Source of the DNA: an uncultured Blautia sp.
Lineage (GTDB): Bacteria; Bacillota; Clostridia; Lachnospirales; Lachnospiraceae
DNA: 64,000 bases
Direction: 5' to 3'
NCBI GenBank assembly: GCA_945864225.1
Contig: CAMBAL010000003.1
Span: 22,341-86,340 of the forward strand
In this document: positions 1-64,000 of the stretch, one piece after another
Layout of the letters: each line of letters begins with the position of its first letter
Position numbering within the stretch: the stretch's first letter is position 1
Notes under the pieces: generated by a model
Seen by the model: the letters and a program-made list of their open reading frames with translations, nothing else
Databases searched by the model: none
What the model was told of the DNA's origin: nothing
Translations under genes and position numbers: made by a program

Positions 1-762
1 AGAACCGAGTGCCACGCTGAGAAGACGCAATGCAAAGTTGTGGAAAATGCGTCCGAAAACAGCTTCACCGATGATGACAGCAGCCAGTCCGATAACGATC
101 GCGCCGCGTCCCATATTTACATCTGCAAAACCCTGATACTGTGCCAGCAGTGCACTGGAAAAAGCGACAAGACCGTTGGAAATCATCAGGCCGAGTACTT
201 TGTTTACGTTGGTGTTGATACCCTGTGCGCGGGACATATTCGGGTTGCATCCGGTGGCACGGAGAGAGCATCCGAGCTCTGTTCCGAAAAACCAGTACAG
301 AATTGCGATCATGACAAAGATGATCAGTGCCACAATGAGAATCGTATTCTGAAGGAATGGAACATTCTTGATATAACGCAGGGAAACAAGGAGATCATAT
401 TTGTCAACATTGATTGCCTGGTTTGCTTTTCCCATGATTTTTAAGTTTACAGAGTACAGCGAGAGCTGTGTCAGAATACCGGCGAGAATTGCCGGGATAC
501 CCATAAAGGTATGAAAAATTCCTGTAGCCAGACCTGCCAGCATACCGGCGCCGGTAGCAGCCAGCATGGAAACCCAGACATTATGTCCGCTGACCATCAT
601 CATAATGCAGACAGCACCTCCGGTACACATTGTACCGTCGACAGTCAGGTCGGCAATATCCAGGATTCTGTAGGTAAGGTATACGCCAATAGCCATAATT
701 CCCCAGATCAGGCCCTGCGCAACGGAACCCGGAAGAGCGTTGATTAAGCTGGTGATATTCAT
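1..762 (-). CDS. ABC transporter permease, branched-chain/sugar-type (BPD_transp_2), 3' end cut by window
   Basis: Reading the minus strand from an ATG at 760-762 gives 254 codons without a stop up to the window edge, so the C-terminus is missing. The protein starts MNITSLINALPGSVAQGLIW and contains several hydrophobic segments and the stretch YRILDIADLTVDGTMCTGGA, typical of permeases paired with ABC_sub_bind-type binding proteins (TrpX/TrpY-like). A clear AGGAGG lies 5-10 bases before the start. It follows the binding-protein gene by about 120 bases, with a hairpin at 788-817 between them, so the two are probably one transcript and the ATPase gene should follow outside the window. It would form the membrane channel of an importer. 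The solute is not evident; relatives include tryptophan importers. Confidence 0.85.
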   Translation of the reverse strand, partial: MNITSLINALPGSVAQGLIWGIMAIGVYLTYRILDIADLTVDGTMCTGGAVCIMMMVSGHNVWVSMLAATGAGMLAGLATGIFHTFMGIPAILAGILTQLSLYSVNLKIMGKANQAINVDKYDLLVSLRYIKNVPFLQNTILIVALIIFVMIAILYWFFGTELGCSLRATGCNPNMSRAQGINTNVNKVLGLMISNGLVAFSSALLAQYQGFADVNMGRGAIVIGLAAVIIGEAVFGRIFHNFALRLLSVALGS

Positions 763-787
763 TTTGAATCCTCCTGGTAAAACGCAA

Positions 788-817
788 ACAGCGGGAAAGA
801 GATATCCTTCTCGCTGT
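788..817 (-). terminator. Hairpin between binding-protein and permease genes
   Basis: An imperfect inverted repeat (ACAGCG...CGCTGT arms with partly paired inner bases) sits between the two transporter genes. It lacks a strong T-run on the minus strand, so it more likely reduces read-through or protects the upstream mRNA, giving more binding protein than permease, than acts as a full stop. Confidence 0.4.
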
Positions 818-880
818 CAGTGTTTATGTAGTGTGTTTGATTAATCTGGTTTGAATAAAATACTTGATTGTTTTTACTGA

Positions 881-1954
881 TTATTCTGCAGCTTCTTCGG
901 TTTCTTCAGCAGCTTCCTCTTCAGCATTTTCTTCGGTTGCAGCTTCTTCAGTTGAAGTTTCTTCGGTTTCTTCCTCTGCAGCTTCTTCTTCAGCACCGAT
1001 TGCTACATAATCTTCCGGTACTTCTATGCCGAGAGTTGCGCAAATGTCTGCATTGTATTTCTTGGTGAATTCCGGAGCGTATTCGATTGGCATTGTGGAA
1101 ATGTCTTCACCATCGCCAAGGATGCGTGCAGCCATTTTTCCGGTAGCAACACCAAGGTCATAGTAGCTGATGGAAAGAGTAGCAACGCCACAGCCTGAGC
1201 AGATACCTTCTTCACCTGCGATTACCGGAACTTCAGCCGGAAGGCAGATGTTGTTGATGATCTCTGTATTGGATGCAACGGTGTTGTCTGTCGGTAGATA
1301 AATAACATCGCTTTCTGTAGCAGCGGTAGTTGTTACAGAAGAAAGATCGTTGGAGTCAGAGAAAGCATACTGTGTGCAGGTGTAGCCCAGTTCTTCCAGA
1401 GCTGCCTGAACAGTGTCTACCTGATACTGGGAGTTGGCTTCAGCGGAGCAGTACAGAAGACCTACGTTCTTTGCATCCGGGAAAAGTTCATTGAGCATTG
1501 CAGCCTGCTGATCAAGCGGTGCAAGGTCAGAAGTACCGGAAATGTTTCCGCCTACTGTTCCGTCAAAATCGTCAATACCAAGTGCAACACCGTATTCGGT
1601 AACAGATGTGCCAAGGATCGGGATCTCACTGGTACCTGCAGCAGCAGCCTGAAGTGCAGGTGTTGCGTTTGCAAGAATCAGATCTACATCTTTGGAAACG
1701 AAGTCGTTGATGATGGTAGAACAGGTATTAGAATCACCCTGTGCATTCTGTACTTCCAGAATTTCTACCTGATCACCCATTTCTTCTGTAAGGGCATCAA
1801 CAAATCCCTGTGTAGCAGCGTCAAGAGCTTCATGCTGAACAAGCTGGCAGATACCAACGGTATAAGTTTCTGCTTCTTCAGCGCTTACCGGTACAACACA
1901 CATTCCAACTGCCATGGAAGCGGAAAGAACTGTTGCTAAAATCTGTTTTTTCAT
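881..1954 (-). CDS. ABC transporter substrate-binding protein (ABC_sub_bind family) with acidic tail
   Basis: This is a 357-residue exported binding protein. Residues 1-25 form a Sec signal peptide (MKKQ, hydrophobic core, VPVSA before EEAE). The body reads like the TrpX/ABC_sub_bind family, with blocks such as VGICQLVQHEALDAATQGF near the start, ILANATPALQAAA and VGLLYCSAEANS. I see no lipobox cysteine at the signal cleavage site. The last 36 residues (about 322-357) contain only Glu, Ala, Thr, Ser and Asn, mostly Glu and Ala, which is unusual for this family. The RBS GGAGGAGAA precedes the ATG and a good promoter lies upstream at 2020-2048. It is first in the operon with the permease at 1-762. 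The ligand is unknown. Confidence 0.88.
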   Translation of the reverse strand: MKKQILATVLSASMAVGMCVVPVSAEEAETYTVGICQLVQHEALDAATQGFVDALTEEMGDQVEILEVQNAQGDSNTCSTIINDFVSKDVDLILANATPALQAAAAGTSEIPILGTSVTEYGVALGIDDFDGTVGGNISGTSDLAPLDQQAAMLNELFPDAKNVGLLYCSAEANSQYQVDTVQAALEELGYTCTQYAFSDSNDLSSVTTTAATESDVIYLPTDNTVASNTEIINNICLPAEVPVIAGEEGICSGCGVATLSISYYDLGVATGKMAARILGDGEDISTMPIEYAPEFTKKYNADICATLGIEVPEDYVAIGAEEEAAEEETEETSTEEAATEENAEEEAAEETEEAAE

Positions 1955-2019
1955 AAGATTCTCCTCCTGATGAGATGTTTTCTATTTGCGTTACTATTTT
2001 GAACGCTTAACCTTATAAA

Positions 2020-2048
2020 AATATAACGCTTTAAAGTCGAAAAGTCAA
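2020..2048 (-). promoter_or_regulatory. Sigma-70-type promoter of the ABC importer operon
   Basis: On the minus strand TTGACT (2043-2048) and TATATT (2020-2025) are separated by exactly 17 bases. The start codon of the binding-protein gene is 66 bases downstream of the -10 box. The promoter lies at the edge of a cluster of GTCAA-type repeats (2033-2138). Confidence 0.65.
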
Positions 2049-2138
2049 GGAAATACGGCAAAGTTTTGACTTTTTGTGTGAATTGAATTTGACTTTTTGT
2101 TTATAGAAGTCAAAGGTTCGATTTATAGAAGTCAAAGA
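2033..2138. repeat. Cluster of GTCAA/TTGAC repeats upstream of importer operon
   Basis: Several copies of one short motif occur in both orientations: AAAGTCAAGG near 2041, TTTTGACTTTTTG near 2064, TTTGACTTTTTG near 2088, and TATAGAAGTCAAAG twice, near 2103 and 2124. The last two are direct repeats 22 bases apart, about two helical turns. Together they look like an array of binding sites for a regulator acting just upstream of the promoter. Confidence 0.45.
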
Positions 2139-2159
2139 TTTAAAAGAATTTGTATAATA

Positions 2160-2450
2160 TTAACAATAAAATTAATGAGGTGTCAAAAGTATTTGTTGGA
2201 AAGGATGATGAGCAATGGATATAATAAAAAAGAAATGTTTTTCAGATAAGATATAGAAAAAGTCCCGTTTTCACGAGACAGTCTGGGAAATATTTCTTTT
2301 GAATCGAGTCGGCACCCGTCCGCACTCGATGAACTTCCTTATAGAGAAAGTTTTTTTATCCGGATTCCAAACCGACTCTTTCGAGTGGAATGTTTTCTTT
2401 CAAAATGCACATTTTCTCGCAGTTATGGATAAAATACAGGTTTTTTTGGC
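2160..2450. other. Intergenic stretch, no gene recognised
   Basis: The segment is AT-rich and contains only short open frames with no family resemblance. A small inverted repeat (ATCGAGT...ACTCGAT, about 2303-2330) is present. I see no convincing gene. Confidence 0.4.
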
Positions 2451-2672
2451 ATGGCAAACAAGCCCTTACCGTAAACAGCATTACCTAAGGGACTTCTTAA
2501 TATTGTTGAAAGAGCAAAGGAAAAAGAGGATTTTCGAAACAATCTTTCAGCAAAACAGATAACGTATCGGGGACTTGGTTCTCTTGCACCATCAAGGGAG
2601 ACAATGGCGTTTAAACCGGGAGACGAAGAAGACTTCCGATGGATGGGTGGCAGAACCATTGGAGCAAATTAA
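2451..2672 (+). pseudogene. Decayed 74-codon reading frame of unknown family
   Basis: From ATG 2451 the frame reads MANKPLP, then a TAA stop at 2472-2474, then a clean run of 66 residues (LPKGLLNIVERAKEKEDFRN...) ending at TAA 2670-2672. Amino-acid composition after the internal stop is protein-like: charged helix, then YRGLGSLAPS and a tail with FRWMGGRTIGAN. This suggests a small gene broken by one nonsense mutation, or a remnant of a larger one. I do not recognise the family. It sits in accessory DNA just before the repeat-controlled ATPase gene. Confidence 0.35.
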
Positions 2673-2687
2673 CAATATGGTATTGCT

Positions 2688-2768
2688 AAAAGTTATAAAA
2701 AGTTATAAAATGGAATAAAAGTTATAAAAACTTATAAAACATAGGAAAAGTTATAAAAAATTATAAAG
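2688..2768 (+). repeat. Six iterated AGTTATAAAA repeats upstream of ATPase gene
   Basis: Copies of AGTTATAAAA or close variants begin near 2691, 2701, 2720, 2731 (ACTTATAAAA), 2750 and 2761, in a stretch that is almost entirely A and T and ends about 13 bases before the ATG at 2781. The run contains the RBS-proximal region and probably the promoter. Such iterated sites suggest binding of a protein, perhaps the downstream gene product itself. Confidence 0.6.
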
Positions 2769-2780
2769 AAAGGAATTATT

Positions 2781-3824
2781 ATGAACAATCCGTTTACTTT
2801 GTCTTTTGGGAAGAGGCCGGTACAATATATTTCACGTATTTCGCAAACGAATCAAATAATTGATAGTTTCCGGGCAGAAGTCCCTTCTAATCAGATATTT
2901 ATGATTACAGGGGTAAGAGGTTCCGGAAAGACTGTTATGATGACGAATATAGCAAGAGAAATGCGTCAAAGCAAAGAGTGGATCGTTCTTGAACTGAATC
3001 CTACAAGAGATCTTCTGCAGAGTCTTGCGGCCAGGATATATAGTTTACCTGAGATGCATGATAGATTTATAAAGGCAAAGCTGGATTTTTCAGCATTTGG
3101 GCTGGGCGTGTCCATTGAAAATTCAGCTCCGGTCAGCGATATAGAGAATGTAATTGAGTGTATGTTAGAGCAAATCAAAGAATCCGGAAAACGTCTTTTG
3201 ATAACAATTGACGAGGTAGTAAAATCCGAGCAGATAAAAATATTTGCAAGTTCATTTCAGATCTTTTTGCGTCAGGATTATCCAATTTATTTGTTGATGA
3301 CCGGGTTATATGAAAATCTTTATGAACTTCAAAATGATAAATCCTTAACTTTTCTATATCGTGCACCAAAGGTGTTGTTGGAGCCTCTTAATTATACAGC
3401 TGTGCGGAATCATTATAGGGATATATTCAGGATAGATATGGAGACTGCCAGTATCATGACATCTCTTACAAAAGGATATCCATTTGCTTTTCAGGTGCTG
3501 GGATATCTTTATTGGGAAAATCGTGGTGTCAAGTCTATTGAAGAGATACTGCCGGAATATGACCAGTATCTGGAAGAATATGTGTATAGCAAAATATGGA
3601 CAGAATTATCAGAAGTGGATAAAAAGCTTCTGGCTGAACTTGCTGTGTGCGAAGATAACAGGGTTAAAACATTAAGAGATCATTTGGATATGAAGTCGGA
3701 ACAATTTTCTGTTTATCGTGAGAGACTGAAAAGAAAAGGTGTGATCGACACAAAAGAATATGGAAAAATTTCCATGGCTTTGCCGCGTTTTGATGAATTT
3801 GTGAAAACACGGCTGTTCCTATAG
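2781..3824 (+). CDS. ATP-binding protein, archaeal-type AAA ATPase
   Basis: The 347-residue protein has a Walker A motif GVRGSGKT near residues 43-50 and a Walker B LLITIDEV near 139-146, followed by ALTG-like sensor text (LLMTGLYENLY). After about residue 260 comes a winged-helix-like segment (EVDKKLLAELA...SEQFSVYRERLKRKGVI). This order, P-loop ATPase followed by winged helix, is that of the archaeal ATPase/STAND-like families common as solitary accessory genes in Clostridia. The RBS AAAGGA precedes the ATG. It is monocistronic: AT-rich repeats upstream, strong terminator at 3828. Its cellular role is not known; a toxin-, phage- or DNA-related role is often suspected. Confidence 0.8.
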   Translation: MNNPFTLSFGKRPVQYISRISQTNQIIDSFRAEVPSNQIFMITGVRGSGKTVMMTNIAREMRQSKEWIVLELNPTRDLLQSLAARIYSLPEMHDRFIKAKLDFSAFGLGVSIENSAPVSDIENVIECMLEQIKESGKRLLITIDEVVKSEQIKIFASSFQIFLRQDYPIYLLMTGLYENLYELQNDKSLTFLYRAPKVLLEPLNYTAVRNHYRDIFRIDMETASIMTSLTKGYPFAFQVLGYLYWENRGVKSIEEILPEYDQYLEEYVYSKIWTELSEVDKKLLAELAVCEDNRVKTLRDHLDMKSEQFSVYRERLKRKGVIDTKEYGKISMALPRFDEFVKTRLFL

Positions 3825-3827
3825 TGT

Positions 3828-3861
3828 AAAAGGGTAACTCTCCGATCTGAGTTACCCTTTT
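3828..3861 (+). terminator. Intrinsic terminator after ATPase gene
   Basis: The arms AAAAGGGTAACTC and GAGTTACCCTTTT pair perfectly over 13 bp around an 8-base loop, four bases after the stop codon. Confidence 0.85.
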
Positions 3862-3890
3862 GAGATTCATTCGGATTACGGACAGATCTC

Positions 3891-4313
3891 ATGGATCCAG
3901 TCTACGAAGCTTCCGGTGACAGCAGGAATATTCCGGAATATCGGGAAACACTCACGAAAGCAGTTCTTCAGATTTGTGCAGATACGGAATATGTGGTGTA
4001 TCTCAATGGAAATTATGTGGGGACGGGGCAGTACCGGACATTTCGTGGTGTAAAAGTTTACGATGAATATGATGTATTCGGATCGATCAGAACCGGAGAA
4101 AATGAAATAAGAGTGACCGCCTATTGTAAAGGGGAGGATTCCCAGACTTACCAGAAAGATACACCTGTCCTGGTTTTTGCGATTCAATGGGCAGATCAGC
4201 TGGTTTTGTCCGGGGAAGAAACGCTGGTGCGGGAACACCCCTGTTATTTGTATGCAACAAAATTTGATTTTTCTGATATAAGCTCATGTTTGGAAGTTAA
4301 TAAGAGAATGTAG
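3891..4313 (+). pseudogene. Fragment of alpha-L-rhamnosidase (GH78-like) N-terminal domain
   Basis: The 140-residue frame contains ADTEYVVYLNGNYVGTGQY, KVYDEYDVFGSIRTGENEI and VTAYCKGEDSQTYQK, which read like the N-terminal beta-sandwich of bacterial GH78 alpha-L-rhamnosidases. A complete enzyme has roughly 800-1000 residues, but this frame stops after LEVNKRM and no catalytic barrel follows. There is no good ribosome-binding site at the ATG, and the first residues (about 1-25) do not resemble the family. I infer a remnant left after deletion or recombination. It lies between two unrelated genes, consistent with genome decay in this accessory region. Confidence 0.6.
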
Positions 4314-4727
4314 TGCAGAACGTGTCTGGAAGATTAAAATAGATTTTCAGGGGTATGAGAAAATATAAAATACAATATGAAACAGAAAATATGTATAATT
4401 ATTGTAACAAAATTGTAATGATTTCACCCGCGATTTGCGTTTCCGGAATCTTATGTTTGAATAAACAGGTTGGAAACATATTGCCGAAGCAATCTAGCGA
4501 AGCAATCTATCGCAGTAATCTACCGCAGGCGGAATCCTTCAAATCAGGATTCTTTCTAAAATATTTGTGGAATTATGTTGGAAAACATTGTATGATTACT
4601 TATAGAATCATGTCGAAAAGTATGGAATGTGATCGGGATAAGTTTTTATCTGAAATCGTCCGGTGACGAATGGAAACCGAAAAAGCGGGAGAACGGGGTG
4701 CTTTTACGCACTGGAAAGGAGGAATTT
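4314..4727. other. Intergenic stretch with 13-bp tandem repeat
   Basis: No convincing gene lies here. The open frame at 4355-4666 has no RBS and no recognisable composition. The region holds a 13-bp tandem repeat at 4485-4523 and a small hairpin at 4532-4552, and must contain the promoter of the YARHG gene. Confidence 0.5.
4485..4523 (+). repeat. Three tandem copies of a 13-bp unit
   Basis: CGAAGCAATCTAG (4485-4497), CGAAGCAATCTAT (4498-4510) and CGCAGTAATCTAC (4511-4523) follow each other directly. A hairpin with arms GAATCCT and AGGATTC (4532-4552) comes just after. Confidence 0.7.
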
Positions 4728-5759
4728 ATGATGAGAAAAAAATGGATGAATAAAATGATGGCGGCAGGTCTTGCGGCGTGCATGCTGACAATGGGAAATC
4801 CTGTGGGAATGAGAGGTGTCGTGGAGGTACAGGCGGCGATTACAGACGGAAATGTTCTGGTGGATGGGCTTGACAGATCACCGGACTATTATATTGTGCC
4901 GAATTCAGACAGTGCTGAGATTTCTTCAGATACGCTTTCCAACCTGTCTGACAGCGAGAGACAGATGGCAATCAATGAAATCTATGCCCGTCATGGCAGA
5001 AAATTTGTGATATCCCAGGTCCAGGATTATTTCAATGAAAAATCCTGGTATTCCGGAATCGTAGAAGCTGATTCCTTTGATGTAAATGTTTTTAACAGCA
5101 TTGAAGAAAAAAATATTGAGAAACTGCAGGGCAAACTGAGCTATCTTCTTCCGGGAAGTGATCTGCGTTACGTGACGGATGCGGAGGTTTCAGCTCTGAC
5201 AAAAGAACAGCAGCAGCTTGCGATCAATGAGATTTATGCCCGCCGCGGCCGTAAATTTGACATGAAAGAATATCAGGATTATTTCAATCAGCAGTCCTGG
5301 TATTACGGTACGATTGCTCCGTCTGATTTTGATGAAAGTGTTTTCAATGAGTATGAAAATGCCAATATCAGTAAGCTGTCCGATGCCATGAATTCCGGAA
5401 ATTATGCCGGATCGGGAAGTTCTTCGGAATCCGGTGTGTATTCGGATTTTGCCGGAGAGTATCATCTTTATACAGACAGTAAGGAAGTTGTGATGCAGAT
5501 CAGTCTGTATACAGATTTTTCTATTGAAGATGCCGGCGAAGGTACCGAGTGTGGTACGGTAACGATGATCGTTTATTATGTAAATGGCAGTATCGGCAAA
5601 ATGTCAGGTAATATTGTGAAATCCAGTGGAAATAATTATGTTCTTTCCGGCAAGGGAATGAATGGTATTACTGTAGCAGCAGGCCAGAACAGTGTGACTG
5701 TGGGTAATTCCAAGAGTATCAACGGAACTTACGAAAAGACAGGGAGTTACAGCAGCTGA
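4728..5759 (+). CDS. Exported protein with two YARHG domains
   Basis: Taking ATG 4728 (or 4731, which has better spacing from AAAGGAGG at 4715-4722) gives about 343 residues. A signal peptide occupies roughly residues 1-39 (MMRKKWMNKMMAAGLAACML, then GVVEVQA). Two repeats follow, each with MAINEIYARHGRKF or LAINEIYARRGRKF and ending in WYYG/WYSG plus FNEYENANISKL: these are YARHG domains, found in exported or surface proteins of Clostridia and of unknown biochemical role. After a Gly/Ser linker (about 255-265) comes a beta-rich C-terminal domain (EYHLYTDSKEVVMQISLY). It probably acts outside the membrane. The gene end overlaps a tandem duplication (5738-5831). Confidence 0.8.
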   Translation: MMRKKWMNKMMAAGLAACMLTMGNPVGMRGVVEVQAAITDGNVLVDGLDRSPDYYIVPNSDSAEISSDTLSNLSDSERQMAINEIYARHGRKFVISQVQDYFNEKSWYSGIVEADSFDVNVFNSIEEKNIEKLQGKLSYLLPGSDLRYVTDAEVSALTKEQQQLAINEIYARRGRKFDMKEYQDYFNQQSWYYGTIAPSDFDESVFNEYENANISKLSDAMNSGNYAGSGSSSESGVYSDFAGEYHLYTDSKEVVMQISLYTDFSIEDAGEGTECGTVTMIVYYVNGSIGKMSGNIVKSSGNNYVLSGKGMNGITVAAGQNSVTVGNSKSINGTYEKTGSYSS

Positions 5760-5831
5760 AAGTGCAAAAAGACAGAGAATTACAGCAGCTGAAAGTGCAA
5801 GAGAATTACAGTAGCTGATAGTGCAAAAGAC
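5738..5831 (+). repeat. Three imperfect ~30-bp tandem repeats across the YARHG stop codon
   Basis: The unit containing GARTTACAGCAGCTGAAAGT begins near 5738, 5771 and 5801. The first copy encodes the last residues GSYSS and the stop, and the other two are non-coding. This looks like slippage or duplication at the gene end, which shifted or fixed the present stop codon. Confidence 0.65.
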
Positions 5832-5856
5832 AAAAAATATAGGAAAGAAAAGAATT

Positions 5857-5912
5857 CCAGCTGATGGTGGAAAATCATGAAAATTACCAATGATTTCATC
5901 TGATTCAGCTGG
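5857..5912 (+). terminator. Nested hairpin before ClC gene: terminator or attenuator
   Basis: Outer arms CCAGCTGA (5857-5864) and TCAGCTGG (5905-5912) enclose an inner stem AAATCAT/ATGATTT, followed by TATTTTTT. The structure ends 20 bases before the ATG at 5933. It may terminate the upstream transcript or act as a leader attenuator for the transporter gene. Confidence 0.5.
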
Positions 5913-5932
5913 TATTTTTTGGGGAAAGAAAA

Positions 5933-7192
5933 ATGGAACATATAAGAGAAGTATATCACGCAGTCAGACATTATGCCTCAGTTTTTTTACAGTGGGTGAT
6001 GATTGGACTTGGAGTAGGAACTGTTGTGGGATTGTGCGGAACAGGATTTGCTTACGGAATGAAGATGGTAACGGGGCTTCGGGCGCAGTACCCATGGTTA
6101 TTATTCGGACTTCCGTTTGCAGGGCTTCTGATTGTTGCAATTTATCATTTTGCAGGACTTCGGAGGCATCGGGGAACCAACAGGGTGCTTTTGTCGATCC
6201 GGACAAAAAGTAAAGTTCCTTTTCGTATGGCACCTGCTATTTTTGTGGGAACACTTCTGACACATCTGTGCGGAGGAAGTGCCGGACGTGAAGGTGCAGC
6301 GCTCCAGATGGGCGGGAGTATCGCACAGCAGCTTGGCCGCTGGGCAAAAGCGGAAGAGAGAACCATGCATGTTTATACAATGTGCGGAATGAGCGCATGT
6401 TTTGCAGCATTGTTCGGAACGCCAGTTGCTGCAGCGGTGTTTTCTCTGGAAGTAGTCAGTGTGGGAATTATGCATTATTCAGCGCTGGTTCCCTGTTCTG
6501 TTGCGGCGCTTACCGCAGATACCATTGCCAGATATTTTAAAGTCGGACATATGGGATTTACGGTATCTGGCATGCCGGAAAGCTTTGATTTACTGACAGG
6601 AGGACGTGTCTGTGTGCTGGCACTTGGGTGTGCTGTGGTGAGTATTATTTTCTGTGTGATCTTGCATAAAACAGGACATTGGTATGAACATTGTTTTAAG
6701 AATCATTATGTCAGAGCATTTGTAGGAGGACTTCTGATCATAGGATTGACACTGATTCTTCAAACAGGTGATTATCTGAGTGTAGGAGAGCGTGTGATTG
6801 AGGAGGCGGTTGCGGGAAATGCACGGCCGGAGGCATTTCTGCTGAAAATGATTTTTACGGCGTTGACATTGGAAGCCGGGTATAAAGGGGGCGAAATTGT
6901 TCCGACATTATTTATTGGTTCTACATTCGGCTGCGTGGCGGGTGGTCTTCTGGGTCTTTCACCGTCTTTTGGCGCGATGCTTGGGATGGTTGCGCTGTTC
7001 TGCGGTGTAACGAATTGTCCGATTACAGCGATCTGTCTTGGCATGGAGCTTTTTGGAGGAAAGGGGATGGAGTGGATGCTGCTGGCTTCGGCGGTCAGTT
7101 ATATGCTTTCCGGGTATTATGGATTGTACAGCAAGCAGAAGATTCTTTATTCCAAAGAGGCACCGGAATTTATTGACGCGACTTGCAGATGA
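5933..7192 (+). CDS. ClC-family anion transporter, possibly fluoride type
   Basis: The 419-residue membrane protein has the ClC signature blocks: GGSAGREGAALQMGGSIAQ (around residues 113-131, the GREGP-type anion loop with Ala instead of Pro), GTPVAAAVFSLEV, and GYKGGEIVPTLFIGSTFG (about 316-333). The text THLCGGSAGREG and the Met-rich QMGGS are more like the fluoride/proton antiporter branch (CLC-F) than chloride ClC proteins, but no fluoride riboswitch could be found upstream. Length fits a compact ClC without CBS domains. It would move halide or fluoride ions across the cell membrane as a homodimer. Substrate assignment is tentative. Confidence 0.85.
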   Translation: MEHIREVYHAVRHYASVFLQWVMIGLGVGTVVGLCGTGFAYGMKMVTGLRAQYPWLLFGLPFAGLLIVAIYHFAGLRRHRGTNRVLLSIRTKSKVPFRMAPAIFVGTLLTHLCGGSAGREGAALQMGGSIAQQLGRWAKAEERTMHVYTMCGMSACFAALFGTPVAAAVFSLEVVSVGIMHYSALVPCSVAALTADTIARYFKVGHMGFTVSGMPESFDLLTGGRVCVLALGCAVVSIIFCVILHKTGHWYEHCFKNHYVRAFVGGLLIIGLTLILQTGDYLSVGERVIEEAVAGNARPEAFLLKMIFTALTLEAGYKGGEIVPTLFIGSTFGCVAGGLLGLSPSFGAMLGMVALFCGVTNCPITAICLGMELFGGKGMEWMLLASAVSYMLSGYYGLYSKQKILYSKEAPEFIDATCR

Positions 7193-7430
7193 GAAAGAAG
7201 AGGTATGGTGAATGAAAAGGGGTTCTTGGGAATCACAGAGAGTTTCATGAGTGATCGTGGGCTTTCACTCAGTAATAAATACTTTGAGTTGGGGATAAAG
7301 CTGTAGCAATTTGGTTTATTTTTATAACTATAAATGAGTAAATCCCAAATATTGCACAAAATAAAGACACCCACTGAAGAATGATGTATAATTGAAGTAC
7401 CACCAACAACATACTCACTCAAACAAGGGG
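7193..7430. other. Intergenic stretch with GACACCC/GGGTGTC inverted arms
   Basis: No gene is seen. GACACCC (7366-7372) and GGGTGTC (7428-7434) form distant inverted arms just before a small frame at 7431, and a TGTATAAT box lies between them (about 7383-7390). The arrangement resembles the edge of a decayed insertion sequence. Confidence 0.35.
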
Positions 7431-7565
7431 GTGTCCGTTGCAAACAGTATACATCATTCTAACAAAATTTACAATTACTTGCCGCAAAATCATGAATATC
7501 TATTCTACGTTACAGAAAGATTACCATTAAAGATGAGTCTCTTCGGAATCATAGAAGAAATATAA
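7431..7565 (+). pseudogene. Short protein fragment, possible transposase N-terminus
   Basis: From GTG 7431, with AAGGGG just upstream, a 44-residue frame reads VSVANSIHHSNKIYNYLPQN, then HEYLFYVTERLPLKMSLFGIIEEI and a stop. The composition is protein-like and begins like some transposases, but the rest is missing. I infer an insertion-sequence remnant; the family is not certain. Confidence 0.3.
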
Positions 7566-7586
7566 CGGAAATTCTACGGAAATAAA

Positions 7587-7615
7587 TTGAATAAATTTCC
7601 GATAAATGTTATACT
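7587..7615 (+). promoter_or_regulatory. Promoter of HTH-AAA-nuclease gene
   Basis: TTGAAT (7587-7592) and TATACT (7610-7615) are 17 bases apart, 21 bases before the ATG at 7637, leaving a very short leader. Confidence 0.6.
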
Positions 7616-7636
7616 GTTTCCGAAAGAGGTGATAAC

Positions 7637-9493
7637 ATGACTGATACCAAATATATTTCAACAAAAGAAGCAGCCAGAATTATGGGGTTATCCACAAGGA
7701 GAGTTGTAGGATTATGCAATGATGGAAAAATGGAAGGCGCTGTGAGAGCAGGTCGAAGCTGGCAAGTTCCGGAGGAGACAGTATATGCTTATATTGGTAC
7801 TGCAAAACCCAAAGTAGGAAATGATGCAATTCTTTCTTGTTCAGTTGGGAACACCTCCTACATTGACGTGGTACAGAACAGCTATTATGTAGATAAAACC
7901 CTCTTGATTCGTGATTTGATTGATGATCAGATTCCGGTTATTCTGTTTACCAGACCGAGAAGATTTGGAAAGACGCTCGCTTTGGATATGCTTAAGACCT
8001 TCTTTGAAAAAACGAAAGAAGATACATCCGTATATTTTAAAGATAAGCAGATCTGGACATGTGGTGAAAAATATCAGAAGATGCAAGGTGTATTTCCGGT
8101 TATTTCCCTTACTTTTAAAGATGCAAAGTTCTCTGATTGGGACAGTACCTATATTGCAATCAAAAATGTGATTCGTGATGAATTCATGAGACATGAAGAA
8201 CTTTTTACAAGCGACTGTCTTAACCCGGTAGAACAGGATTATTTGACAAGAATACAGTCGGATGAGCTTAGTGAGGTGGAGTATACCAGGGCGCTTCTGA
8301 ATCTGAGTCGCATACTGGAGAAACATTATCAGTCGAAGGTTGTAATTTTGGTCGATGAATATGACACTCCGATTCAGCAAGGCCATTCCAGAGATTTTTA
8401 TGACGATGTGATAATATTTATGCGTAATTTTATGTCCGGAGGACTTAAGGATAATGCTTCTCTGGCATTTGGTGTTCTTACCGGTATTCTTCGTGTTTCC
8501 AAAGAGAATTTGTTCAGCGGATTGAATAATCCAATCGTGAATTCTGTATTGGATGAAAAGTACAGTGAGTATTTTGGATTTACTATAGATGAAGTAAATG
8601 CTATGGCATCATATTATGGACAGGAGGAAAAGCTTGATGAACTTCGTGAATGGTACGACGGATATCGTTTCGGAAGTACAGAAATCTATAATCCATGGTC
8701 AGTTGCGAATTATTTTTATAACAATTGTCAGGCGAGACCATACTGGACCAATACGAGTGATAATGAGGTCATCCGTGAAATTATGGTTTCTCTTACACCG
8801 GAGATTGCAGAGAATCTGTTTGCTTTGATGCAAGGAGAGGCGGTTCAGGCATCCTTGAATATGGATGTCATTTATCCCAGAATTACAGATGGAATAGATA
8901 CCATCTTTAGCTTTCTTTTAATTGCCGGATATTTAAGACCGGTAAGTGATGCGGTGGAAACCGAATTTGGAACATTCATAGAACTTGAATTACCAAATAA
9001 AGAGATCCGTAGAGTCTATAATACAGAGATTTTATCCTGGCTCAGAGGAACCGTAGATGGTAATATTATGGCAGGACTGGAAAAAGCTCTCTACCTGAAT
9101 GATGGAAAGAAGCTTCAGGAATCTCTTAGAAAATATATGATTACCTGTATCAGTTGTTTTGATGGAGCATCAGAAAGTTTTTACCATGGTATGATGCTGG
9201 GTCTGGCAGCCGGAATGTCTTCAAGATATTATATCCGGTCAAACAGAGAATCTGGTGAAGGGCGATTTGATCTTACGCTGGAGCCTAAAATGCATTCCAT
9301 GCCGGGCATTATTATGGAATTTAAAGCGACAAAGGATCAAACAGATCTATCGGCATCTGCCGAAGAAGCATTGAATCAGATTGATGATAAGCACTATGAT
9401 ACAGACATGAAAGATCGTGGGATTAAGGAAATCGTAAAATACGGTATTGCCTTTGCAGGTAAAAACGTGGAGGTGAAGAAGAGGTGCGAATAG
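7637..9493 (+). CDS. Excisionase-type HTH + AAA-ATPase-like + PD-(D/E)XK protein
   Basis: This 618-residue protein joins three parts. Residues about 1-55 (YISTKEAARIMGLSTRRVVG...SWQVPEETVYAYI) form an excisionase/MerR-like DNA-binding helix-turn-helix. Residues about 80-370 match the AAA-ATPase_like family, with Walker A RPRRFGKTLALDM near 106 and Walker B VVILVDEYDTPI near 234. The C-terminal part has a PD-(D/E)XK core, RFDLTLEP...IIMEFKATK (about 541-562), as in the PDDEXK_9 domain. The ATPase-nuclease pair is common and often amplified in Lachnospiraceae; its function is not settled. The HTH suggests it binds specific DNA or controls its own promoter. The gene stands alone behind its own promoter. 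Confidence 0.85.
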   Translation: MTDTKYISTKEAARIMGLSTRRVVGLCNDGKMEGAVRAGRSWQVPEETVYAYIGTAKPKVGNDAILSCSVGNTSYIDVVQNSYYVDKTLLIRDLIDDQIPVILFTRPRRFGKTLALDMLKTFFEKTKEDTSVYFKDKQIWTCGEKYQKMQGVFPVISLTFKDAKFSDWDSTYIAIKNVIRDEFMRHEELFTSDCLNPVEQDYLTRIQSDELSEVEYTRALLNLSRILEKHYQSKVVILVDEYDTPIQQGHSRDFYDDVIIFMRNFMSGGLKDNASLAFGVLTGILRVSKENLFSGLNNPIVNSVLDEKYSEYFGFTIDEVNAMASYYGQEEKLDELREWYDGYRFGSTEIYNPWSVANYFYNNCQARPYWTNTSDNEVIREIMVSLTPEIAENLFALMQGEAVQASLNMDVIYPRITDGIDTIFSFLLIAGYLRPVSDAVETEFGTFIELELPNKEIRRVYNTEILSWLRGTVDGNIMAGLEKALYLNDGKKLQESLRKYMITCISCFDGASESFYHGMMLGLAAGMSSRYYIRSNRESGEGRFDLTLEPKMHSMPGIIMEFKATKDQTDLSASAEEALNQIDDKHYDTDMKDRGIKEIVKYGIAFAGKNVEVKKRCE

Positions 9494-9589
9494 CTTTGGC
9501 CCAAATGAAAAATGAAGGCAAAAGGATATGGAGAAATAAGAAGTTCCATTTCAGTGGAAGTTTTGCGCAGTAAACCAGAAAAGAAATAC

Positions 9590-9619
9590 TTGCCAGAAAT
9601 GCCGGAAACGAGTTATAAT
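9590..9619 (+). promoter_or_regulatory. Promoter upstream of nucleobase permease
   Basis: TTGCCA (9590-9595) and TATAAT (9614-9619) are 18 bases apart. The transcript would begin just before the hairpin at 9638, so that hairpin lies in the permease leader. Confidence 0.55.
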
Positions 9620-9637
9620 TCAAATATATTTGCGAAG

Positions 9638-9677
9638 AAGCAGCTCCTGCCTGAAAGAATGGCTGAACTGCTTTTTT
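9638..9677 (+). terminator. Leader hairpin with T-run before nucleobase permease
   Basis: Arms AAGCAG (9638-9643) and CTGCTT with an inner GCC/GGC pair are followed by six T residues. Because a good promoter lies directly upstream, it may be an attenuator for the permease rather than only the end of the preceding gene. I do not see a purine riboswitch aptamer. Confidence 0.5.
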
Positions 9678-9718
9678 CGTGTAAATTGCAAACGAGAAAG
9701 TGAAAGAGAGGAACGGTT

Positions 9719-11176
9719 ATGGAGAAAAAACAAAATAATGCAGTAACTCCGTATGATCTTGATGGGCGTCCGCCTCTGAAGGTGGCAATTCCCCTTGGAC
9801 TGCAGCACGTGCTGGCTATGTTTGTGGGAAATCTGACACCGCTTCTGATTATTACAGGAGCATGTGGAATTGAATCGGGAAGTGAACTTCAGGTTGCATT
9901 GCTTCAGAATGCCATGCTGATTGCGGGAATTGTTACGCTGGTTCAGATTTTTACCATCGGGCCGGTGGGAGGTAAACTTCCTATCGTTATGGGAACAAGT
10001 TCCGGTTTTATCGGAGTATGCAAGAGTGTTGCAGCAGTGATGGGAAGCGGTGTGGCAGGATACGGTGCGATTCTGGCGGCTTCCTTTATCGGAGGTTTGT
10101 TTGAGACGGTGCTGGGTGGCTTTCTGAAGCCATTGCGCAAATTTTTCCCGGCAGTTGTTACAGGTACTGTGGTATTGTCCATTGGTCTGTCATTGATTTC
10201 CGTAGGTATCGGTTCCTTCGGAGGAGGAAGTTCTGCTGCAGACTATGGTTCTCTGGAGAATCTGTTTGTAGGTTTTGTCGTATTGGTCGTGATTGTGGCT
10301 TTGAAGCATGGAACCAAAGGATTTACCAGTTTTTCATCCATTTTGATCGGTATTATTGTGGGATATATTCTGGTTGGAATCATGGGCATGATTCTTCCTG
10401 AAACTTTTACCTATGTCAATGATGCCGGTGAGACAGTGGAGGCAACCAAAGCCTGGGTGCTGAACTGGAGCAAAGTTGCGGATGCGTCCTGGTTTGCAAT
10501 TCCGAAGATTATGCCTGTGAAATGGGTGTTTGATGCAAAAGCAATTGTTCCGATCTGTATTATGTTTGTGGTAACAGCAGTGGAAACCGTTGGTGATATT
10601 TCCGGTATCACAGAAGGCGGTCTTGGAAGAGAAGCAACAGACAGAGAACTTTCCGGCGGTGTGATGTGTGACGGACTGGGATCTTCTTTTGCAGCTCTTT
10701 TTGGCGTATTGCCGAATACTTCTTTCAGCCAGAACGTTGGTCTGGTTGCAATGAATAAAGTTGTCAATCGTTTTTCTATTGCGACAGGCGGTATTTTCCT
10801 GATTGCATGCGGACTGTTTCCAAAACTTGCTGCGTTGATCTCCATTATGCCGCAGAGCGTTCTCGGAGGCGCGGCTGTTATGATGTTCTCATCCATTGTA
10901 GTCAGCGGTATTCAGCTTATTACGAAATGGCCTGTTACCCCGAGAAATGTTACGATTGTATCTGTAGCACTTGGACTGGGCTACGGAATCGGTGCAAACT
11001 CTGCAATACTTGCACACCTTCCTTCCGCCATTTCCCTGATTTTCGGGGGCTCAGGAATTGTTCCGGCAGCACTGTTTGCCATTATTCTGAATATTATACT
11101 TCCGCCGGATGAGAAGTCGGAAGTGGAAATTGCAGAAGAGATCCTGGCTGAGAAGAAAGCGAAGCAGAAGAAATGA
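9719..11176 (+). CDS. Uracil/xanthine permease, NCS2 family
   Basis: The 485-residue protein is highly hydrophobic and has NCS2 hallmarks: PLGLQHVLAMFVGNLTPLL near residue 25, the Gly-rich IVMGTSSGFIG segment, VVTAVETVGDISGI near residue 290, and PNTSFSQNVGLVAMNKVVNR near 335. It should import a purine base (xanthine, guanine or uric acid) or uracil with a proton or sodium ion. The QHVLAMF and SFSQN text is closest to purine/xanthine members, but specificity cannot be fixed by eye. RBS AGAGAGGAA precedes the ATG. It is probably a single-gene transcript ending at the terminator 11266-11304. Confidence 0.88.
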   Translation: MEKKQNNAVTPYDLDGRPPLKVAIPLGLQHVLAMFVGNLTPLLIITGACGIESGSELQVALLQNAMLIAGIVTLVQIFTIGPVGGKLPIVMGTSSGFIGVCKSVAAVMGSGVAGYGAILAASFIGGLFETVLGGFLKPLRKFFPAVVTGTVVLSIGLSLISVGIGSFGGGSSAADYGSLENLFVGFVVLVVIVALKHGTKGFTSFSSILIGIIVGYILVGIMGMILPETFTYVNDAGETVEATKAWVLNWSKVADASWFAIPKIMPVKWVFDAKAIVPICIMFVVTAVETVGDISGITEGGLGREATDRELSGGVMCDGLGSSFAALFGVLPNTSFSQNVGLVAMNKVVNRFSIATGGIFLIACGLFPKLAALISIMPQSVLGGAAVMMFSSIVVSGIQLITKWPVTPRNVTIVSVALGLGYGIGANSAILAHLPSAISLIFGGSGIVPAALFAIILNIILPPDEKSEVEIAEEILAEKKAKQKK

Positions 11177-11203
11177 TGGATATGACATCAGAAGCACATC
11201 TTT

Positions 11204-11262
11204 TTTGATTCCAAATCTAATAACAGTATAAATTTGATTCCAAATCATAATAACAGTATAAA
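11204..11262 (+). repeat. Two tandem ~29-bp repeats
   Basis: The unit TTTGATTCCAAATC...TAACAGTATAAA occurs at 11204-11232 and 11233-11262 with one inserted base, directly before the terminator hairpin. Confidence 0.7.
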
Positions 11263-11265
11263 AAT

Positions 11266-11304
11266 GGGGATGCCTCAGTTCCGATGGTGAACTGCAGTAT
11301 CCCC
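11266..11304. terminator. Bidirectional terminator between permease and yitT-type gene
   Basis: Arms GGGGAT..CAGTTC and GAACTG..ATCCCC pair around a short loop. GTTTG follows on the plus strand and ATTTTTATAC on the minus strand, so it can end both convergent transcripts. Confidence 0.75.
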
Positions 11305-11414
11305 GTTTGTTATTCTTGCTTATCTCGTATCTGTTGGTTTCTATTGTATCTGTTCCGTACCTTCACAGATACGAGCCAAAATCCAGAACCCGACAGCGTC
11401 AGCTGAGAGTCATT

Positions 11415-12278
11415 CTAATAATCTGTCTTATGGTAAAAACGTCCATTGATGTAGTCTGTCTTAATGATATTCACGAAGGCCATAGGATCGGCTTCTTTTA
11501 CTTTTCTTACAAGAATCTTTGCCTCTTCTCTTGAAACGACGGAATAGATCATGCTTGTTTTTTTATCGGTATAACAGCCTGTGCCTTCGAATTGGGTGGC
11601 ACTGTGGTGCGTGAGCTGTGCGATTTCTCTATAGACAACATCCGGTTTTTGCGTGATGATGAAAAGTGTATGTTTCTTGTATCTCTGGTGCAGAATCTGA
11701 ACTGCCTGTGTGGATGTGAACTGGAAAATAATAGAATAAAGCGCCCGTTCCCATCCGAAAAGGAGACCGGCAATGAGCAGGATGCAGGCATTGACGCCAA
11801 GAATATAATTCCAGATATCACGTCCGCTTTTTTCTGAGAAATATATGGCAATAAAATCAGTTCCGCCGCTGCTGGTATTGCCGATGAGGCAGAGACTGAC
11901 AGCCAGTCCGTTGATCAGTCCGCCAAAGATACTGATCAGCAGGGTATCATAGGTAATTGGCTGAACCGGGATGATATCGGTGAGGATACTGGAAAGAAAA
12001 ATAACACAGCAGGAACTGATGGTAAATTTCTTCCCGATAAACCGGAAGCCTATGTACACTGGAAACAGATTTAAGAGAATGTTGATGAGCGTATATGGAA
12101 TTTCCACTCCGGCAAATGTTCTGAAAATGTTCTGAAAGAGCAAAGTCAGTCCGCTGAATCCGCCCGGAAACAGTCCGCCCGCCCGGACAAAGGTCTTGAT
12201 ATTCAAAGCAAAAATTACGGCAGCGAAAGCTGCACAGCCGTAACGCTTCATTTCAAGCTTCATATTCGTATTTTTCAT
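11415..12278 (-). CDS. YitT family membrane protein (DUF161 + DUF2179)
   Basis: Starting at ATG 12276-12278, which has the strong RBS GGAGGGGGAA, the protein has 287 residues. The N-terminal two thirds are hydrophobic with the YitT block FVRAGGLFPGGFSGLTLL and later SSGGTDFIAIYFSEK. The last 80 or so residues form the soluble DUF2179 domain (KKHTLFIITQKPDVV...EGTGCYTDKKTSMIYSVVSR). Family members sit in the cytoplasmic membrane; their transported substrate is mostly unknown. An upstream in-frame ATG exists at 12341 but has a poor RBS. It follows aspA by about 120 bases on the same strand. Confidence 0.88.
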   Translation of the reverse strand: MKNTNMKLEMKRYGCAAFAAVIFALNIKTFVRAGGLFPGGFSGLTLLFQNIFRTFAGVEIPYTLINILLNLFPVYIGFRFIGKKFTISSCCVIFLSSILTDIIPVQPITYDTLLISIFGGLINGLAVSLCLIGNTSSGGTDFIAIYFSEKSGRDIWNYILGVNACILLIAGLLFGWERALYSIIFQFTSTQAVQILHQRYKKHTLFIITQKPDVVYREIAQLTHHSATQFEGTGCYTDKKTSMIYSVVSREEAKILVRKVKEADPMAFVNIIKTDYINGRFYHKTDY

Positions 12279-12401
12279 GGTTCCCCCTCCAATTGCATTA
12301 ATCACATTTTTATCATAACTCACCCGCATGGAAAAGTCCATATTTGTCAGATGGAAAAGTCAATGATAAAAGCAGGAGCGATTCACAATTCAGGAATTAT
12401 T

Positions 12402-13844
12402 TCAGCCGAGAGATTTCCGGAGAAGCATCTCTTTTCCGGATATTCCCGGTTCTGTCATATTGACCGGATCCAGGATATGGTCAAGTTCCTCTTCATTCAG
12501 CAGTTTTTCCCGAAGAATGAGGCTGCGGACGGATTCTCCTGTCTGCAGTGCTTTTTTGGCGATGTCGGCGGCTTTCTGATAGCCTACGTGCGGACAGATG
12601 GCAGTGATAATGCCCACACTGTTTTCTACCAGATAACGGCAACGGGTTTCGTTGGCAGTGATGCCCGTGACGCAGTTATCCACAAAAGTGCGGACAGCGT
12701 AAGCCAGTGTGTCAATCGACTGGAACAGACAGTAAAATACAATCGGTTCGAAAGCATTCAGTTCCAGCTGTCCGGCTTCGGCTGCCATGGTGATGGTAAC
12801 GTCGTTTCCGATAATGTTAAAGGCTACCTGATTGACGACTTCCGGGATTACAGGATTTACCTTTCCCGGCATGATCGAGGAACCATTCTGCCTGGCGGGA
12901 AGATTAATTTCTGCAAAACCGGCTCTCGGTCCGGAAGACATCAGGCGCAGATCATTGGCAATCTTGGATAAAGTTACGGCGCAGGCTTTGATGGAACCTG
13001 AAACGGAAACGAACGGATCCAGATTCTGTGTCGCGTCAATCAGGTCAAAAGCCTGTACGAATTCCATATCAGATACTTCTACCAGGTTTGGAACAATGCG
13101 GTTCAGATAGGCTTCATCTGCATTGATTCCGGTTCCCACAGCGGTTCCGCCCATGTTCAGGGAGCGCATTTCATCCATGGCTTTGTCCATACGTTTCATG
13201 TCACGCATAATGGCAACGGAATAGGCATGGAATTCCTGACCGAGGCGGATGGGAACCGCGTCCTGCATCTGGGTGCGGCCCATTTTGATCACATGGTCAA
13301 ATTCCTCTGCTTTTGCGCAGAGAGCTTTATGTAAACGGAGAAGCTCTTTCTTTAAATTTTTCAGCAGACGCAGAGAAGTCATTTTGCCGGCTGTGGGAAT
13401 GACATCATTTGTGGACTGACCGCAGTTAACATGGTCGTTGGGATTGACGATGGAATAATCTCCTTTCTGCCCGCCGAGAATCTCAATAGCACGGTTGGCG
13501 ATTACTTCGTTGGCATTCATGTTCAGGGAAGTTCCCGCGCCGCCCTGAATGGGATCGACGATAAAATCATCGTGGAATTTTCCCGTAAGTATTTCATCAC
13601 AGGCTTTTACAATGGCTGCGGCACGTTTCTTATCCAGAATCCCGATCTCGCAGTTGGTGATCGCAGCGGCTTTTTTGATATAAGCCAGACTGTTGATGAT
13701 TTCCGGATGCATATTCAGACCGGTGATGGGAAAGTTTTCAGCAGCACGAAGAGACTGAACTCCGTAGTAAACGTCCTCCGGTACATCTTTGGTTCCGATA
13801 GAATCTTTTTCTACACGATAATCTGTTTTGTGATTTTGTTCCAT
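12402..13844 (-). CDS. aspA: Aspartate ammonia-lyase
   Basis: The 480-residue protein interconverts L-aspartate with fumarate and ammonia in the cytoplasm. It matches aspartase over its length: YRVEKDSIGTKDVPEDVYYG at the start, GGAGTSLNMNANEVIANRA, and the superfamily signature GSSIMPGKVNPVIPEVVNQV near residue 320, in which the flexible catalytic serine loop lies. The text is aspartase-like rather than class II fumarase (DVPEDVYYGVQSLRAAENFP). Length is usual for the family (about 465-480). The RBS GGGAGG precedes the ATG at 13842-13844. A LysR-type regulator is divergently transcribed 200 bases away, with a perfect inverted repeat between them, suggesting control by that regulator. Confidence 0.93.
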   Translation of the reverse strand: MEQNHKTDYRVEKDSIGTKDVPEDVYYGVQSLRAAENFPITGLNMHPEIINSLAYIKKAAAITNCEIGILDKKRAAAIVKACDEILTGKFHDDFIVDPIQGGAGTSLNMNANEVIANRAIEILGGQKGDYSIVNPNDHVNCGQSTNDVIPTAGKMTSLRLLKNLKKELLRLHKALCAKAEEFDHVIKMGRTQMQDAVPIRLGQEFHAYSVAIMRDMKRMDKAMDEMRSLNMGGTAVGTGINADEAYLNRIVPNLVEVSDMEFVQAFDLIDATQNLDPFVSVSGSIKACAVTLSKIANDLRLMSSGPRAGFAEINLPARQNGSSIMPGKVNPVIPEVVNQVAFNIIGNDVTITMAAEAGQLELNAFEPIVFYCLFQSIDTLAYAVRTFVDNCVTGITANETRCRYLVENSVGIITAICPHVGYQKAADIAKKALQTGESVRSLILREKLLNEEELDHILDPVNMTEPGISGKEMLLRKSLG

Positions 13845-13934
13845 GGTGGTAATCCTCCCTCAATTATATAGTGTTGTCAGCTTTATGGTGGTTTTGCAGT
13901 ATTGTACGCTTATACAAGTATCGTCCGCTTTATG

Positions 13935-13963
13935 TTGAAAACAGTATAAACCGGAGTTATACT
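13935..13963 (+). promoter_or_regulatory. LysR-gene promoter with overlapping LTTR-type operator
   Basis: TTGAAA (13935-13940) and TATACT (13958-13963) are 17 bases apart. Inside it, AGTATAA (13943-13949) and TTATACT (13957-13963) form a perfect inverted repeat around 7 bases, the T-N11-A form bound by LysR-type regulators. The site overlaps the -10 box, fitting autoregulation and control of the divergent aspA. Confidence 0.6.
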
Positions 13964-14045
13964 ATAATCAAATATATATGTTCTTATAATTACTATAGCT
14001 TTAAAACTATATACATGGAATTGCAAAAGAACAGGAGAGAAATAA

Positions 14046-15026
14046 ATGTTTCAGGGAATGGAATATGTTTACACAGTATACCAGGAGAAGAGTTTTTCAA
14101 AAGCGGCACAGAAGCTTTTTATTTCACAGCCTTCACTCAGTGCTGCGGTAAAACGCGTGGAGCTGAAAGTGGGATATCCGATCTTTGACAGGAGTACAAA
14201 GCCGCTGGGGCTGACGGAATGCGGGGAAAAATACATCAGTGCTGTGGAAAAAATCATGGCGGTGGAGAATGAATTTGTGGATTTTATCAATGATTGGGGG
14301 GATCTGAAGACCGGAAACCTTGTACTGGGCGGCAGCAGTCTGTTTTCCTCCTGGGTACTTCCGCAGATCATGGGAGAGTTTTCGAAAAAATATCCTCTGG
14401 TAAAAATCGCTCTGGTGGAGGAAAATACATCCGGACTGGAGAAACTTTTGCAGAGCGGAGGTGTGGATCTTGTAATGGATAACTGTCTTCTGGACAGTTC
14501 TGTTTTTGACAGATGCGAGTACCGGGAGGAACATCTTCTTCTGGCGGTGCCCGGGATTTTTTCAATCAATGAGAAACTGCAGGGTTACGGGATCAGTGCA
14601 GGGGACATCAGGAAGGGGACATTTCTGAATCCTGAAGTCCCGGGGGTTCCTCTGGAGTATTTTGAGAAAGAGCCTTTTATCCTGCTGAAACCGGATAATG
14701 ATACAGGAAAAAGAGCCATGAACCTCTGTCAGGATCATGGCTTTGCTCCGAATGTTGTATTTGAACTGGATCAGCAGCAGACTGCGTATAACGTTACCTG
14801 TTCCGGCCTGGGGATTTCTTTTGTCAGTGATACGCTGGTCAGCCGGGGCACAGATCATCCCAATGTGATTTACTATAAGCTGGAGGGGAAGGACAGCAGC
14901 CGGAAACTGTTTTTCTACTGGAAAAAAGGCCGGTATTTCACCAGAGTGATGGAGGAATTTCTAAAAACTGCAGCAGCGGAATCTTCAATAAAATCAGAAA
15001 AAACAGCATCCGGGTACATGCGGTAA
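14046..15026 (+). CDS. LysR family transcriptional regulator
   Basis: The 326-residue protein starts with a typical LysR winged helix-turn-helix (FQGMEYVYTVYQEKSFSKAA, then ISQPSLSAAVKRVE) in residues 1-60, followed by a substrate-binding-like effector domain (LVLGGSSLFSSWVLPQIMGE to about residue 300). The RBS GGAGAG precedes the ATG. It is divergent from aspA and probably regulates it; the ligand is unknown. The last 20 or so residues (KTAAAESSIKSEKTASGYMR) are encoded on the reverse of a truncated hydrolase gene, so the original end of the regulator gene seems to have been replaced, making it somewhat longer than the usual 295-305 residues. Confidence 0.9.
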   Translation: MFQGMEYVYTVYQEKSFSKAAQKLFISQPSLSAAVKRVELKVGYPIFDRSTKPLGLTECGEKYISAVEKIMAVENEFVDFINDWGDLKTGNLVLGGSSLFSSWVLPQIMGEFSKKYPLVKIALVEENTSGLEKLLQSGGVDLVMDNCLLDSSVFDRCEYREEHLLLAVPGIFSINEKLQGYGISAGDIRKGTFLNPEVPGVPLEYFEKEPFILLKPDNDTGKRAMNLCQDHGFAPNVVFELDQQQTAYNVTCSGLGISFVSDTLVSRGTDHPNVIYYKLEGKDSSRKLFFYWKKGRYFTRVMEEFLKTAAAESSIKSEKTASGYMR

Positions 15027-15226
15027 TCCGAGGATACCACAATTTTGCAAAGATCCGCAAGCATGCCGAAATTATCCGGAAGATCTGTGGATTTATCACC
15101 GCTCTCCAGCCCGCCGCCGTGAAAATAGATCAGAACATTGGAGGTATTGCCGTCAGGAAGATAAAGATCAAGAATCTGCTTCCCCGGATTTTCTGTTCCA
15201 TAAACAATATCTTTGACAAGTTCCAT
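14915..15226 (-). pseudogene. Truncated alpha/beta-hydrolase (esterase) 5' fragment
   Basis: On the minus strand an ATG at 15224-15226 with RBS AAAGGAG starts a frame reading MELVKDIVYG, LDLYLPDGNTSNVLIYFHGG (the HGGG oxyanion-hole motif) and VVSSDYRMYPDAVFSDFIED. This is the N-terminus of an esterase/lipase of the HSL/BD-FAE type. After about residue 86 (near 14968) the match is lost, the frame crosses into the 3' end of the LysR gene and stops at 14915. The nucleophile elbow and catalytic triad are missing, so it cannot be an active enzyme. Confidence 0.65.
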
Positions 15227-15559
15227 AATATACTCCTTTTGACAATCAACTTTGATGATAAATAGTGTTCAGCTGCGTTTATAATAGAATGATAGTGATG
15301 TCAAAAAAAAGCATGGGATTTGCGTATTGTTTTCAAATAGATGTATGATGGAATTAATTACCGATAAATCAGGCGCGAAGCTATTCTTTACATCATCTGC
15401 CGAACAGTGTATATTTAAGATAAGGATGTACTTATACTATTACGAATGACAAACGTTCCGAAAAAGGAATATCTATTTATGGTATATTCAGGAATGTGTG
15501 TCAGGGCGCTTTTCCTGTCTATATAAAAATCTGCGTTAGCAGGGAAAGCGAGGAAATGA
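15227..15559. other. Intergenic stretch before Rpn nuclease gene
   Basis: No gene is seen. It must contain the promoter of the truncated hydrolase (minus strand) and that of the nuclease gene. Its last 50 bases form the hairpin at 15507-15550. Confidence 0.5.
15507..15550 (+). promoter_or_regulatory. Hairpin covering the approach to the nuclease RBS
   Basis: CGCTTTTCCTG (15507-15517) pairs with CAGGGAAAGCG (15540-15550) over 11 bp with one G-U pair and a 22-base loop, ending directly at the AGGAAA ribosome-binding site of the gene at 15560. It has no T-run, so it more likely affects translation or mRNA stability than termination. Confidence 0.4.
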
Positions 15560-16423
15560 ATGGCAAAAGAAAATCGGGAACATAAGGACAGTGTCTTTAC
15601 AGATCTGTTCTGTAAAGATGAAACCGCAAAAGAAAACCTTCTGGAGTTACATAATGCTCTTTATGACACAAATGATACGGATCCGGAATTGATAAAAGTA
15701 ATCAGTCTGGAAGATGTACTCTTTAAGAATTTAAAAAATGACGTGGCTTTTACAGTCAGAAATCAAAAAATTGTACTGAGTGAACACCAAAGTACGGTAA
15801 ATCCGAATATTCCGCTCAGAGATCTGCTTTATATTGCAAGAGAGTATGAGAAGATAATAGCTGTACGGGATCGTTATAAAACCAGTCTGGTGAAGATCCC
15901 GACACCAAGGTTTTTTGTGTTTTATAATGGAACAGAAGATTATCCGGCTGAGCAGATTCTGAAACTGTCCACTGCATTTTGCGAAACAGAAGAAAATATA
16001 AGCCTCGAATTAGCTGTAAAAGTAATCAATATCAATCCTGACAAACAACATGAGATACTTGAGAAATGTAAAGTATTGAGAGAATACAGCCAGTTCGTAG
16101 AAGCAACCAGAAAATACAGAGAAGATGAGGACCAGCTTCAGAAAGCAGTAAAAGAATGCATAGAGAAAGGCATTCTTGCAGACTATCTTTTAAGAAAGAG
16201 CAGCGAGGTGGTAAATATGTTAATGGCAGAGTATGATTACGAAATGGATATTGAGGTACAGAGGGAGGAAGCTTCAAAAAAAGCAGATGATAAGCGATTT
16301 GCAGAGGATGTAGATAAGATCATAAAAAAAATGCATATATCTCCGGAAAAGGCCTGCCAGATACTGGATGAATCTTATGAAAGGTATCTGGAGATTAAAG
16401 AACAATACACTGAAAAGTCATAA
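15560..16423 (+). CDS. Rpn/PD-(D/E)XK nuclease family protein (transposase-like)
   Basis: The 287-residue protein resembles the Rpn family of recombination-promoting nucleases, often annotated as PD-(D/E)XK transposase. Residues 1-30 (REHKDSVFTDLFCKDETAKE) are the usual opening; DVAFTVRNQKIVLSEHQST near 60-80 holds the probable catalytic D and E-x-Q motif; FFVFYNGTEDYPAEQ follows at about 115. The C-terminal third is helical and rich in Glu and Lys. Members are multicopy accessory genes in Lachnospiraceae and their products cut DNA without strict sequence preference. No inverted terminal repeats are visible around it. A hairpin sits just before its start. Confidence 0.8.
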   Translation: MAKENREHKDSVFTDLFCKDETAKENLLELHNALYDTNDTDPELIKVISLEDVLFKNLKNDVAFTVRNQKIVLSEHQSTVNPNIPLRDLLYIAREYEKIIAVRDRYKTSLVKIPTPRFFVFYNGTEDYPAEQILKLSTAFCETEENISLELAVKVININPDKQHEILEKCKVLREYSQFVEATRKYREDEDQLQKAVKECIEKGILADYLLRKSSEVVNMLMAEYDYEMDIEVQREEASKKADDKRFAEDVDKIIKKMHISPEKACQILDESYERYLEIKEQYTEKS

Positions 16424-16565
16424 AACATTTTCAGGAATAAAATATTTTATTCTCAGACTTCATCGTTTTTTATCAGTCTTGAAGGAATATATTATTCAAG
16501 TTATTTCCAGCAGAGAATGTTGTACACTGAAAAGGAAAGAATAAAAGTCAGATTTTCATAAAAAA

Positions 16566-16609
16566 TAGTTGGAAAACAGAATTGTATTTTTGCCTTTTTC
16601 TTGTAAAAT
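16566..16609 (+). promoter_or_regulatory. Shared 26-bp element (copy A) and promoter of GH43-type gene
   Basis: The element begins TAGTTGGAAAACAGAATTGT at 16566 and ends in a T-run at 16591. TTGTAT (16582-16587) inside it and TAAAAT (16604-16609) form a promoter with 16-base spacing. Near-identical elements lie at 22710 and 25330 before two other glycoside hydrolase genes. Confidence 0.6.
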
Positions 16610-16645
16610 GTGTAACAAAGATTTCGTGAATTGGAGGAATTCAAA

Positions 16646-17704
16646 ATGTATGACGCGTTTTATCCCGGCAAAGTATGGCTGGATACCAATGGAAACCGCA
16701 TTCAGGCACATGGCGGTTCTGTGATGTATATTGACGGGACTTATTACTGGTACGGAGAAAACAAAGAAAAGACGACAGGAGATACGGATGTGTGGACCTG
16801 GGGTGTAAGATGTTATACATCCAAAGATCTTTATAACTGGGAGGATAAGGGATTGATTATTCAGCCGGATCTGGATCATCCGGAATCCTCGCTTCATCCG
16901 TCTGCCATGCTGGATCGGCCTCATATTATCTATAATGATACCACACGTAAATATGTCTGCTGGATGAAAATTATGCAGAAAGATGGTACACAGACAGAGA
17001 CTGTTATGACAGCAGATCAGATTCTTGGACCATATGAGATGGTACGGGAAGGTCTGCGTCCACTGAATATGAGTGCCGGGGATTTTGATCTTGTGGTGGC
17101 TCCGGACGGAAAAGGTTATTATTACTTTGAGAGAGTACATTCGGAGACTATCTGTGCAGATCTTACGGCGGATTATACAGATGTGACAGGGTATTACAGT
17201 ACACACTTTCCCCGTATCGCACCGCCGTATGTGAGGGAGGCTACTGCACATTTTTACAGAAATGGAAAGCATTACCTGCTTACATCCGGTACGACCGGAT
17301 ACCTGCCGAATCCGTCAGAAATTGCCGTAGCAGATACCTGGCACGGACCTTTTACGGTTCTCGGTAATCCTCATAGAAATGATCCGTCCAATACGTCTTT
17401 TCATTCCCAGGTTTCTTCCGTCTTTAAAGTGCCGGGGAAAAAAGATCTGTATATTGCCTGTGCAGACCGCTGGCTTCCTGAACTGATGGATCTGGAATAT
17501 GATACATATAAAAAAGTTTTTGAATTGATGTTCCATCCGGACGAAAAAGAACGGGAGAAAATCAAAACCATGGATCTGGGGCCAATGATGGATGTGAACA
17601 GAAATACTTCAATTGCGGATTATGTGTGGCTGCCTCTGAAATTTGATGGAGATATGGTCTACATCGACTGGCATGATGAGTGGAGGATTGAAGATTTCGA
17701 TTAG
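16646..17704 (+). CDS. Glycoside hydrolase, family 43-like beta-propeller
   Basis: Starting at ATG 16646 (GGAGGA seven bases upstream) the protein has 352 residues and no signal peptide, so it acts in the cytoplasm. It reads like the five-bladed beta-propeller of GH43: WLDTNGNRIQAHGGSVMYID and YYWYGENK at the start, TSKDLYNWEDKG, then SAMLDRPHIIYNDTTRKYVC, and SAGDFDLVVAPDGKGYYYFE. The AHGG...YWYGENK pattern is seen in galactan-acting subfamilies (exo-beta-1,3-galactanase-like, GH43_24/34 group), but substrate cannot be fixed by eye. It carries the shared promoter element, is followed by a bidirectional terminator, and faces an AraC regulator gene. Confidence 0.75.
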   Translation: MYDAFYPGKVWLDTNGNRIQAHGGSVMYIDGTYYWYGENKEKTTGDTDVWTWGVRCYTSKDLYNWEDKGLIIQPDLDHPESSLHPSAMLDRPHIIYNDTTRKYVCWMKIMQKDGTQTETVMTADQILGPYEMVREGLRPLNMSAGDFDLVVAPDGKGYYYFERVHSETICADLTADYTDVTGYYSTHFPRIAPPYVREATAHFYRNGKHYLLTSGTTGYLPNPSEIAVADTWHGPFTVLGNPHRNDPSNTSFHSQVSSVFKVPGKKDLYIACADRWLPELMDLEYDTYKKVFELMFHPDEKEREKIKTMDLGPMMDVNRNTSIADYVWLPLKFDGDMVYIDWHDEWRIEDFD

Positions 17705-17718
17705 AGAGATAGACAAAA

Positions 17719-17764
17719 AACCTGCAGTAATCAACGAATGATCATTTCCCGATTACTGCGGGTT
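17719..17764. terminator. Bidirectional terminator between GH43-type and AraC genes
   Basis: AACCTGCAGTAATC (17719-17732) pairs with GATTACTGCGGGTT (17751-17764). An A-run upstream and T residues downstream allow termination on both strands. Confidence 0.8.
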
Positions 17765-18948
17765 TACTTTTTGGAAAACTCATATTCCTGTGGTGTCATG
17801 CCTGTGACTTTTTTGAAGACACTGCAGAAATAGCTCTGGGAGGAGAAACAGAGCAATTCACCGATTGCAGCATTGCCAAGACCTTTACATTCCAGAAGAC
17901 GTTTCGCTTCTTCAATCTTGCACTCACGAATATAAGTAGATATGGTTTTTCCCGTGTTTGCTTTAAATTGAGTACAAAGGTAGGAACAGTTCATGTTCAG
18001 GTGAGCAGAGATAATTGAGGGAGTGATTTTTTCGTACAAATGGGAAAGGATAAAGCTGTTGACTCTGGACGTCAGCGGTGACTGACCGGGCATAGCTTTT
18101 AATTTGGCTACAAGGCTGGTATATTTGCGGAAAAAGTCTGCAAAAATCATAGAAAGATCAGTATTGGAAGAGGCTTTCATGATTTCGTCTATATAATGCC
18201 CGGAAAGGGTGTTGGCAAGGTTAAAATCAATTCCTTCTTCGATTGCTGCCCGGGATGCGAGCATATTGGCTCCGAGGATATAGCTGCGCTGCTGTTCAAT
18301 CGCGGAGGTGGATTTGAGTTCTGGGTAATGATCTGCAAAAAGGACATACTCGTTCATGATTTGATTGAGTTTTTCGACATTTCCGTGGTGGACACAGGAC
18401 ATCAGATTGTTCTCCAGCTGGTTTTCGTACGTTCCGTCAAGTTCTACAGAAGAATCAAAAACAGAAGGAAAAACCGTACTCCAGTGAAAGTCGAGGATTT
18501 CTACATGCCCGGGCTTTCTGGAATTCAAAATATAGTATAAAAGATTCAGATGCGCAATAAGTGAAGATGCATTACAGTTTGCATAATCACTGAAACTCCG
18601 CAGGAGAGAAGAAAGATCGCTGCGCTCTCTCCCGATACGCTGCAGAATACTTTCTGCCTGTTTCCTGGAGCAATTACTCATAAGAACCGGTCCTATGAAA
18701 AAGAGCCGGTTCTCTTTTTCTTCTTTCACTCCTCCGAAATACATATATTCCGGTGTAAAGCTGTACCAGACAGGCGGAAGATCATCAGGAAGGCAGCTTA
18801 CAAGAAGCATGGGAAGGTTAAAATCCTGGACATGGTGTGCGCCGCGGTCAATGAGATTTCTGCCTTCAAAACAGCTGATCGGAAGATGATTGGCTCGGTA
18901 AAAATTTTCAAGAAAAAAAGAAAGATCCATGGATGATTCGTTTAGCAT
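17764..18948 (-). CDS. AraC family transcriptional regulator
   Basis: The 394-residue protein ends with a typical AraC double helix-turn-helix: ITPSIISAHLNMNCSYLCTQ, FKANTGKTISTYIRECKIEE, AKRLLECKG and SVFKKVTGMTPQEYEFSKK (about residues 295-394). The N-terminal 290 residues contain no motif I recognise and probably sense a sugar or form dimers. The start ATG at 18946-18948 has GAGAGG nine bases upstream and a promoter at 18978-19006. Placed between a GH43-type gene and a sugar symporter gene, it is the best candidate for the factor that binds the 26-bp elements upstream of three glycosidase genes; this is an inference. Confidence 0.87.
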   Translation of the reverse strand: MLNESSMDLSFFLENFYRANHLPISCFEGRNLIDRGAHHVQDFNLPMLLVSCLPDDLPPVWYSFTPEYMYFGGVKEEKENRLFFIGPVLMSNCSRKQAESILQRIGRERSDLSSLLRSFSDYANCNASSLIAHLNLLYYILNSRKPGHVEILDFHWSTVFPSVFDSSVELDGTYENQLENNLMSCVHHGNVEKLNQIMNEYVLFADHYPELKSTSAIEQQRSYILGANMLASRAAIEEGIDFNLANTLSGHYIDEIMKASSNTDLSMIFADFFRKYTSLVAKLKAMPGQSPLTSRVNSFILSHLYEKITPSIISAHLNMNCSYLCTQFKANTGKTISTYIRECKIEEAKRLLECKGLGNAAIGELLCFSSQSYFCSVFKKVTGMTPQEYEFSKK

Positions 18949-18977
18949 GTTTTTATACCTCTCTGACAGATTTCTTT

Positions 18978-19006
18978 ATTATGATACCAGGATTTCGGAA
19001 GTACAA
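18978..19006 (-). promoter_or_regulatory. Promoter of the AraC regulator gene
   Basis: On the minus strand TTGTAC (19001-19006) and CATAAT (18978-18983) are 17 bases apart, 30 bases before the start codon. Confidence 0.55.
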
Positions 19007-19203
19007 AGTGCGGAGAAATCCGTGTATCAGAGGACAAAATACCTTTTGCCCCATCATCTTATGATGACGGACGGAAAAGTTTTTCTGCACATAAATAATA
19101 TAAATATATTAACATAAAACAAAATAAATTGATATATCAAGGGTGAAAAAAAGAATACAATGTGGTTACCAAAATAAAAAATACTAAAAGAAAGGTGAAG
19201 AAC

Positions 19204-20577
19204 ATGAAAAGAAAAGAAAGAAATCCAAAAGCAGTTGGCGCCGGACGCATGTTTGCATGGCAAAGCCGCGAAGTATCACAGGGATGCGCGCTGATGGCCG
19301 TTGGCTATGTGTCTATTTTCTGTACCGACACCCTTAAGATGGACCCGGCTCTTGTGGGTATTCTTCTGGTAATCAGTAAACTCCTGGATGGTTTCACAGA
19401 CATTATTGCAGGATTTATTATTGACCGGACGGACACGAAATGGGGACGCGGCAGACCTTATGAAGTCTGCATTATCGGGATGTGGATCAGTACATGGCTG
19501 ATGTTTACCTGTCCTCCGTCACTGAGTACACCGGTCAAATGTATCTGGGTACTGTTTACTTATGCCCTGATCAACAGTGTGTTTTATACATTTCTTACCG
19601 CCAATAATACGGTCTATATGGTTCGTGCTTTCCGTTACAATGAACAGCATGTGGCAATCAGTTCTTACGGCGGAATTATCAGTATGCTGGGTGTGGTTGT
19701 ATTTAATGTACTGTTTCCGATGTGCGTGGACAAAATGGCTACAGATGCTTCCGGTTGGAGCAGACTGATTGCTATGATCGGAATTCCACTTGCCCTCATT
19801 GGCATGCTCCGTTTCTTTTTTATCAAAGAAACCGTTGATGTTGATGTGAAAAATGAAAAGGGCGAAAAAGAGAAGGTAAACTTTAAAGATGTAAAAAAGG
19901 TACTGACTGGAAACAAATATATTTACATGGTTGCTCTTGTTCTTTTTGTAGCAAATTTTGTCACTAACATGGGTGTTAATGTTTATTATTTCAGATATGT
20001 GGCAAAAAATCTGTCTCTTCTGGGAATTGTAAGTGCCGCACAGATTATTGGAATTCCTGCGGTAATCTTTTTTCCGAAAATCATCAATCGCTTTTCCACT
20101 TCCAAGCTGATCTGTGCCGGCTGTATTCTGAGTGCGGCAGGATATGCGCTGAACTTTTTTGCAGGGGGAAATACCGTGATGCTTGCAGTGGCTGCTATCA
20201 TTTACGGTGTGGGAGGTGTTCCGGTATCCATGCTTTATCGTCTGATGATTATCGAGTGCGCAGACTATAACGAGTGGAAAGGAATGCAGCGTATGGAAGG
20301 AACCCTCGGATGCGTGACCGGATTTGCCACAAAAGTCGGGGCATCCATAGGCGCAGGTGTATTGGGAATCCTTTTGACAGCGTCCGGTTATGTTGGTGAT
20401 GCAGCAGCAATTCCCGGCAGTGCACTTTTGATGATCCGGTGTCTGTTCAGTGTCATTCCGGCTGCTTTATGGCTGCTGGTAGCCTTAAGCCTTCTTCTGT
20501 ATAAACTGGACAGATTGATGCCGCAGATCAAAGCGGATAATGAAGCAAGAAGAGCTCTGGTCAATAGTCAGAAATAG
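19204..20577 (+). CDS. GPH-family sugar:cation symporter (MFS)
   Basis: The 457-residue membrane protein starts at ATG 19204 with AAAGGTG upstream. It has the glycoside-pentoside-hexuronide family layout: GRMFAWQSREVSQGC at the start, DIIAGFIIDRTDTKWGRGRP (the GPH D-x-x-x-D and WGR(F/G)RP motif) near residue 75, MYRLMIIECADYNEWK-type text near 355, and a charged C-terminus. Members carry di- and oligosaccharides or uronides with H+ or Na+. It is followed at 75 bases by the hydrolase gene at 20653, likely in one operon, and should bring a glycan fragment into the cell for the neighbouring enzymes. Confidence 0.88.
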   Translation: MKRKERNPKAVGAGRMFAWQSREVSQGCALMAVGYVSIFCTDTLKMDPALVGILLVISKLLDGFTDIIAGFIIDRTDTKWGRGRPYEVCIIGMWISTWLMFTCPPSLSTPVKCIWVLFTYALINSVFYTFLTANNTVYMVRAFRYNEQHVAISSYGGIISMLGVVVFNVLFPMCVDKMATDASGWSRLIAMIGIPLALIGMLRFFFIKETVDVDVKNEKGEKEKVNFKDVKKVLTGNKYIYMVALVLFVANFVTNMGVNVYYFRYVAKNLSLLGIVSAAQIIGIPAVIFFPKIINRFSTSKLICAGCILSAAGYALNFFAGGNTVMLAVAAIIYGVGGVPVSMLYRLMIIECADYNEWKGMQRMEGTLGCVTGFATKVGASIGAGVLGILLTASGYVGDAAAIPGSALLMIRCLFSVIPAALWLLVALSLLLYKLDRLMPQIKADNEARRALVNSQK

Positions 20578-20652
20578 GTACAGACAGAGAAATAAAAGAG
20601 ATGATCTGCAAAAACAAAACCGCAGTTTAAAATAAAAATGAGGAGAGAGGAT

Positions 20653-22674
20653 ATGGAATATACGTTATACCGTCCGGAAGAAGATGCTTATTTTAAAGAA
20701 CCCTATATTGATACGGAAGAATGGAGAGATGCACCGGTCAGACATTATTTTGTCCACGGCGGGTTCCGCGGGACAGAAAAAAACGGTACGGAAGTCAGAT
20801 TTTGTTTCTATTTCCCGGAAAAAGAAAAATATGAAGGCCGTTTTTTTCAGTATGTATCCCCGGCTCCGGAAGATGAACACGAAAGTGAGCATCTGACAGG
20901 GGAAGATGATAAGATCAGCTTTGCGCTGACTCATGGTGCTTATTATGTTGTGACGAATCAGGGGGGAATGATTTTTGATGATCCGCAGCGGCTTTACAGA
21001 TCCAGTTCCAATGGAGCGGTATTCAGCAGAAAGGTGGCAAACCGTATATATGGTTATGAGCATCGCCCCTATGGATATATTTTTGGAGGCAGCGGCGGCA
21101 GCTTTAAAACCATGAGCTGTATGGAAATGACAGAAGGCGTATGGGACGGAGCTGTTCCATATGTACTTGCGAATCCGATGGCGGCCCCCAATGTATTTGC
21201 ACCGAGAGTACGGGCTATGCGCCTGCTTGGTGAAGAAGGGCTGAAAAAAGTCGTAGATGCCATGGAGCCGGGCGGAAGCGGTAATATTTATGAAGGTCTG
21301 GATCATTTCCAAAGAGAAGCCCTGGAAGAGTCGACCAAAATGGGATTTCCGAAACGCGGCTGGTTTTCCTGGCCCACCATGGGAGACGGTGCACTGATGG
21401 TACTGGTTCCGTATATTTACAGTATCTTTCCGGAATACTTCCGGGATTTCTGGACAAAACCGGGATATGAGGGGGCGGATCCAAACAGCAGTGCGGCCAG
21501 GGATCGGGTGCAGTTTGTGACAACAGTAAGTGAACTGATCAGCAGAAAAACACCCGGTGAGGACGGGGAGTTTACCAGCGTTGATAACAGCTGGCAGAAT
21601 ACTTTGCTTGGAAATAAAGAAACGCCAATGATTCGCGTATCAGAACTCCCGCCTGAAGACAGTTACCTATTTCACTGCCGTTTGAAAGTTATGGATGGTG
21701 ATGCCGTTGGAAAAGAAACAGCAATTGATAAGATTGAAGATGGTGTGATTACCGTAAGTACTGTGTTTGACGGATCCAATATGGGGAATATACTGGAAGG
21801 ATTAAAACCGGGAGATCACATAATGCTCGATAACAGTGATTATCTGGCTATGCAGACCTTCCACCATCATCAGATTCCTGATGCAAGCTATAAAGTTTAT
21901 GACCAGTTCCGCGACCATGATGGAAATCCAATCTATCCTCAGCTTCCTGTCCTGATTGCGCCGATTATTGCTCAGAACGGAGGAGGCTCTGTTCCGGAAG
22001 GACATATTCATGGGAAAATGATCGCACTCTGCAGTATTCTGGATGAAAGTGCCTGTGCATGGCATGGGGACTGGTATCGTGAAATGGTAAGAAAGAATTC
22101 CGGAATGAAAGAGGAGGATTGCTTCCGGCTGTATTATAATGACAATTGTATCCATGATGACAGGGCAGGTGTACTGGATGATCCGCAGCATCAGATCGAT
22201 TATCTGGGAATACTCCATCAGGCACTTCTGGATGTGGCAGACTGGTGTGAAAAAGGCATTGCGCCGGTACCCACAACCAGCTATGTTTTGAAAGACGGAC
22301 AGATCGAAGTTCCGGAAACAGCCGCAGAAAGGGGCGGGCTTCAGCCGGTCGTGCATGCATTTGCAAACGGGAAAAAGGCGGTTCGGGTAAAAACCGGAGA
22401 AGAAGTAGAATTTACTGCTGATATTGCAGTACCGCCGAATACGGGAAGTGTGACATTTGCAGCGTGGGATTTTGAAAAGACAAACGATTTCAGTCATGGA
22501 GAAACACTGGTGATGCAGGAAGATGGCAGTGCAAAAATACATTCTGTTCACAGCTTTGATAAACCAGGCAGCTATTTCCCTGTCCTGAAAGTGAAAAGCA
22601 GCCGAAAAGGATGTCTGGAGGATATATTCGTACAGTGTAAAAATCTGGACAGAGTACGGGTTATTGTAGAATAA
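20653..22674 (+). CDS. Putative alpha/beta-hydrolase with C-terminal beta-sandwich, family unclear
   Basis: The true start is probably ATG 20653, as AGGAGAGAGG lies just before it; the in-frame ATG at 20638 precedes this site. The 673-residue protein has no signal peptide. GGSGGSFKTMS near residues 145-155 is a nucleophile elbow (Ser147 likely), preceded by ALTHGAYYVVTNQGG. FRLYYNDNCIHDDRAG followed by QIDYLGILHQALLDVADW (about 490-535) may hold acid and later residues. The last 100 residues (VKTGEEVEFTADIAVPPNTG...KPGSYFPVLKV) look like a PKD-type beta-sandwich. The fold resembles large tannase/feruloyl-esterase-like hydrolases, but I cannot name the family. In this locus it may remove acyl groups from imported sugars. 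Confidence 0.6.
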   Translation: MEYTLYRPEEDAYFKEPYIDTEEWRDAPVRHYFVHGGFRGTEKNGTEVRFCFYFPEKEKYEGRFFQYVSPAPEDEHESEHLTGEDDKISFALTHGAYYVVTNQGGMIFDDPQRLYRSSSNGAVFSRKVANRIYGYEHRPYGYIFGGSGGSFKTMSCMEMTEGVWDGAVPYVLANPMAAPNVFAPRVRAMRLLGEEGLKKVVDAMEPGGSGNIYEGLDHFQREALEESTKMGFPKRGWFSWPTMGDGALMVLVPYIYSIFPEYFRDFWTKPGYEGADPNSSAARDRVQFVTTVSELISRKTPGEDGEFTSVDNSWQNTLLGNKETPMIRVSELPPEDSYLFHCRLKVMDGDAVGKETAIDKIEDGVITVSTVFDGSNMGNILEGLKPGDHIMLDNSDYLAMQTFHHHQIPDASYKVYDQFRDHDGNPIYPQLPVLIAPIIAQNGGGSVPEGHIHGKMIALCSILDESACAWHGDWYREMVRKNSGMKEEDCFRLYYNDNCIHDDRAGVLDDPQHQIDYLGILHQALLDVADWCEKGIAPVPTTSYVLKDGQIEVPETAAERGGLQPVVHAFANGKKAVRVKTGEEVEFTADIAVPPNTGSVTFAAWDFEKTNDFSHGETLVMQEDGSAKIHSVHSFDKPGSYFPVLKVKSSRKGCLEDIFVQCKNLDRVRVIVE

Positions 22675-22709
22675 GTATTGTGCTGTATTGGTCGTTTTTT
22701 TAATAGTTT

Positions 22710-22754
22710 TAGTCAGAAAACAATATCGCTTTTTTTCGTGATCCGGGTTATATT
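22710..22754 (+). promoter_or_regulatory. Shared 26-bp element (copy C) and promoter of GH3 gene
   Basis: The element begins TAGTCAGAAAACAATATCGC at 22710 and continues into a T-run, matching copies at 16566 and 25330. TATATT (22749-22754) is a likely -10 box. The GH3 start codon is 33 bases further on. Confidence 0.55.
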
Positions 22755-22787
22755 GCACATAATTAAGGATAATATGGAGGGTATATC

Positions 22788-25187
22788 ATGGAGAAATATC
22801 TGGATAAAACACTTTCTCCGAAAGCGCGCGCGGCAGATCTTTTGGAAAAAATGAGTATAGAGGAAAAAATGGCTCAGGTGAACTGCCTTTTTCCCTGGGG
22901 CGATAACTGGGAAATGCTGAAAGAAGCGGCAAAACACGGTATCGGACAGGTGAGTACCCTGGAGGTACGTGAAATCAGAACGCTGGAGGAAGCGGCGCAG
23001 TGGCAGCGTAAAATACAGAAGATGGTAATGGAAAACAGCGAACATCATATTCCCGCAATTTTTCATATGGAGGGACTGTGCGGACCCTTTATCCAGGATT
23101 CCACCAGTTTCCCTTCAGGCATCAGCCGTGGCTCTTCCTGGGATCCGGAGCTTGAAGAAAAGGTAGGGAAAGTCGTGGCCAGACAGGAACTTGCCTGCGG
23201 AATTACTCAGGTACTGGCACCGGTTCTGGATATTTCCAGAGATTCCAGAATGGGACGCCAGGGGGAAACGTATGGAGAAGATCCAACGCTTGCGGCTGCT
23301 CTTGGAAGCGCATATGTGAAAGGAATCCAGACACAGGAGACAGCCGGACGCAGGGCTGAATCTGTGGCAAAGCATTTTCTGGGATTCCATAATTCTCAGG
23401 GAGGGATTCATGGAGCGAACTGCGATATTGGTGGCAGACTTCTCGATGAAGTATATGGAAAACCGTTTCAGGCAGCGATCAAAGAGGAGAATATGAGAGG
23501 AATCATGCCCTGCTACTGTTCTATTAACGGGGAACCTGTTTCTGCATCCAAAAAGGTTCTTACAGGTCTTCTGCGAGAGGAGATGGGCTTTGACGGAATC
23601 TGCGTTTCTGATTATGGAGCAGTGGGAAATGTTCACAATGTCCAGAAGGTGGGCGAGAGTGTAACGGAAGCAGGACTCTTGTGTATGGATGCCGGAATGG
23701 ATGTGGAAATGCAGAACTGCACCGGTTTCAATGAAGAACTGGAGGAATGGTTCCGCACGGGAAAAGCAGATATTGCGATTTTGGATCAGGCTGTCAAAAG
23801 AGTTTTGGAAGCAAAATTCCGTATGGGGCTTTTTGAACATCCCTATGCACTGGATGGAGAAAATTTAAAGAGAGTTTTTCTGAATGAAGAAGATGAGAAA
23901 GTGACTCTTCAGTCTGCGCTGGAATCACTGATCCTACTGAAAAATAACGGGGCATTGCCATTGAAAAAAGAAGTGAAAAGGATAGCCTTGGTCGGATGCC
24001 ATGCTGCAAATGCCAGAAGCTTTTTCGGCGGATACACTCATCTGAGTATGGTGGAAGCAGTACATGCGGTGGCAAATTCCATTGCCGGAATGGAGTCCGG
24101 AACAGTAGGGGAAAAGAAAATGGTCACCGTTCCGGGAACGCAGATCCAGAGCGATGAAACAGAGGAATTTGATGAGATATTGAGACATCAGAAATCTCAG
24201 TGCAGAAGTCTTCTGGAAGAACTTCGGGCGAAGCTTCCTGATGTAGAAATCACATACGCCTATGGATATCCCATTGCCGGTGACGATCTGTCACATATTG
24301 AGGAAGCATTGGAAACAGTAAAGAATGCGGATGTTGTGATTATGACTCTTGGAGGCAAACATGGTTCCTGTTCTGTAGCTTCCATGGGAGAAGGAGTGGA
24401 CGGAACAGATATCAATCTGCCGGTGTGTCAGGACACATTTATCCGGCGTGCTGCGGAGCTTGGTAAACCGATGATCGGAGTTCATTTTAACGGGCGTCCT
24501 ATTTCCAGCGATACAGCAGATGAATATCTGGATGCCATACTGGAAGCATGGAATCCATCAGAAGCCGGAGCAGAGGCGATTGTAAAAGTTCTTCTCGGTG
24601 AATATAATCCGGGCGGTAAGCTTCCGGTATGTGTGGCACGTAATTCTGGTCAGCTTCCAGTATATTATAATCATCCCAATGGTTCCGCATGGCATCAGGG
24701 TGACAGTATTGGCTTCAAAAATTATGTTGATATGTCTCATACTCCAAGATATTTCTTTGGTTATGGACTTTCTTATACGGAGTTTTCCTATTCGGATCTG
24801 AAGCTGGATAAGAAAGAAATTTCTCCGGACGAAGCAGTGAAAATTGCGGTGACTGTTGAAAATACCGGTTCATGTGTAGGTGACGAAGTGGTGCAGATGT
24901 ATTTCTGTGATCCTTATGCAAGCCAGACCCGTCCGGTAAAAGAACTGGCAGGATTTAAGCGTATCCATCTGGAAGCAGGGGAGAAAAAAACACTGGTATT
25001 TACCATGCAGGCAAGCCAGACGGCATTCCTTGACCGCAATATGAATTGGAAAATTGAGAAAGGAGAAATCCGGATCCAGGTGGGAAGTTCCTCTGAGGAC
25101 ATCCGGTTGGAGGACAGCTTCCATATCACGGATAACAGGATCATAGAGGGGCGGAGCAGGGCATTTTACGCAAAGGTGGAAATCTAA
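22788..25187 (+). CDS. Glycoside hydrolase family 3 enzyme, usual domain order
   Basis: The 799-residue cytoplasmic enzyme has the standard GH3 order. The barrel carries IPAIFHMEGLCGPFIQDSTS, VLAPVLDISRDSRMGRQGET, AESVAKHFLGF and FDGICVSDYGAVGN, in which Asp275 is the expected nucleophile. The alpha/beta sandwich follows (LKNNGALPLKKEVKRIALVG, GGKHGSCSVASMGEGVDG), then a fibronectin-III-like domain (DEVVQMYFCDPYASQTRPVK). Family members release terminal beta-linked glucose, xylose or arabinose; the text is closest to beta-glucosidase/beta-xylosidase groups. RBS GGAGGG precedes ATG 22788. It has its own promoter with the shared element and ends in a long terminator hairpin. Confidence 0.9.
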   Translation: MEKYLDKTLSPKARAADLLEKMSIEEKMAQVNCLFPWGDNWEMLKEAAKHGIGQVSTLEVREIRTLEEAAQWQRKIQKMVMENSEHHIPAIFHMEGLCGPFIQDSTSFPSGISRGSSWDPELEEKVGKVVARQELACGITQVLAPVLDISRDSRMGRQGETYGEDPTLAAALGSAYVKGIQTQETAGRRAESVAKHFLGFHNSQGGIHGANCDIGGRLLDEVYGKPFQAAIKEENMRGIMPCYCSINGEPVSASKKVLTGLLREEMGFDGICVSDYGAVGNVHNVQKVGESVTEAGLLCMDAGMDVEMQNCTGFNEELEEWFRTGKADIAILDQAVKRVLEAKFRMGLFEHPYALDGENLKRVFLNEEDEKVTLQSALESLILLKNNGALPLKKEVKRIALVGCHAANARSFFGGYTHLSMVEAVHAVANSIAGMESGTVGEKKMVTVPGTQIQSDETEEFDEILRHQKSQCRSLLEELRAKLPDVEITYAYGYPIAGDDLSHIEEALETVKNADVVIMTLGGKHGSCSVASMGEGVDGTDINLPVCQDTFIRRAAELGKPMIGVHFNGRPISSDTADEYLDAILEAWNPSEAGAEAIVKVLLGEYNPGGKLPVCVARNSGQLPVYYNHPNGSAWHQGDSIGFKNYVDMSHTPRYFFGYGLSYTEFSYSDLKLDKKEISPDEAVKIAVTVENTGSCVGDEVVQMYFCDPYASQTRPVKELAGFKRIHLEAGEKKTLVFTMQASQTAFLDRNMNWKIEKGEIRIQVGSSSEDIRLEDSFHITDNRIIEGRSRAFYAKVEI

Positions 25188-25207
25188 CAGACTTGATTTA
25201 GTATGAC

Positions 25208-25305
25208 AATTCCTGAACTCTTGCCGTTGTAGTGAATAACAGGCATAAACATCTGAACGCCAGATTTTTCACTATGACGGCAATTGAGTCAGGAATTATT
25301 TTTTT
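25208..25305 (+). terminator. Long terminator hairpin after GH3 gene
   Basis: The arm at 25208-25236 (starting AATTCCTGAACTC) and the arm at 25268-25297 (ending GTCAGGAATT) pair over about 29 bp with few mismatches, followed by a run of T residues to 25305. Confidence 0.8.
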
Positions 25306-25329
25306 GAAAAGTCGGTTTTTTGATAATTA

Positions 25330-25374
25330 TAGTTGGAAAATAATATTGTACTTTTCTATGGATTCCCTTATGGT
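25330..25374 (+). promoter_or_regulatory. Shared 26-bp element (copy B) and promoter of DUF5060 gene
   Basis: The element begins TAGTTGGAAAATAATATTGT at 25330. TTGTAC (25346-25351) and TATGGT (25369-25374) are 17 bases apart. Copies A (16566) and C (22710) share 18 or more of 26 positions. Confidence 0.6.
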
Positions 25375-25440
25375 AAAAAAGAAAAAGTGTCATAAAACAT
25401 AGAAAACAGAAAAGTAACAGGAACGGGAGGAGAATATGCT

Positions 25441-26973
25441 ATGCTTCAGTATCAAAGATTTGAATTAACATTTCACGGAGAGGAACCGGCAGGTTCTCAG
25501 TCGGAAATTAATCTGAAGGCTGTGTTTACCTGTGGTGGAACAGAAAAAGAAGTATCGGGATTTTATGCGGGAAACGGCACTTATATTGTACGTTATCTGC
25601 CGCAGCAGACAGGGCTCGTACAGTGGAAAATCAGTGGGCTGTTTACAGCAGAGGGACAGGAAGAATGCATTCCCTGCGAAGATGGAATACATCATGGTTT
25701 GGTGAAACCGTGCGGAACAGCTCTACGGTATGAAGATGGTACAGACTGTCGTCCTTTTGGAACTACAGTATATGCTATGATGCACCAGCCGAGAGAACTG
25801 ATTGACCAGACAATTGAAACAATCCTGGAATCTCCTTTTGATAAAGTGCGGACCTGTGTGTTCCCGAAGCACTATATTTTTAATGAAAATGAACCGGAAC
25901 TGTTTGCCTTTGAGAAGAGGGAAGATGGTGGGTTTGATTTCCATCGTCCGTGTTTTGCTTTCTGGGATGCTTTCGAAAAGATGCTCGGGATAATGGAGGA
26001 ACATCAGGTGCAGGTGGATCTGATTCTGTTTCATCCCTATGACTGCTGGGGATTTTCAAAAATGACAAAAGCAGAATATCTTCCGTATCTGAATTATCTG
26101 ATCGCCAGATTTTCCTCATTTTCCAATGTGTGGTGGAGTCTTGCCAATGAGTATGACTGTATGACAGCGTTTAAAAAAGAGGACTGGGACTGTATTGATC
26201 AGTTTATCAGCAGTAAGGACGTTTACGGTCATATGCTGAGTTGTCATCACATGTTGGAAATCTATGATTTTTCAAAAGAAAACGTGACCCATTGCTCGAT
26301 TCAGGGAGATGTGACAGCAGTGGAAAAACTTATGAATACCTATCACAAACCGGTGCTGATGGATGAGTTTGGGTATGAAGGAAATATTTTTTGTCATTGG
26401 GGACACTTATCCGGATTTGAACTGGTTCATCGTTTCTGGCTCTGCTGCGTGCAGGGAGGATATGGAACCCATGGGGAAACATTTATGAATCCTACAGATA
26501 CACTCTGGTGGGGAAAAGGCGGAAAACTGGTCGGAAAATCTCCTGCAAGAATCGGATTTTTAAAGAACATTATTAACGAACTTCCGGGGGCTTTAGAGCC
26601 GGTTCCGTCTGATTTTGTGACCGTGGAAACACTGGAAGAGATGCGCAGGGGACTTCGCCAGGACGAACAGACTGATTTCACCCGTGCGGTTCTGAAGCTT
26701 CCGCCTGAAGAAGCCGTGCGCATTCTGGAAAATATAACAAAAGACACCAGAATTTATACCGGTCATTGCGGGGACGACGCATATCTTGCCTATTATGGAA
26801 GGCATTGTACTGCTGTTGGAGAACTGGAGCTTCCGGAAACTGGAGAATACCGTATCGAAGTGATCGATGTCTGGGAAATGACGAGAGAGACCATCCTGAC
26901 AGGAGTAAATGGAAAAGCAGAGTTTACTCTTCCCGGCAAAGAAGGAATCGCAGTGCTGGCAGTGAAACAGTGA
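25441..26973 (+). CDS. DUF5060/DUF4038/DUF5605-type glycoside hydrolase
   Basis: The 510-residue protein starts at ATG 25441 with GGGAGGAG eight bases upstream; another ATG at 25436 is out of frame. Residues about 1-85 form a beta-sandwich (RFELTFHGEEP, GNGTYIVRYLPQQTG) like DUF5060. A TIM barrel follows from about 95 (DGTDCRPFGTTVYAMMHQPR), with WWSLANEYDC (Glu237, likely acid/base) and KPVLMDEFGYEG (Glu309, likely nucleophile). The last 80 residues form a beta domain resembling DUF5605. It belongs to the GH-A clan-like group that includes apiosidase-type enzymes. There is no signal peptide, so it acts on imported oligosaccharides. It carries the shared promoter element. Confidence 0.72.
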   Translation: MLQYQRFELTFHGEEPAGSQSEINLKAVFTCGGTEKEVSGFYAGNGTYIVRYLPQQTGLVQWKISGLFTAEGQEECIPCEDGIHHGLVKPCGTALRYEDGTDCRPFGTTVYAMMHQPRELIDQTIETILESPFDKVRTCVFPKHYIFNENEPELFAFEKREDGGFDFHRPCFAFWDAFEKMLGIMEEHQVQVDLILFHPYDCWGFSKMTKAEYLPYLNYLIARFSSFSNVWWSLANEYDCMTAFKKEDWDCIDQFISSKDVYGHMLSCHHMLEIYDFSKENVTHCSIQGDVTAVEKLMNTYHKPVLMDEFGYEGNIFCHWGHLSGFELVHRFWLCCVQGGYGTHGETFMNPTDTLWWGKGGKLVGKSPARIGFLKNIINELPGALEPVPSDFVTVETLEEMRRGLRQDEQTDFTRAVLKLPPEEAVRILENITKDTRIYTGHCGDDAYLAYYGRHCTAVGELELPETGEYRIEVIDVWEMTRETILTGVNGKAEFTLPGKEGIAVLAVKQ

Positions 26974-27064
26974 GATGTTACCAGAAAACAGTAATGTGAG
27001 ATCATGATTATTTGCAGAAGTTGACAGGAAATATTGCATTCCTGTTATGAAGCATATGATACAA

Positions 27065-27119
27065 GGGTCAAAAGGTCATGTGTTTCATGCTTGCATGAAA
27101 AAACATGACCTTTTGACCC
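27065..27119. repeat. Perfect 17-bp stem hairpin with nested inner stem
   Basis: GGGTCAAAAGGTCATGT (27065-27081) pairs perfectly with ACATGACCTTTTGACCC (27103-27119), and inside it TTTCATGC pairs with GCATGAAA. No T-run follows on the plus strand. It lies between the DUF5060 gene and the sensor kinase. It looks like a REP-type palindromic repeat or a strong mRNA-stabilising hairpin. Confidence 0.75.
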
Positions 27120-27168
27120 CATCATCAAGCATATATGATCATGTAAAAACGGATCATGGTGATAAAAT

Positions 27169-28923
27169 ATGAAAAAGAAATCCAATATCGGGTATTGCGC
27201 TGAAGAGCCGGCACGGCAGAAAATGATCAGCCTGAAGCGTCAGATTGTTGGTGCCACATGGTTTTTTATCATTGTAGTGGCGCTTCTTCTGTTTACATTT
27301 TTGATCAGTATGATCAGCTCTTACCAGAAAAAAGCAGATGAAAAACGTTCAAAAGATATGATTGCCTATGCAGAAACTCTGGAAAACAATCTTACAGAGC
27401 TTCGGGATGTCACAGGTGAAATATATTCACAAAACAGTGCATTTGATGGAATCAATGTCTATCCGTCAGCTGCAGAAAAATGGAATAATGTATATGATCT
27501 TTTGAACGTTCTGCATATTCAGGTGAAATCCAATAAAGGAATTGCGGGACTCTTTCTCTATTGTGATTCCTTTGACTGGGTGCAGTATGCAGTGAATGAG
27601 AAGATGTCTTTTACAGATAAAGAGGCACTGAAAAAAGCAGGGGAAGCAGCACTGAAAAATAATGATGGAGTGTATATTACATTTCCTCTGTTTACGGAAA
27701 AAGATACCTGGTACAGTGTTTATATGAAAAAAGCTTCGGCTGCTGTCGGCGGATGTATCCAGCTGAGCCAGGGGCTGCCGGAGGAAAAAGAACAGACAGC
27801 CGTTTATGGTGTGATCTCTGAGGGTCAGCTGTATGAAACCTGGTCAGGTGACAGTTCAGTGAAAGATATAGAGAATGAAACACTCATCAGTAGTGACCAG
27901 ATCAGTCAGCTCCTTCCGGGGGAGAATCATATAGACGGCAAAGTGATTTATCTTCATCAGTTGAATTCAGATGACCTGGCAGTCGTGGAAATTCTGCCGG
28001 AAAGCATCTGGCTGTATATCGACAAAATACATGCAGTGCTGATGATACTGATCATTTTATTCTTTCTGGCAGCCTTCCGGCTGCAGCAGTTTGTATATTA
28101 TGAACTGTCCAGACCGCTGGAGGATATGTCAGGAGCTCTTGAAAATATTCAGGCAGGAGTGTGGGAGGTTCATTTCTCCGCATCGAACAGAATTTCAGAG
28201 ATTGAAGATGTGCGGCAGTCGGTAAAAACATTGCTGGCGGAAATCGAGCAGTACAAGATTCGGTTTTATGAAGAAGAACTGGAAAAAGCCAAAATACACA
28301 GACAGTATCTGCAGCTTCAGCTGGCACCGCATTTTTACACCAATTGCCTGAAAAATGCCTATTATATGCTCGCTCTGAAAGAGTATGACAATGCGGAGAT
28401 TTTTTTACAGCGTCTTTCCGTTCATCTGCGTTATTTATTGCAGAAGGACGCAGCATTTGTCACAGTGGAGCAGGAACTTGATTTTGTAGAAAACTATGTG
28501 GATATGCAGAAACTGATGACCAGCAAATCTCTTTCATGCAGAATTTCAGCAGATGAGGAAGTTATGCATAAAGAAATACCAATTCTCACACTGCAGACTT
28601 TTGTGGAAAACTCCGTGAAGTATGCCCGGGATGCCAAAGGAAGCCAGCTTCTGATCGAAATTTGTATAAAGCTGCGCAAAACGGAAGATGGAAATTATCT
28701 GGATATTACAGTTCGGGATAATGGACAGGGATATCCCCAGGAACTGCTGGATGCAGTCAATCAGCAAAACCCGATTGAAAAAGAAGGACTGGGTGTAGGG
28801 ATTATCAATCTGCAGAAACGTATCCAGATTTTTTATGGTGATAATGCAAGCTGGTATTTTGAAAATGGTGATGGAGCAGTCAGTGAGCTGGTTCTGCCGG
28901 AAAAATCGGAGGTGAGGGAATGA
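27169..28923 (+). CDS. YesM-type sensor histidine kinase
   Basis: The 584-residue kinase has a transmembrane helix near residues 28-52 (WFFIIVVALLLFTFLISMI), an extracellular sensor region, a second helix near 287-308 (HAVLMILIILFFLAAFRLQQ), a HAMP-like stretch, and a His_kinase/HATPase part. The phospho-accepting histidine is His388 in QLQLAPHFYTNCLKNAYY, a variant of the usual NPHFLYN. The N box is VENSVKYAR, and DNGQGYP and GLGVGIINLQKRI form the ATP site. It should sense an extracellular sugar or polymer and phosphorylate the response regulator whose gene overlaps its stop by four bases (ATGA). The pair probably controls the adjacent ABC importer. Confidence 0.9.
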   Translation: MKKKSNIGYCAEEPARQKMISLKRQIVGATWFFIIVVALLLFTFLISMISSYQKKADEKRSKDMIAYAETLENNLTELRDVTGEIYSQNSAFDGINVYPSAAEKWNNVYDLLNVLHIQVKSNKGIAGLFLYCDSFDWVQYAVNEKMSFTDKEALKKAGEAALKNNDGVYITFPLFTEKDTWYSVYMKKASAAVGGCIQLSQGLPEEKEQTAVYGVISEGQLYETWSGDSSVKDIENETLISSDQISQLLPGENHIDGKVIYLHQLNSDDLAVVEILPESIWLYIDKIHAVLMILIILFFLAAFRLQQFVYYELSRPLEDMSGALENIQAGVWEVHFSASNRISEIEDVRQSVKTLLAEIEQYKIRFYEEELEKAKIHRQYLQLQLAPHFYTNCLKNAYYMLALKEYDNAEIFLQRLSVHLRYLLQKDAAFVTVEQELDFVENYVDMQKLMTSKSLSCRISADEEVMHKEIPILTLQTFVENSVKYARDAKGSQLLIEICIKLRKTEDGNYLDITVRDNGQGYPQELLDAVNQQNPIEKEGLGVGIINLQKRIQIFYGDNASWYFENGDGAVSELVLPEKSEVRE

Positions 28924-30029
28924 AAGTATTAATCGTAGATGATCAGGAAAAAATTCTCGAAGCGACCAGAAAATTGGTGGATTGGGAGCGGCTTCATGTA
29001 GATGAAGTGTATACGGCAGACAGTGCTGCGGCAGCGAAGCAGATATTGGCTCAGCATCCGGTAGATATTATGCTGACAGATATTGAGATGCCGGAGGAGG
29101 ACGGACTTTCTCTGCAGAAATGGCTGACAGAGAATTATCCTCTGGTATACTGTATTTTTCTCACTTCTCATGCTGATTTTTCCTATGCAAAAGAGGCAAT
29201 CAGAGGAGGCGCATTTGATTATATTCTGCAGCCGGCCAGTATATCTGAAATTGAAGATACTATTGAACGATGTATGGAAAAGCTGAAGCAGAGAACAGAT
29301 ATGATCCGTAAAACAAATCGTTATGATCAAATGACAGAAAAGGCTGAATATCCGGAGGAGAGAAAACCGGACAGTGTCCGATGGGGAAAATGGCTGATTC
29401 GCGGAGATTACGCTCTTGTGCGAAATCAGATCACCAACCTGCTTAGATTGGCAGATCAGGATGGATATCTGACCATTAGCTACAGGCAGCACATGATACA
29501 TGCTTTTCTGGAATCCTGTTCTGTAGCCTGTTATGAGAAAAAAATAGAACTTCAGAAATTATTTACTGAGGATTTTACATATGAAGATATGCTTGGCAGT
29601 TATCATACGGATGAAGAACTGCAGGATGGAGTGGAGCGGCTTCTTTTCATTTTTGCAAAAGAAGTATCGGAATCCGAGGGACGCGAGGAAAGTTCCTATA
29701 CCGTTCAGGAGCGGATCAGAGAGGTAGTGCGTTATCTTGAGGAGAATATGGATCAGATGGTGAGCAGAAGGGAAGCGGCAAAATTTGTTTTTCTCAATGA
29801 AGACTATTTTTCCAGGATGTTTCGTAAAGAAACAGGTATGGGATTCAAAGAATATCAACTGAAGATAAAAATGGATTATGCCGGAAAACTGCTTTCGAAT
29901 ACGACCATGCCGGTAACCCTGATTGCGTCAAAAGCAGGCTACGAGAATTTTACAAATTTTTCTCAGATGTTCAGGAAAGTCATGGGAGTTACACCGACAG
30001 AATATCGGAAAATAAATGCAAAACTATAA
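28920..30029 (+). CDS. YesN-type response regulator with AraC DNA-binding domain
   Basis: The 369-residue protein begins with a receiver domain (KVLIVDDQEKILEATRKLVD, phospho-acceptor Asp54 in MLTDIEMPEEDG, FLTSHADFSYAKEA) and ends with an AraC helix-turn-helix pair (EENMDQMVSRREAAKFVFLN, DYFSRMFRKETGMGFKEYQ, TLIASKAGYENFTNFSQMFR) from about residue 270. Its start overlaps the kinase stop, a sign of translational coupling. It most likely activates the downstream binding protein and permease genes, and perhaps the glycosidase genes. Confidence 0.92.
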   Translation: MKVLIVDDQEKILEATRKLVDWERLHVDEVYTADSAAAAKQILAQHPVDIMLTDIEMPEEDGLSLQKWLTENYPLVYCIFLTSHADFSYAKEAIRGGAFDYILQPASISEIEDTIERCMEKLKQRTDMIRKTNRYDQMTEKAEYPEERKPDSVRWGKWLIRGDYALVRNQITNLLRLADQDGYLTISYRQHMIHAFLESCSVACYEKKIELQKLFTEDFTYEDMLGSYHTDEELQDGVERLLFIFAKEVSESEGREESSYTVQERIREVVRYLEENMDQMVSRREAAKFVFLNEDYFSRMFRKETGMGFKEYQLKIKMDYAGKLLSNTTMPVTLIASKAGYENFTNFSQMFRKVMGVTPTEYRKINAKL

Positions 30030-30144
30030 CGGAGAAGTCGGGAAACTGATAATCCGGGTCGCAAAACAGCTATTTTTTAAGTGCTGTCAAAGGTAAACTA
30101 TAGTCATCAAATAAATCGTACCGAAACGAAAGGAGAAAAGGTGT

Positions 30145-31605
30145 ATGAAGAAAAAAGTTTTTGCAGGCGTATTGACTGCAGCAATGATGGCTGGAATGAT
30201 GGCTCCGGCAGCTGTATCCGCAGATGAAATGACAACTCTTTCCCTGTGGATCCCGACACTGGCAACTTATACAGATGATGCGGTTGCGAAGGTAGAAGGA
30301 AAGATTAATGAGTACATGGGAGACAAATACGGTATTCAGGTTGATCTGGAATATGTGGAGATTGGTAATTTTGAACAGGCGGTCAATCTGGCAATGACAA
30401 CGGATGAGGTGGATGTAACATGTTATTTTACAGGTGAAGGTCAGCTTTCTACTTATGTGAATAACGGACAGCTTCTGGATATCACTGATTATTTTGAAAA
30501 TGCTTCTGAAGAATTGAAAAATACATTTACAGATGTGGAAATCGCGGCATCCAGTATGAACGGACGAATGTATGGTCTGGTTCGTAAATATCAGTATGGC
30601 GGACATGCAGTAGTCGTTATGAACAAAGATATCGTAGAAGAGATGAAGATTGATGCTGCATCCATTACAACTATGGATCAGTTAGAAGAAGTATTGTATC
30701 AGGTACACGAGAAGTATCCGGACATCTATACCATGGTTCCACAGAGCACATCGGAGATGACATGGGCATGGGCTCAGGTTTGTGACAGAGGAATTGGACT
30801 TACCAATTATGCTTATGCAGACTGGGGTACTACAGAATTAAAGAGTCTTTTTGAAAGTGAAGGATTTGCTGAGTTCTGTTCATATACTAACAAATGGTAT
30901 AACGATGGACTGATTATGTCTGATGCACTCAGCAATACAATGGAGGGAAGTTCCATGGTAACTGCAGGTTCTGCATTCTGCTGCTTCCATAATGGGGATG
31001 TGGAACCACTGGATAAGATTTATCCAAATACAGTAGAAAGCGGACTTTTTGCACCGGCACGTGCGGAATCTACAGGCATTGGAAACCTGCAGTATGGCAT
31101 CAGCGCAAACAGCGCACATCCGGAGGAAGCGTTTACTCTTCTTGGTGCTATGTATACAGATCCTGAATTTGCGACACTTCTGGCTTATGGTATTGAAGGA
31201 GAGCACTATGTGATCAATGACAAGGGCCGTGCAGAATATCCGGAAGGCATGACTGCAGAAAATGAGCCTTATGGCGGATTTGCAGCAACAGCCACATATG
31301 CGGATTTCCTGATTCTCCCTGTAAAAGAAACTGCGCTGTATGATGATGCAAAGGCAACAGTTGAAGAGTGGGATGCAAATGTAGAGGTTTCTCCTGCATT
31401 CGGATTTTTCTATGATACAAGTGAACTGACCGATTTTGTAACAGCTTATTCCAATCTTGAAAGCAAATACAAAGATGCTCTTATGACAGGAAGTGTAGCC
31501 CTGGATGATGTTCTTCCTCAGATTAAATCTGAACTGGAATCTATTGGCTTCTATGATGTACTGGCTGATACACAGGCGGCACTGGATGAATATCTGGCAA
31601 ATTAA
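30145..31605 (+). CDS. Extracellular sugar-binding protein of ABC importer
   Basis: The 486-residue protein has a Sec signal peptide (MKKKVFAGVLTAAMMAGMMA, cleavage after AVSA) and no lipobox cysteine, which is unusual because Gram-positive binding proteins are normally lipoproteins. The body (LSLWIPTLATYTDDAVAKVE, VDVTCYFTGEGQLSTYVNNG, GNLQYGISANSAHPEEAFTL) fits solute-binding family 1 proteins that partner LplB/LplC permeases and take oligosaccharides. RBS AAAGGAG precedes ATG 30145. A terminator-like hairpin pair follows, probably lowering expression of the permeases relative to the binding protein. Control by the YesM/YesN pair just upstream is likely. Confidence 0.88.
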   Translation: MKKKVFAGVLTAAMMAGMMAPAAVSADEMTTLSLWIPTLATYTDDAVAKVEGKINEYMGDKYGIQVDLEYVEIGNFEQAVNLAMTTDEVDVTCYFTGEGQLSTYVNNGQLLDITDYFENASEELKNTFTDVEIAASSMNGRMYGLVRKYQYGGHAVVVMNKDIVEEMKIDAASITTMDQLEEVLYQVHEKYPDIYTMVPQSTSEMTWAWAQVCDRGIGLTNYAYADWGTTELKSLFESEGFAEFCSYTNKWYNDGLIMSDALSNTMEGSSMVTAGSAFCCFHNGDVEPLDKIYPNTVESGLFAPARAESTGIGNLQYGISANSAHPEEAFTLLGAMYTDPEFATLLAYGIEGEHYVINDKGRAEYPEGMTAENEPYGGFAATATYADFLILPVKETALYDDAKATVEEWDANVEVSPAFGFFYDTSELTDFVTAYSNLESKYKDALMTGSVALDDVLPQIKSELESIGFYDVLADTQAALDEYLAN

Positions 31606-31623
31606 ACAATTGAGGTGAAAACA

Positions 31624-31655
31624 GGCGGCGGGTGCAGTCCCTGCCGCCGTTTTTT
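31624..31655 (+). terminator. GC-rich terminator after binding-protein gene
   Basis: GGCGGCGGG (31624-31632) pairs with CCCTGCCGCC, followed by six T residues. As it lies inside the transporter operon it probably gives partial termination. Confidence 0.8.
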
Positions 31656-31697
31656 ATATCATAGGAAGCTGCTTGCATTTTCCTGTGATATAAAAAA
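31650..31697 (+). repeat. 18-bp stem palindromic element (copy 1)
   Basis: TTTTTTATATCATAGGAA pairs with TTCCTGTGATATAAAAAA around GCTGCTTGCATT. A closely related hairpin, with the same loop text TGCTnCGCATT-like and the same TTTTTTATAT ends, lies at 53836-53884. In both places it shares its first T-run with a terminator. Confidence 0.65.
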
Positions 31698-31712
31698 CGG
31701 AAAGGAGGAAAC

Positions 31713-32648
31713 GTGGAAGCAGTTGTGAAGCAAAAAAAGATGAAAAAAAAAGGCAATTGGAAAAATGTTTTACGTCACTGGGAATTATATGCGATGATGC
31801 TGCCTGGATTTATTTATTTGTTTATTAATAATTATATTCCCATGGCCGGTCTGGTTGTAGCGTTTAAAAAATATAACTATAAAGATGGTATCTGGGGCAG
31901 TGACTGGGCAGGTCTGAGTAATTTTAAATTTCTTTTCAGTACCAGAGATGCCTGGCTGATGATTCGAAATACTCTTGGATATAATATTGTGTTTATTGTA
32001 ACAGGTACCGTATTTGCAATTGCAGTAGCAATTATTCTTAATGAAATCCGTGGAACGCTTTCGAAAAAAGTATATCAGACATTTATATTAATTCCGTACC
32101 TGATTTCCATGGTAGTAGTCAGCTATATTGTATTTGCTTTTTTAAGTTCAGACAGTGGTTTTATCAATAAAACTTTTGGCACCAACATCAACTGGTATAT
32201 GAATGCAAAATATTGGCCTTTCATTTTTGTAATTGTAAATCTGTGGAAGAGTTTTGGATATAACAGCATTATTTATTATGCAACAGTCATTGGAATTGAC
32301 ACCTCATTATACGAGGCAGCTGTTGTGGATGGCGCTTCCAGATGGCAGAGAATCTGGCATGTAACGCTGCCGGGGCTTCGTCCGACCATTATCACACTGA
32401 CACTGCTTGCCATCGGCCGTGTATTCTATTCTGACTTTGGTCTGTTTTATCAGGTGCCGCAGAACTCAGGTCTTTTGTATGACGTAACAACTACCATTGA
32501 TGTGTATGTATATAAAGGACTGATGCTTCTGAATGATGTGGGACGTTCCGCTGCGGCAGGTTTCTTCCAGTCCATCTGCGGATTTATCCTGGTACTGACG
32601 GCTAATCTGGTTGTAAATAAAATTGATAAAGACAACGCTTTGTTCTAA
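31713..32648 (+). CDS. ABC sugar importer permease, LplB type
   Basis: The 311-residue protein starts at GTG 31713, four bases after AAAGGAGG. After a basic N-terminus it has about six transmembrane helices. FIYLFINNYIPMAGLVVAFK and GLSNFKFLFS at the start are typical of LplB. The permease coupling loop EAAVVDGASRWQRIWHVTLP lies near residue 207. With the next permease it forms the channel for oligosaccharide uptake; the shared ATPase (MsmK-like) is not encoded here. It is co-transcribed with its neighbours, being 108 bases after the binding-protein gene and 17 bases before the second permease gene. Confidence 0.92.
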   Translation: MEAVVKQKKMKKKGNWKNVLRHWELYAMMLPGFIYLFINNYIPMAGLVVAFKKYNYKDGIWGSDWAGLSNFKFLFSTRDAWLMIRNTLGYNIVFIVTGTVFAIAVAIILNEIRGTLSKKVYQTFILIPYLISMVVVSYIVFAFLSSDSGFINKTFGTNINWYMNAKYWPFIFVIVNLWKSFGYNSIIYYATVIGIDTSLYEAAVVDGASRWQRIWHVTLPGLRPTIITLTLLAIGRVFYSDFGLFYQVPQNSGLLYDVTTTIDVYVYKGLMLLNDVGRSAAAGFFQSICGFILVLTANLVVNKIDKDNALF

Positions 32649-32665
32649 GAAAGGGGGATAAACAG

Positions 32666-33553
32666 ATGGTAGAACATGACAGACTTCAGCAGACGCTGAT
32701 GCATTTATTTATGACAATACTGGTATTGTGCTGTGTACTCCCGTTTCTTTTGATGGTGATGGCATCATTTACTGAGGAACAGACTTTGCTTCGGAATGGA
32801 TACAGTTTCTTTCCGGAAAAGTTCAGTCTGGAAACCTATCAGTATATTCTGCGCAGCGCAAAAACAATTTTCCACGGATACTTTATGACTATTCTGGTAA
32901 CAGTGATCGGAACGGTATGTAATATTGCAATGACAGTTTTATTTGCATATCCATTGTCCAGAAAAGACCTTCCATACCGCAATGTATTATCTTTTTTCCT
33001 GTTTTTTACAATGCTGTTTAATGGCGGTCTGGTTCCTACATATATGATGTATGCAAATACATTTCATATCAAAAATACGATTTGGGCACTGTTGATTCCG
33101 AACCTTATGATGAATGCGTTTTTTGTAATTATGATGCGTTCTTTCTTTACCACCAGTATTCCGGATTCGCTGATTGAAGCAGCTAAGCTGGATGGAGCAA
33201 GTGAAATGGGAATCCTCACAAAGGTCATCCTTCCTCTTTCCAAGCCAATGCTTGTTACACTGGTACTGATGGTGGGACTGAATTACTGGAATGACTGGAT
33301 GAATGGAATGTATTATGTGACAGATAATAATCTGAACACGATCCAGATGATTCTGAATAACATGATCCAGAATGTGGAATTTCTTTCAAGAAGTGCCAGC
33401 GTGCTCGGAGCGGATGCAGCCAAAATTAAGATGCCGACGGTAGGTATTCGTATGGGAATCGCTGTGATTGCCGTCCTTCCGGTTATGGTGATCTATCCCT
33501 TCCTTCAGAAATACTTTGTAAAAGGTATTGTTGTAGGTGGTGTAAAGGGCTGA
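32666..33553 (+). CDS. ABC sugar importer permease, LplC/YtcP type
   Basis: The 295-residue protein has about six transmembrane segments, the opening LVLCCVLPFLLMVMASFTEE, an extracytoplasmic loop NGYSFFPEKFSLETYQYILR typical of carbohydrate permeases of the MalG/LplC group, and the coupling loop EAAKLDGASEMGILTKVILP near residue 173. The C-terminus YPFLQKYFVKGIVVGGVKG is characteristic. RBS AAAGGGGG precedes ATG 32666. It completes the importer begun at 30145. Confidence 0.93.
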   Translation: MVEHDRLQQTLMHLFMTILVLCCVLPFLLMVMASFTEEQTLLRNGYSFFPEKFSLETYQYILRSAKTIFHGYFMTILVTVIGTVCNIAMTVLFAYPLSRKDLPYRNVLSFFLFFTMLFNGGLVPTYMMYANTFHIKNTIWALLIPNLMMNAFFVIMMRSFFTTSIPDSLIEAAKLDGASEMGILTKVILPLSKPMLVTLVLMVGLNYWNDWMNGMYYVTDNNLNTIQMILNNMIQNVEFLSRSASVLGADAAKIKMPTVGIRMGIAVIAVLPVMVIYPFLQKYFVKGIVVGGVKG

Positions 33554-33647
33554 AAACATAAAACAATGAATCAGTATGCCTGAAGTGTTCTGAATAAGAG
33601 ACCGGTGCCTTGCATACTGGAAATTTGAAGGCATAATCACAGCCGGG

Positions 33648-33694
33648 AGCCGGAAGATATGGAAACATATCCATGGCTTCCGGCTTAGTTTTTT
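33648..33694 (+). terminator. Terminator after permease genes
   Basis: AGCCGGAAG pairs with CTTCCGGCT, with an inner ATATG/CATAT pair, followed by TAGTTTTTT. It lies 17 bases before the next start codon, so some read-through or a leader role is likely. Confidence 0.75.
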
Positions 33695-33710
33695 ACATAA
33701 GGGGGATATT

Positions 33711-35867
33711 ATGAATCAGAAATCATTTTTAAATCCGGATATGGAATACAGAATGAAGACAATTATTCACAGATGGCCGCAGGAAAAGGAAATTCTGATG
33801 GATGCAGTCAGAGATTTCGGCTACGGAGGTGTGGCAACGAATCCGGATCAGGAGAACGGGTATACCTCCAATCCGGAAAATCTGAAAAAATTTGACGGTA
33901 CATTGAGGAAACTGCAGGAGAAAGGGCTGGATTACTGGATTTACGATGAGAAAGGCTATCCTTCCGGCTATGCAGGCGGGCTTGCGCTGGAAGGACATCC
34001 GGAGCTTGAGGCAAAAGGGTTTTATATGGTACGCCGGATAGCAGTGAAACCGAAGCATTCGGTTTTTCATCTGGACGACGAATCAGACAGGATCATCTGG
34101 GCAGCAAAATATCCGGTGGATCATTCTGTAATGAATGCGAGCATCATTGAGTATGAAAAAATGGAAGAAGTTCCTTTTACGGATACTTATTGTGAATGTG
34201 ATCTGAAAGAAAATGAGGCGTTTTTTGTTTTCTGTGTAAAGTCTGCATATGAGGGATCCCACCTGACGCATAATGTTTGCTCCAGGAGCCGATATATTAA
34301 TATTCTGGATGAAAAGGCAGTGCGCAGATTTCTGGATGTCTGCTACGAGCCGATCGTACAGGAGTCGCCGGATGCATACCGTAATGCATGCGCTGTATTT
34401 ACGGATGAACCCAGTCTGGTGACTGCTTATATTCAGGGGGATGAGGTCTGGCCTTATGCTCTGGCTCCATGGAAAGAAGGGCTCTTTGAAGATTTTGAAA
34501 GAGAATATGGATATTCGATTCTGCCATATCTCCCTCAGATTTTCGAAGGACGGGAAAGTTCCTATACGACCAGAGTTCATTTTTATCAGTTGATCGGAAA
34601 ACTGGCAGCCAGGTCTTATGTCCAGCAGATCTCGCAGTGGTGCCATGAACATGGCGGGAAATTTTCCGGACATTATCTGGCAGAAGAGTCTCTGAGATTC
34701 CACGTATTATATTACGGTTCATACCTGGAAGTTCTGAAAGCCTCAGATTATCCGGGGGTGGATGTGCTGGCTGCTTATCCGAAGATCTATCATTACAATA
34801 CGACACGGTTTGCACAAATGGCAGCACGAAAAAAAGGCTGTAACGGTCTCATGACAGAGCTTTGCCCGTTTATTGATATTCCTTATTTTGAAAAAGAGCC
34901 GGTACGTTATGCAACCGGTATTCTGAACCTTCTTTATCTGGGCGGATGCAGGTGCATCAATTCCTATTTTTCGTCTGACTTTGCATCTTATTCACCGGAG
35001 ATTCCTGGCAGTTATGAAGGTTATATGAGCAGAGAACAGGCGCAATGGGTAAACAATTATGTAGGGCGCATCGGATATATGCTGGATGGAGTTCAGAATG
35101 ACTGCGGTACCTTTGTATATTATGCCCTGGAAGATGTACAGGCAAAAACAAGACCGGAGCACTGTGCCCAGGAGTCTTCCAACTGTGACACAGACCGTTC
35201 CCTGCTGTCTCTGACAAGACGTATTTATGAGGCGGGCCACGACTATTTATTTGCAGACAGGGAAGATCTTGTGAATGCTGTGAAAGGTGATATGATGATC
35301 TCCGGAATCAGGGTCAGAAATATCATCCTTCCGGCTATGGATGTGATTTGGCCGGATGCGTGGGAAGCTCTTGAAATCATGAATAAACATGGAGTGAATG
35401 TGTGGTTTGCGGATAAACTTCCGGCAAACAGAGTTGGGGACAGAGTACGTTTTGAATGGTATGATTTCCGCGAGGAATCCGTACGGGGACCGAAATGTAA
35501 AGAAAGCGGAGCTTTCCGGGCGATGACGGAAACTGAGATTCTTGATGCGCTGGATTCGCAGGAACGGGAATTAAAACTTGCTGTAAGGAAACGGGAAGTA
35601 TCTGCAGAGAATTCGGAAAAAAATACGGCGCTCTGTGCGAAGAATGAACCGATGATTCTGACAGCGCGTTATGTGAAGGAAGGAAAAATCATATATTTTG
35701 TCGTGAATAATTCTGAAGAAGATGTGGATCTTTCCTGGGAATTCACCGGGAAAGAAAAGGCGCAATTATGGGATCCATCCGAAGGTTCTGTATGTGATAT
35801 CAGAAAAGATGAACTGTTCAGACTGGTTTCCTACAGAGGAAGTTTTCTTGTTTTTGAAAACGAATGA
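33711..35867 (+). CDS. GH106-like glycoside hydrolase
   Basis: The 718-residue cytoplasmic protein (no signal peptide) reads like the GH106 alpha-L-rhamnosidase group: YGGVATNPDQENGYTSNPEN at the start, LDYWIYDEKGYPSGYAGGLA near residue 73, FTDEPSLVTAYIQGDE near 225, and GHYLAEESLRFHVLYYGSYL near 320, where conserved acidic residues are expected. The C-terminal part (about 600-718) is a beta-rich domain. GH106 enzymes remove terminal rhamnose by a calcium-dependent inverting mechanism, but this protein is shorter than most (about 900-1100), so it may belong to a related family. RBS GGGGGAT precedes the ATG. It lies downstream of the importer and before GH3 and GH42 genes. Confidence 0.65.
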   Translation: MNQKSFLNPDMEYRMKTIIHRWPQEKEILMDAVRDFGYGGVATNPDQENGYTSNPENLKKFDGTLRKLQEKGLDYWIYDEKGYPSGYAGGLALEGHPELEAKGFYMVRRIAVKPKHSVFHLDDESDRIIWAAKYPVDHSVMNASIIEYEKMEEVPFTDTYCECDLKENEAFFVFCVKSAYEGSHLTHNVCSRSRYINILDEKAVRRFLDVCYEPIVQESPDAYRNACAVFTDEPSLVTAYIQGDEVWPYALAPWKEGLFEDFEREYGYSILPYLPQIFEGRESSYTTRVHFYQLIGKLAARSYVQQISQWCHEHGGKFSGHYLAEESLRFHVLYYGSYLEVLKASDYPGVDVLAAYPKIYHYNTTRFAQMAARKKGCNGLMTELCPFIDIPYFEKEPVRYATGILNLLYLGGCRCINSYFSSDFASYSPEIPGSYEGYMSREQAQWVNNYVGRIGYMLDGVQNDCGTFVYYALEDVQAKTRPEHCAQESSNCDTDRSLLSLTRRIYEAGHDYLFADREDLVNAVKGDMMISGIRVRNIILPAMDVIWPDAWEALEIMNKHGVNVWFADKLPANRVGDRVRFEWYDFREESVRGPKCKESGAFRAMTETEILDALDSQERELKLAVRKREVSAENSEKNTALCAKNEPMILTARYVKEGKIIYFVVNNSEEDVDLSWEFTGKEKAQLWDPSEGSVCDIRKDELFRLVSYRGSFLVFENE

Positions 35868-35964
35868 ATCATGATTACTGACGGTATCGAAGATCATTCA
35901 CGTGAACAGACAGGTTAATAGAATAACAGGTTTATGAATAACAAAAGGAAGGACAGACTGTAAG

Positions 35965-38667
35965 ATGAATAAATATTATGGTTTAAAACCGGGGACGGTA
36001 GGGAAGCAGGAATCGGAACATACCGCAGTCGTGCGGGATGCAGCAGCAAGGGGAATGGTGCTTCTGGAGCATGACGGAACGCTTCCGCTGAAGGAACATT
36101 CCAAAATCGCACTTTATGGTTTTGGTGCCAGAAACACGATATTCTGCGGTCTTGGAGCAGCAAGCTTTACAAGCCGTGAAGAGGTCACCATTGAGGAAGG
36201 ACTGGAACGGGCAGGGATTATGGTAACATCAAAAGCCTATCTGGAACGTTATGCGGCAGCAATACAGGCGGAAGAGGATGCCTATTATGCGGTTATGCGG
36301 GAAACAGCAAAGGAGTCTCTGATCGCAGGGGTGGTCAGAATGTACGGAGAGCCATTTATTCCAGGACCGCAGCCGGTTATTACCGAAGAGGACATAAAAG
36401 AAGCGTCCGAAGCATCGGTGGCTGTATTTGTGATATCGCGTACAGCCGGAGAAGGTGCGGACAGGAAGCCTGTGGAAGGAGATTATCTGCTTTCTTCTGA
36501 AGAAAAAGAGAATCTGCGTATTCTGTCTTTAAATTTCAAAAAAGTAATTGTGCTTTTGAATGTAGTTGGTCAGATGGATACTTCTTTCATCCGGTCGCTT
36601 CCGAATCTCGGTGCTCTGGTTTTTGTCGGCCAGGCGGCCGGTGTCACCGGTCTTGCGGTGGCTGATCTTCTGACAGGCAGAGTGAACCCGGAAGGAAAGC
36701 TTGTGGATACCTGGGCGGAAAAATATGAAGACTATCCAAATGCGGAAAACTTCGCGGCAATGAATGGAAATCTGGATGATGAAGTGTATTCCGAAGGTAT
36801 TTATGTGGGATATCGCTATTTTGATACTTTTGGCATTACACCGGCCTATCCTTTTGGATATGGATTATCGTATACCGATTTTTCCATTACTACAGAAACT
36901 GTATATAAAGAAAACGGTCAGATCATAATTGATACAGTCGTAACGAATACCGGAGATCGATATGAGGGAAGGGAGACAGTACAGGTATATGTATCTGCCC
37001 CGAACGGGGAAATGGAAAAGGTATATCAGGAGCTGATAGGATTTGAAAAAACGGATATCCTGAAGGCCGGAGAAACGCAAAAACTGCAGATTACGGTTGA
37101 TATCAGAAGTCTGACCTGCTATAGTGAGAAAAAAGCCGCATGGATACTGGAAAAAGGAGATTATCTGGTACGAGTGGGCAATTCTTCACGAAATACTTCC
37201 GTGGCAGCCATACTTCGTGTGGAAGAAGAAATTCTTTGCGAACAGTGCAGAAACCTCTGTATGCCGGAATGGAAAATAGAAGAAATATCACCTGAGAATG
37301 AAGTACATTGCGGCAGTGAAAAAAAAGCCGCAGAAATTGCAGGAGCGAAGCTGCTTACAATAAATAAAGAAGACGTAAAAGAAATTGTTCATCATTATCA
37401 GGTTCCTGTATGGGAAAAGAAAGAGAACAGAGAACAAACCGGAGAAGAAACCGGAGAGCAAACCAGAGGACAAACCGGAGAACAAAACAGGAAGGATATC
37501 CTTGTATTTGACGAAAAAAACGGGGATAAGGAAGTGAAACCACGGAATCTTCTTCGTTTTGAAGAGGTGATTGCAGGAAAAACCAGTCTGGATGATTTTG
37601 TAAACTCACTTTCTGCTGAAGAAATGTCCTGTCTCTGCGTAGGAAATGCAGGAGAAGAGGATGCGACATTTGTTACTTATGGCAGCGGAAACACAAAGAC
37701 AGAGGCTGTGATTCCGATGGCACCGGGAACCTGCGATACCACCAGAAATCTGATACAGAGCAGAGGAATTCCCAATATGCATATGTCTGACGGCGGGAGC
37801 GGTCTTCGCCTGCTTCCGGAGTTTGAAGTGGACAGGGAGGGAAATCTTCTTACGGAAGGTGTGATTTCCGTGAGAAATGTAAGTAAGATTATCGGGGGAG
37901 ATTACATTAAAGATCGGGTGAATCACAGTGTGTACGAACAATATACAACAGGACTTCCCATGGCTACACTGCTTGCACAGACCTGGGACAGGGAATGCTG
38001 GAGAAAGTGCGGTGAAATTGAAGGAAAAGAAATGCAGATGTTCCATATAGAACTCTGGCTGGCACCCTCTATGAATATTCACAGGAATCCGCTGTGCGGG
38101 CGCAATTTTGAGTATTATTCAGAAGATCCTGTAATTACGGGAGAATGTGCCTCGGCGGTGATCAATGCGATTCAGAGTTTCCGCTGCGCAGGAGTCACTA
38201 TGAAACATTTTGCATGCAACAATCAGGAAGATAACAGGCATGCCACAAACGTACATATTTCTGAACGTGCACTGCGCGAAATTTATCTGAAGGGGTTTGA
38301 AATTGCGGTAAAAAAAGCGGATCCGACTGCAATAATGACTTCCTATAATCTGCTCAACGGGACACATACAGCCAATCATTATGAGCTTCTGACCTGCATA
38401 GCGAGAGAGGAATGGGGATTTGACGGTATGATCATGACTGACTGGGGAACAACCTCTCAGGATGATCGTGATATGCATAAATATAAGGCATCTTCCTGTG
38501 CAGGCTGCATCCGTGCAGGAAATGATCTTATTATGCCCGGATCCCGCTTCGATATTGAATCACTGTATACTGCGGCAGAAGAAGGAGACATGACAGCGGA
38601 AGAAATGAGGATCTGCAGCAAACGAATTCTCAGAACAATGATAAAACTGGAAGCCGGAAGGCTGTAG
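35965..38667 (+). CDS. GH3 enzyme with swapped domain order
   Basis: The 900-residue protein has the GH3 parts in reverse order. The alpha/beta sandwich comes first (AAARGMVLLEHDGTLPLKEH), then a fibronectin-III-like domain (TGDRYEGRETVQVYVSAPNG, about 330-430), and the barrel last (GIPNMHMSDGGSGLRLLPEF, NIHRNPLCGRNFEYYSEDP, MKHFACNNQEDNRHATNVHI), with the nucleophile Asp826 in GMIMTDWGTTS. This order is known from Ruminococcus albus-type beta-glucosidases. A linker near residues 488-510 contains repeated EQTGEETGEQTRGQTGEQ, encoded by a 15-base repeat and absent from the paralogue at 50880. RBS GGAAGGAC precedes the ATG. It is likely intracellular and acts on imported beta-glycosides. Confidence 0.88.
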   Translation: MNKYYGLKPGTVGKQESEHTAVVRDAAARGMVLLEHDGTLPLKEHSKIALYGFGARNTIFCGLGAASFTSREEVTIEEGLERAGIMVTSKAYLERYAAAIQAEEDAYYAVMRETAKESLIAGVVRMYGEPFIPGPQPVITEEDIKEASEASVAVFVISRTAGEGADRKPVEGDYLLSSEEKENLRILSLNFKKVIVLLNVVGQMDTSFIRSLPNLGALVFVGQAAGVTGLAVADLLTGRVNPEGKLVDTWAEKYEDYPNAENFAAMNGNLDDEVYSEGIYVGYRYFDTFGITPAYPFGYGLSYTDFSITTETVYKENGQIIIDTVVTNTGDRYEGRETVQVYVSAPNGEMEKVYQELIGFEKTDILKAGETQKLQITVDIRSLTCYSEKKAAWILEKGDYLVRVGNSSRNTSVAAILRVEEEILCEQCRNLCMPEWKIEEISPENEVHCGSEKKAAEIAGAKLLTINKEDVKEIVHHYQVPVWEKKENREQTGEETGEQTRGQTGEQNRKDILVFDEKNGDKEVKPRNLLRFEEVIAGKTSLDDFVNSLSAEEMSCLCVGNAGEEDATFVTYGSGNTKTEAVIPMAPGTCDTTRNLIQSRGIPNMHMSDGGSGLRLLPEFEVDREGNLLTEGVISVRNVSKIIGGDYIKDRVNHSVYEQYTTGLPMATLLAQTWDRECWRKCGEIEGKEMQMFHIELWLAPSMNIHRNPLCGRNFEYYSEDPVITGECASAVINAIQSFRCAGVTMKHFACNNQEDNRHATNVHISERALREIYLKGFEIAVKKADPTAIMTSYNLLNGTHTANHYELLTCIAREEWGFDGMIMTDWGTTSQDDRDMHKYKASSCAGCIRAGNDLIMPGSRFDIESLYTAAEEGDMTAEEMRICSKRILRTMIKLEAGRL
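37430..37495 (+). repeat. Coding microsatellite of about 15 bp in GH3 linker
   Basis: Four imperfect copies of a unit like GAACAAACCGGAGAA encode the Glu/Gln/Thr/Gly linker in the swapped-order GH3 enzyme. The unit is a multiple of three, so length changes keep the frame. Confidence 0.65.
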
Positions 38668-38772
38668 AACAATACACTGAAAAGTAGTATAATGTTTTCA
38701 GAAATAATCAGAAAAGCCGGTTCCGGGAAGCCTGCTTTTCTAATGAATGCACTTACAGGAGAAGAAAGATTT

Positions 38773-40890
38773 ATGAGAAAACAAAATTTTCAATGGACGG
38801 AAATGACAATGGGTGTCTGTTATTATCCGGAGCACTGGGACAGGTCGCTCTGGAGAGATGACCTGAGGCGAATGAAAGAAACAGGGATTTCTGTTGTCCG
38901 CATTGCGGAGTTTGCCTGGAACAAAGTGGAACCGGAGGAGGAAAAGTTTACTTATACCTTTTTTGATGAATTTCTGGATATTTGTCTGGAAGAAAATATG
39001 CGTGTGATATTCGGAACACCCACAGCAACACCTCCGGCATGGCTGACTGAAAAATATCCGGAAGTGCTGAACGGCCGGGAAGACGGCACTCTTTACCGGC
39101 ATGGTGCAAGACGGCACTATAACTATAATTCAGGGAAATATCAGGAACTGTCCGCCCGTATTGTGGAAAAGCTTGCATCTCATTATGGAAAACATCCGGC
39201 AATTGTGGGATGGCAGGTGGATAATGAGCTGAACTGTGAAACATATGAGTATCATTCTGAAGCGGATTCAGAGGCTTTTCGCGTGTTTCTGAAGGATAAA
39301 TACGGTACACTGGGTGCCCTGAATGAAGCCTGGGGAACGGTATTCTGGAATCAGACATACACAGCCTGGGAGCAGATTTATGTGCCGCGCCCGGTATTGA
39401 ATGACGGATATAATCCGCATATGTATCTTGACTACAACCGCTTTATTTCCGAAAGCACGATCCGGTTTTGCCGGATGCAGACGGAGATCATCCGGAAGTA
39501 TAAAAAACCGGGAGATTTCATCACCACTAATGGAATGTTCTGGAATATTGACAATCACAAAATGGCAGAGGAATGCCTGGATGTTTATACCTATGATTCT
39601 TATCCGAGCTTTGCCTTCGGACTGGATCGTGATCCGAAAAATACAAAAGATCTGAACGATCGTCACTCGTCAAAAAACCTGACAGAGGTGCGTTCCATCT
39701 GTCCGCATTTCGGAATTATGGAGCAGCAGTCCGGAGCTAACGGCTGGGTGACCCGTATGTCCGGTCCTGCACCCCGTCCGGGACAGGTGCGGCTGTGGGC
39801 GATGCAGAGTGTGGCTCATGGGGCAGATTACATCTCCTTTTTCCGCTGGAGAACCTGCACTTTCGGAACGGAAATCTACTGGCATGGAATTCTGGATTAC
39901 GACAACCGGGATAACCGGAAACTTGCAGAAGTAAAGGAGTTTTACCGGGATTTCAAAAAACTGGATGAACTGTGCGGCTCAGAATATGTGGCTGCATTTG
40001 GTATTCTGAAAGATTTTGATAATGTCTGGGATACGAATATTGATGAAATTCACCGGCGTGTGGCTGAGGCCAGTGAGGAAGAAATCTTCGAAATTGCACA
40101 GCTGACACATACACCGTACAATGTGATCTATCTTCATGAAGATACGATACCGGAGAATCTGGCATCTTATCCGGTACTGTTTTACCCGCATCCGGTGATC
40201 ATGACTGAGAAAAGGGCAGAACTTCTGAAAGAGTATGTGGCTCAGGGAGGAACGCTTGTGCTCGGATGCCGCTCCGGCTATAAACAGGAAAATGGAAAAT
40301 GTGTGATGATGCCGCAGCCGGGACTTCTTCGGGAGCTGACAGGGTCTGATGTGAAAGAATTTTCATTTGTTCATGGCATGGAAGAACCGGTGTGGGCAGA
40401 CTGGGACGGGAAACGTATGGAAATGCCGATTTTCAATGATGTTATGGAACCTGCCGTTTCCGGGAGGAGTGATGAATCCGCAAAAGAAACATATCCGAAA
40501 GACTGTGCAGATGACAAGATAAAAGTTCTTGCTGCTTACGGAAACAGCTATTACACCGGAAAAGCCGCTCTGATTGAAAAGAAAACCGGAAAGGGCCGGA
40601 CTCTTCATCTTGGAAGCGCATTCTCCAGACAGAATGCGGAATTGCTGTTCGAATATCTTGGTGTGAAAGATCCGCTCAGACATCTGATAGAAGCACCGGA
40701 GGATGTGGAACTGGTGATGAGACGAAAAGATGGACGCGAGTATCTGTTTGTGCTGAATTATCAGTTTGAGTCCCGGAAAATTGTCCTGAAGAAGGCAATG
40801 CGAAGTGTATTTAAAGAAATCGAGGTATGCGGTGAGCTGGAAATACCGGCATTTGGTGTGGAAGTATTTGAGGTACTTATGAATAAATAA
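38773..40890 (+). CDS. Beta-galactosidase, GH42
   Basis: I place the start at ATG 38773, preceded by AGGAGAAG at 38757, giving 705 residues, the usual GH42 size. An earlier in-frame ATG at 38692 overlaps a TATAAT box and has no RBS. The protein opens MTMGVCYYPEHWDRSLWRDD, contains GTPTATPPAWLTEKYPEVL, WQVDNELNC (Glu152, acid/base) and FGIMEQQSGANGW (Glu317, nucleophile), then a beta-galactosidase trimerisation domain and a C-terminal beta domain. It releases galactose from beta-linked oligosaccharides in the cytoplasm. It follows the swapped-order GH3 gene by about 100 bases and closes the glycan locus. Confidence 0.93.
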   Translation: MRKQNFQWTEMTMGVCYYPEHWDRSLWRDDLRRMKETGISVVRIAEFAWNKVEPEEEKFTYTFFDEFLDICLEENMRVIFGTPTATPPAWLTEKYPEVLNGREDGTLYRHGARRHYNYNSGKYQELSARIVEKLASHYGKHPAIVGWQVDNELNCETYEYHSEADSEAFRVFLKDKYGTLGALNEAWGTVFWNQTYTAWEQIYVPRPVLNDGYNPHMYLDYNRFISESTIRFCRMQTEIIRKYKKPGDFITTNGMFWNIDNHKMAEECLDVYTYDSYPSFAFGLDRDPKNTKDLNDRHSSKNLTEVRSICPHFGIMEQQSGANGWVTRMSGPAPRPGQVRLWAMQSVAHGADYISFFRWRTCTFGTEIYWHGILDYDNRDNRKLAEVKEFYRDFKKLDELCGSEYVAAFGILKDFDNVWDTNIDEIHRRVAEASEEEIFEIAQLTHTPYNVIYLHEDTIPENLASYPVLFYPHPVIMTEKRAELLKEYVAQGGTLVLGCRSGYKQENGKCVMMPQPGLLRELTGSDVKEFSFVHGMEEPVWADWDGKRMEMPIFNDVMEPAVSGRSDESAKETYPKDCADDKIKVLAAYGNSYYTGKAALIEKKTGKGRTLHLGSAFSRQNAELLFEYLGVKDPLRHLIEAPEDVELVMRRKDGREYLFVLNYQFESRKIVLKKAMRSVFKEIEVCGELEIPAFGVEVFEVLMNK

Positions 40891-40994
40891 GAGTTGTGAT
40901 TCCGGGCATCTTTTTGAGGGGTTGGAAATCTCAGCAGATCCTTCTTTTAATAAGCATTTCCGGAAGACCATGAATCTGTTGTTTGGAAGAAAAG

Positions 40995-41025
40995 CGCCTG
41001 ATTCGGAGAGATATCCGGTCAGGCG
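40995..41025 (-). terminator. Terminator of panE
   Basis: CGCCTGA and TCAGGCG pair with an inner CGGA/TCCG stem. On the minus strand CTTTTCTTCC follows. It may also slow transcripts arriving from GH42. Confidence 0.6.
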
Positions 41026-41037
41026 TTATCTGCTTTG

Positions 41038-42012
41038 TTATAATATATGTGATTGTGTCTGTTCTTTTAAAATCTGGTACATTCTTTCTGAAACAGGCAC
41101 GGGTACGCCAAGTCTTGCGGCTTCGCGCACAAGATAACCGCTGAAGGTTTCCAGCTCATTCGTCTTACCGGCCCGGACATCTCGCTGCAGGGAACTGGTG
41201 GCATTATCAGCATATTCGTAGTAGAAGCGGTGAATGATGGAGTCAATATGCTCCTGTGTAATATGGACATGTCTGGCAAGAGCCACCTGATAGGCTTCCT
41301 TTACCAGAGCTTCATATTCACCGGCTTTTACAGGATCGTTTCTGATCTGTCCGATGGTATTGTCGTAGCAGGCAGTTGTTACATTATAGGCGCAGTTGAG
41401 AATGTATTTTTTCCAGATAGCCTGTTCGATGTCTTCTGCTGCTTTACAGTCAATGTCTGCCCCTGCCAGAATGGATACGGCTTCATTTACAGCTTCTCTC
41501 TGTGCACAGTCCGCATCCCGGATACCCAGATAAAGCTGTGCAAAGCTGCCCTGCTGGGAGATGGAAAAGTCAGGATTTGCGAAGGCAATGATATAGATCA
41601 AGGAATCTATGACAGTACCTTTGGTCAGGATGGAGCGCACGCGGTCTCCGGGATCCACGCCGTTCATGACCGGAATGATCAGCGTGTGGTCTGATACAGC
41701 ATGCTTCATGCTGCGGCATACTTCTTCAAGTGAATAATTTTTAACACAGACAAAGATACAGTCCTGTTCTTCCAGTTCTTCTACAGGGACAACATGTTCC
41801 GGAACGGCAGTGATTTTCCCGTGATAGTCACTGTGGAGAGTCAGACCATGTTTTTTAATAGATTCCAGGCGCTTTCCCCTTGCAGCAAATGTCACATGAG
41901 GGTAGCGGGAGGCAAGCATGCCGGCAAGATATCCTCCAACGCCGCCGATGCCGATGACGGCGATTTTTTTATTCTGCAGATTTACTGAATTTGAATTATG
42001 ATTCACGCTCAT
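41038..42012 (-). CDS. panE: 2-dehydropantoate 2-reductase
   Basis: The 324-residue protein reduces ketopantoate to pantoate with NADPH in the pantothenate pathway, or acts on a related keto acid. Residues about 16-30 (KIAVIGIGGVGGYLAG) form the Rossmann NADP-binding motif; FVCVKNYSLEE, IPVMNGVDPGDRV, and AIWKKYILNCAYNVTTA (the conserved catalytic lysine helix, near residue 200) follow. The C-terminal helical domain has TSSLQRDVRAGKTNELETF, the PanE signature with conserved Asp and Glu. The first 14 residues are an extra hydrophilic extension. RBS AGGGGA precedes the ATG at 42010-42012. No other pantothenate genes are nearby. Confidence 0.9.
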   Translation of the reverse strand: MSVNHNSNSVNLQNKKIAVIGIGGVGGYLAGMLASRYPHVTFAARGKRLESIKKHGLTLHSDYHGKITAVPEHVVPVEELEEQDCIFVCVKNYSLEEVCRSMKHAVSDHTLIIPVMNGVDPGDRVRSILTKGTVIDSLIYIIAFANPDFSISQQGSFAQLYLGIRDADCAQREAVNEAVSILAGADIDCKAAEDIEQAIWKKYILNCAYNVTTACYDNTIGQIRNDPVKAGEYEALVKEAYQVALARHVHITQEHIDSIIHRFYYEYADNATSSLQRDVRAGKTNELETFSGYLVREAARLGVPVPVSERMYQILKEQTQSHIL

Positions 42013-42052
42013 TTATTTTTCCCCTGTCTATTGTAATTTTTGATAATGAAAA

Positions 42053-42078
42053 ACTCCGAACCTGAGAAAAGTTCGGAG
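42053..42078 (-). terminator. Terminator of the tRNA-like gene
   Basis: CTCCGAAC pairs perfectly with GTTCGGAG around CTGAGAAAA. On the minus strand the stem is followed by TTTTTC. Confidence 0.8.
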
Positions 42079-42089
42079 ATATATTATGA

Positions 42090-42163
42090 TGGAGCATATG
42101 AGATTCGAACTCCTGACCTTTTGCGTGCGAGGCGAACGCTCATCCCGGCTGAACTATGCTTCC
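42090..42163 (-). tRNA. tRNA-like gene, Ala(CGC)-like but degenerate
   Basis: The minus strand reads GGAAGCATAGTTCAGCCGGG at its 5' end, has an anticodon loop CTCGCAC (anticodon CGC) and a T-arm with GTTCGAAT, and ends ATGCTCCA. The D-arm folds well (GTTC/GAGC). The acceptor stem does not align without a slipped base, the anticodon stem has a C-A mismatch and the T-stem a G-A mismatch. It has its own promoter and terminator, so it is transcribed, but it may be non-functional or used for something other than translation. No CCA tail is encoded. Confidence 0.5.
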
Positions 42164-42172
42164 TTGTAAAGT

Positions 42173-42200
42173 ATTATAGCACCGTGGTAAAGAAAATCAA
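42173..42200 (-). promoter_or_regulatory. Promoter of tRNA-like gene
   Basis: On the minus strand TTGATT (42195-42200) and TATAAT (42173-42178) are 16 bases apart, ten bases before the mature 5' end. Confidence 0.65.
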
Positions 42201-42407
42201 TAAAAATATCACATGATGATGGGGCAAAAGGTATTTGCGTCTCTGATACAAGGATTTCTCCGCACTTTGTTATCCAGAAATACTAGTATAATCATATTAA
42301 AAGATTCAAAAAAGAATTACTGTGAACGAGATGATTTATCGGGACAACAGAAATTTGAAAATCATGGAGAAAAAATATGTGGTTTCGATGGTGATTTTGG
42401 CTTTTTA
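42201..42407. other. Intergenic stretch between tRNA-like gene and helicase
   Basis: Short open frames here lack an RBS and family resemblance. A second weak TATAAT lies near 42283. I see no gene. Confidence 0.5.
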
Positions 42408-42436
42408 TTGAAGCATCCGTGAAAAAAGAATATAAT
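42408..42436 (+). promoter_or_regulatory. Promoter of SNF2 helicase gene
   Basis: TTGAAG (42408-42413) and TATAAT (42431-42436) are 17 bases apart. The transcript contains a tiny 11-codon frame with a GAGGAG site at 42450-42485 before the helicase start. Confidence 0.65.
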
Positions 42437-42494
42437 GAGGAGAATAGAATGGTTTATCAAAAGAAATTAGTCAGGAGAAATTGAGGATAATCCG

Positions 42495-45400
42495 ATGTAC
42501 GAATGGGAATCAAAATTTATTGAGGATGTTTTGAAAAGGGGCAGGATGCTCTTTTTAAATCATAAAGTTGCGGATCTGAAGGAAACAGAAAAAGGATTTA
42601 CGGCGGCTGTTCTTACAAGAGAAAGGATAGAAGTGTCGGCAAGAAAGACGGATTCCGGAGTATGGCGTATGAGCTGCAGATGTCCGGCTTCCAGAGCCGG
42701 CAGAAACTGTGAGCATATGTCGGCTCTGATGTATGCGGTGGAAGCTTCGAAAGAGGCAAAAGAGAATGGCGTAAAGGATGAAGAACTCCTCGAAAAATGG
42801 AAGAAAATGGATGAGGAGCTCCGTCAGGAAGAAGCCCGGGCTGAAGAAGAAAAGAAGCAGAAGAAGCGCCAGAGGGAAGAACGAAAACGCCAGCAGGAAG
42901 AGCAGAAAAACCAGCAGGAAGAAAAGAAGCGCCAGAGGGAAGAACGAAAGCGCCAGCAGGAAGAACAGAAACGCCAGCGCGCGGAAAAACAGGCGGAGAA
43001 GCTGCGGCGTGAAGAAGAGAAAAAAGCCGAAGCAGAACGGAAAGAAAAAGAAGCGGAGGAAAAACGAAAGGAAGCTGAGGAACAGAAACGCCTGGAAGAG
43101 CAGCGCGCCGCCCGCAGACTTGCCCGGGAACAGAGAAAAGCAGAGCAGGCACGAAAGAAAGAAGAACAGAAACGTCTGGCAGAAGAGGCTGCCCGTATCG
43201 AATATGAGAAACGTGCAGCAGAGGAAGCACGCAGGGAAAAAATCCGTCAGGAAAAAGCGGAGGAAGCCCGCCGCCGTGCAGAAAAGCGGCAAAGAGAACT
43301 GGAAGAACAGGAACTGCGCAGAAAACAGGAGGAACAGCGCCGCATCGCAGAAGAAAAGAAACGTGCAGAAGAAGAGAAAAGGCGTATTGCCCGTGAAAAA
43401 AAGGAGAAAGAAGAGGAACTTCGATTGAAGGAAGAAATGAAGAAACGAGAACAGGAAAAACTGCTGGAAGAGGAGAACAGACGCCGGGAAGCGGAAAAGC
43501 GAAAAAACGATTATACGATTCTGGGTGGTTCCTGGGATGAGGATGGTGACCAGGAAGAGAATTCCGGTTTCGTGCATGCGGAGCAGAAACTGGTGGATTA
43601 CCGGTATTTTAACGGTTCAGCGATCAGCAATTCTGTAAAAATATCCCCAAATATCACTGCAGAAGGAAAAAAATACTGCAGCCAGGGCAAAGTGACTCTG
43701 AAGAAAATCTGGTCCGGATTTGACGGGCGCAGTTCCGAGCGTAAAGGCCAGATGGACGCTTCCGGGTATGAGCAGAAACGGGAATTTCCCATAAGAATTT
43801 TGTTTAACAGAACGAAAGTCCTGTCCTTTCAGTGTCAGTGTAAAAACTGCCGCAATGATTATTATGCACTGTATGATCCGTCGAAAACGAAATGCCCTTA
43901 TAAAGCAGGGGCATTGAGCATGCTGGAAAACTATCTGAAGGAGCATAATATTGGTGATGCAACAGATGCTGATGGCAACTGGCTGTTGTCTGCTTTTGAA
44001 ACCAAGAGAACCAATACCGTGATGGCACATGCCGACGGGAAGGCAGAAAGTCTCCGGCTGGTACCGCGCCTGATCAGAAAAGACGGAACACTTACGGTTT
44101 CTTTCAAAGTGGGAGAAAGTAAATTATTTGTGATAAAAAAGCTGGATACATTTTGTGAGAATGTGAGAAATTCCAGCAACGATGTTTACGGCACCAGTAC
44201 AGAATTCAATCATGCGCCGGAAAACTTTACAGACGAAGGAAGACGATGGATCCGTTTTATCAGTAAAATTGTCCGGGAGGAATCGGAATTTCAGCACAGA
44301 CTGTATGCTTCCCGTTATTATTACGGAAGAGAGAAGGCAAGTGTAGGCTCTTCTCTTGAAGTGTATGGATGGAGGCTGGACGAATTTTATGAGAGTCTTG
44401 GAGACGGTGCAATTGAATTTGAGGATAAAGACAGCGGAATAAAGAAGCAGATGCTGACCTGTGCAGAAAATAATCCAAAGCTGTCCATACGGATATCGGA
44501 AGATATGATTCCGGGAAATCAGGAGTTTCACGGAATCAAAGTAGAAGGGCGCTTTCCGGAACTTTTTTACGGGACGGATGCCGCTTATTATATCAGTGAT
44601 GGACATTTGAACAGAGCAGAACAGGCTTTCCTGGAAAAAGCAGAGCCTCTGGCAAATATGGCGGAAAATGACTGTTTTTCTTTCCATGTGGGCAGAAATC
44701 GGATTTCCGAGTTTTATCTCCGCGTTTTTCCACAGCTTCAGGAAATTGCGGAAATTAAAGAAACGCAGCCGGAGAAATTCCGGTCTTATGTGCTGCCGGA
44801 GGCCCATTATATTTTTTACCTGGATATGGTCGAGGAAGATGCCGTATGCAGAGTGTATGCGGTTTACGGTGACAGAGAGTGCTCGGTAGTGGAAGGCGTC
44901 GGACGGGGCAGAGCCGGAAATACAGAGCCTTTCCGGGATATGCACAAGGAAGAGGAAATCCTGTATTATGCCAATATGTGGTTCCCGGAAATTGTCTGGG
45001 AAGAGGACGAGCTCCGCTGCGGAAAAGACGAGGAAACCATTTACCGTCTGATGAAACAGGGAACAGAACATCTGATGGAACTTGGCGAGGTGCGGTGCAC
45101 CAAACGGTTCCTTGGATATCACAGTGTGAATAAAGTAAAAGTATCGGTAGGTGTGTCCCTGTCATCCGGACTTCTGGAACTGAATGTTTCCACAGAAGAT
45201 GTACCGGCGGCAGAACTTCTGGATATTCTGAAGAGCTACCGCAGAAAGCAGAAATACTATCGTCTGAAAAACGGCTCTTTTGTGGATCTGGAAGAGCCGT
45301 CTCTTGAGATGCTGGCGGAACTTACGGAAGCGATGAATCTCAAGGACAAAGATCTTCTGAAGGGAAAAATGAAGCTTCCGGTATACCGTACGCTGTATCT

Positions 45401-46916
45401 GGACAAGCTTCTGGAGGAACACGACAGTGTCATAAGCAGCCGTGACAGCCATTTCAAAGAAGTTGTAAAAGGCTTTAAAACCGTAAAAGATGCAGATTTT
45501 GAGGAACCGGCTTCTCTTTCCAGACAGATGCGCAGATATCAGAAAGACGGATATAAATGGCTGCGTACACTGGAAGCATGGCAGTTCGGAGGAATTCTTG
45601 CAGATGATATGGGGCTTGGAAAAACTCTTCAGGTGATCGCCGTCATGCTTGCTGCAAAGGAAGAAGGCAGAAAGGGTACTTCTCTGGTCGTGACTCCGGC
45701 ATCACTGGTATTCAACTGGGGTGCAGAGTTCGAAAAGTTTGCTCCGCAGCTGAAATTTGCTCTGATTACCGGAAACCAGGAAGAAAGGCAGAAAAAGATC
45801 AATGATTATCAGCAGTATGATGTTCTGGTGACTTCCTATGATCTGCTGAAAAGAGATATTGCGTTCTATGAGGACAAGGAATTTTCCTATGAGGTCATAG
45901 ACGAAGCGCAGTATATCAAAAATCATACAACAGCAGCCGCAAAAGCGGTCAAAGTAATCAAAAGCAGGACGCGTTACGCTCTGACAGGAACACCAATCGA
46001 AAACAGGCTGAGTGAACTGTGGAGTATTTTTGACTATCTGATGCCGGGATTCCTGTATGGATATGACGTATTCCGAAAAGAAATAGAAACCCCGATCGTC
46101 AGAAACAATGATGAAAAAGCCATGCAGCGGCTGCAGAAAATGACGGGACCGTTTATTCTGCGAAGGCTGAAAGAAAATGTTCTGAAGGATCTTCCGGAAA
46201 AACTGGAAGAGTACCGTTATGTCCGTCTGGGAGATACACAGCAAAAGCTTTATGACGGACAGGTGGTGCATATGAAAGAAATGCTTGCACGTCAGAATTC
46301 GGAAGATTTCAATAAAAATAAGCTGAAAGTACTGGCTGAGCTCACAAGGCTGCGTCAGATCTGCTGTGATCCGTCGCTTTGTTTTGAAAACTATAAAGGG
46401 GAAACCTCCAAACTGGAAGCATGTCTGGATCTGATTCAGAGTGCTATGGACGGCGGACACCGGATTCTGGTATTTTCTCAGTTTACTTCCATGCTGGAAA
46501 TTCTTCAGAGAGAACTGAAAGGTCTGGATATTCCGTATTTCGTGATCACAGGAAGCACGTCCAAGGAGCAGAGACTGGAGCTGGTAAAAGAATTTAACGG
46601 AGGTGCTGTACCGGTATTTCTGATCTCGCTGAAAGCAGGAGGTGTGGGACTGAATCTGACAGGCGCAGATGTGGTCATTCATTATGATCCGTGGTGGAAC
46701 CTTGCAGCACAGAATCAGGCAACAGACCGTGCGCACCGGATCGGACAGACGAAGAAGGTAATGGTTTATAAATTGATCGCCAGGCAGACCATCGAGGAAA
46801 AAATTCAGAAGCTGCAGGAAAAGAAGAAAGACCTGGCAGATCAGGTGATCAGCGGGGAAGGCGGAAATCTTGGCAGCATGAGCAAAGAAGAACTGATGGA
46901 GCTTTTGGAAGTGTGA
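42495..46916 (+). CDS. SNF2-family helicase with SWIM zinc motif and long charged coiled region
   Basis: The 1473-residue protein starts with a SWIM-type motif, CRCPASRAGRNCEH (about residues 58-71, C-x-C...C-x-H). Residues about 95-337 are almost all Glu, Lys, Arg, Gln and Ala, a very long charged coiled coil or single helix. A second cysteine cluster, CQCKNC...KCPY, lies near 444-464. The SNF2 ATPase follows: YQKDGYKWLRTLEAWQFGGI, Walker A DDMGLGKT near 1037-1044, IDEAQYIKN near 1135, TGTPIENRLSELWSIFDYLM, and the helicase C domain with GVGLNLTGADVVIHYDPWWN and QATDRAHRIGQ. SNF2 proteins use ATP to move along DNA; bacterial ones act in transcription recycling or DNA repair. It stands alone with its own promoter. 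Confidence 0.9.
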   Translation: MYEWESKFIEDVLKRGRMLFLNHKVADLKETEKGFTAAVLTRERIEVSARKTDSGVWRMSCRCPASRAGRNCEHMSALMYAVEASKEAKENGVKDEELLEKWKKMDEELRQEEARAEEEKKQKKRQREERKRQQEEQKNQQEEKKRQREERKRQQEEQKRQRAEKQAEKLRREEEKKAEAERKEKEAEEKRKEAEEQKRLEEQRAARRLAREQRKAEQARKKEEQKRLAEEAARIEYEKRAAEEARREKIRQEKAEEARRRAEKRQRELEEQELRRKQEEQRRIAEEKKRAEEEKRRIAREKKEKEEELRLKEEMKKREQEKLLEEENRRREAEKRKNDYTILGGSWDEDGDQEENSGFVHAEQKLVDYRYFNGSAISNSVKISPNITAEGKKYCSQGKVTLKKIWSGFDGRSSERKGQMDASGYEQKREFPIRILFNRTKVLSFQCQCKNCRNDYYALYDPSKTKCPYKAGALSMLENYLKEHNIGDATDADGNWLLSAFETKRTNTVMAHADGKAESLRLVPRLIRKDGTLTVSFKVGESKLFVIKKLDTFCENVRNSSNDVYGTSTEFNHAPENFTDEGRRWIRFISKIVREESEFQHRLYASRYYYGREKASVGSSLEVYGWRLDEFYESLGDGAIEFEDKDSGIKKQMLTCAENNPKLSIRISEDMIPGNQEFHGIKVEGRFPELFYGTDAAYYISDGHLNRAEQAFLEKAEPLANMAENDCFSFHVGRNRISEFYLRVFPQLQEIAEIKETQPEKFRSYVLPEAHYIFYLDMVEEDAVCRVYAVYGDRECSVVEGVGRGRAGNTEPFRDMHKEEEILYYANMWFPEIVWEEDELRCGKDEETIYRLMKQGTEHLMELGEVRCTKRFLGYHSVNKVKVSVGVSLSSGLLELNVSTEDVPAAELLDILKSYRRKQKYYRLKNGSFVDLEEPSLEMLAELTEAMNLKDKDLLKGKMKLPVYRTLYLDKLLEEHDSVISSRDSHFKEVVKGFKTVKDADFEEPASLSRQMRRYQKDGYKWLRTLEAWQFGGILADDMGLGKTLQVIAVMLAAKEEGRKGTSLVVTPASLVFNWGAEFEKFAPQLKFALITGNQEERQKKINDYQQYDVLVTSYDLLKRDIAFYEDKEFSYEVIDEAQYIKNHTTAAAKAVKVIKSRTRYALTGTPIENRLSELWSIFDYLMPGFLYGYDVFRKEIETPIVRNNDEKAMQRLQKMTGPFILRRLKENVLKDLPEKLEEYRYVRLGDTQQKLYDGQVVHMKEMLARQNSEDFNKNKLKVLAELTRLRQICCDPSLCFENYKGETSKLEACLDLIQSAMDGGHRILVFSQFTSMLEILQRELKGLDIPYFVITGSTSKEQRLELVKEFNGGAVPVFLISLKAGGVGLNLTGADVVIHYDPWWNLAAQNQATDRAHRIGQTKKVMVYKLIARQTIEEKIQKLQEKKKDLADQVISGEGGNLGSMSKEELMELLEV

Positions 46917-46986
46917 GATTTTTTTGCACAATATGTATATTTTTCAGGAAAAAAATATCTTTGCACTGGATAATATAGCTAACGTG

Positions 46987-46995
46987 TGATATACT
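46987..46995 (+). promoter_or_regulatory. Extended -10 promoter of rnfC2-metV group
   Basis: TGATATACT is an extended -10 (TGnTATACT). No -35 is well placed: TTGCAC lies 23 bases upstream. The start codon is 135 bases downstream, leaving a structured leader. Confidence 0.4.
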
Positions 46996-47021
46996 TAATG
47001 ACGTATTAATTGCAGAACTTA

Positions 47022-47089
47022 GCTGCCTTCTTTTTCCTGTTTTTTCTTTAAAAAGTGCGGAGGGAGAAAGAACAGAAAAAGCAGACAGC
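47022..47089 (+). ncRNA. Leader hairpin upstream of rnfC2-type gene
   Basis: CTTTTTCCTGTTTTTTC (47030-47046) pairs with GAAAGAACAGAAAAAG (47066-47081) over about 15 bp, and GCTG/CAGC extend the base. The hairpin lies in the long leader, 41 bases before the TTG start. It may control expression of the folate genes; I do not recognise a known riboswitch. Confidence 0.4.
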
Positions 47090-47130
47090 GATAAGGTTTG
47101 TAAACCAATTTTATCAAGGAAGGTGAGCAA

Positions 47131-49095
47131 TTGGAGAACTATACCAAGTATAAGCTGAAAGAGACAGACGAACTTGTGTCATTATTAGCCGGTAAGGACA
47201 ACCTGTTCGTGATTGCCTGCAACAAATGCTTTAAGGAATTTGAAACGATTGACGAACCGGATTGCGGTGAGTTTGAGAAAATCGCCGCCGAACAGGGCAA
47301 AACGATCACCGGCAGTGCGAAATTTGATTTCCTGTGCAATAAGATGCACACCGGGAAGAAATTACAGGATCTGATTCCGGAAGGTACGGAGAACGTGGTT
47401 GTCATTTCCTGTGGTCTGGGAATTCAGACAGTTGCTGATCTGGCAGGCAAGCCTGTCATTGCTGCCAGCAATTCACTGAATTACAGAGGACATCACGGTA
47501 TGGCTCTTACGAAGAAGAGCTGTGATGCATGTGCACAGTGTTATCTGAATATTACCGGCGGTATCTGTCCGATCGTAGACTGCTCCAAGAGTCTGGTGAA
47601 TGGCCAGTGCGGCGGTGCGAAGAACGGCAAATGTGAAGTGGATGGCAAGAAAGACTGTGCATGGGAGAATATTTACAGAAGACTGGAAAAACAGGGACGT
47701 CTGGAAGAATTTTTACATCAGCCGGTACAGCTGCGTGATTATTCCAAGGTCAATGTGAAAGTGATCCAGGAATATGTGAATGCGATCCGTGACAACAGAC
47801 TGGACGGCTATTACGGCGGCGTTCATCCTTCAGAACGCAAAGAATTCAGCGAGCATATCGCTCTGGAAAGATTCCCGGAACCGAAGACCGTTGTGATTTC
47901 CATGTCACAGCATCTGGGAGCTCCGGCCAATCCGATCGTTCAGGTTGGCGATACAGTTAAAGTCGGACAGAAGATTGGTGAAGCAGCAGGCTTTATCAGT
48001 GCTCCTGTTCATTCCAGCGTCAGCGGAACAGTCGTTGCAGTCGAGCCGCGTATGCATGCGACAAGAGGCAGCGAAGTGATGGCTGTGGTCATCGAATCAG
48101 ATGGAAAAGATACTCTGCACGAATCTGTAAAACCGAATAAAGATCTTGACAGCCTTACACCGGATGAGATCATCGATATTGTCCGTGAGGCAGGAATCGT
48201 AGGTATGGGCGGTGCCGGATTCCCGACATGTGTCAAACTGAAACCCGCGAAGCCGGTAGATACCATTCTTCTGAACGGCTGCGAGTGTGAACCGCTTCTG
48301 ACTGCAGACCACAGAGTACTTCTGGAATTTGCAGACGACATCATCTTTGGTCTCAGAGCAATCCTGAAGACCACAGGCGCAGAAAAAGGCCTGATCGTTA
48401 TCGAAGATAACAAGCCGGATGCCATTGAACTGATGCGTGCAAAGGTTGCAGACATCGAAGATATGGATGTGGTTGAAGTAAGAACCAAATATCCGGAAGG
48501 TGCTGAGAAGACCCTGATCAAACGTGTCATGGGAAGACAGGTACCGCGCGGCGGTCTGCCTGCAGATGTAGGTGTGATCGTGGATAATATCAGTACGGTC
48601 AAGGCTATTTCCGATGCAATCCAGACAGGTATGCCTCTGATCGAGCGTGTGGCAACCGTAACCGGTGAGAAGATTAAGAAACCGGGCAACTTCATCGTGA
48701 AGATCGGTACCAGCGTAAAAGAACTGATCGACTACTGCGGCGGTGTAACGGATGATGATGTGATGATCAAGATGGGCGGACCTATGATGGGATTTGCTCT
48801 CTCAGATCTGAATGTTCCAATGATGAAAGGTTCCAATGGTATTATTGCCATTGATACAGATCAGACCAAAGAACAGCCGTGTATCAAATGCGGACGCTGT
48901 GTGGATGTCTGTCCGATGGAACTTTCTCCGCTGTACTTTGCGAAATATGCGGATGAGAAGAACTGGATGGGCATGAAAGAGATGAATGTCATGGATTGTG
49001 TGGAATGCCGGTCCTGTGAATTTATCTGTTCCTCCAAGATTCCGCTTGTAACAAAGATCAAAGCAGGTAAGAATGCAATAAGGGAGATGAAGTGA
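47131..49095 (+). CDS. rnfC2: MetV-like domain fused to RnfC-type electron-transfer protein (RnfC2)
   Basis: The start is TTG 47131 after AAGGAAGGTGAG; no ATG fits. Residues about 1-205 match the MTHFR_C/MetV zinc-binding family (CNKCFKEFET, CDACAQCYLNITGGICPIVD, CSKSLVNGQCGG). Residues about 235-654 match RnfC: a biotinyl-like domain (IVQVGDTVKVGQKIGEAAG), the FMN/NADH-binding Rossmann segment GIVGMGGAGFPTCVKL, NGCECEPLLTADHR, an SLBB segment, and two 4Fe-4S clusters CIKCGRCVDVCP and CVECRSCEFIC. In acetogens RnfC2 links NADH oxidation to MetVF methylene-THF reductase. Here a second MetV copy and metF follow directly. The protein is soluble and should form the electron-input subunit. Confidence 0.88.
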   Translation: MENYTKYKLKETDELVSLLAGKDNLFVIACNKCFKEFETIDEPDCGEFEKIAAEQGKTITGSAKFDFLCNKMHTGKKLQDLIPEGTENVVVISCGLGIQTVADLAGKPVIAASNSLNYRGHHGMALTKKSCDACAQCYLNITGGICPIVDCSKSLVNGQCGGAKNGKCEVDGKKDCAWENIYRRLEKQGRLEEFLHQPVQLRDYSKVNVKVIQEYVNAIRDNRLDGYYGGVHPSERKEFSEHIALERFPEPKTVVISMSQHLGAPANPIVQVGDTVKVGQKIGEAAGFISAPVHSSVSGTVVAVEPRMHATRGSEVMAVVIESDGKDTLHESVKPNKDLDSLTPDEIIDIVREAGIVGMGGAGFPTCVKLKPAKPVDTILLNGCECEPLLTADHRVLLEFADDIIFGLRAILKTTGAEKGLIVIEDNKPDAIELMRAKVADIEDMDVVEVRTKYPEGAEKTLIKRVMGRQVPRGGLPADVGVIVDNISTVKAISDAIQTGMPLIERVATVTGEKIKKPGNFIVKIGTSVKELIDYCGGVTDDDVMIKMGGPMMGFALSDLNVPMMKGSNGIIAIDTDQTKEQPCIKCGRCVDVCPMELSPLYFAKYADEKNWMGMKEMNVMDCVECRSCEFICSSKIPLVTKIKAGKNAIREMK

Positions 49096-49096
49096 T

Positions 49097-49720
49097 ATGT
49101 TAATTACCGATTTAAAAGCCAAGGAAACTATCGTATCACTGGTGGGCGACAAAAAAGCTTTCATCATTAACTGCCAGGGATGCAAGGAAGTTCATTTCCC
49201 GGAAAAGGAAGCTGCAGAGCTTCAGAAAGAATTAGCTGCTGACGGGAAAGTAACTGGAATTATTACAACAGATTATATCTGCAATACGGAAAATCTGGAG
49301 CTTCGTCTTCAGAAACATATGAGTGAGATCGAGGCTGCCGATGTTATCCTGGTATTCTCCTGTGGAGTTGGTGTACAGACGGTTGCTGAGAGATTTGAAG
49401 ACAAAAAAGTATGTGCAGCATGTGATACATATCCTCTGCCGGGCTTCCAGGGTGTGACACCGCTGGAATATGACTGCGACCAGTGCGGAGAGTGCTATCT
49501 GAACCTGACCGGCGGAATCTGCCCGATCACCGCATGTTCCAAGAGTCTGGTGAATGGCCAGTGCGGCGGTTCCAAGAACGGCAAATGTGAAGTGGACAGC
49601 AACATGGAATGCGGATGGGAACGCATTTACAGACGCCTGGAACAGATCGGACGTCTGGATCTGATCAAATGTCCGACACAGCTGCGTAATTTTGCAACAG
49701 ATGCTGAGGTATCGAAATAA
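49097..49720 (+). CDS. metV: MetV, zinc subunit of methylene-tetrahydrofolate reductase
   Basis: The 207-residue protein is a MTHFR_C family member with Cys pairs: NCQGCKEVHFPEKE, SCGVGVQTVAERF, CDQCGECYLNLTGGICPITA and CSKSLVNGQCGGSKNGKCEV. It is paralogous to the N-terminal part of the preceding protein: the last 65 residues of both are nearly the same. MetV forms a complex with MetF and supports electron passage to it. It starts one base after the stop of the rnfC2 gene, with GGGAGATGAAG overlapping that end, so the genes are translationally close. metF follows after 169 bases that contain a foldable segment. Confidence 0.9.
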   Translation: MLITDLKAKETIVSLVGDKKAFIINCQGCKEVHFPEKEAAELQKELAADGKVTGIITTDYICNTENLELRLQKHMSEIEAADVILVFSCGVGVQTVAERFEDKKVCAACDTYPLPGFQGVTPLEYDCDQCGECYLNLTGGICPITACSKSLVNGQCGGSKNGKCEVDSNMECGWERIYRRLEQIGRLDLIKCPTQLRNFATDAEVSK

Positions 49721-49764
49721 TATGTCTGTTGATACAGACAGTACAAGGAAACTGTTAAGTACAT

Positions 49765-49860
49765 GTAACTATTCAGCAGGCAGTATCGTGAAGCGGACAT
49801 GATATCCCTGACTGGGATCTGTATCGCCAAGCGGTAATTATGAAGTTACTGAATAATTAC
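49765..49860 (+). ncRNA. Candidate structured RNA between metV and metF
   Basis: GTAACTATTCAG (49765-49776) can pair with CTGAATAATTAC (49849-49860) over 11 of 12 positions, enclosing an inner ATCCC/GGGAT hairpin (about 49804-49818) and two direct repeats ending ATCGTGAAGCGG and ATCGCCAAGCGG. It ends 29 bases before the metF start. It does not match the THF riboswitch or another class I know. Confidence 0.4.
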
Positions 49861-49889
49861 AAATTTATAATGATTAGGAGCAATGTATA

Positions 49890-50771
49890 ATGAAAATTAC
49901 AGAAGCATTTGAACGTGGTGAATTTGTAGTTACTGCGGAAGTGGGACCGCCAAAAGGATTTCATATTGAACATATGCTGGAAGAAGCAAAGACTTATCTG
50001 AGCGGCATTACGGCAGTGAATGTAACAGATAATCAGTCTTCTGTTATGCGTCTTGGTTCTCTGGCTACCTGCAAGGCTCTGAAAGATGAAGGGTTGACCC
50101 CTATTTTCCAGATGACCTGCCGTGACAGGAACCGTATCGCTCTGGAGTCCGATCTTTTAAGTGCAGCAATGTTCGGAATCGAAAACCTGCTGCTTTTAAC
50201 AGGTGACCACACCAAACTTGGTGACCATCCACAGGCAAAACCGGTATTTGACCTGGATTCCGTATCCCTGATCCATGCAGTAAAACAGCTGGAAGCAGGT
50301 GTAGACCTTGGCGGAAATGAACTGGTTGGTGAGCCGCCGAAATTTGCAAAAGGTGCAGTTGTATCTCCATGCAGCGATTCCGTTGACGCACAGCTTGCAA
50401 AAATGGAAAGAAAAGTTGCAGCAGGATGTGATTATTTCCAGACACAGGCAGTTTATGAGCCTGAGAAATTTATCCAGTTTATGGAAAAAGCAAAACAGTT
50501 CGGAAAACCTGTTCAGCTTGGTATCGTAATTCCGAAGTCTGTTGGAATGTGCAGATACATGAACGCAAATGTTGCAGGTATCCATATTCCGGAAGAAATG
50601 ATCGATGAACTGAAGGCAGACAAAGAAAAGACCAAAGCCGGTATCACCGGTGTGGAAATTGCCGCACGTATCATTAGAGAATGTAAACCATATTGCCAGG
50701 GTGTACATATTATGGCAATGGGCTGGGAGTCCAAAGTACCGTCTCTTCTTGAGCAGGCTGGACTCGCATAA
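49890..50771 (+). CDS. metF: Methylenetetrahydrofolate reductase, MetF
   Basis: The 293-residue flavoprotein reduces 5,10-methylene-THF to 5-methyl-THF. The text fits the MTHFR barrel: EFVVTAEVGPPKGFHIEHML at the start, VNVTDNQSSVMRLGSLATCK, FQMTCRDRNRIALESDLLSA, LLLTGDHTKLGDHPQAKPVF and FQTQAVYEPEKFIQFMEKAK. In acetogens it gives the methyl group for the Wood-Ljungdahl pathway and works with MetV and RnfC2, whose genes precede it. RBS AGGAG is 11 bases before the ATG. It ends at a strong terminator at 50797. Confidence 0.94.
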   Translation: MKITEAFERGEFVVTAEVGPPKGFHIEHMLEEAKTYLSGITAVNVTDNQSSVMRLGSLATCKALKDEGLTPIFQMTCRDRNRIALESDLLSAAMFGIENLLLLTGDHTKLGDHPQAKPVFDLDSVSLIHAVKQLEAGVDLGGNELVGEPPKFAKGAVVSPCSDSVDAQLAKMERKVAAGCDYFQTQAVYEPEKFIQFMEKAKQFGKPVQLGIVIPKSVGMCRYMNANVAGIHIPEEMIDELKADKEKTKAGITGVEIAARIIRECKPYCQGVHIMAMGWESKVPSLLEQAGLA

Positions 50772-50796
50772 TTCTTTATCAGAAATAAGACGGGAG

Positions 50797-50830
50797 GGGA
50801 GTTGTCGTATTGCGGCAGCTCCCTTTCATA
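50797..50830 (+). terminator. Terminator after metF
   Basis: GGGAGTTGTCG (50797-50807) pairs with CGGCAGCTCCC (50813-50823) over 11 bp with two G-U pairs, followed by TTTC. Confidence 0.75.
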
Positions 50831-50879
50831 ATATATCGTTTGCGAAATTTTATATCGGAAAAGAACAGGAGGAATCATC

Positions 50880-53504
50880 ATGGCGACATATTATGCAGCA
50901 ACATCAGGGGAGATCAGTGAACGGGAGCGGCTTCACATGAATCTTGTGCGGAGTCTTGCCGGAGAGTGCATGACTCTTCTGGAGAATGATGGCACTCTGC
51001 CGTTGAAGAAAACAGGAAAGATTGCGTTATATGGAAATGGTGCGCGTCATACTGTAAAGGGCGGAACCGGCTCCGGCGATGTAAATACCCGGAGTGTGGC
51101 AACCATTGAAGAAGGCCTGGAAGATGCCGGATTTGAAATTACGACGAAAGAATGGCTGGCAAAATATGACCAGGTGTTTGCAGATGCCAAAGCTGCATAC
51201 GGGAAAATGATCAGTGAAATTGCAGAAGAGAAAAATCTTCCGGAATTTGTTGTTACTTTTTCCTATGGTTTTTCAGAACCGGCAGCGCCTCTTGTGACAG
51301 AGAATGATGTAAAGGCTTCTGCAGCGGATACCGCAATTTATGTGATTGCAAGAAATTCCGGTGAAGGATGTGACCGTTTTCATAAAGAAGGTGACTATCT
51401 TTTAAACGAACAGGAAGCAGCAAATATCCGGTTTCTGGCAGAACATTATGAAAAAACAATCGTAGTCCTGAATGTGGCTAATGTGATCGATACAGAGGTG
51501 CTGAAAACAACAGAAGGACTGAATGCAGTACTCCTTGCCGGACAGGCGGGAAACATCGGCGGTTATGCTGTGGCAGATGTACTTCTTGGAAAGACCATTC
51601 CGTCCGGTAAGCTGACGGATACCTGGGCAAAAAAATATGAAGATTATCCGTCTTCTGAAAATTTCAGCCACAACAATGGCGATGTGAATGACGAGTATTA
51701 TACAGAAGGAATTTATGTAGGCTATCGTTATTTTGACACATTTAATGTGACACCGTCTTACTGTTTTGGGTATGGAAAAACCTACACAGAATTTTCCATG
51801 GCTGTATCTGATGTAAAAGCAAATGAAGAGACTGTGGATGTTACGGTAAAGGTTACCAATACCGGTTCGGAATATGCAGGCAAAGAAGTGGTTCAGGTTT
51901 ACTATTCCGCACCGGACGGACATATTGAGAAACCGTACCAGGAACTGGCCGGCTTTGGAAAAACAAAGCTTCTGAATCCGGGAGAGTCTCAGGAACTTAC
52001 GGTTTCTTTCAAAACCACATCCATGGCATCTTACTGTGAGGAATGTGCCGCATGGATGCTGGAGGGAGGCACTTATTATATCCGTGTAGGAAACAGCTCC
52101 AGGAATACAGCTGTGGCAGCAGCCTTAGAGTTGGATAAACCGGTAGTGGTTTCTCAGCTGGAGAATATGTTTGCAGATACGGAGAAGCTGAAAGAAATTA
52201 CAAGAGCAGGTGTGGCTCCGTACAGCTATGAAACAGAGGAAAGCGAAAAAGCTGCCGCAAAAGTCTTAGTGCTGGATGCAGATGCTTTTGTGACAGAGGT
52301 TGTGGAATATCACGGAGAGCCGGATGCACTGCCGGTGTATCAGGAAATCGAAAAACTGACCATGGCAGATGTAAAGGCCGGAAAGGCAACGCTGAAAGAT
52401 CTGGTTTCTCAGCTTACAGCAGAAGAAATGGCAAATGTCTGCAATGGTACGGCTGAACTGGGTGTTGCCGGCGGTTCCTTTATTGGAAATGCTTCGAATC
52501 TGGCACCTGGAGCAGCAGGAGATACCACATCGATTCTTGCAGACCGCGGCATTGACAATATGATCATGGCAGACGGACCTGCAGGACTTCGTCTTGTTCC
52601 GCATTTTGTTGTGGATAAAGATGGGAACCGGATGGATACCGGTGCATTTTCTGATTTTAACCTGGATTCTCCGCTGGAAATCCCGGAGGGCGGAAAGGAA
52701 TATTTCCAGTATTGTACAGCAATTCCGGTTGCCACACTTCTGGCACAGTCCTGGGATATGGAGCTTGTGGAGAAATGCGGTGATATCGTAGGACGTGAAA
52801 TGGAAGAATTCCATATCACTTTATGGCTGGCACCTGGAATGAATATCCACAGAAATCCTCTTTGCGGAAGAAACTTTGAATACTATTCCGAAGATCCGCT
52901 CCTGACAGGAATGTGCGCAGCTGCAGATACCAAAGGTGTGCAGTCTCACGCAGGAATAGGAACGACGATTAAGCATTTTGCCGCGAACAGCCAGGAAGAT
53001 AACCGTATGTTTAACAATGCGCATATCAGTGAACGGGCACTTCGTGAAATTTACCTGAAAGGCTTTGAGATTGCGGTAAAGACTTCTCAGCCTATGAGTA
53101 TTATGACTTCCTATAACCTGATCAACGGAACACATGCAGCGAACCATCATGACCTGCTGACTTCAGTGGCAAGAGATGAGTGGGGGTTTGCAGGACTTGT
53201 GATGACGGACTGGGGAACCTCCGAGGCACTTGGATTTATGTTCAGCTTTAACGGGGAACTGAAGTACAGCCATTCCGAACCGGAGGGATGTATCACAGCC
53301 GGAAATGATCTTCAGATGCCCGGCTGCCGGAAGAATGTGGAAGCAATCCTAAAAGGCGTGGAATCCGGACAGATCCCGCTTGGTGTTCTTCAGGAATGTG
53401 CGTATCGCATCCTGAATATCGAAAAACAGTCATTAAACTACGACGACTGCAGACCATATGCAGAGCAGTTCGGTGAACTTCCGTGGGTGGTGAGAGTAAA
53501 ATAA
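50880..53504 (+). CDS. GH3 enzyme with swapped domain order (paralogue)
   Basis: The 874-residue protein has the same reversed GH3 order as the enzyme at 35965: sandwich (LAGECMTLLENDGTLPLKKT), fibronectin-III-like part (GSEYAGKEVVQVYYSAPDGH), then the barrel (RGIDNMIMADGPAGLRLVPH, NIHRNPLCGRNFEYYSEDP, IKHFAANSQEDNRMFNNAHI) with nucleophile Asp777 in LVMTDWGTSEA. It lacks the Glu/Thr/Gly repeat linker of its paralogue. RBS AGGAGG at 50867-50872. There is no signal peptide. It stands alone between metF and the riboflavin locus, 12 kb from the glycan region, so it may have a different sugar target or control. Confidence 0.9.
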   Translation: MATYYAATSGEISERERLHMNLVRSLAGECMTLLENDGTLPLKKTGKIALYGNGARHTVKGGTGSGDVNTRSVATIEEGLEDAGFEITTKEWLAKYDQVFADAKAAYGKMISEIAEEKNLPEFVVTFSYGFSEPAAPLVTENDVKASAADTAIYVIARNSGEGCDRFHKEGDYLLNEQEAANIRFLAEHYEKTIVVLNVANVIDTEVLKTTEGLNAVLLAGQAGNIGGYAVADVLLGKTIPSGKLTDTWAKKYEDYPSSENFSHNNGDVNDEYYTEGIYVGYRYFDTFNVTPSYCFGYGKTYTEFSMAVSDVKANEETVDVTVKVTNTGSEYAGKEVVQVYYSAPDGHIEKPYQELAGFGKTKLLNPGESQELTVSFKTTSMASYCEECAAWMLEGGTYYIRVGNSSRNTAVAAALELDKPVVVSQLENMFADTEKLKEITRAGVAPYSYETEESEKAAAKVLVLDADAFVTEVVEYHGEPDALPVYQEIEKLTMADVKAGKATLKDLVSQLTAEEMANVCNGTAELGVAGGSFIGNASNLAPGAAGDTTSILADRGIDNMIMADGPAGLRLVPHFVVDKDGNRMDTGAFSDFNLDSPLEIPEGGKEYFQYCTAIPVATLLAQSWDMELVEKCGDIVGREMEEFHITLWLAPGMNIHRNPLCGRNFEYYSEDPLLTGMCAAADTKGVQSHAGIGTTIKHFAANSQEDNRMFNNAHISERALREIYLKGFEIAVKTSQPMSIMTSYNLINGTHAANHHDLLTSVARDEWGFAGLVMTDWGTSEALGFMFSFNGELKYSHSEPEGCITAGNDLQMPGCRKNVEAILKGVESGQIPLGVLQECAYRILNIEKQSLNYDDCRPYAEQFGELPWVVRVK

Positions 53505-53608
53505 GAAATAGAAAGACATTGCATATATCCGAAAACGAAGAGATACAGGGCCTTTATCGGCTGAAATAAAGAAAAATTATCAGAAATCAGCAAAATCAAC
53601 AAACCCTA

Positions 53609-53637
53609 TTGAAATCAATACTTCAATGAGTTATAAT
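53609..53637 (+). promoter_or_regulatory. Promoter of the FMN-riboswitch/ribU transcript
   Basis: TTGAAA (53609-53614) and TATAAT (53632-53637) are 17 bases apart, 20 bases before the aptamer. Confidence 0.75.
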
Positions 53638-53656
53638 GTCAGACAATAAAAGAAAA

Positions 53657-53785
53657 TTCTTCGGGGCAGGGTGACTGATTATTGTATGATCGGAATTCCC
53701 TACCGGCGGTATAGTCCGCGAGCTGCTTTTGCGGTTGATCTGGTGAGATTCCAGAACCGACAGTATAGTCTGGATGAGAGAAGAA
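53657..53785 (+). ncRNA. FMN riboswitch (RFN element)
   Basis: Conserved RFN blocks are all present: GGGGCAGGGTGA near 53663, TTCCCTACCGGCGGTATAGT near 53696, CCGCGAGC, the TGGTGAGATTCCAGAACCGA arm near 53740, CAGTATAGTCTGGATGAGAG near 53761, and P1 closing TTCTTC (53657-53662) with GAAGAA (53780-53785). The terminator at 53814-53841 is the probable expression platform: FMN binding would turn off ribU. Confidence 0.95.
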
Positions 53786-53813
53786 CACGCGTTATTTTTA
53801 AACGTGCTCAGCA

Positions 53814-53841
53814 CCCCGGAATTTCATTTCCGGGGTTTTTT
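53814..53841 (+). terminator. Riboswitch expression-platform terminator
   Basis: CCCCGGAA pairs with TTCCGGGG around TTTCAT, followed by six T residues, 29 bases after the aptamer. Confidence 0.85.
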
Positions 53842-53884
53842 ATATTACAGGAAAGTGCTCCGCATTTTCCTGTAATATAAAAAA
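53836..53884 (+). repeat. Palindromic element (copy 2)
   Basis: TTTTTTATATTACAGGAAA pairs with TTTTCCTGTAATATAAAAAA around a short loop. It is the near twin of the hairpin at 31650-31697. Two GC-rich hairpins (GCCC-TCC-GGGC and GCCC-TTC-GGGC) follow near 53885 and 53940. Confidence 0.65.
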
Positions 53885-54045
53885 GCCCTCCGGGCGGGAT
53901 CGCATCAAAGAATAAAAATAATTCTATGATATCAAAAAGCCCTTCGGGCAGGATTCTTTCTTGGGGATTTTCTTTTACGGACGGACGCAGAAAATAAGAG
54001 ACCTGGGTTCGTAAAGAAATATTTCTAAAAAAGGAGAGAGAAAGT
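53885..54045. other. Leader of ribU with small hairpins
   Basis: The segment holds AAGCCCTCCGGGCGGGAT and AAGCCCTTCGGGCAGGATT, two related mini-hairpins about 50 bases apart, and an AT-rich stem between them (AGAAT/ATTCT). No gene is seen before the ribU ribosome-binding site AAAGGAGAG. Confidence 0.5.
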
Positions 54046-54681
54046 ATGAGTGAACAGGTATTAAGAAATGGAAATGTAATGGAAAGAAGCCGTACGAGGA
54101 CGATTGCCCAGATTGCAATGCTGGGAGCAGTCGCAGGAGTATTGATGAATCTGGAGTTTCCACTTCCCTTCCTGGCACCATCCTTCTATCAGTTGGATTT
54201 TTCAGAAATCCCGGCTTTGCTGGCAGCCTTTGCCATGGGACCGGTGGCAGGCATCCTGACAGAACTGGTGAAGATTCTGGTGCATCTGGTAACGAAGGGA
54301 ACCATGACAGCAGGTGTTGGTGATGTGGCAAACTTTATCTTTGGATGTGCCTATGTGGTACCCGCAGGACTGATCTATCGTTTTCGTCATGTGAAGAGCA
54401 GAAAACATGCGGTTCTGGGAATGGCGGCAGGTACTGTTCTGACAACGATGGCGGCGTGTTTTATGAATGCATTTGTCCTTCTTCCGGCTTATGGAAAAGC
54501 ATTCGGAATGCCGGTGGAAGCATTTATTGAAATGGGTGCGGCAGTTCACAGTTCTGTAAACAACCTTCTGGGCTTTGTAGTCATGATCATTGTGCCGTTT
54601 AATCTGTTTAAATATACTCTGGTTTCCATTATTGTGTTCTTTATCTACAAGAGAATCCGTGTGGTATTAAAAGGCGACTGA
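54046..54681 (+). CDS. ribU: Riboflavin ECF transporter S component
   Basis: The 211-residue membrane protein binds riboflavin in the membrane and works with the shared ECF module (EcfA, EcfA', EcfT), which is encoded elsewhere. It shows RibU text: LEFPLPFLAPSFYQLDFSEI, PALLAAFAMGPVAGILTELV, KILVHLVTKGTMTAGVGDVA and NFIFGCAYVVPAGLIYR, with about six helices. The FMN riboswitch upstream strongly supports the assignment. RBS AAAGGAGAG precedes ATG 54046. Confidence 0.95.
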   Translation: MSEQVLRNGNVMERSRTRTIAQIAMLGAVAGVLMNLEFPLPFLAPSFYQLDFSEIPALLAAFAMGPVAGILTELVKILVHLVTKGTMTAGVGDVANFIFGCAYVVPAGLIYRFRHVKSRKHAVLGMAAGTVLTTMAACFMNAFVLLPAYGKAFGMPVEAFIEMGAAVHSSVNNLLGFVVMIIVPFNLFKYTLVSIIVFFIYKRIRVVLKGD

Positions 54682-54698
54682 TTGGGAAATCGGCAATT

Positions 54699-54862
54699 TA
54701 GAGCGTGTTTGAAAATTCATTCCCGGCATCTGCACGCCCCACTTTGCGGGAAATTTGTCTCGCATTCGGTCAACATAGCCCGCTATGCCTCCCTCATTTG
54801 AGTCAAATTCCCCACAAATTGTGACGCACATCTGTCGGAAAGCAATTTTCAAACACGCTCTA
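54699..54862. repeat. 164-bp palindromic MITE-like element
   Basis: The ends TAGAGCGTGTTTGAAAATT (54699-54717) and AATTTTCAAACACGCTCTA (54844-54862) are perfect 19-bp inverted repeats. The inside is an imperfect palindrome as well (GGGAAATTTG against CAAATTCCCC) centred on CATAGCCCGCTATG at about 54776-54789, so a transcript would fold into one long hairpin. No open frame of meaning is inside. From memory, similar elements occur as dispersed repeats in Blautia and relatives. It lies 18 bases after the ribU stop codon. Confidence 0.85.
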
Positions 54863-55207
54863 GCAGATGAGAGCAGAGAATATAAGAACATACAGGGAAA
54901 ATAAGAAAAAACAAAAGATAAAATAAAAGAATGAGTCCGGTTTATGTCAGGTGAGACATAAGCCGGATTTTTCTATACTATGGTCCTATGCGTTATGGAC
55001 AAAATGGAGCTGGATTGTTTGGAAAGTATGTCAAGCAGTTTTCCTGTACTATCAAGAACAGTTTTCCTGTATTATCAGGGTCTGGTCTTTTGTTGACAAA
55101 ATAAAGATAATGCTGCAAAATAATGAGAAGAGCCGCCGGATTAAAGCGGTATGTACTGGCACAGTTATTTACGGATTGCTGTACGAATGTATTGAGAGGA
55201 GAAGGAA
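54863..55207. other. Intergenic stretch with terminator and short direct repeats
   Basis: A terminator lies at 54936-54972. CAGTTTTCCTGTACTATCA (55036-55054) and CAGTTTTCCTGTATTATCA (55059-55077) are 19-base direct repeats with one mismatch. I see no gene. Confidence 0.55.
54936..54972 (+). terminator. Intrinsic terminator downstream of ribU/MITE
   Basis: TCCGGTTTATGTC pairs with GACATAAGCCGGA over 13 bp around AGGTGA, followed by five T residues. Confidence 0.85.
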
Positions 55208-56479
55208 ATGATGGGCAGAAGCAGAATTCAGAAAGTAGAAGATGCAATCGTGTATCTTCCGCAGGTGACCTCCATGGGTGTCATTGGAGATCCCGGATGT
55301 GAAGGTCTTGGAACATACAATATGAAGGTATATGCAGGTGCACTGGAAAAGAGTGCTGAAGACGATATTACTCTGATTGCAGGTGATCTGGTTCCGATCG
55401 GAAATCAGCATTATTATGAGGAAATCAGTGATCTGACGGAAATTATTGCGCATAACGATGTTTATGTGCTGCGTGGAAATCATGATACCGGTGATTATCA
55501 GGAGTATTTTGGAAGAAAGAATTACGCACTGATCGCCAGAGATTTTGCGGTTGTTGTGCTGGATAATGCGATGCGGACTTTTGAACAGGAAGGTCTGGAT
55601 CTGCTGAAGCAGGTACTTGCTATGGAAGATGTCCGTCAGGTGATCATTACATTTCACATTCCGGTGCCGAATCATTTTATCCGTAATTCTGTTTCGGAAG
55701 AAGAGTTCACGCGTCTTAAGGAAGCCTATGGGCCGTGGAAAAACAAAGTAAAATATCTGTTGTGCGGTCATGTGCATTCCAGATTTGAAGATGTGACAGA
55801 CGGAATTCCTCTTATCTGCACAGGCGGTGGCGGAGCGCTGATTGAAGATGTGTCTGAGGATATTCGTGCCAGTGATGTAGAACATCATATGGTTCATTTT
55901 TATATGGAAGAAGGGACCCTTTGCTACCGGTTTGAGAATCTTGCAGAGAACAGTTATGACAGAGAGCGGAAGATTCCGGTTCTGAAGGAAAATCTGGAGA
56001 AAACCGTGGCAGGAGAGCTGCTTGCACATCTGAAATATCTGATGTTTGCAGACCGTGCCAAAAGAAGAGGACTGAACAGGATTGCCAATCTTTTTGAAGC
56101 TCTGGCAGCATCCGAATATCATCATGCCAGAAATTTTTATTCGGTTATTGAAAATCCGGCGCCTTTCCGGGGATCTGTAAAGACATTTGTACCGGGAGAA
56201 GAGTTTGAATATCAGCACAGTTATCGAATGCTGGAAGAATATGCAAAGGAAAAAGCGGCGCCTCTGACCGGACAGGCTTTTGCAGGTGCGGCAGCAGCAG
56301 AGAAAGTACATGCCGGTCTTCTTGAGGAAGCGTCTGCCATGGAGCATTTTGAAAAAGATACGATTTATGTATGTCCGATCTGCGGTTATGTAATGGCAGG
56401 GGAATATATCCCGGAGCGGTGTCCGGTATGCGGCGGACCGAAGAGACAATATGAAGTATTTCAGGCCGGACAGGAATGA
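55208..56479 (+). CDS. Metallophosphoesterase fused to rubrerythrin
   Basis: The 423-residue protein joins two enzymes. Residues about 20-250 form a calcineurin-like phosphoesterase (DITLIAGDLVPIGNQ, VLRGNHDTGD, ITFHIPVPNHF, LLCGHVHSRFED, GTGGGG-like ICTGGGGALIE); the usual first D-x-H is GDPGCEG here, so one metal ligand is altered. Residues about 270-375 form a rubrerythrin four-helix diiron domain (TVAGELLAHLKYLMFADRAK, ALAASEYHHARNFYSV, AEKVHAGLLEEASAMEHFEK), followed by a rubredoxin iron site CPICGYVMAGEYIPERCPVC near 385-410. Rubrerythrins reduce peroxide in anaerobes. The fusion suggests a link between oxidative stress and a phosphoester signal or repair. RBS GAGGAG; the Nudix gene follows 16 bases later. 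Confidence 0.88.
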   Translation: MMGRSRIQKVEDAIVYLPQVTSMGVIGDPGCEGLGTYNMKVYAGALEKSAEDDITLIAGDLVPIGNQHYYEEISDLTEIIAHNDVYVLRGNHDTGDYQEYFGRKNYALIARDFAVVVLDNAMRTFEQEGLDLLKQVLAMEDVRQVIITFHIPVPNHFIRNSVSEEEFTRLKEAYGPWKNKVKYLLCGHVHSRFEDVTDGIPLICTGGGGALIEDVSEDIRASDVEHHMVHFYMEEGTLCYRFENLAENSYDRERKIPVLKENLEKTVAGELLAHLKYLMFADRAKRRGLNRIANLFEALAASEYHHARNFYSVIENPAPFRGSVKTFVPGEEFEYQHSYRMLEEYAKEKAAPLTGQAFAGAAAAEKVHAGLLEEASAMEHFEKDTIYVCPICGYVMAGEYIPERCPVCGGPKRQYEVFQAGQE

Positions 56480-56495
56480 GAAAGGGGAAAATATT

Positions 56496-57104
56496 ATGGG
56501 AAAAATACATCATGTAGAGAAGCTTACCGATAACCGGTTTGTGAATTTGTATCATGTAGATGCGACCAGTGTTCACGATACTCCGGTTTCATATTATGTG
56601 GCATCCCGTGCCGAAAAAATTGAAGATATGAAGCTGAACACCAGAAAAAATACTCCGGATGGCGTGATTATTTACAGTATTTACGGCGAAAAGAGAGATA
56701 AAGTAGTGTTGATCCGTCAGTATCGCTACACGATCGGGGATTATATTTATGAATTTCCGGCAGGACTTGTGGAGCCGGGAGAAGATTTTCACGAAGGAGC
56801 GGTCCGTGAGCTGTATGAGGAAACAGGACTTCAGCTTACAACGCTGAAAGTGGACGAAGCTTATGAAAAACCATACTTTACTACGATCGGTATGACCGAT
56901 GAATCCTGTGCAACGGTTTACGGTTATGCCAGTGGAGAAATCAGTGCGGCAGCTCAGGAAGATACAGAAGAAATTGAAGTCGTCATTGCAGACCGCGAAG
57001 AAGTGAAACGCATTCTGAAAGAAGAAAACGTAGCAATCATGTGTGCATATATGCTGATGCATTTTCTGGAGGATGACGAACCGTTTGCGTTTCTTAAGAA
57101 ATGA
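56496..57104 (+). CDS. Nudix hydrolase
   Basis: Starting at ATG 56496 (AAAGGGG upstream) the protein has 202 residues. The Nudix box is GLVEPGEDFHEGAVRELYEE followed by TGLQL, at about residues 87-111, with all the metal-binding Glu residues. The preceding YRYTIGDYIYEFPAGL fits the ADP-ribose pyrophosphatase branch. It should hydrolyse a nucleoside diphosphate derivative such as ADP-ribose. It begins 16 bases after the phosphoesterase-rubrerythrin gene, and the two are probably an operon, which hints that both act on damaged or signalling nucleotides. Confidence 0.9.
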   Translation: MGKIHHVEKLTDNRFVNLYHVDATSVHDTPVSYYVASRAEKIEDMKLNTRKNTPDGVIIYSIYGEKRDKVVLIRQYRYTIGDYIYEFPAGLVEPGEDFHEGAVRELYEETGLQLTTLKVDEAYEKPYFTTIGMTDESCATVYGYASGEISAAAQEDTEEIEVVIADREEVKRILKEENVAIMCAYMLMHFLEDDEPFAFLKK

Positions 57105-57242
57105 TTGGGAACAACGTTTAAAGAACATTGGTGCCTGACACAAAAAAGCAGGTATAAAATGGATGAAAATTTCCTGTAAAAAGATAAACAATCTTCAAAC
57201 TAAACATAAACTAAACAGAAAGTGATTTTCAGGAGGCAGTCT

Positions 57243-58898
57243 ATGGATGACCAGAAGCTTGATAATCTTTTGAATCTTGCTATGGATGCAACTCCACAGG
57301 AACGGGAAAAATCGGAAAATCTAAATGTGGGATTTGATGCAACAAGCAGGCTGTGGGATGTAATTGTGAAATACAGCGGGTCGGAATCGGGACTTTACGG
57401 ACCGGGAATCTCGGTTGTTCCTCTCCTTGGCGGTTATGCAGTAGTAACTTTGCCTGAATCGGAAATTAATGCATATTCTTCCAGAACCCAGGTGGAATTT
57501 ATAGAAAAGCCAAAAAGAATGTATTTCGAAGATTTTCAGGCAAATCAGGCAAGCTGCATTACTTCTGTTCAGGGCAGCGGAGTCATTCCGGGAGTAGGAG
57601 GACGGGGGCTGACCGGAAAAGGGATTCTTGTCGGAGTTGTTGATTCAGGTGTTGATTATTATCATCCGGATTTTCGTAATGCAGACGGGACAACTCGGAT
57701 TATAAAACTGTGGGATCAGAGTATTTCCGGAAATCCTCCGGCAGGATATGTTATGGGAACTGAATATACAGAAGAGGAAATTAATGAGGCGCTGACCCTT
57801 CCGGAGCAGGAAGGACGGCGCCTTGTGCCGTCTGTGGATTTCAGCAGACACGGAACTTCTGTCCTTGGAATTGCGGCAGGGAATGGCCGCGCTTCGGGCG
57901 GCGTGAACAGGGGAGTTGCTTATGAGAGTGATCTTCTGGTGGTGAAGCTTGGGATTTCAAGGGAAGGTTCTTTCCCCAGGACTACGGAACTGATTCAGGG
58001 AATTGATTATCTGGTACGGCAGTCCCTGGAAATGGGCAGGCCTATGGTGATTAATTTGAGTTTCGGGAATAATTACGGATCACACCGCGGCGATTCCCTT
58101 CTGGAAACGTATATTGATTCAGTTGCCAATATGGGACGGCTGGTGATCTGCACGGGAACGGGAAACAATGGAAATGACAACCTTCACACAGATGGACAGG
58201 TGATGGATCGGGAAATAAAAGAAGTAGAGCTCGGTGTGAGTCCCTATGAGCCTGCTTTGAATCTACAGTTATGGAAAGCTTATGCAGACGAGATGAAAAT
58301 TTATCTGGAGCATCCGTCAGGGGCCAGAATCGGACCGCTTTATGAGGAACTGGGACCGCAGAGATATCGTCTGGGAGAAACGGAAATTCTTATTTATTAT
58401 GGCAAACCGGGACCTTTCCAGATTACACAGGAGATCTATTTTGATTTTCTTCCACGGGGCAATTATGTGGACAGTGGTGTATGGAAATTTATTTTGCATG
58501 GAAGAAATATCCGGGAGGGAGAATATTATATGTGGCTGCCGGGAGGCGGTGTGCTGAACCCGAACACAGGATTTTTTCTTCCTGTAGCACAGGGAACCCT
58601 GACGATTCCGTCAACAGCTTCCCGTGCAATCACAGTGGGAGCCTATGATTCCAGGCTGAATACTTATGCGGATTTTTCCGGAAGAGGAAGCGTCAGCCTG
58701 GTTTACCGCAAACCGGATCTTGCAGCTCCCGGTGTGAATATCACGGCACCGGTTCCGGGCGGAGGCTATGCATCCGTGACCGGAACATCCTTTGCCGCAC
58801 CATTTGTCAGCGGGGCCGCAGCTCTTCTGATGGAATGGGGAATCGTCAGAGGAAATGATCCGTTTCTGTATGGTGCTGATATAATAGGACTAAGTTAG
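57243..58898 (+). CDS. S8 family subtilisin-like peptidase, C-terminus truncated
   Basis: ATG 57243 has AGGAGG at 57231-57236. The 551-residue protein has no signal peptide and resembles the Csp-type S8 proteases of Clostridia. The catalytic triad is intact: Asp134 in GVVDSGVDYYHPDF, His203 in DFSRHGTSVLGIAAG, Ser516 in VTGTSFAAPFVSG. A long insert lies between His and Ser, as usual for the group. The protein ends GNDPFLYG then ADIIGLS. Related proteins continue from that point with about 30-35 more residues (KVKAYL-, arginine-, and GWG-containing text), so the gene seems cut near 58874 by the mobile element that follows. Confidence 0.85.
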   Translation: MDDQKLDNLLNLAMDATPQEREKSENLNVGFDATSRLWDVIVKYSGSESGLYGPGISVVPLLGGYAVVTLPESEINAYSSRTQVEFIEKPKRMYFEDFQANQASCITSVQGSGVIPGVGGRGLTGKGILVGVVDSGVDYYHPDFRNADGTTRIIKLWDQSISGNPPAGYVMGTEYTEEEINEALTLPEQEGRRLVPSVDFSRHGTSVLGIAAGNGRASGGVNRGVAYESDLLVVKLGISREGSFPRTTELIQGIDYLVRQSLEMGRPMVINLSFGNNYGSHRGDSLLETYIDSVANMGRLVICTGTGNNGNDNLHTDGQVMDREIKEVELGVSPYEPALNLQLWKAYADEMKIYLEHPSGARIGPLYEELGPQRYRLGETEILIYYGKPGPFQITQEIYFDFLPRGNYVDSGVWKFILHGRNIREGEYYMWLPGGGVLNPNTGFFLPVAQGTLTIPSTASRAITVGAYDSRLNTYADFSGRGSVSLVYRKPDLAAPGVNITAPVPGGGYASVTGTSFAAPFVSGAAALLMEWGIVRGNDPFLYGADIIGLS

Positions 58899-59024
58899 AA
58901 AACCTTGAAAATAAGGGATTCTGCTTAGTTCATTTTTCATTTCAACGGGTTTTCAATACCTGAAAATAAGAAAAGTAACGTTACAAAAAATTATACCATG
59001 AATATTCCGGAATTGAAAGGAAAA

Positions 59025-59066
59025 TTGTGTTGTCAGTTAGTCTTTTATAGCTATCTGACAACACAA
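59025..59066 (+). promoter_or_regulatory. 16-bp inverted repeat before DUF6075 gene
   Basis: TTGTGTTGTCAGTTAG (59025-59040) and CTATCTGACAACACAA (59051-59066) match in 15 of 16 positions around a 10-base AT-rich loop. The repeat ends 10 bases before the AGGAGG of the next gene. It may be an operator, a recombination-related site or a leader hairpin. Confidence 0.6.
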
Positions 59067-59088
59067 GTCTATGAGAGGAGGACATGCT

Positions 59089-59562
59089 ATGGAAGCATAT
59101 ACAGCGAAAGGTGCAAATACAAAGAAAGCTACTCGCACAATTACTTTTAGAAACAAGGAACACGAAAAATTTTATTCAGAATATCTTCCAAAATGCAGAT
59201 ACCAGGATGTGTATCACAAGGCATTGGTATATTGTCTTGGAATTGACAGGGATACGAGGAGAAATGCAAAAAGGATTTACGACTTTAAAACAGGCTGTGT
59301 GAAAACAGAGTGCCTGCATGAAGGTTGGCAGACAAGCGGCAGTTTGAAGGTTGTCCGAATGGCATTTAACCTTTATTGCAATGGAACACCAAGTGTTTCT
59401 GATTATTCTGATCCGGAAGAGCAAATTAGTGAATGCAGATGCTATACAGTGGAAGATTTGTTCTGCTGTTGCTATGCAAGATATTTTTGGGAAGCAGTCA
59501 AAATCCGTTATCCGAGTGAGTGCTTCTATGTAGACTGGGAGGATCTGTATGCTGAAGATTAG
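59089..59562 (+). CDS. DUF6075 family protein
   Basis: ATG 59089 has AGGAGG seven bases upstream. The 157-residue protein reads FRNKEHEKFYSEYLPKCRYQ, DVYHKALVYCLGIDRDTRRN, CLHEGWQTSGSLKVVRMAFN and VEDLFCCCYARYFWEAVKIR. This text is that of DUF6075 proteins, which occur in mobile elements of Lachnospiraceae and have no known function. It has several conserved cysteines and no membrane segment. The next gene overlaps its end by 14 bases. Confidence 0.75.
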   Translation: MEAYTAKGANTKKATRTITFRNKEHEKFYSEYLPKCRYQDVYHKALVYCLGIDRDTRRNAKRIYDFKTGCVKTECLHEGWQTSGSLKVVRMAFNLYCNGTPSVSDYSDPEEQISECRCYTVEDLFCCCYARYFWEAVKIRYPSECFYVDWEDLYAED

Positions 59563-59716
59563 GATTCAAGGGACGTTAAAAGATATCAGATGGTTCAGAA
59601 GGATTTTAGAGCAGCACAGGGATGTGAAGGTACTGCAGGTGTCTGATCCATTCACAAATAAAGGAACTAATAGATATTTTCGTGTGTATGCAGAAGTAGA
59701 AAAGGAAGATAAGTAA
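59549..59716 (+). CDS. Small DUF3970-like protein
   Basis: The 55-residue protein (MLKIRIQGTLKDIRWFRRIL, then EQHRDVKVLQVSDPFTNKGT and NRYFRVYAEVEKEDK) starts inside the end of the DUF6075 gene in another frame, with GGGAGG nine bases upstream. The pattern, including FTNKGTNRYFRVYAEV, is that of DUF3970, a small family found on plasmids and ICEs. Its overlap with the upstream gene suggests translational coupling. Function is unknown. Confidence 0.72.
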   Translation: MLKIRIQGTLKDIRWFRRILEQHRDVKVLQVSDPFTNKGTNRYFRVYAEVEKEDK

Positions 59717-59733
59717 GGCAGGGAGGAAAGTAT

Positions 59734-60594
59734 ATGTGCAGAGTGTTAGCTGTATCTAACCAGAAAGGCGGAGTCGGAAAGACCACTACGTGTGTGAATT
59801 TAGGTATTGGATTAGCAAGAGAAGGAAAAAAAGTGCTTCTTGTGGAGGCAGATGCCCAGGGAAGTATGGCAGTCAGCTTGGGAATTGCAGAACCGGATGA
59901 ACTGGATGTTACTTTGGTTAATATATTGGAAAAAGTGATCAATGACGAAGAGGTGGAAGCCGGTGAAGGTATTATCCATCATGAAGAAGGAATTGATTTT
60001 ATTCCAGCCAATATTGAGCTGGCCGGACTCGAAACTTCTTTAGTGAATGTAATGAGTCGGGAAATGGTTTTACGGCAGTATCTGGACAAGATTAAAGACC
60101 AGTACCAATATATAATAATTGATTGTATGCCCTCCCTGGGTATGATTACGATCAATGCCCTGGTGGCTGCAGACTATGTGCTGATTCCGGTTGAAGCGGC
60201 TTACCTTCCGGTCAAGGGGCTTCAGCAGTTGATAAAAACAATCGGTAAGGTACACAGAAAGTTGAATCCGTCTCTTTCTATCATGGGCATCCTTCTTACA
60301 AAAGTTGACCGAAGGACAAACTTTGCACGGGATATTTCTGAGCAGATCAGGAAAGTTTATGGAGATAAAATACATATTTTCTCAAATTGCATTCCTATGT
60401 CGGTGAGAGCGGCAGAGACTTCAGCAGAAGGAAAAAGTATTTATCTGCATGATCCAAAGGGAATTGTAATAAGACTGATATTAACAAGACTGAATATAGT
60501 GATACTGACAGCAGTTATACGGATTATAATGAGACAGTCTTATCTGATCCAATCTTATCAGGGAACAGGATGGCAGCTGCCCAAAAGGATGTGA
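59734..60594 (+). CDS. parA: ParA-type ATPase with aberrant C-terminus
   Basis: Residues 1-242 form a Soj/ParA partition ATPase: VSNQKGGVGKTTTCVNLGIG (deviant Walker A with signature Lys), VEADAQGSMAVSLG, YIIIDCMPSLGMITINALVA and TKVDRRTNFARDI. They end IPMSVRAAETSAEGKSIYLH followed by DPKG. From 60462 onward the sequence belongs to another gene in a different frame, so the last 44 residues (starting IVIRLILTRL) are out-of-frame translation. The lost part is the last helix of ParA, some 20 residues. RBS GGAGGAAAG. Partner ParB is absent. Whether the protein still works is unclear. Confidence 0.85.
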   Translation: MCRVLAVSNQKGGVGKTTTCVNLGIGLAREGKKVLLVEADAQGSMAVSLGIAEPDELDVTLVNILEKVINDEEVEAGEGIIHHEEGIDFIPANIELAGLETSLVNVMSREMVLRQYLDKIKDQYQYIIIDCMPSLGMITINALVAADYVLIPVEAAYLPVKGLQQLIKTIGKVHRKLNPSLSIMGILLTKVDRRTNFARDISEQIRKVYGDKIHIFSNCIPMSVRAAETSAEGKSIYLHDPKGIVIRLILTRLNIVILTAVIRIIMRQSYLIQSYQGTGWQLPKRM

Positions 60595-60944
60595 TTGGAG
60601 AGATGGAGGCGTACCGGGAGATCATACGGGAACATATTGAGTACCAGGCCCATAACGGGGCAGAGGTTGACGAGCTGGTGGAGCTTATTGTGGAAGTCAT
60701 GATGATGCCGGATGATGCATCCATAAAGATTGCAGGAGTTGACAAACCGGCAGCCCTTGTGAAAAACCGGTTTATGAAGCTGTCATATTCGCACATAGAG
60801 TATGTGCTGTTCTGCCTGCAGAAGAACACAACAAAGGTGGGAAACATAAAATCATATCTGTTGACGACGCTCTATAATGCGACAATGACGATCAATAATT
60901 ATTATCATGCGGAGGTCAACCATGGTATGTACGGAGGTGGATGA
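60462..60944 (+). pseudogene. C-terminal remnant of RepA/DUF6017 replication protein
   Basis: The frame at 60462 reads NCNKTDINKTEYSDTDSSYT, then MAAAQKDVIGEMEAYREII, VDELVELIVEVMMMPDDASI, KNRFMKLSYSHIEYVLFCLQ and YNATMTINNYYHAEVNHGMY. This is the tail of replication-initiator proteins of the RepA_N/DUF6017 type. No start codon or N-terminal winged-helix region is present, because it is joined to the ParA gene at about 60462. An internal ATG at 60570 lacks an RBS. I infer one deletion that removed the parA 3' end, anything between, and the repA 5' part. Confidence 0.72.
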
Positions 60945-60945
60945 A

Positions 60946-61287
60946 ATGAGGATCAGTGATTTTTTTAAAAAAGCAGTATTCCCGGTTATAGCAGCAGCTT
61001 TTTTATTCACACTGTTTTATCCGTTGTGTGTGGATAACGGAGCATGCGATTATCTGAAATTGTGGATATTGGCAGGGATTCCTTTTGGTATCCACCGGAT
61101 GTTCCTGTGGGTGATTCCTAGAGGATTTGATATTGGTGGAACGTTAGGAATTCTGGTAATCAACTTATTTGTGGGAGGAGTTATTGGCGGTATGATATTG
61201 ACATGTCGTTTGGCGCTTGCAGTTCTTTATCTGGTGAAGGGAGTTGCTGGTTGTATTTTGTGGATGGTAAGAAAATGCCATGCCTGA
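60946..61287 (+). CDS. DUF6050 family membrane protein
   Basis: ATG 60946 has GGAGGT seven bases upstream and starts two bases after the RepA remnant stop. The 113-residue protein has three to four hydrophobic segments (VFPVIAAAFLFTLFYPLCVD, LKLWILAGIPFGIHRMFLWV, LGILVINLFVGGVIGGMILT). It matches DUF6050 proteins, found in the conjugation regions of Firmicutes elements next to transfer genes. Its function is unknown. Confidence 0.75.
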   Translation: MRISDFFKKAVFPVIAAAFLFTLFYPLCVDNGACDYLKLWILAGIPFGIHRMFLWVIPRGFDIGGTLGILVINLFVGGVIGGMILTCRLALAVLYLVKGVAGCILWMVRKCHA

Positions 61288-61345
61288 CAGCGTTGAAGAT
61301 AAGGTGATGGATTGATAGATATGAGAAAAATGAATAGAAGTATGT

Positions 61346-61378
61346 AAAGCAGCTAAGTCCCGGATTTGGCTGCTTTTT
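61346..61378 (+). terminator. Terminator after DUF6050 gene
   Basis: AAAGCAGC (61346-61353) pairs with GCTGCTTT (61369-61376) around a 15-base loop and is followed by TT. Confidence 0.75.
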
Positions 61379-61448
61379 ATTTTAGGGCAGAGACTTTGCG
61401 ACATCATGTCATAAAGTGGTGAGACAAATCTTTTCGGAAGGGGGAACC

Positions 61449-61805
61449 GTGTTGGGCAACCGTGCAATATCGCAGGAGCTGATTGACCTGGGAGAACGTA
61501 TCAGGAGACGGAGGCAGGAACTTCAATGGTCACAGGAAAAACTCGCAGAAATAGCAGGTATTAGCCTGAACACGGTCAGCCGTGTAGAAGGTGGGCAGAG
61601 CGATATGTCGATTGAAGTTTTTCGGAAGATTGTCGGTGCATTAGGCACAAATGCAAGTGAGGTATTGGGTGACGCAGAGCCTGTGGAGAATGGAAAACTC
61701 CATAGGCTCTTATACCGTATCCAGCATTTGGACTTAGACAGCCAGAAGATTGTGATACAGACAGTGGAAACACTGGTTGATGGTTTATACCAATGCAGAA
61801 AATAA
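61449..61805 (+). CDS. XRE family transcriptional regulator
   Basis: The likely start is GTG 61449, five bases after GGAAGGGGG. The 118-residue protein has an N-terminal Cro/C1-type helix-turn-helix (LGERIRRRRQELQWSQEKLA, EIAGISLNTVSRVEGGQSDM) and a short C-terminal tail (LYRIQHLDLDSQKIVIQTVE). It probably regulates genes of the mobile element. The gene lies after a terminator and likely has its own promoter. Confidence 0.85.
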   Translation: MLGNRAISQELIDLGERIRRRRQELQWSQEKLAEIAGISLNTVSRVEGGQSDMSIEVFRKIVGALGTNASEVLGDAEPVENGKLHRLLYRIQHLDLDSQKIVIQTVETLVDGLYQCRK

Positions 61806-61926
61806 TAAATTCCTATTTCCTGGGGTATTTATTTCCCATCCAATGGTAAAGCAAAATAGCTTATAGACTGTTATATTTGATGCATCATACTGCTGAAACA
61901 GCAAGAATATGGAAGGGGTGGAATAG

Positions 61927-62070
61927 ATGGCGGATGAAGATGTTTGGCGTAACCGGCAAATGTGTCCATATGATGCGATGGGCGATTATTCGGTTTTTTT
62001 GAAAAAAGAAGATAGCATTGAACCAAAGACGGCAACTAAGCAGGATTCGCCGGAAAAAGACAAAGAATAG
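61927..62070 (+). CDS. Small acidic/hydrophilic protein of unknown function
   Basis: The 47-residue frame starts at ATG 61927 with GGAAGGGGTGG just upstream. It reads MADEDVWRNRQMCPYDAMGD, YSVFLKKEDSIEPKTA and TKQDSPEKDKE. Similar small proteins with CPYDAMGDYS sit before sigma-like genes in Firmicutes elements. It has no membrane segment. Function is unknown. Confidence 0.55.
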   Translation: MADEDVWRNRQMCPYDAMGDYSVFLKKEDSIEPKTATKQDSPEKDKE

Positions 62071-62227
62071 ACAGGACATTAATTTGATGGGCAATATAAC
62101 AGGCTTCAGGCCCCCATAAAAAAAACGGGTGTGCCGGAAGCTGCTTTTTATTGCCTTTTTTGGTGTTCAGGATCCAGTGGTAATGCAGTATGGACACCCG
62201 CAGCTTTTAGGCAGAAGGGTGGTGTCA

Positions 62228-62935
62228 ATGCTGACATTACAGGAATTAAAGCGGGTGACGGAGATGCCAGAGGAAAAGAAAAAAGCACCTACCGCCAAAA
62301 GTCTGCAGGACGGAGGAAAAAAAGTAGTATGGAGAAAAATAGACCGTGATACAGAATTGTCTGTATATATGAATGGTTATGCGGTTTACAGAATTGGGAA
62401 CCGGAATACGGTTTTTTCGATTCATACCTGCGGAGATTACCAGTACAACATGGAAGCAGGGACTGTTCTAATTAAGAAAACTGTTTTTGATATGCAGGAA
62501 TGGCATATACGATTGATGTTGGAAGGAGAAGACAGGCTTTTACGCAATATGGATGCACAGGAGCGTGAAAAAAATATTTCTTATCATGCAATATCAGAGG
62601 AATGGCTGGCGATCGCTGATATGAAGCCGTCCCCAATGGAACAGATCATCCGTAGGGAAAGCATAGACGAATTGTTAAGCCAGCTGACAGAGCGGCAGTA
62701 TATCGTTGTATGCCAGTATTTTTTCAACCAGAAAACACAAAAGCAGATTTCAGAAGAGCTTGGAGTTACTCCTTCGGCTGTATCGAGGATATTGTATCAT
62801 TCGATCCAAAAGATGCGGTCAGGGAGTGCATTGAGATACATGGGGATGGAGACAATGAGACAGGAAAAAGGAAGGAGTTTTTATGCGGGGCAGGAAACCA
62901 AAGGAAAGGAAAAGCTATGTATTGCGTGGAAATGA
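62228..62935 (+). CDS. Sigma-70-like protein of mobile element
   Basis: ATG 62228 has AGAAGGGTGG upstream. Of 235 residues, about 45-130 hold a beta-rich/helical part (RDTELSVYMNGYAVYRIGNR, DMQEWHIRLMLEGEDRLLRN). Residues about 155-215 form a sigma region 4-type helix-turn-helix (MEQIIRRESIDELLSQLTER, QYFFNQKTQKQISEELGVTP, SAVSRILYHSIQKM). It lacks clear sigma region 2. It may be an activator or specialised sigma subunit for element genes. Its last 18 codons overlap the start of the next gene in another frame. Confidence 0.65.
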   Translation: MLTLQELKRVTEMPEEKKKAPTAKSLQDGGKKVVWRKIDRDTELSVYMNGYAVYRIGNRNTVFSIHTCGDYQYNMEAGTVLIKKTVFDMQEWHIRLMLEGEDRLLRNMDAQEREKNISYHAISEEWLAIADMKPSPMEQIIRRESIDELLSQLTERQYIVVCQYFFNQKTQKQISEELGVTPSAVSRILYHSIQKMRSGSALRYMGMETMRQEKGRSFYAGQETKGKEKLCIAWK

Positions 62936-63329
62936 TGGGACTCTTGTGGAAGTTACCAGAGAAGTGTATCTGGAGTGGTATCAGTCAAGGCGCAGGGAGC
63001 GGTATCAGGACGAAAAAAAGAAAAAGTACGGCGTATGCAGTCTGGATGGGATGGAAGAAAAAGGCTGTTGTTCTTATGAACCAGAGGTTTCATTGGAACA
63101 AACCGCTATTAAAAATATTTTTGTAGAGAAAATCCGGATGGCTTTGGATGAGCTACCAGAAGATGAAGCCTATTTGATTTATTTACTGTTTTTTGAGGAA
63201 ATATCAGTAAAGGAGGCGGCACAGATTTGTGGGTGCAGCCGCAAAACGGTTCAGAACAGACGCAGCCGTATCTTATCGAAGCTTCGACTCATGATGGAAT
63301 CCTTTGGGATGGAAGGGGATAGCTTGTAA
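62883..63329 (+). CDS. Sigma-70 region 4-type HTH protein
   Basis: The 148-residue protein starts at ATG 62883 inside the end of the previous gene, with AGGAAGGAG upstream. The N-terminus (MRGRKPKERKSYVLRGNDGT) and VTREVYLEWYQSRRRERYQD resemble ICE-encoded sigma-factor-like proteins. The C-terminal part (ALDELPEDEAYLIYLLFFEE, ISVKEAAQICGCSRKTVQNR) is a sigma region 4-type helix-turn-helix. The overlap with the upstream gene suggests coupled synthesis of two region 4-type proteins. Confidence 0.72.
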   Translation: MRGRKPKERKSYVLRGNDGTLVEVTREVYLEWYQSRRRERYQDEKKKKYGVCSLDGMEEKGCCSYEPEVSLEQTAIKNIFVEKIRMALDELPEDEAYLIYLLFFEEISVKEAAQICGCSRKTVQNRRSRILSKLRLMMESFGMEGDSL

Positions 63330-63339
63330 TTGACCAGAG

Positions 63340-63366
63340 AAAGCAGGGGTTTTATCCCCTGCTTTT
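63340..63366 (+). terminator. Terminator after sigma-like genes
   Basis: AAAGCAGGGG (63340-63349) pairs with CCCCTGCTTT around TTTTAT, followed by T. Confidence 0.8.
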
Positions 63367-63502
63367 AGAAAAGGTGCATGTACATGTCTGAAGGGTGCAG
63401 TCTTAGATTAGTCCAATCTCACACTCATTCTATGTTATACGATAAGAGTAATTCTGGGGAATGTTCTCTGTTTTCGGGGAGATGGATTTCTAGCTCACTT
63501 TT

Positions 63503-64000
63503 TTACTTTAAAGTATTAAATATTGATGTCGCAACCAAGTTATCTAGTTTTTTACGATGTTCTTGTGAAACGGGGAATTCATCATAATTGGCAACGGCGT
63601 ATTGAACGAAATTTATTATACCATATGCTGCCCGCTGTGTACGGTCTCTTTGATAATCGTCACTATTATACGGGGATAATATTGCTTCAACAATTGCGTC
63701 TATTGTATTTTCATTTTCACCAATAACACTATAACTATGTTCTTTACATATTTCAGATAGAATGGTTGCCTGTGTATATTGTGTATGAGCCATAGTAATT
63801 TGTAATCTTTCGTTTTGTGTTGCTTCATACTTATTTTCAATTATTGTTTTGGAAATAATAGCAAGTTCCAATGCATCAGCTAAATATTTCATTTTTTCAT
63901 CGCTATTTTTCAAAAAGTATGCATAATTCAAATAACATTTAGCCTTTTGATGTAAAAAATGAAAATCTTTTGCCAATAATTCATGTAGTGAGGTGTATAC
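63503..64000 (-). CDS. Unrecognised helical protein, 5' part beyond window
   Basis: The minus-strand frame is open from the right edge to the stop at 63503-63505, giving at least 165 residues. It reads VYTSLHELLAKDFHFLHQKA, KCYLNYAYFLKNSDEKMKYL, ADALELAIISKTIIENKYEA and VATSIFNTLK at the end. It is almost all helical with no membrane segment and could be the C-terminal tail of a larger protein such as a tetratricopeptide-like or STAND-type ATPase. The local A+T content is higher than in neighbouring genes, so it may be separate cargo of the element. I do not recognise the family. Confidence 0.6.
   Translation of the reverse strand, partial: VYTSLHELLAKDFHFLHQKAKCYLNYAYFLKNSDEKMKYLADALELAIISKTIIENKYEATQNERLQITMAHTQYTQATILSEICKEHSYSVIGENENTIDAIVEAILSPYNSDDYQRDRTQRAAYGIINFVQYAVANYDEFPVSQEHRKKLDNLVATSIFNTLK

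Follow-up and report, generated by a model that had tools for sequence, protein, structure and literature searches.

Four operators in the window (the whole stretch of 64,000 nucleotides that was analysed) lie 5' of an ABC importer and of three separately placed enzyme genes, and one activator, controlled by a sensor, most likely binds all four and turns importer and enzymes on together. We consider it probable that this activator is the YesN-type regulator encoded at 28920-30029, which would activate the importer and enzyme units from tandem operators abutting the -35.

The enzyme genes proposed as regulon members are all on the plus strand and encode a GH43-family glycoside hydrolase (16646-17704, 352 aa, PF04616), a GH3-family glycoside hydrolase (22788-25187, 799 aa, PF00933, PF01915 and PF14310) and a DUF5060/apiosidase-like/DUF5605 protein (25441-26973, 510 aa). 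The same strand carries genes for a YesM-type sensor histidine kinase (27169-28923, PF06580 and PF02518), for the YesN-type response regulator (receiver and AraC-type HTH), our proposed binder of all four operators, and for the solute-binding protein of the importer (30145-31605, SBP_bac_1 and DUF3502), likewise a proposed regulon member, with two permease genes 3' of it (31713-33553, PF00528 twice). The locus agrees with the YesMN-type description, namely a histidine kinase and a response regulator with an AraC-type HTH adjoining a solute-binding protein and two permeases. An AraC-family regulator with an AraC-type HTH is encoded on the minus strand at 17764-18948 and is probably not the binder of these operators. 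The source organism is a gut bacterium, and comparison of 16400-30100 with plasmid records gave no match.

The preliminary description reported three 26-bp elements in the enzyme promoters, at 16566-16591, 22710-22735 and 25330-25355, and they are exactly there (TAGTTGGAAAACAGAATTGTATTTTT, TAGTCAGAAAACAATATCGCTTTTTT, TAGTTGGAAAATAATATTGTACTTTT). Their alignment has 17 invariant columns out of 26, and the best three-way ungapped match in the three 150-bp upstream regions falls on the same positions. Dinucleotide shuffles of these regions had a mean of 11.6 and a maximum of 13 invariant columns, with none of 150 reaching 17. When the alignment was widened to 44 bp, 24 columns were invariant, a number that none of 150 shuffles attained (maximum 18). 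Although the match is real, the element is not the whole unit; 5' of each of the three enzyme genes it makes up just one half, the promoter-proximal one, of a larger site, and another (A/G)GTC half-site precedes it by exactly 21 bp. The distance to the start codon, given earlier as 33-86 bases, is instead 52-85 bases from the element end (starts at 16646, 22788 and 25441).

The sites and their architecture were observed directly. On the plus strand, the operator of the GH43 gene spans 16544-16585 (distal AGTCAG at 16546, proximal AGTTGGAAAA at 16567, spacing 21 bp), that of the GH3 gene 22688-22729 (distal GGTCGT at 22690, proximal AGTCAGAAAA at 22711) and that of the DUF5060 gene 25308-25349 (distal AGTCGG at 25310, proximal AGTTGGAAAA at 25331). 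The view that the ABC importer has no upstream copy was wrong, as the operator at 30034-30075 (plus strand, distal AGTCGG at 30036, proximal GGTCGCAAAA at 30057) is a second form of the enzyme-promoter site. The same view of the symporter held: the two-half pattern has no match upstream of it, and the nearest candidate, at 19151 on the minus strand, has a single-element matrix score of 12.8 compared to 33.9-35.1 for the real elements. Counted from the start of the distal half-site, -10-like hexamers lie on the plus strand at offset 58 in the GH43 (TAAAAT, 16604-16609) and importer (TAAACT, 30094-30099) promoters and at offset 59 in the GH3 (TATATT, 22749-22754) and DUF5060 (TATGGT, 25369-25374) promoters. 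A consensus promoter scan had 38 matches versus 40.3 expected, and none of them corresponds to the proposed -35/-10 pairs. Since some consensus matches overlap operators (plus strand at 25304 and, twice, 25320; minus strand at 30052), an alternative start point is possible there.

A class II operator of AraC/XylS-family activators has two direct-repeat half-sites about 21 bp, or two turns, apart, the proximal half abutting or overlapping the -35 and the -10 at a fixed distance; the protein binds it and activates. The sites described here have the same features, that is 21-bp direct repeats and a -35-proximal half with a fixed -10 distance. The half-site core is (A/G)GT(C/T)(A/G)(G), and the proximal half is followed by AAA(A) and runs into the -35 region. 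Among 18 sites from the window and its relatives, the self-match of the distal half is maximal at a shift of 21 (0.54, compared to a mean of 0.29 over shifts 8-39), GTC of the distal half and GT of the proximal half are invariant at 21 bp, and the highest -10 score is that of offset 58 (3.31; mean 1.46, sd 0.44), where 14 of the 18 have a -10-like hexamer, the other 4 having it at 59. The two-half pattern, searched in the window and 24 relative loci (967 kb with both strands), had 16 matches, every one on the plus strand, versus about 2 expected from block shuffles.

As the preliminary description proposed, promoters of orthologous loci were compared, and recurrence of the sites 5' of orthologous units was seen directly. 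A near 21-bp tandem repeat, AGTCGGAAAA...GGTCGGAAAA, is present in the orthologous importer promoters, and the conserved operator lies immediately 5' of the binding-protein gene. This is so even in L073 and L078, where yesMN is downstream of the importer genes. In relative loci with enzymes inside the importer run, we found no separate enzyme site. We give close to even chances to a reading in which the operator follows transcription units and not genes, with one operator before an importer run that has enzymes inside, and standalone units having gained their own, possibly in a graded sub-form. If separate units do have their own, possibly graded sub-form, one sensor could set uptake and each enzyme at different strengths.

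The matrix search of the genome, also proposed earlier, found four strong matches, all of them in this locus (E for importer 8e-16, GH3 1.4e-10, DUF5060 6.9e-9 and GH43 8e-8), and the next-best match, among the 150 of 977 first-look candidates that were scored, had E = 0.155. These matches and the recurrence 5' of orthologous units give good support to a small regulon under one common operator. With 11 importer/permease-promoter sites from other genomes as its training set, a 44-bp matrix placed the four sites of the window at ranks 1 (importer), 2, 4 and 8 of 127,914; the training sites were originally found via patterns and matrices derived from the window sites. Under importer/permease matrices, the operators of the enzyme genes behave as a weaker sub-form: a 33-bp matrix ranked the GH43 and GH3 operators 12 and 13, and a 68-bp matrix ranked the DUF5060 operator 103. 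Conversely, when a matrix from the three enzyme sites was applied to the 10 loci having an importer site, the score of that site exceeded 12 bits in 3. Within the genus, sites at E<1e-4 were found in 9 of 64 genomes, a count that is partly circular because 7 of the 9 supplied training sites. The other two (G249 and G252) contributed none, and further non-training sites occur 5' of GH43 in G228 and G239. The family-wide search, with 12 candidates scored per genome, had matches at E<=0.001 in 6 of 397 genomes, the own genome alone being strong. Among the five other matches, one is the G458 site taken up below, and one, in L246, appeared by eye to be coding sequence.

The GTC/GT pair, invariant at 21 bp in all 18 sites, speaks against a plain promoter or UP-element, and we regard it as barely credible that general promoter context (A-tract/UP-element, -35) rather than a regulator site explains the match. 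The elements are indeed A/T-rich and in contact with the -35, and the AT-rich core TAGTNNGAAAANAATAT alone, with at most 2 mismatches, has 55 matches in the genome, fewer than the 97 of its reversed control, and was useless as a search query. Such a feature does not fit with only four strong matches in the own genome, nor with 55 of the 64 genus genomes having no site at E<1e-4.

The binder had been suggested to be either AraC or YesN, and of these YesN is favoured. A YesN orthologue (E<=1e-60) is encoded in 9 of the 64 genus genomes, the same 9 that have strong sites, whereas an AraC orthologue (E<=1e-40) occurs in 2 of 64, which makes AraC probably not the binder of the whole set. This co-occurrence, a direct observation, holds also by locus: of 13 operator-bearing loci, 12 encode YesN, none LysR, and one the AraC orthologue, plus one 26% match; the one locus lacking YesN is a short G249 contig, and this genome encodes its YesN on a different contig. 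YesN is preferred since it is the sole shared DNA-binding protein among the four compared (LysR, AraC, YesN and a sigma-like protein). However, as the genes of YesM, YesN and the importer occur jointly, YesN cannot be separated from its linked partners by co-occurrence alone. The HTH helices are near-identical across 12 YesN orthologue rows and different in AraC. This last point also bears on a division of labour in which AraC binds the three enzyme promoters and YesN at most the importer, because enzyme and importer sites have a common core, 21-bp spacing and -10 distance although the helices of the two proteins differ. Such a division is very unlikely in our judgement, even though the araC gene sits between the GH43 and other enzyme genes and strong enzyme-form sites (E<1e-4) are limited to G000 and G228, the two genomes with an AraC orthologue. 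The GH43 operator of G239, a weaker site and the one enzyme-form site without an AraC orthologue, shares 26 of 38 positions with that of the window, which none of 200 shuffles equalled; the importer operator compared to the same upstream region gave 18 of 38, no better than shuffles (156 of 200 as good). Moreover, neither in the window nor in L057 does a tandem site lie in the interval that separates araC from the divergent symporter gene beside it. For the enzyme sub-form alone, AraC is unlikely but less firmly excluded than for the whole site set. A different AraC-family protein is encoded nearby in G239 (L058:15187).

Somewhat less improbable, though still unlikely, is that another YesN-like paralogue or an unlinked AraC-family protein binds the enzyme sub-form and the local YesN only the importer form. 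The enzyme sites do form their own sub-class, scoring weakly with an importer-trained matrix, and G458, of another genus, has a good-looking site 5' of a GH3 gene; this genome lacks the YesN orthologue but encodes different YesN-like proteins (21 stretches matched at E<=1e-10). Against this, both forms have the core, spacing and -10 distance in common, within the genus the enzyme-form sites seen come from G000, G228 and G239, each of which encodes this YesN, and no separate site was found where enzymes lie within the importer run.

For the local YesN as the activator, we infer binding, phosphorylation, activation and the glycan signal from known AraC/XylS-family and YesMN systems. The YesM kinase would sense an extracellular glycan fragment and phosphorylate YesN. 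Two YesN subunits may then sit side by side on the same DNA face, 21 bp being two helical turns, and contact RNA polymerase at a promoter whose -35 is poor, which would switch on the importer (binding protein and two permeases) and the separately placed GH43, GH3 and DUF5060 genes.

The switch would be a well-formed case of a known kind, since tandem-repeat sites for such regulators were predicted earlier. In the part of that report used here, carbohydrate loci of Caldicellulosiruptor have AraC-type two-component regulators (BxgRS, AviRS, MosSQ and AxuRS), for which widely spaced tandem repeats were predicted as sites in searches at a periodicity of 21 or 32 bp, and 3 of 5 systems have sites upstream of promoter elements that were read as activator sites (PMC8579813). 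There, as here, a regulator with an AraC-type domain adjoins a CUT1 ABC importer; the organism is different, and here three separately placed enzyme genes also bear sites. The likeness is one of periodicity and layout as described in the text of that report (PMC8579813). XydS/R of Clostridium cellulolyticum is likewise a two-component system with an AraC-type regulator and controls glycan-degrading genes; gel shifts showed binding of a truncated form of the regulator to upstream DNA, and the portion of the paper considered defines no consensus operator, the common sequences of its Table 3 lacking the motif found here (PMC3572039). XuaDSR of Ruminiclostridium cellulolyticum resembles the switch proposed here in that one system controls an ABC importer close by as well as an enzyme gene elsewhere, there a distant one for a xylanase, whereas its authors, in the excerpt considered, could not identify conserved binding sites, for which we have candidates (PMC12175519). 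YesN of Streptococcus pneumoniae has the same name and type as the window YesN, but the corresponding excerpt identifies no clear repeat motif and gives the ccdA-1/msrAB2 operon as main target (PMC11034029). In the text of the published literature searched, we did not find the operator motif.

Within the same portions of these sources, sites are thus undefined for XydS/R, XuaDSR and S. pneumoniae YesN and are predictions for Caldicellulosiruptor (PMC3572039, PMC12175519, PMC11034029, PMC8579813). A concrete, conserved 42-bp candidate operator with a named candidate binder allows a direct gel-shift or reporter test. Co-regulation would let the importer and the DUF5060 hydrolase, GH43 and GH3 be tied to one glycan and, if the operator follows units, one group of YesN-type regulators would have a DNA code that can be read.

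The DUF3502 domain is encoded at 99 places in 28 of the 64 genus genomes. Upstream stretches were taken for 75 of these; the 24 left out were 9 of the window importer's own group and 15 others, including several short frames or contig ends. A YesN-like HTH is encoded upstream in 14 of the 75. For 3 of the 7 YesN-importer pairs scanned, no spacing did better than 21 bp, on weak matches scored without a shuffle control. YesN-type regulators are numerous in these genomes.

The three shared 26-bp elements of the preliminary description (16566-16591, 22710-22735 and 25330-25355) were borne out: a position-free comparison of the 150-bp regions upstream of the GH43 (16646), GH3 (22788) and DUF5060 (25441) genes landed on the same three places, with 17 of 26 columns invariant against at most 13 in 150 dinucleotide-preserving shuffles. 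Exactly 21 bp ahead of the GT(C/T) of each element lies a companion half, (A/G)GTC, the distal and proximal halves starting at 16546 and 16567 (GH43), 22690 and 22711 (GH3), and 25310 and 25331 (DUF5060). At a width of 44 bp, 24 columns were common to the three enzyme sites (shuffle maximum 18). Although no clear copy had been reported before the ABC importer, the two-half pattern has a fourth window match there, at 30036, upstream of the binding-protein gene that starts at 30145; its proximal half is GGTCGCAAAA in place of TAGTTGGAAAA.

We aligned 18 sites from the window and its relatives. The distal GTC and the proximal GT and AAA are invariant, and self-match of the aligned sites is highest at a shift of 21. 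Binding-protein/permease sites are near to a 21-bp tandem repeat, their halves agreeing at 11 to 14 of 21 positions; in the enzyme sites the halves agree at only 6 to 8. The -10 hexamer lies 58 bases from the distal half; at GH3 and DUF5060, both in the window and in the relative locus L057, the distance is 59. The -35 region falls at the end of the proximal half; for the enzyme promoters it was read by eye as TTGTAT, TCGCTT and TTGTAC, with the -10 following after 17 bases, and no -35-like sequence was seen by eye in the importer promoter. The proposed -35/-10 pairs fell below the threshold of a consensus promoter scan, which is in keeping with, and may faintly hint at, activator-dependent promoters. 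Two operators are overlapped by other promoter-like matches of that scan.

Relatives were DUF5060 orthologues of 73-93% identity fetched with their flanks (L057 to L064). The gene order of L057 almost equals that of the window; L058-L061, L063 and L064 hold YesM, YesN, a binding protein and two permeases with some of GH3, GH43, DUF5060 and GH106, and L062 is a 4.2-kb fragment carrying GH3, DUF5060 and GH43. The pattern gave 16 matches in the window and 24 loci, every one on the + strand, where about 2 were expected. Four are in the window and three in L057, and L063 and L064 have an extra match ahead of the first permease. Across orthologous loci the sites recur before binding-protein genes, by pattern as a single match in each of seven (L058, L059, L060, L061, L063, L064 and L079) and by matrix search in L073 and L078. 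These last two and L079 are records without a Blautia label, with YesN at 59-61% identity. In L073 and L078 yesMN follows the importer genes, and the site is therefore not merely a marker of the yesN end.

Where enzymes stand apart, sites are present: three in the window; in genome G228, GH3 and DUF5060 sites in L057 and a GH43 site at L133:4291; and one at L134:6331 ahead of the GH43-GH3 pair of G239. In L060 a weak site at 556 precedes another GH43, at the head of an enzyme-gene run. The G228 GH43, G239 GH43 and L060 556 sites were outside every training set. Where enzymes closely follow the permeases (L059, L061, L063 and L064), neither pattern nor matrix found a separate enzyme site.

The genome's own 2.67-Mb assembly (84% complete) was searched with a sequence-only model of the 18 sites, scoring 150 of 977 first-look candidates. 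Strong matches were confined to this locus and were four in number, importer (E 8e-16), GH3 (1.4e-10), DUF5060 (6.9e-9) and GH43 (8e-8), and the next best among those scored had E 0.155, as would suit the small regulon initially proposed. A second matrix used 11 binding-protein/permease-promoter sites from other genomes only, themselves first found with window-derived patterns. Among 127,914 it ranked importer, DUF5060, GH43 and GH3 at 1, 2, 4 and 8 (44 bp), 1, 2, 12 and 13 (33 bp), and 1, 103, 2 and 4 (68 bp). Because of these ranks, the enzyme sites are, as judged by matrix, a recognisable, yet weaker and distinct sub-form. With a matrix from the three enzyme sites alone, the importer site was the top match in L060 and L063 and the second-best in L058; in the remaining seven loci that have one it stayed at or below 12 bits.

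As to the binding factor, AraC (17764-18948) or YesN (28920-30029) had been named. Site matches with E<1e-4 occur in 9 of 64 genus genomes (19 matches). A YesN orthologue at E<=1e-60, sought among up to 31 scored candidates in each genome, turned up in exactly those nine, which favours YesN; an AraC orthologue (E<=1e-40) occurs in two of the 64, which speaks against AraC, less firmly for the enzyme sites. Training sites came from seven of the nine; G249 and G252 gave none, and their sites score 45.7 to 53.1 bits. More than 40 genomes were searched with stricter filters, by which weak sites may be lost. Twelve of the 13 fetched loci with an operator carry YesN, and none carries LysR or the sigma-like protein; the AraC orthologue is found in one, and one more has a 26% match. 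A scan of 9 ORFs from 4 loci showed further AraC-type regulators in L058 and L061 and an additional response regulator in L063; L138 has an AraC match at 24%. The YesN HTH helices LNEDYFSRMFRKE and N(F/Y)TNF(S/T)Q.F(R/K)K, which we take to be the recognition helices, are near-identical in 12 orthologue rows, and those of AraC are unlike them.

The main point against YesN at the enzyme sites is that enzyme-form sites with E<1e-4 occur only in this genome and G228, the two with an AraC orthologue, which could then be the binder. However, G239 has YesN and lacks an AraC orthologue, and its GH43 site, weak in the genus search (E 0.071), agrees with the GH43 operator of the window in 26 of 38 positions and with the DUF5060 one in 24 (0/200 shuffles as good in each case); nor was a tandem site found in the araC-symporter gap of the window or L057. 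Weighing that overlap against these two observations, we regard YesN as the best candidate for the enzyme sites, less certain than for the importer site.

Outside the genus, a 995-aa GH3 gene of G458 is preceded by an operator look-alike (L249:1777, G458:C66) whose halves are 21 bp apart and which has TATAAT where it would be expected; this tells against the YesN reading. No YesN orthologue was found there at a cut-off of E<=1e-70, with 5 candidates scored in each genome; other YesN-like proteins are present. Of seven other YesN-importer pairs scanned, three had 21 bp as their top or joint-top spacing, with weak matches.

The finding fits a known kind of regulator system. According to the available text of PMC3572039, C. 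cellulolyticum has 12 two-component pairs with AraC-like regulators, 11 of them flanked by importer and carbohydrate-enzyme genes. The 21-bp tandem spacing here resembles the tandem repeats with large spacers predicted for such regulators in Caldicellulosiruptor, where, in the portion of PMC8579813 consulted, 21- or 32-bp periodicity was a search setting. In the accessible parts of the respective sources, a conserved site could not be identified for XuaDSR (PMC12175519), nor a clear repeat for pneumococcal YesN (PMC11034029), whereas here a concrete, tandem-repeat candidate operator is obtained for one YesN group.

In the window, a strong terminator-like hairpin at 31624-31648 (8 G-C pairs, then GTTTTTT) separates the binding-protein gene from that of the first permease; the scan that gave it yielded no such hairpin in the L063 and L058 gaps. 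Internal terminators at that importer position are reported to set importer stoichiometry (PMC9045158, available text). A second operator occupies this gap at L063:5443, L064:4589, G252:C95:4704 and G249:C236:7100, and is perhaps another means of setting the binding-protein/permease ratio. Between the DUF5060 and yesM genes, a 55-bp palindrome with 17-base arms (27065-27119) appears to be a small hairpin repeat of the dispersed kind; its first 25 bases have 9 genome copies at <=3 mismatches, the window copy counted, against 0 for the reversed control. L057 lacks the insert in the same gap. The GH3 protein at 35965-38664 has a permuted order, starting with the C-terminal GH3 domain at residues 31-283 and ending with the N-terminal one at 660-890. 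The 678-aa protein between the symporter and the GH3 gene (20638-22674), with no Pfam/NCBIfam match at E<=0.001, adjoins a symporter in several relatives too.
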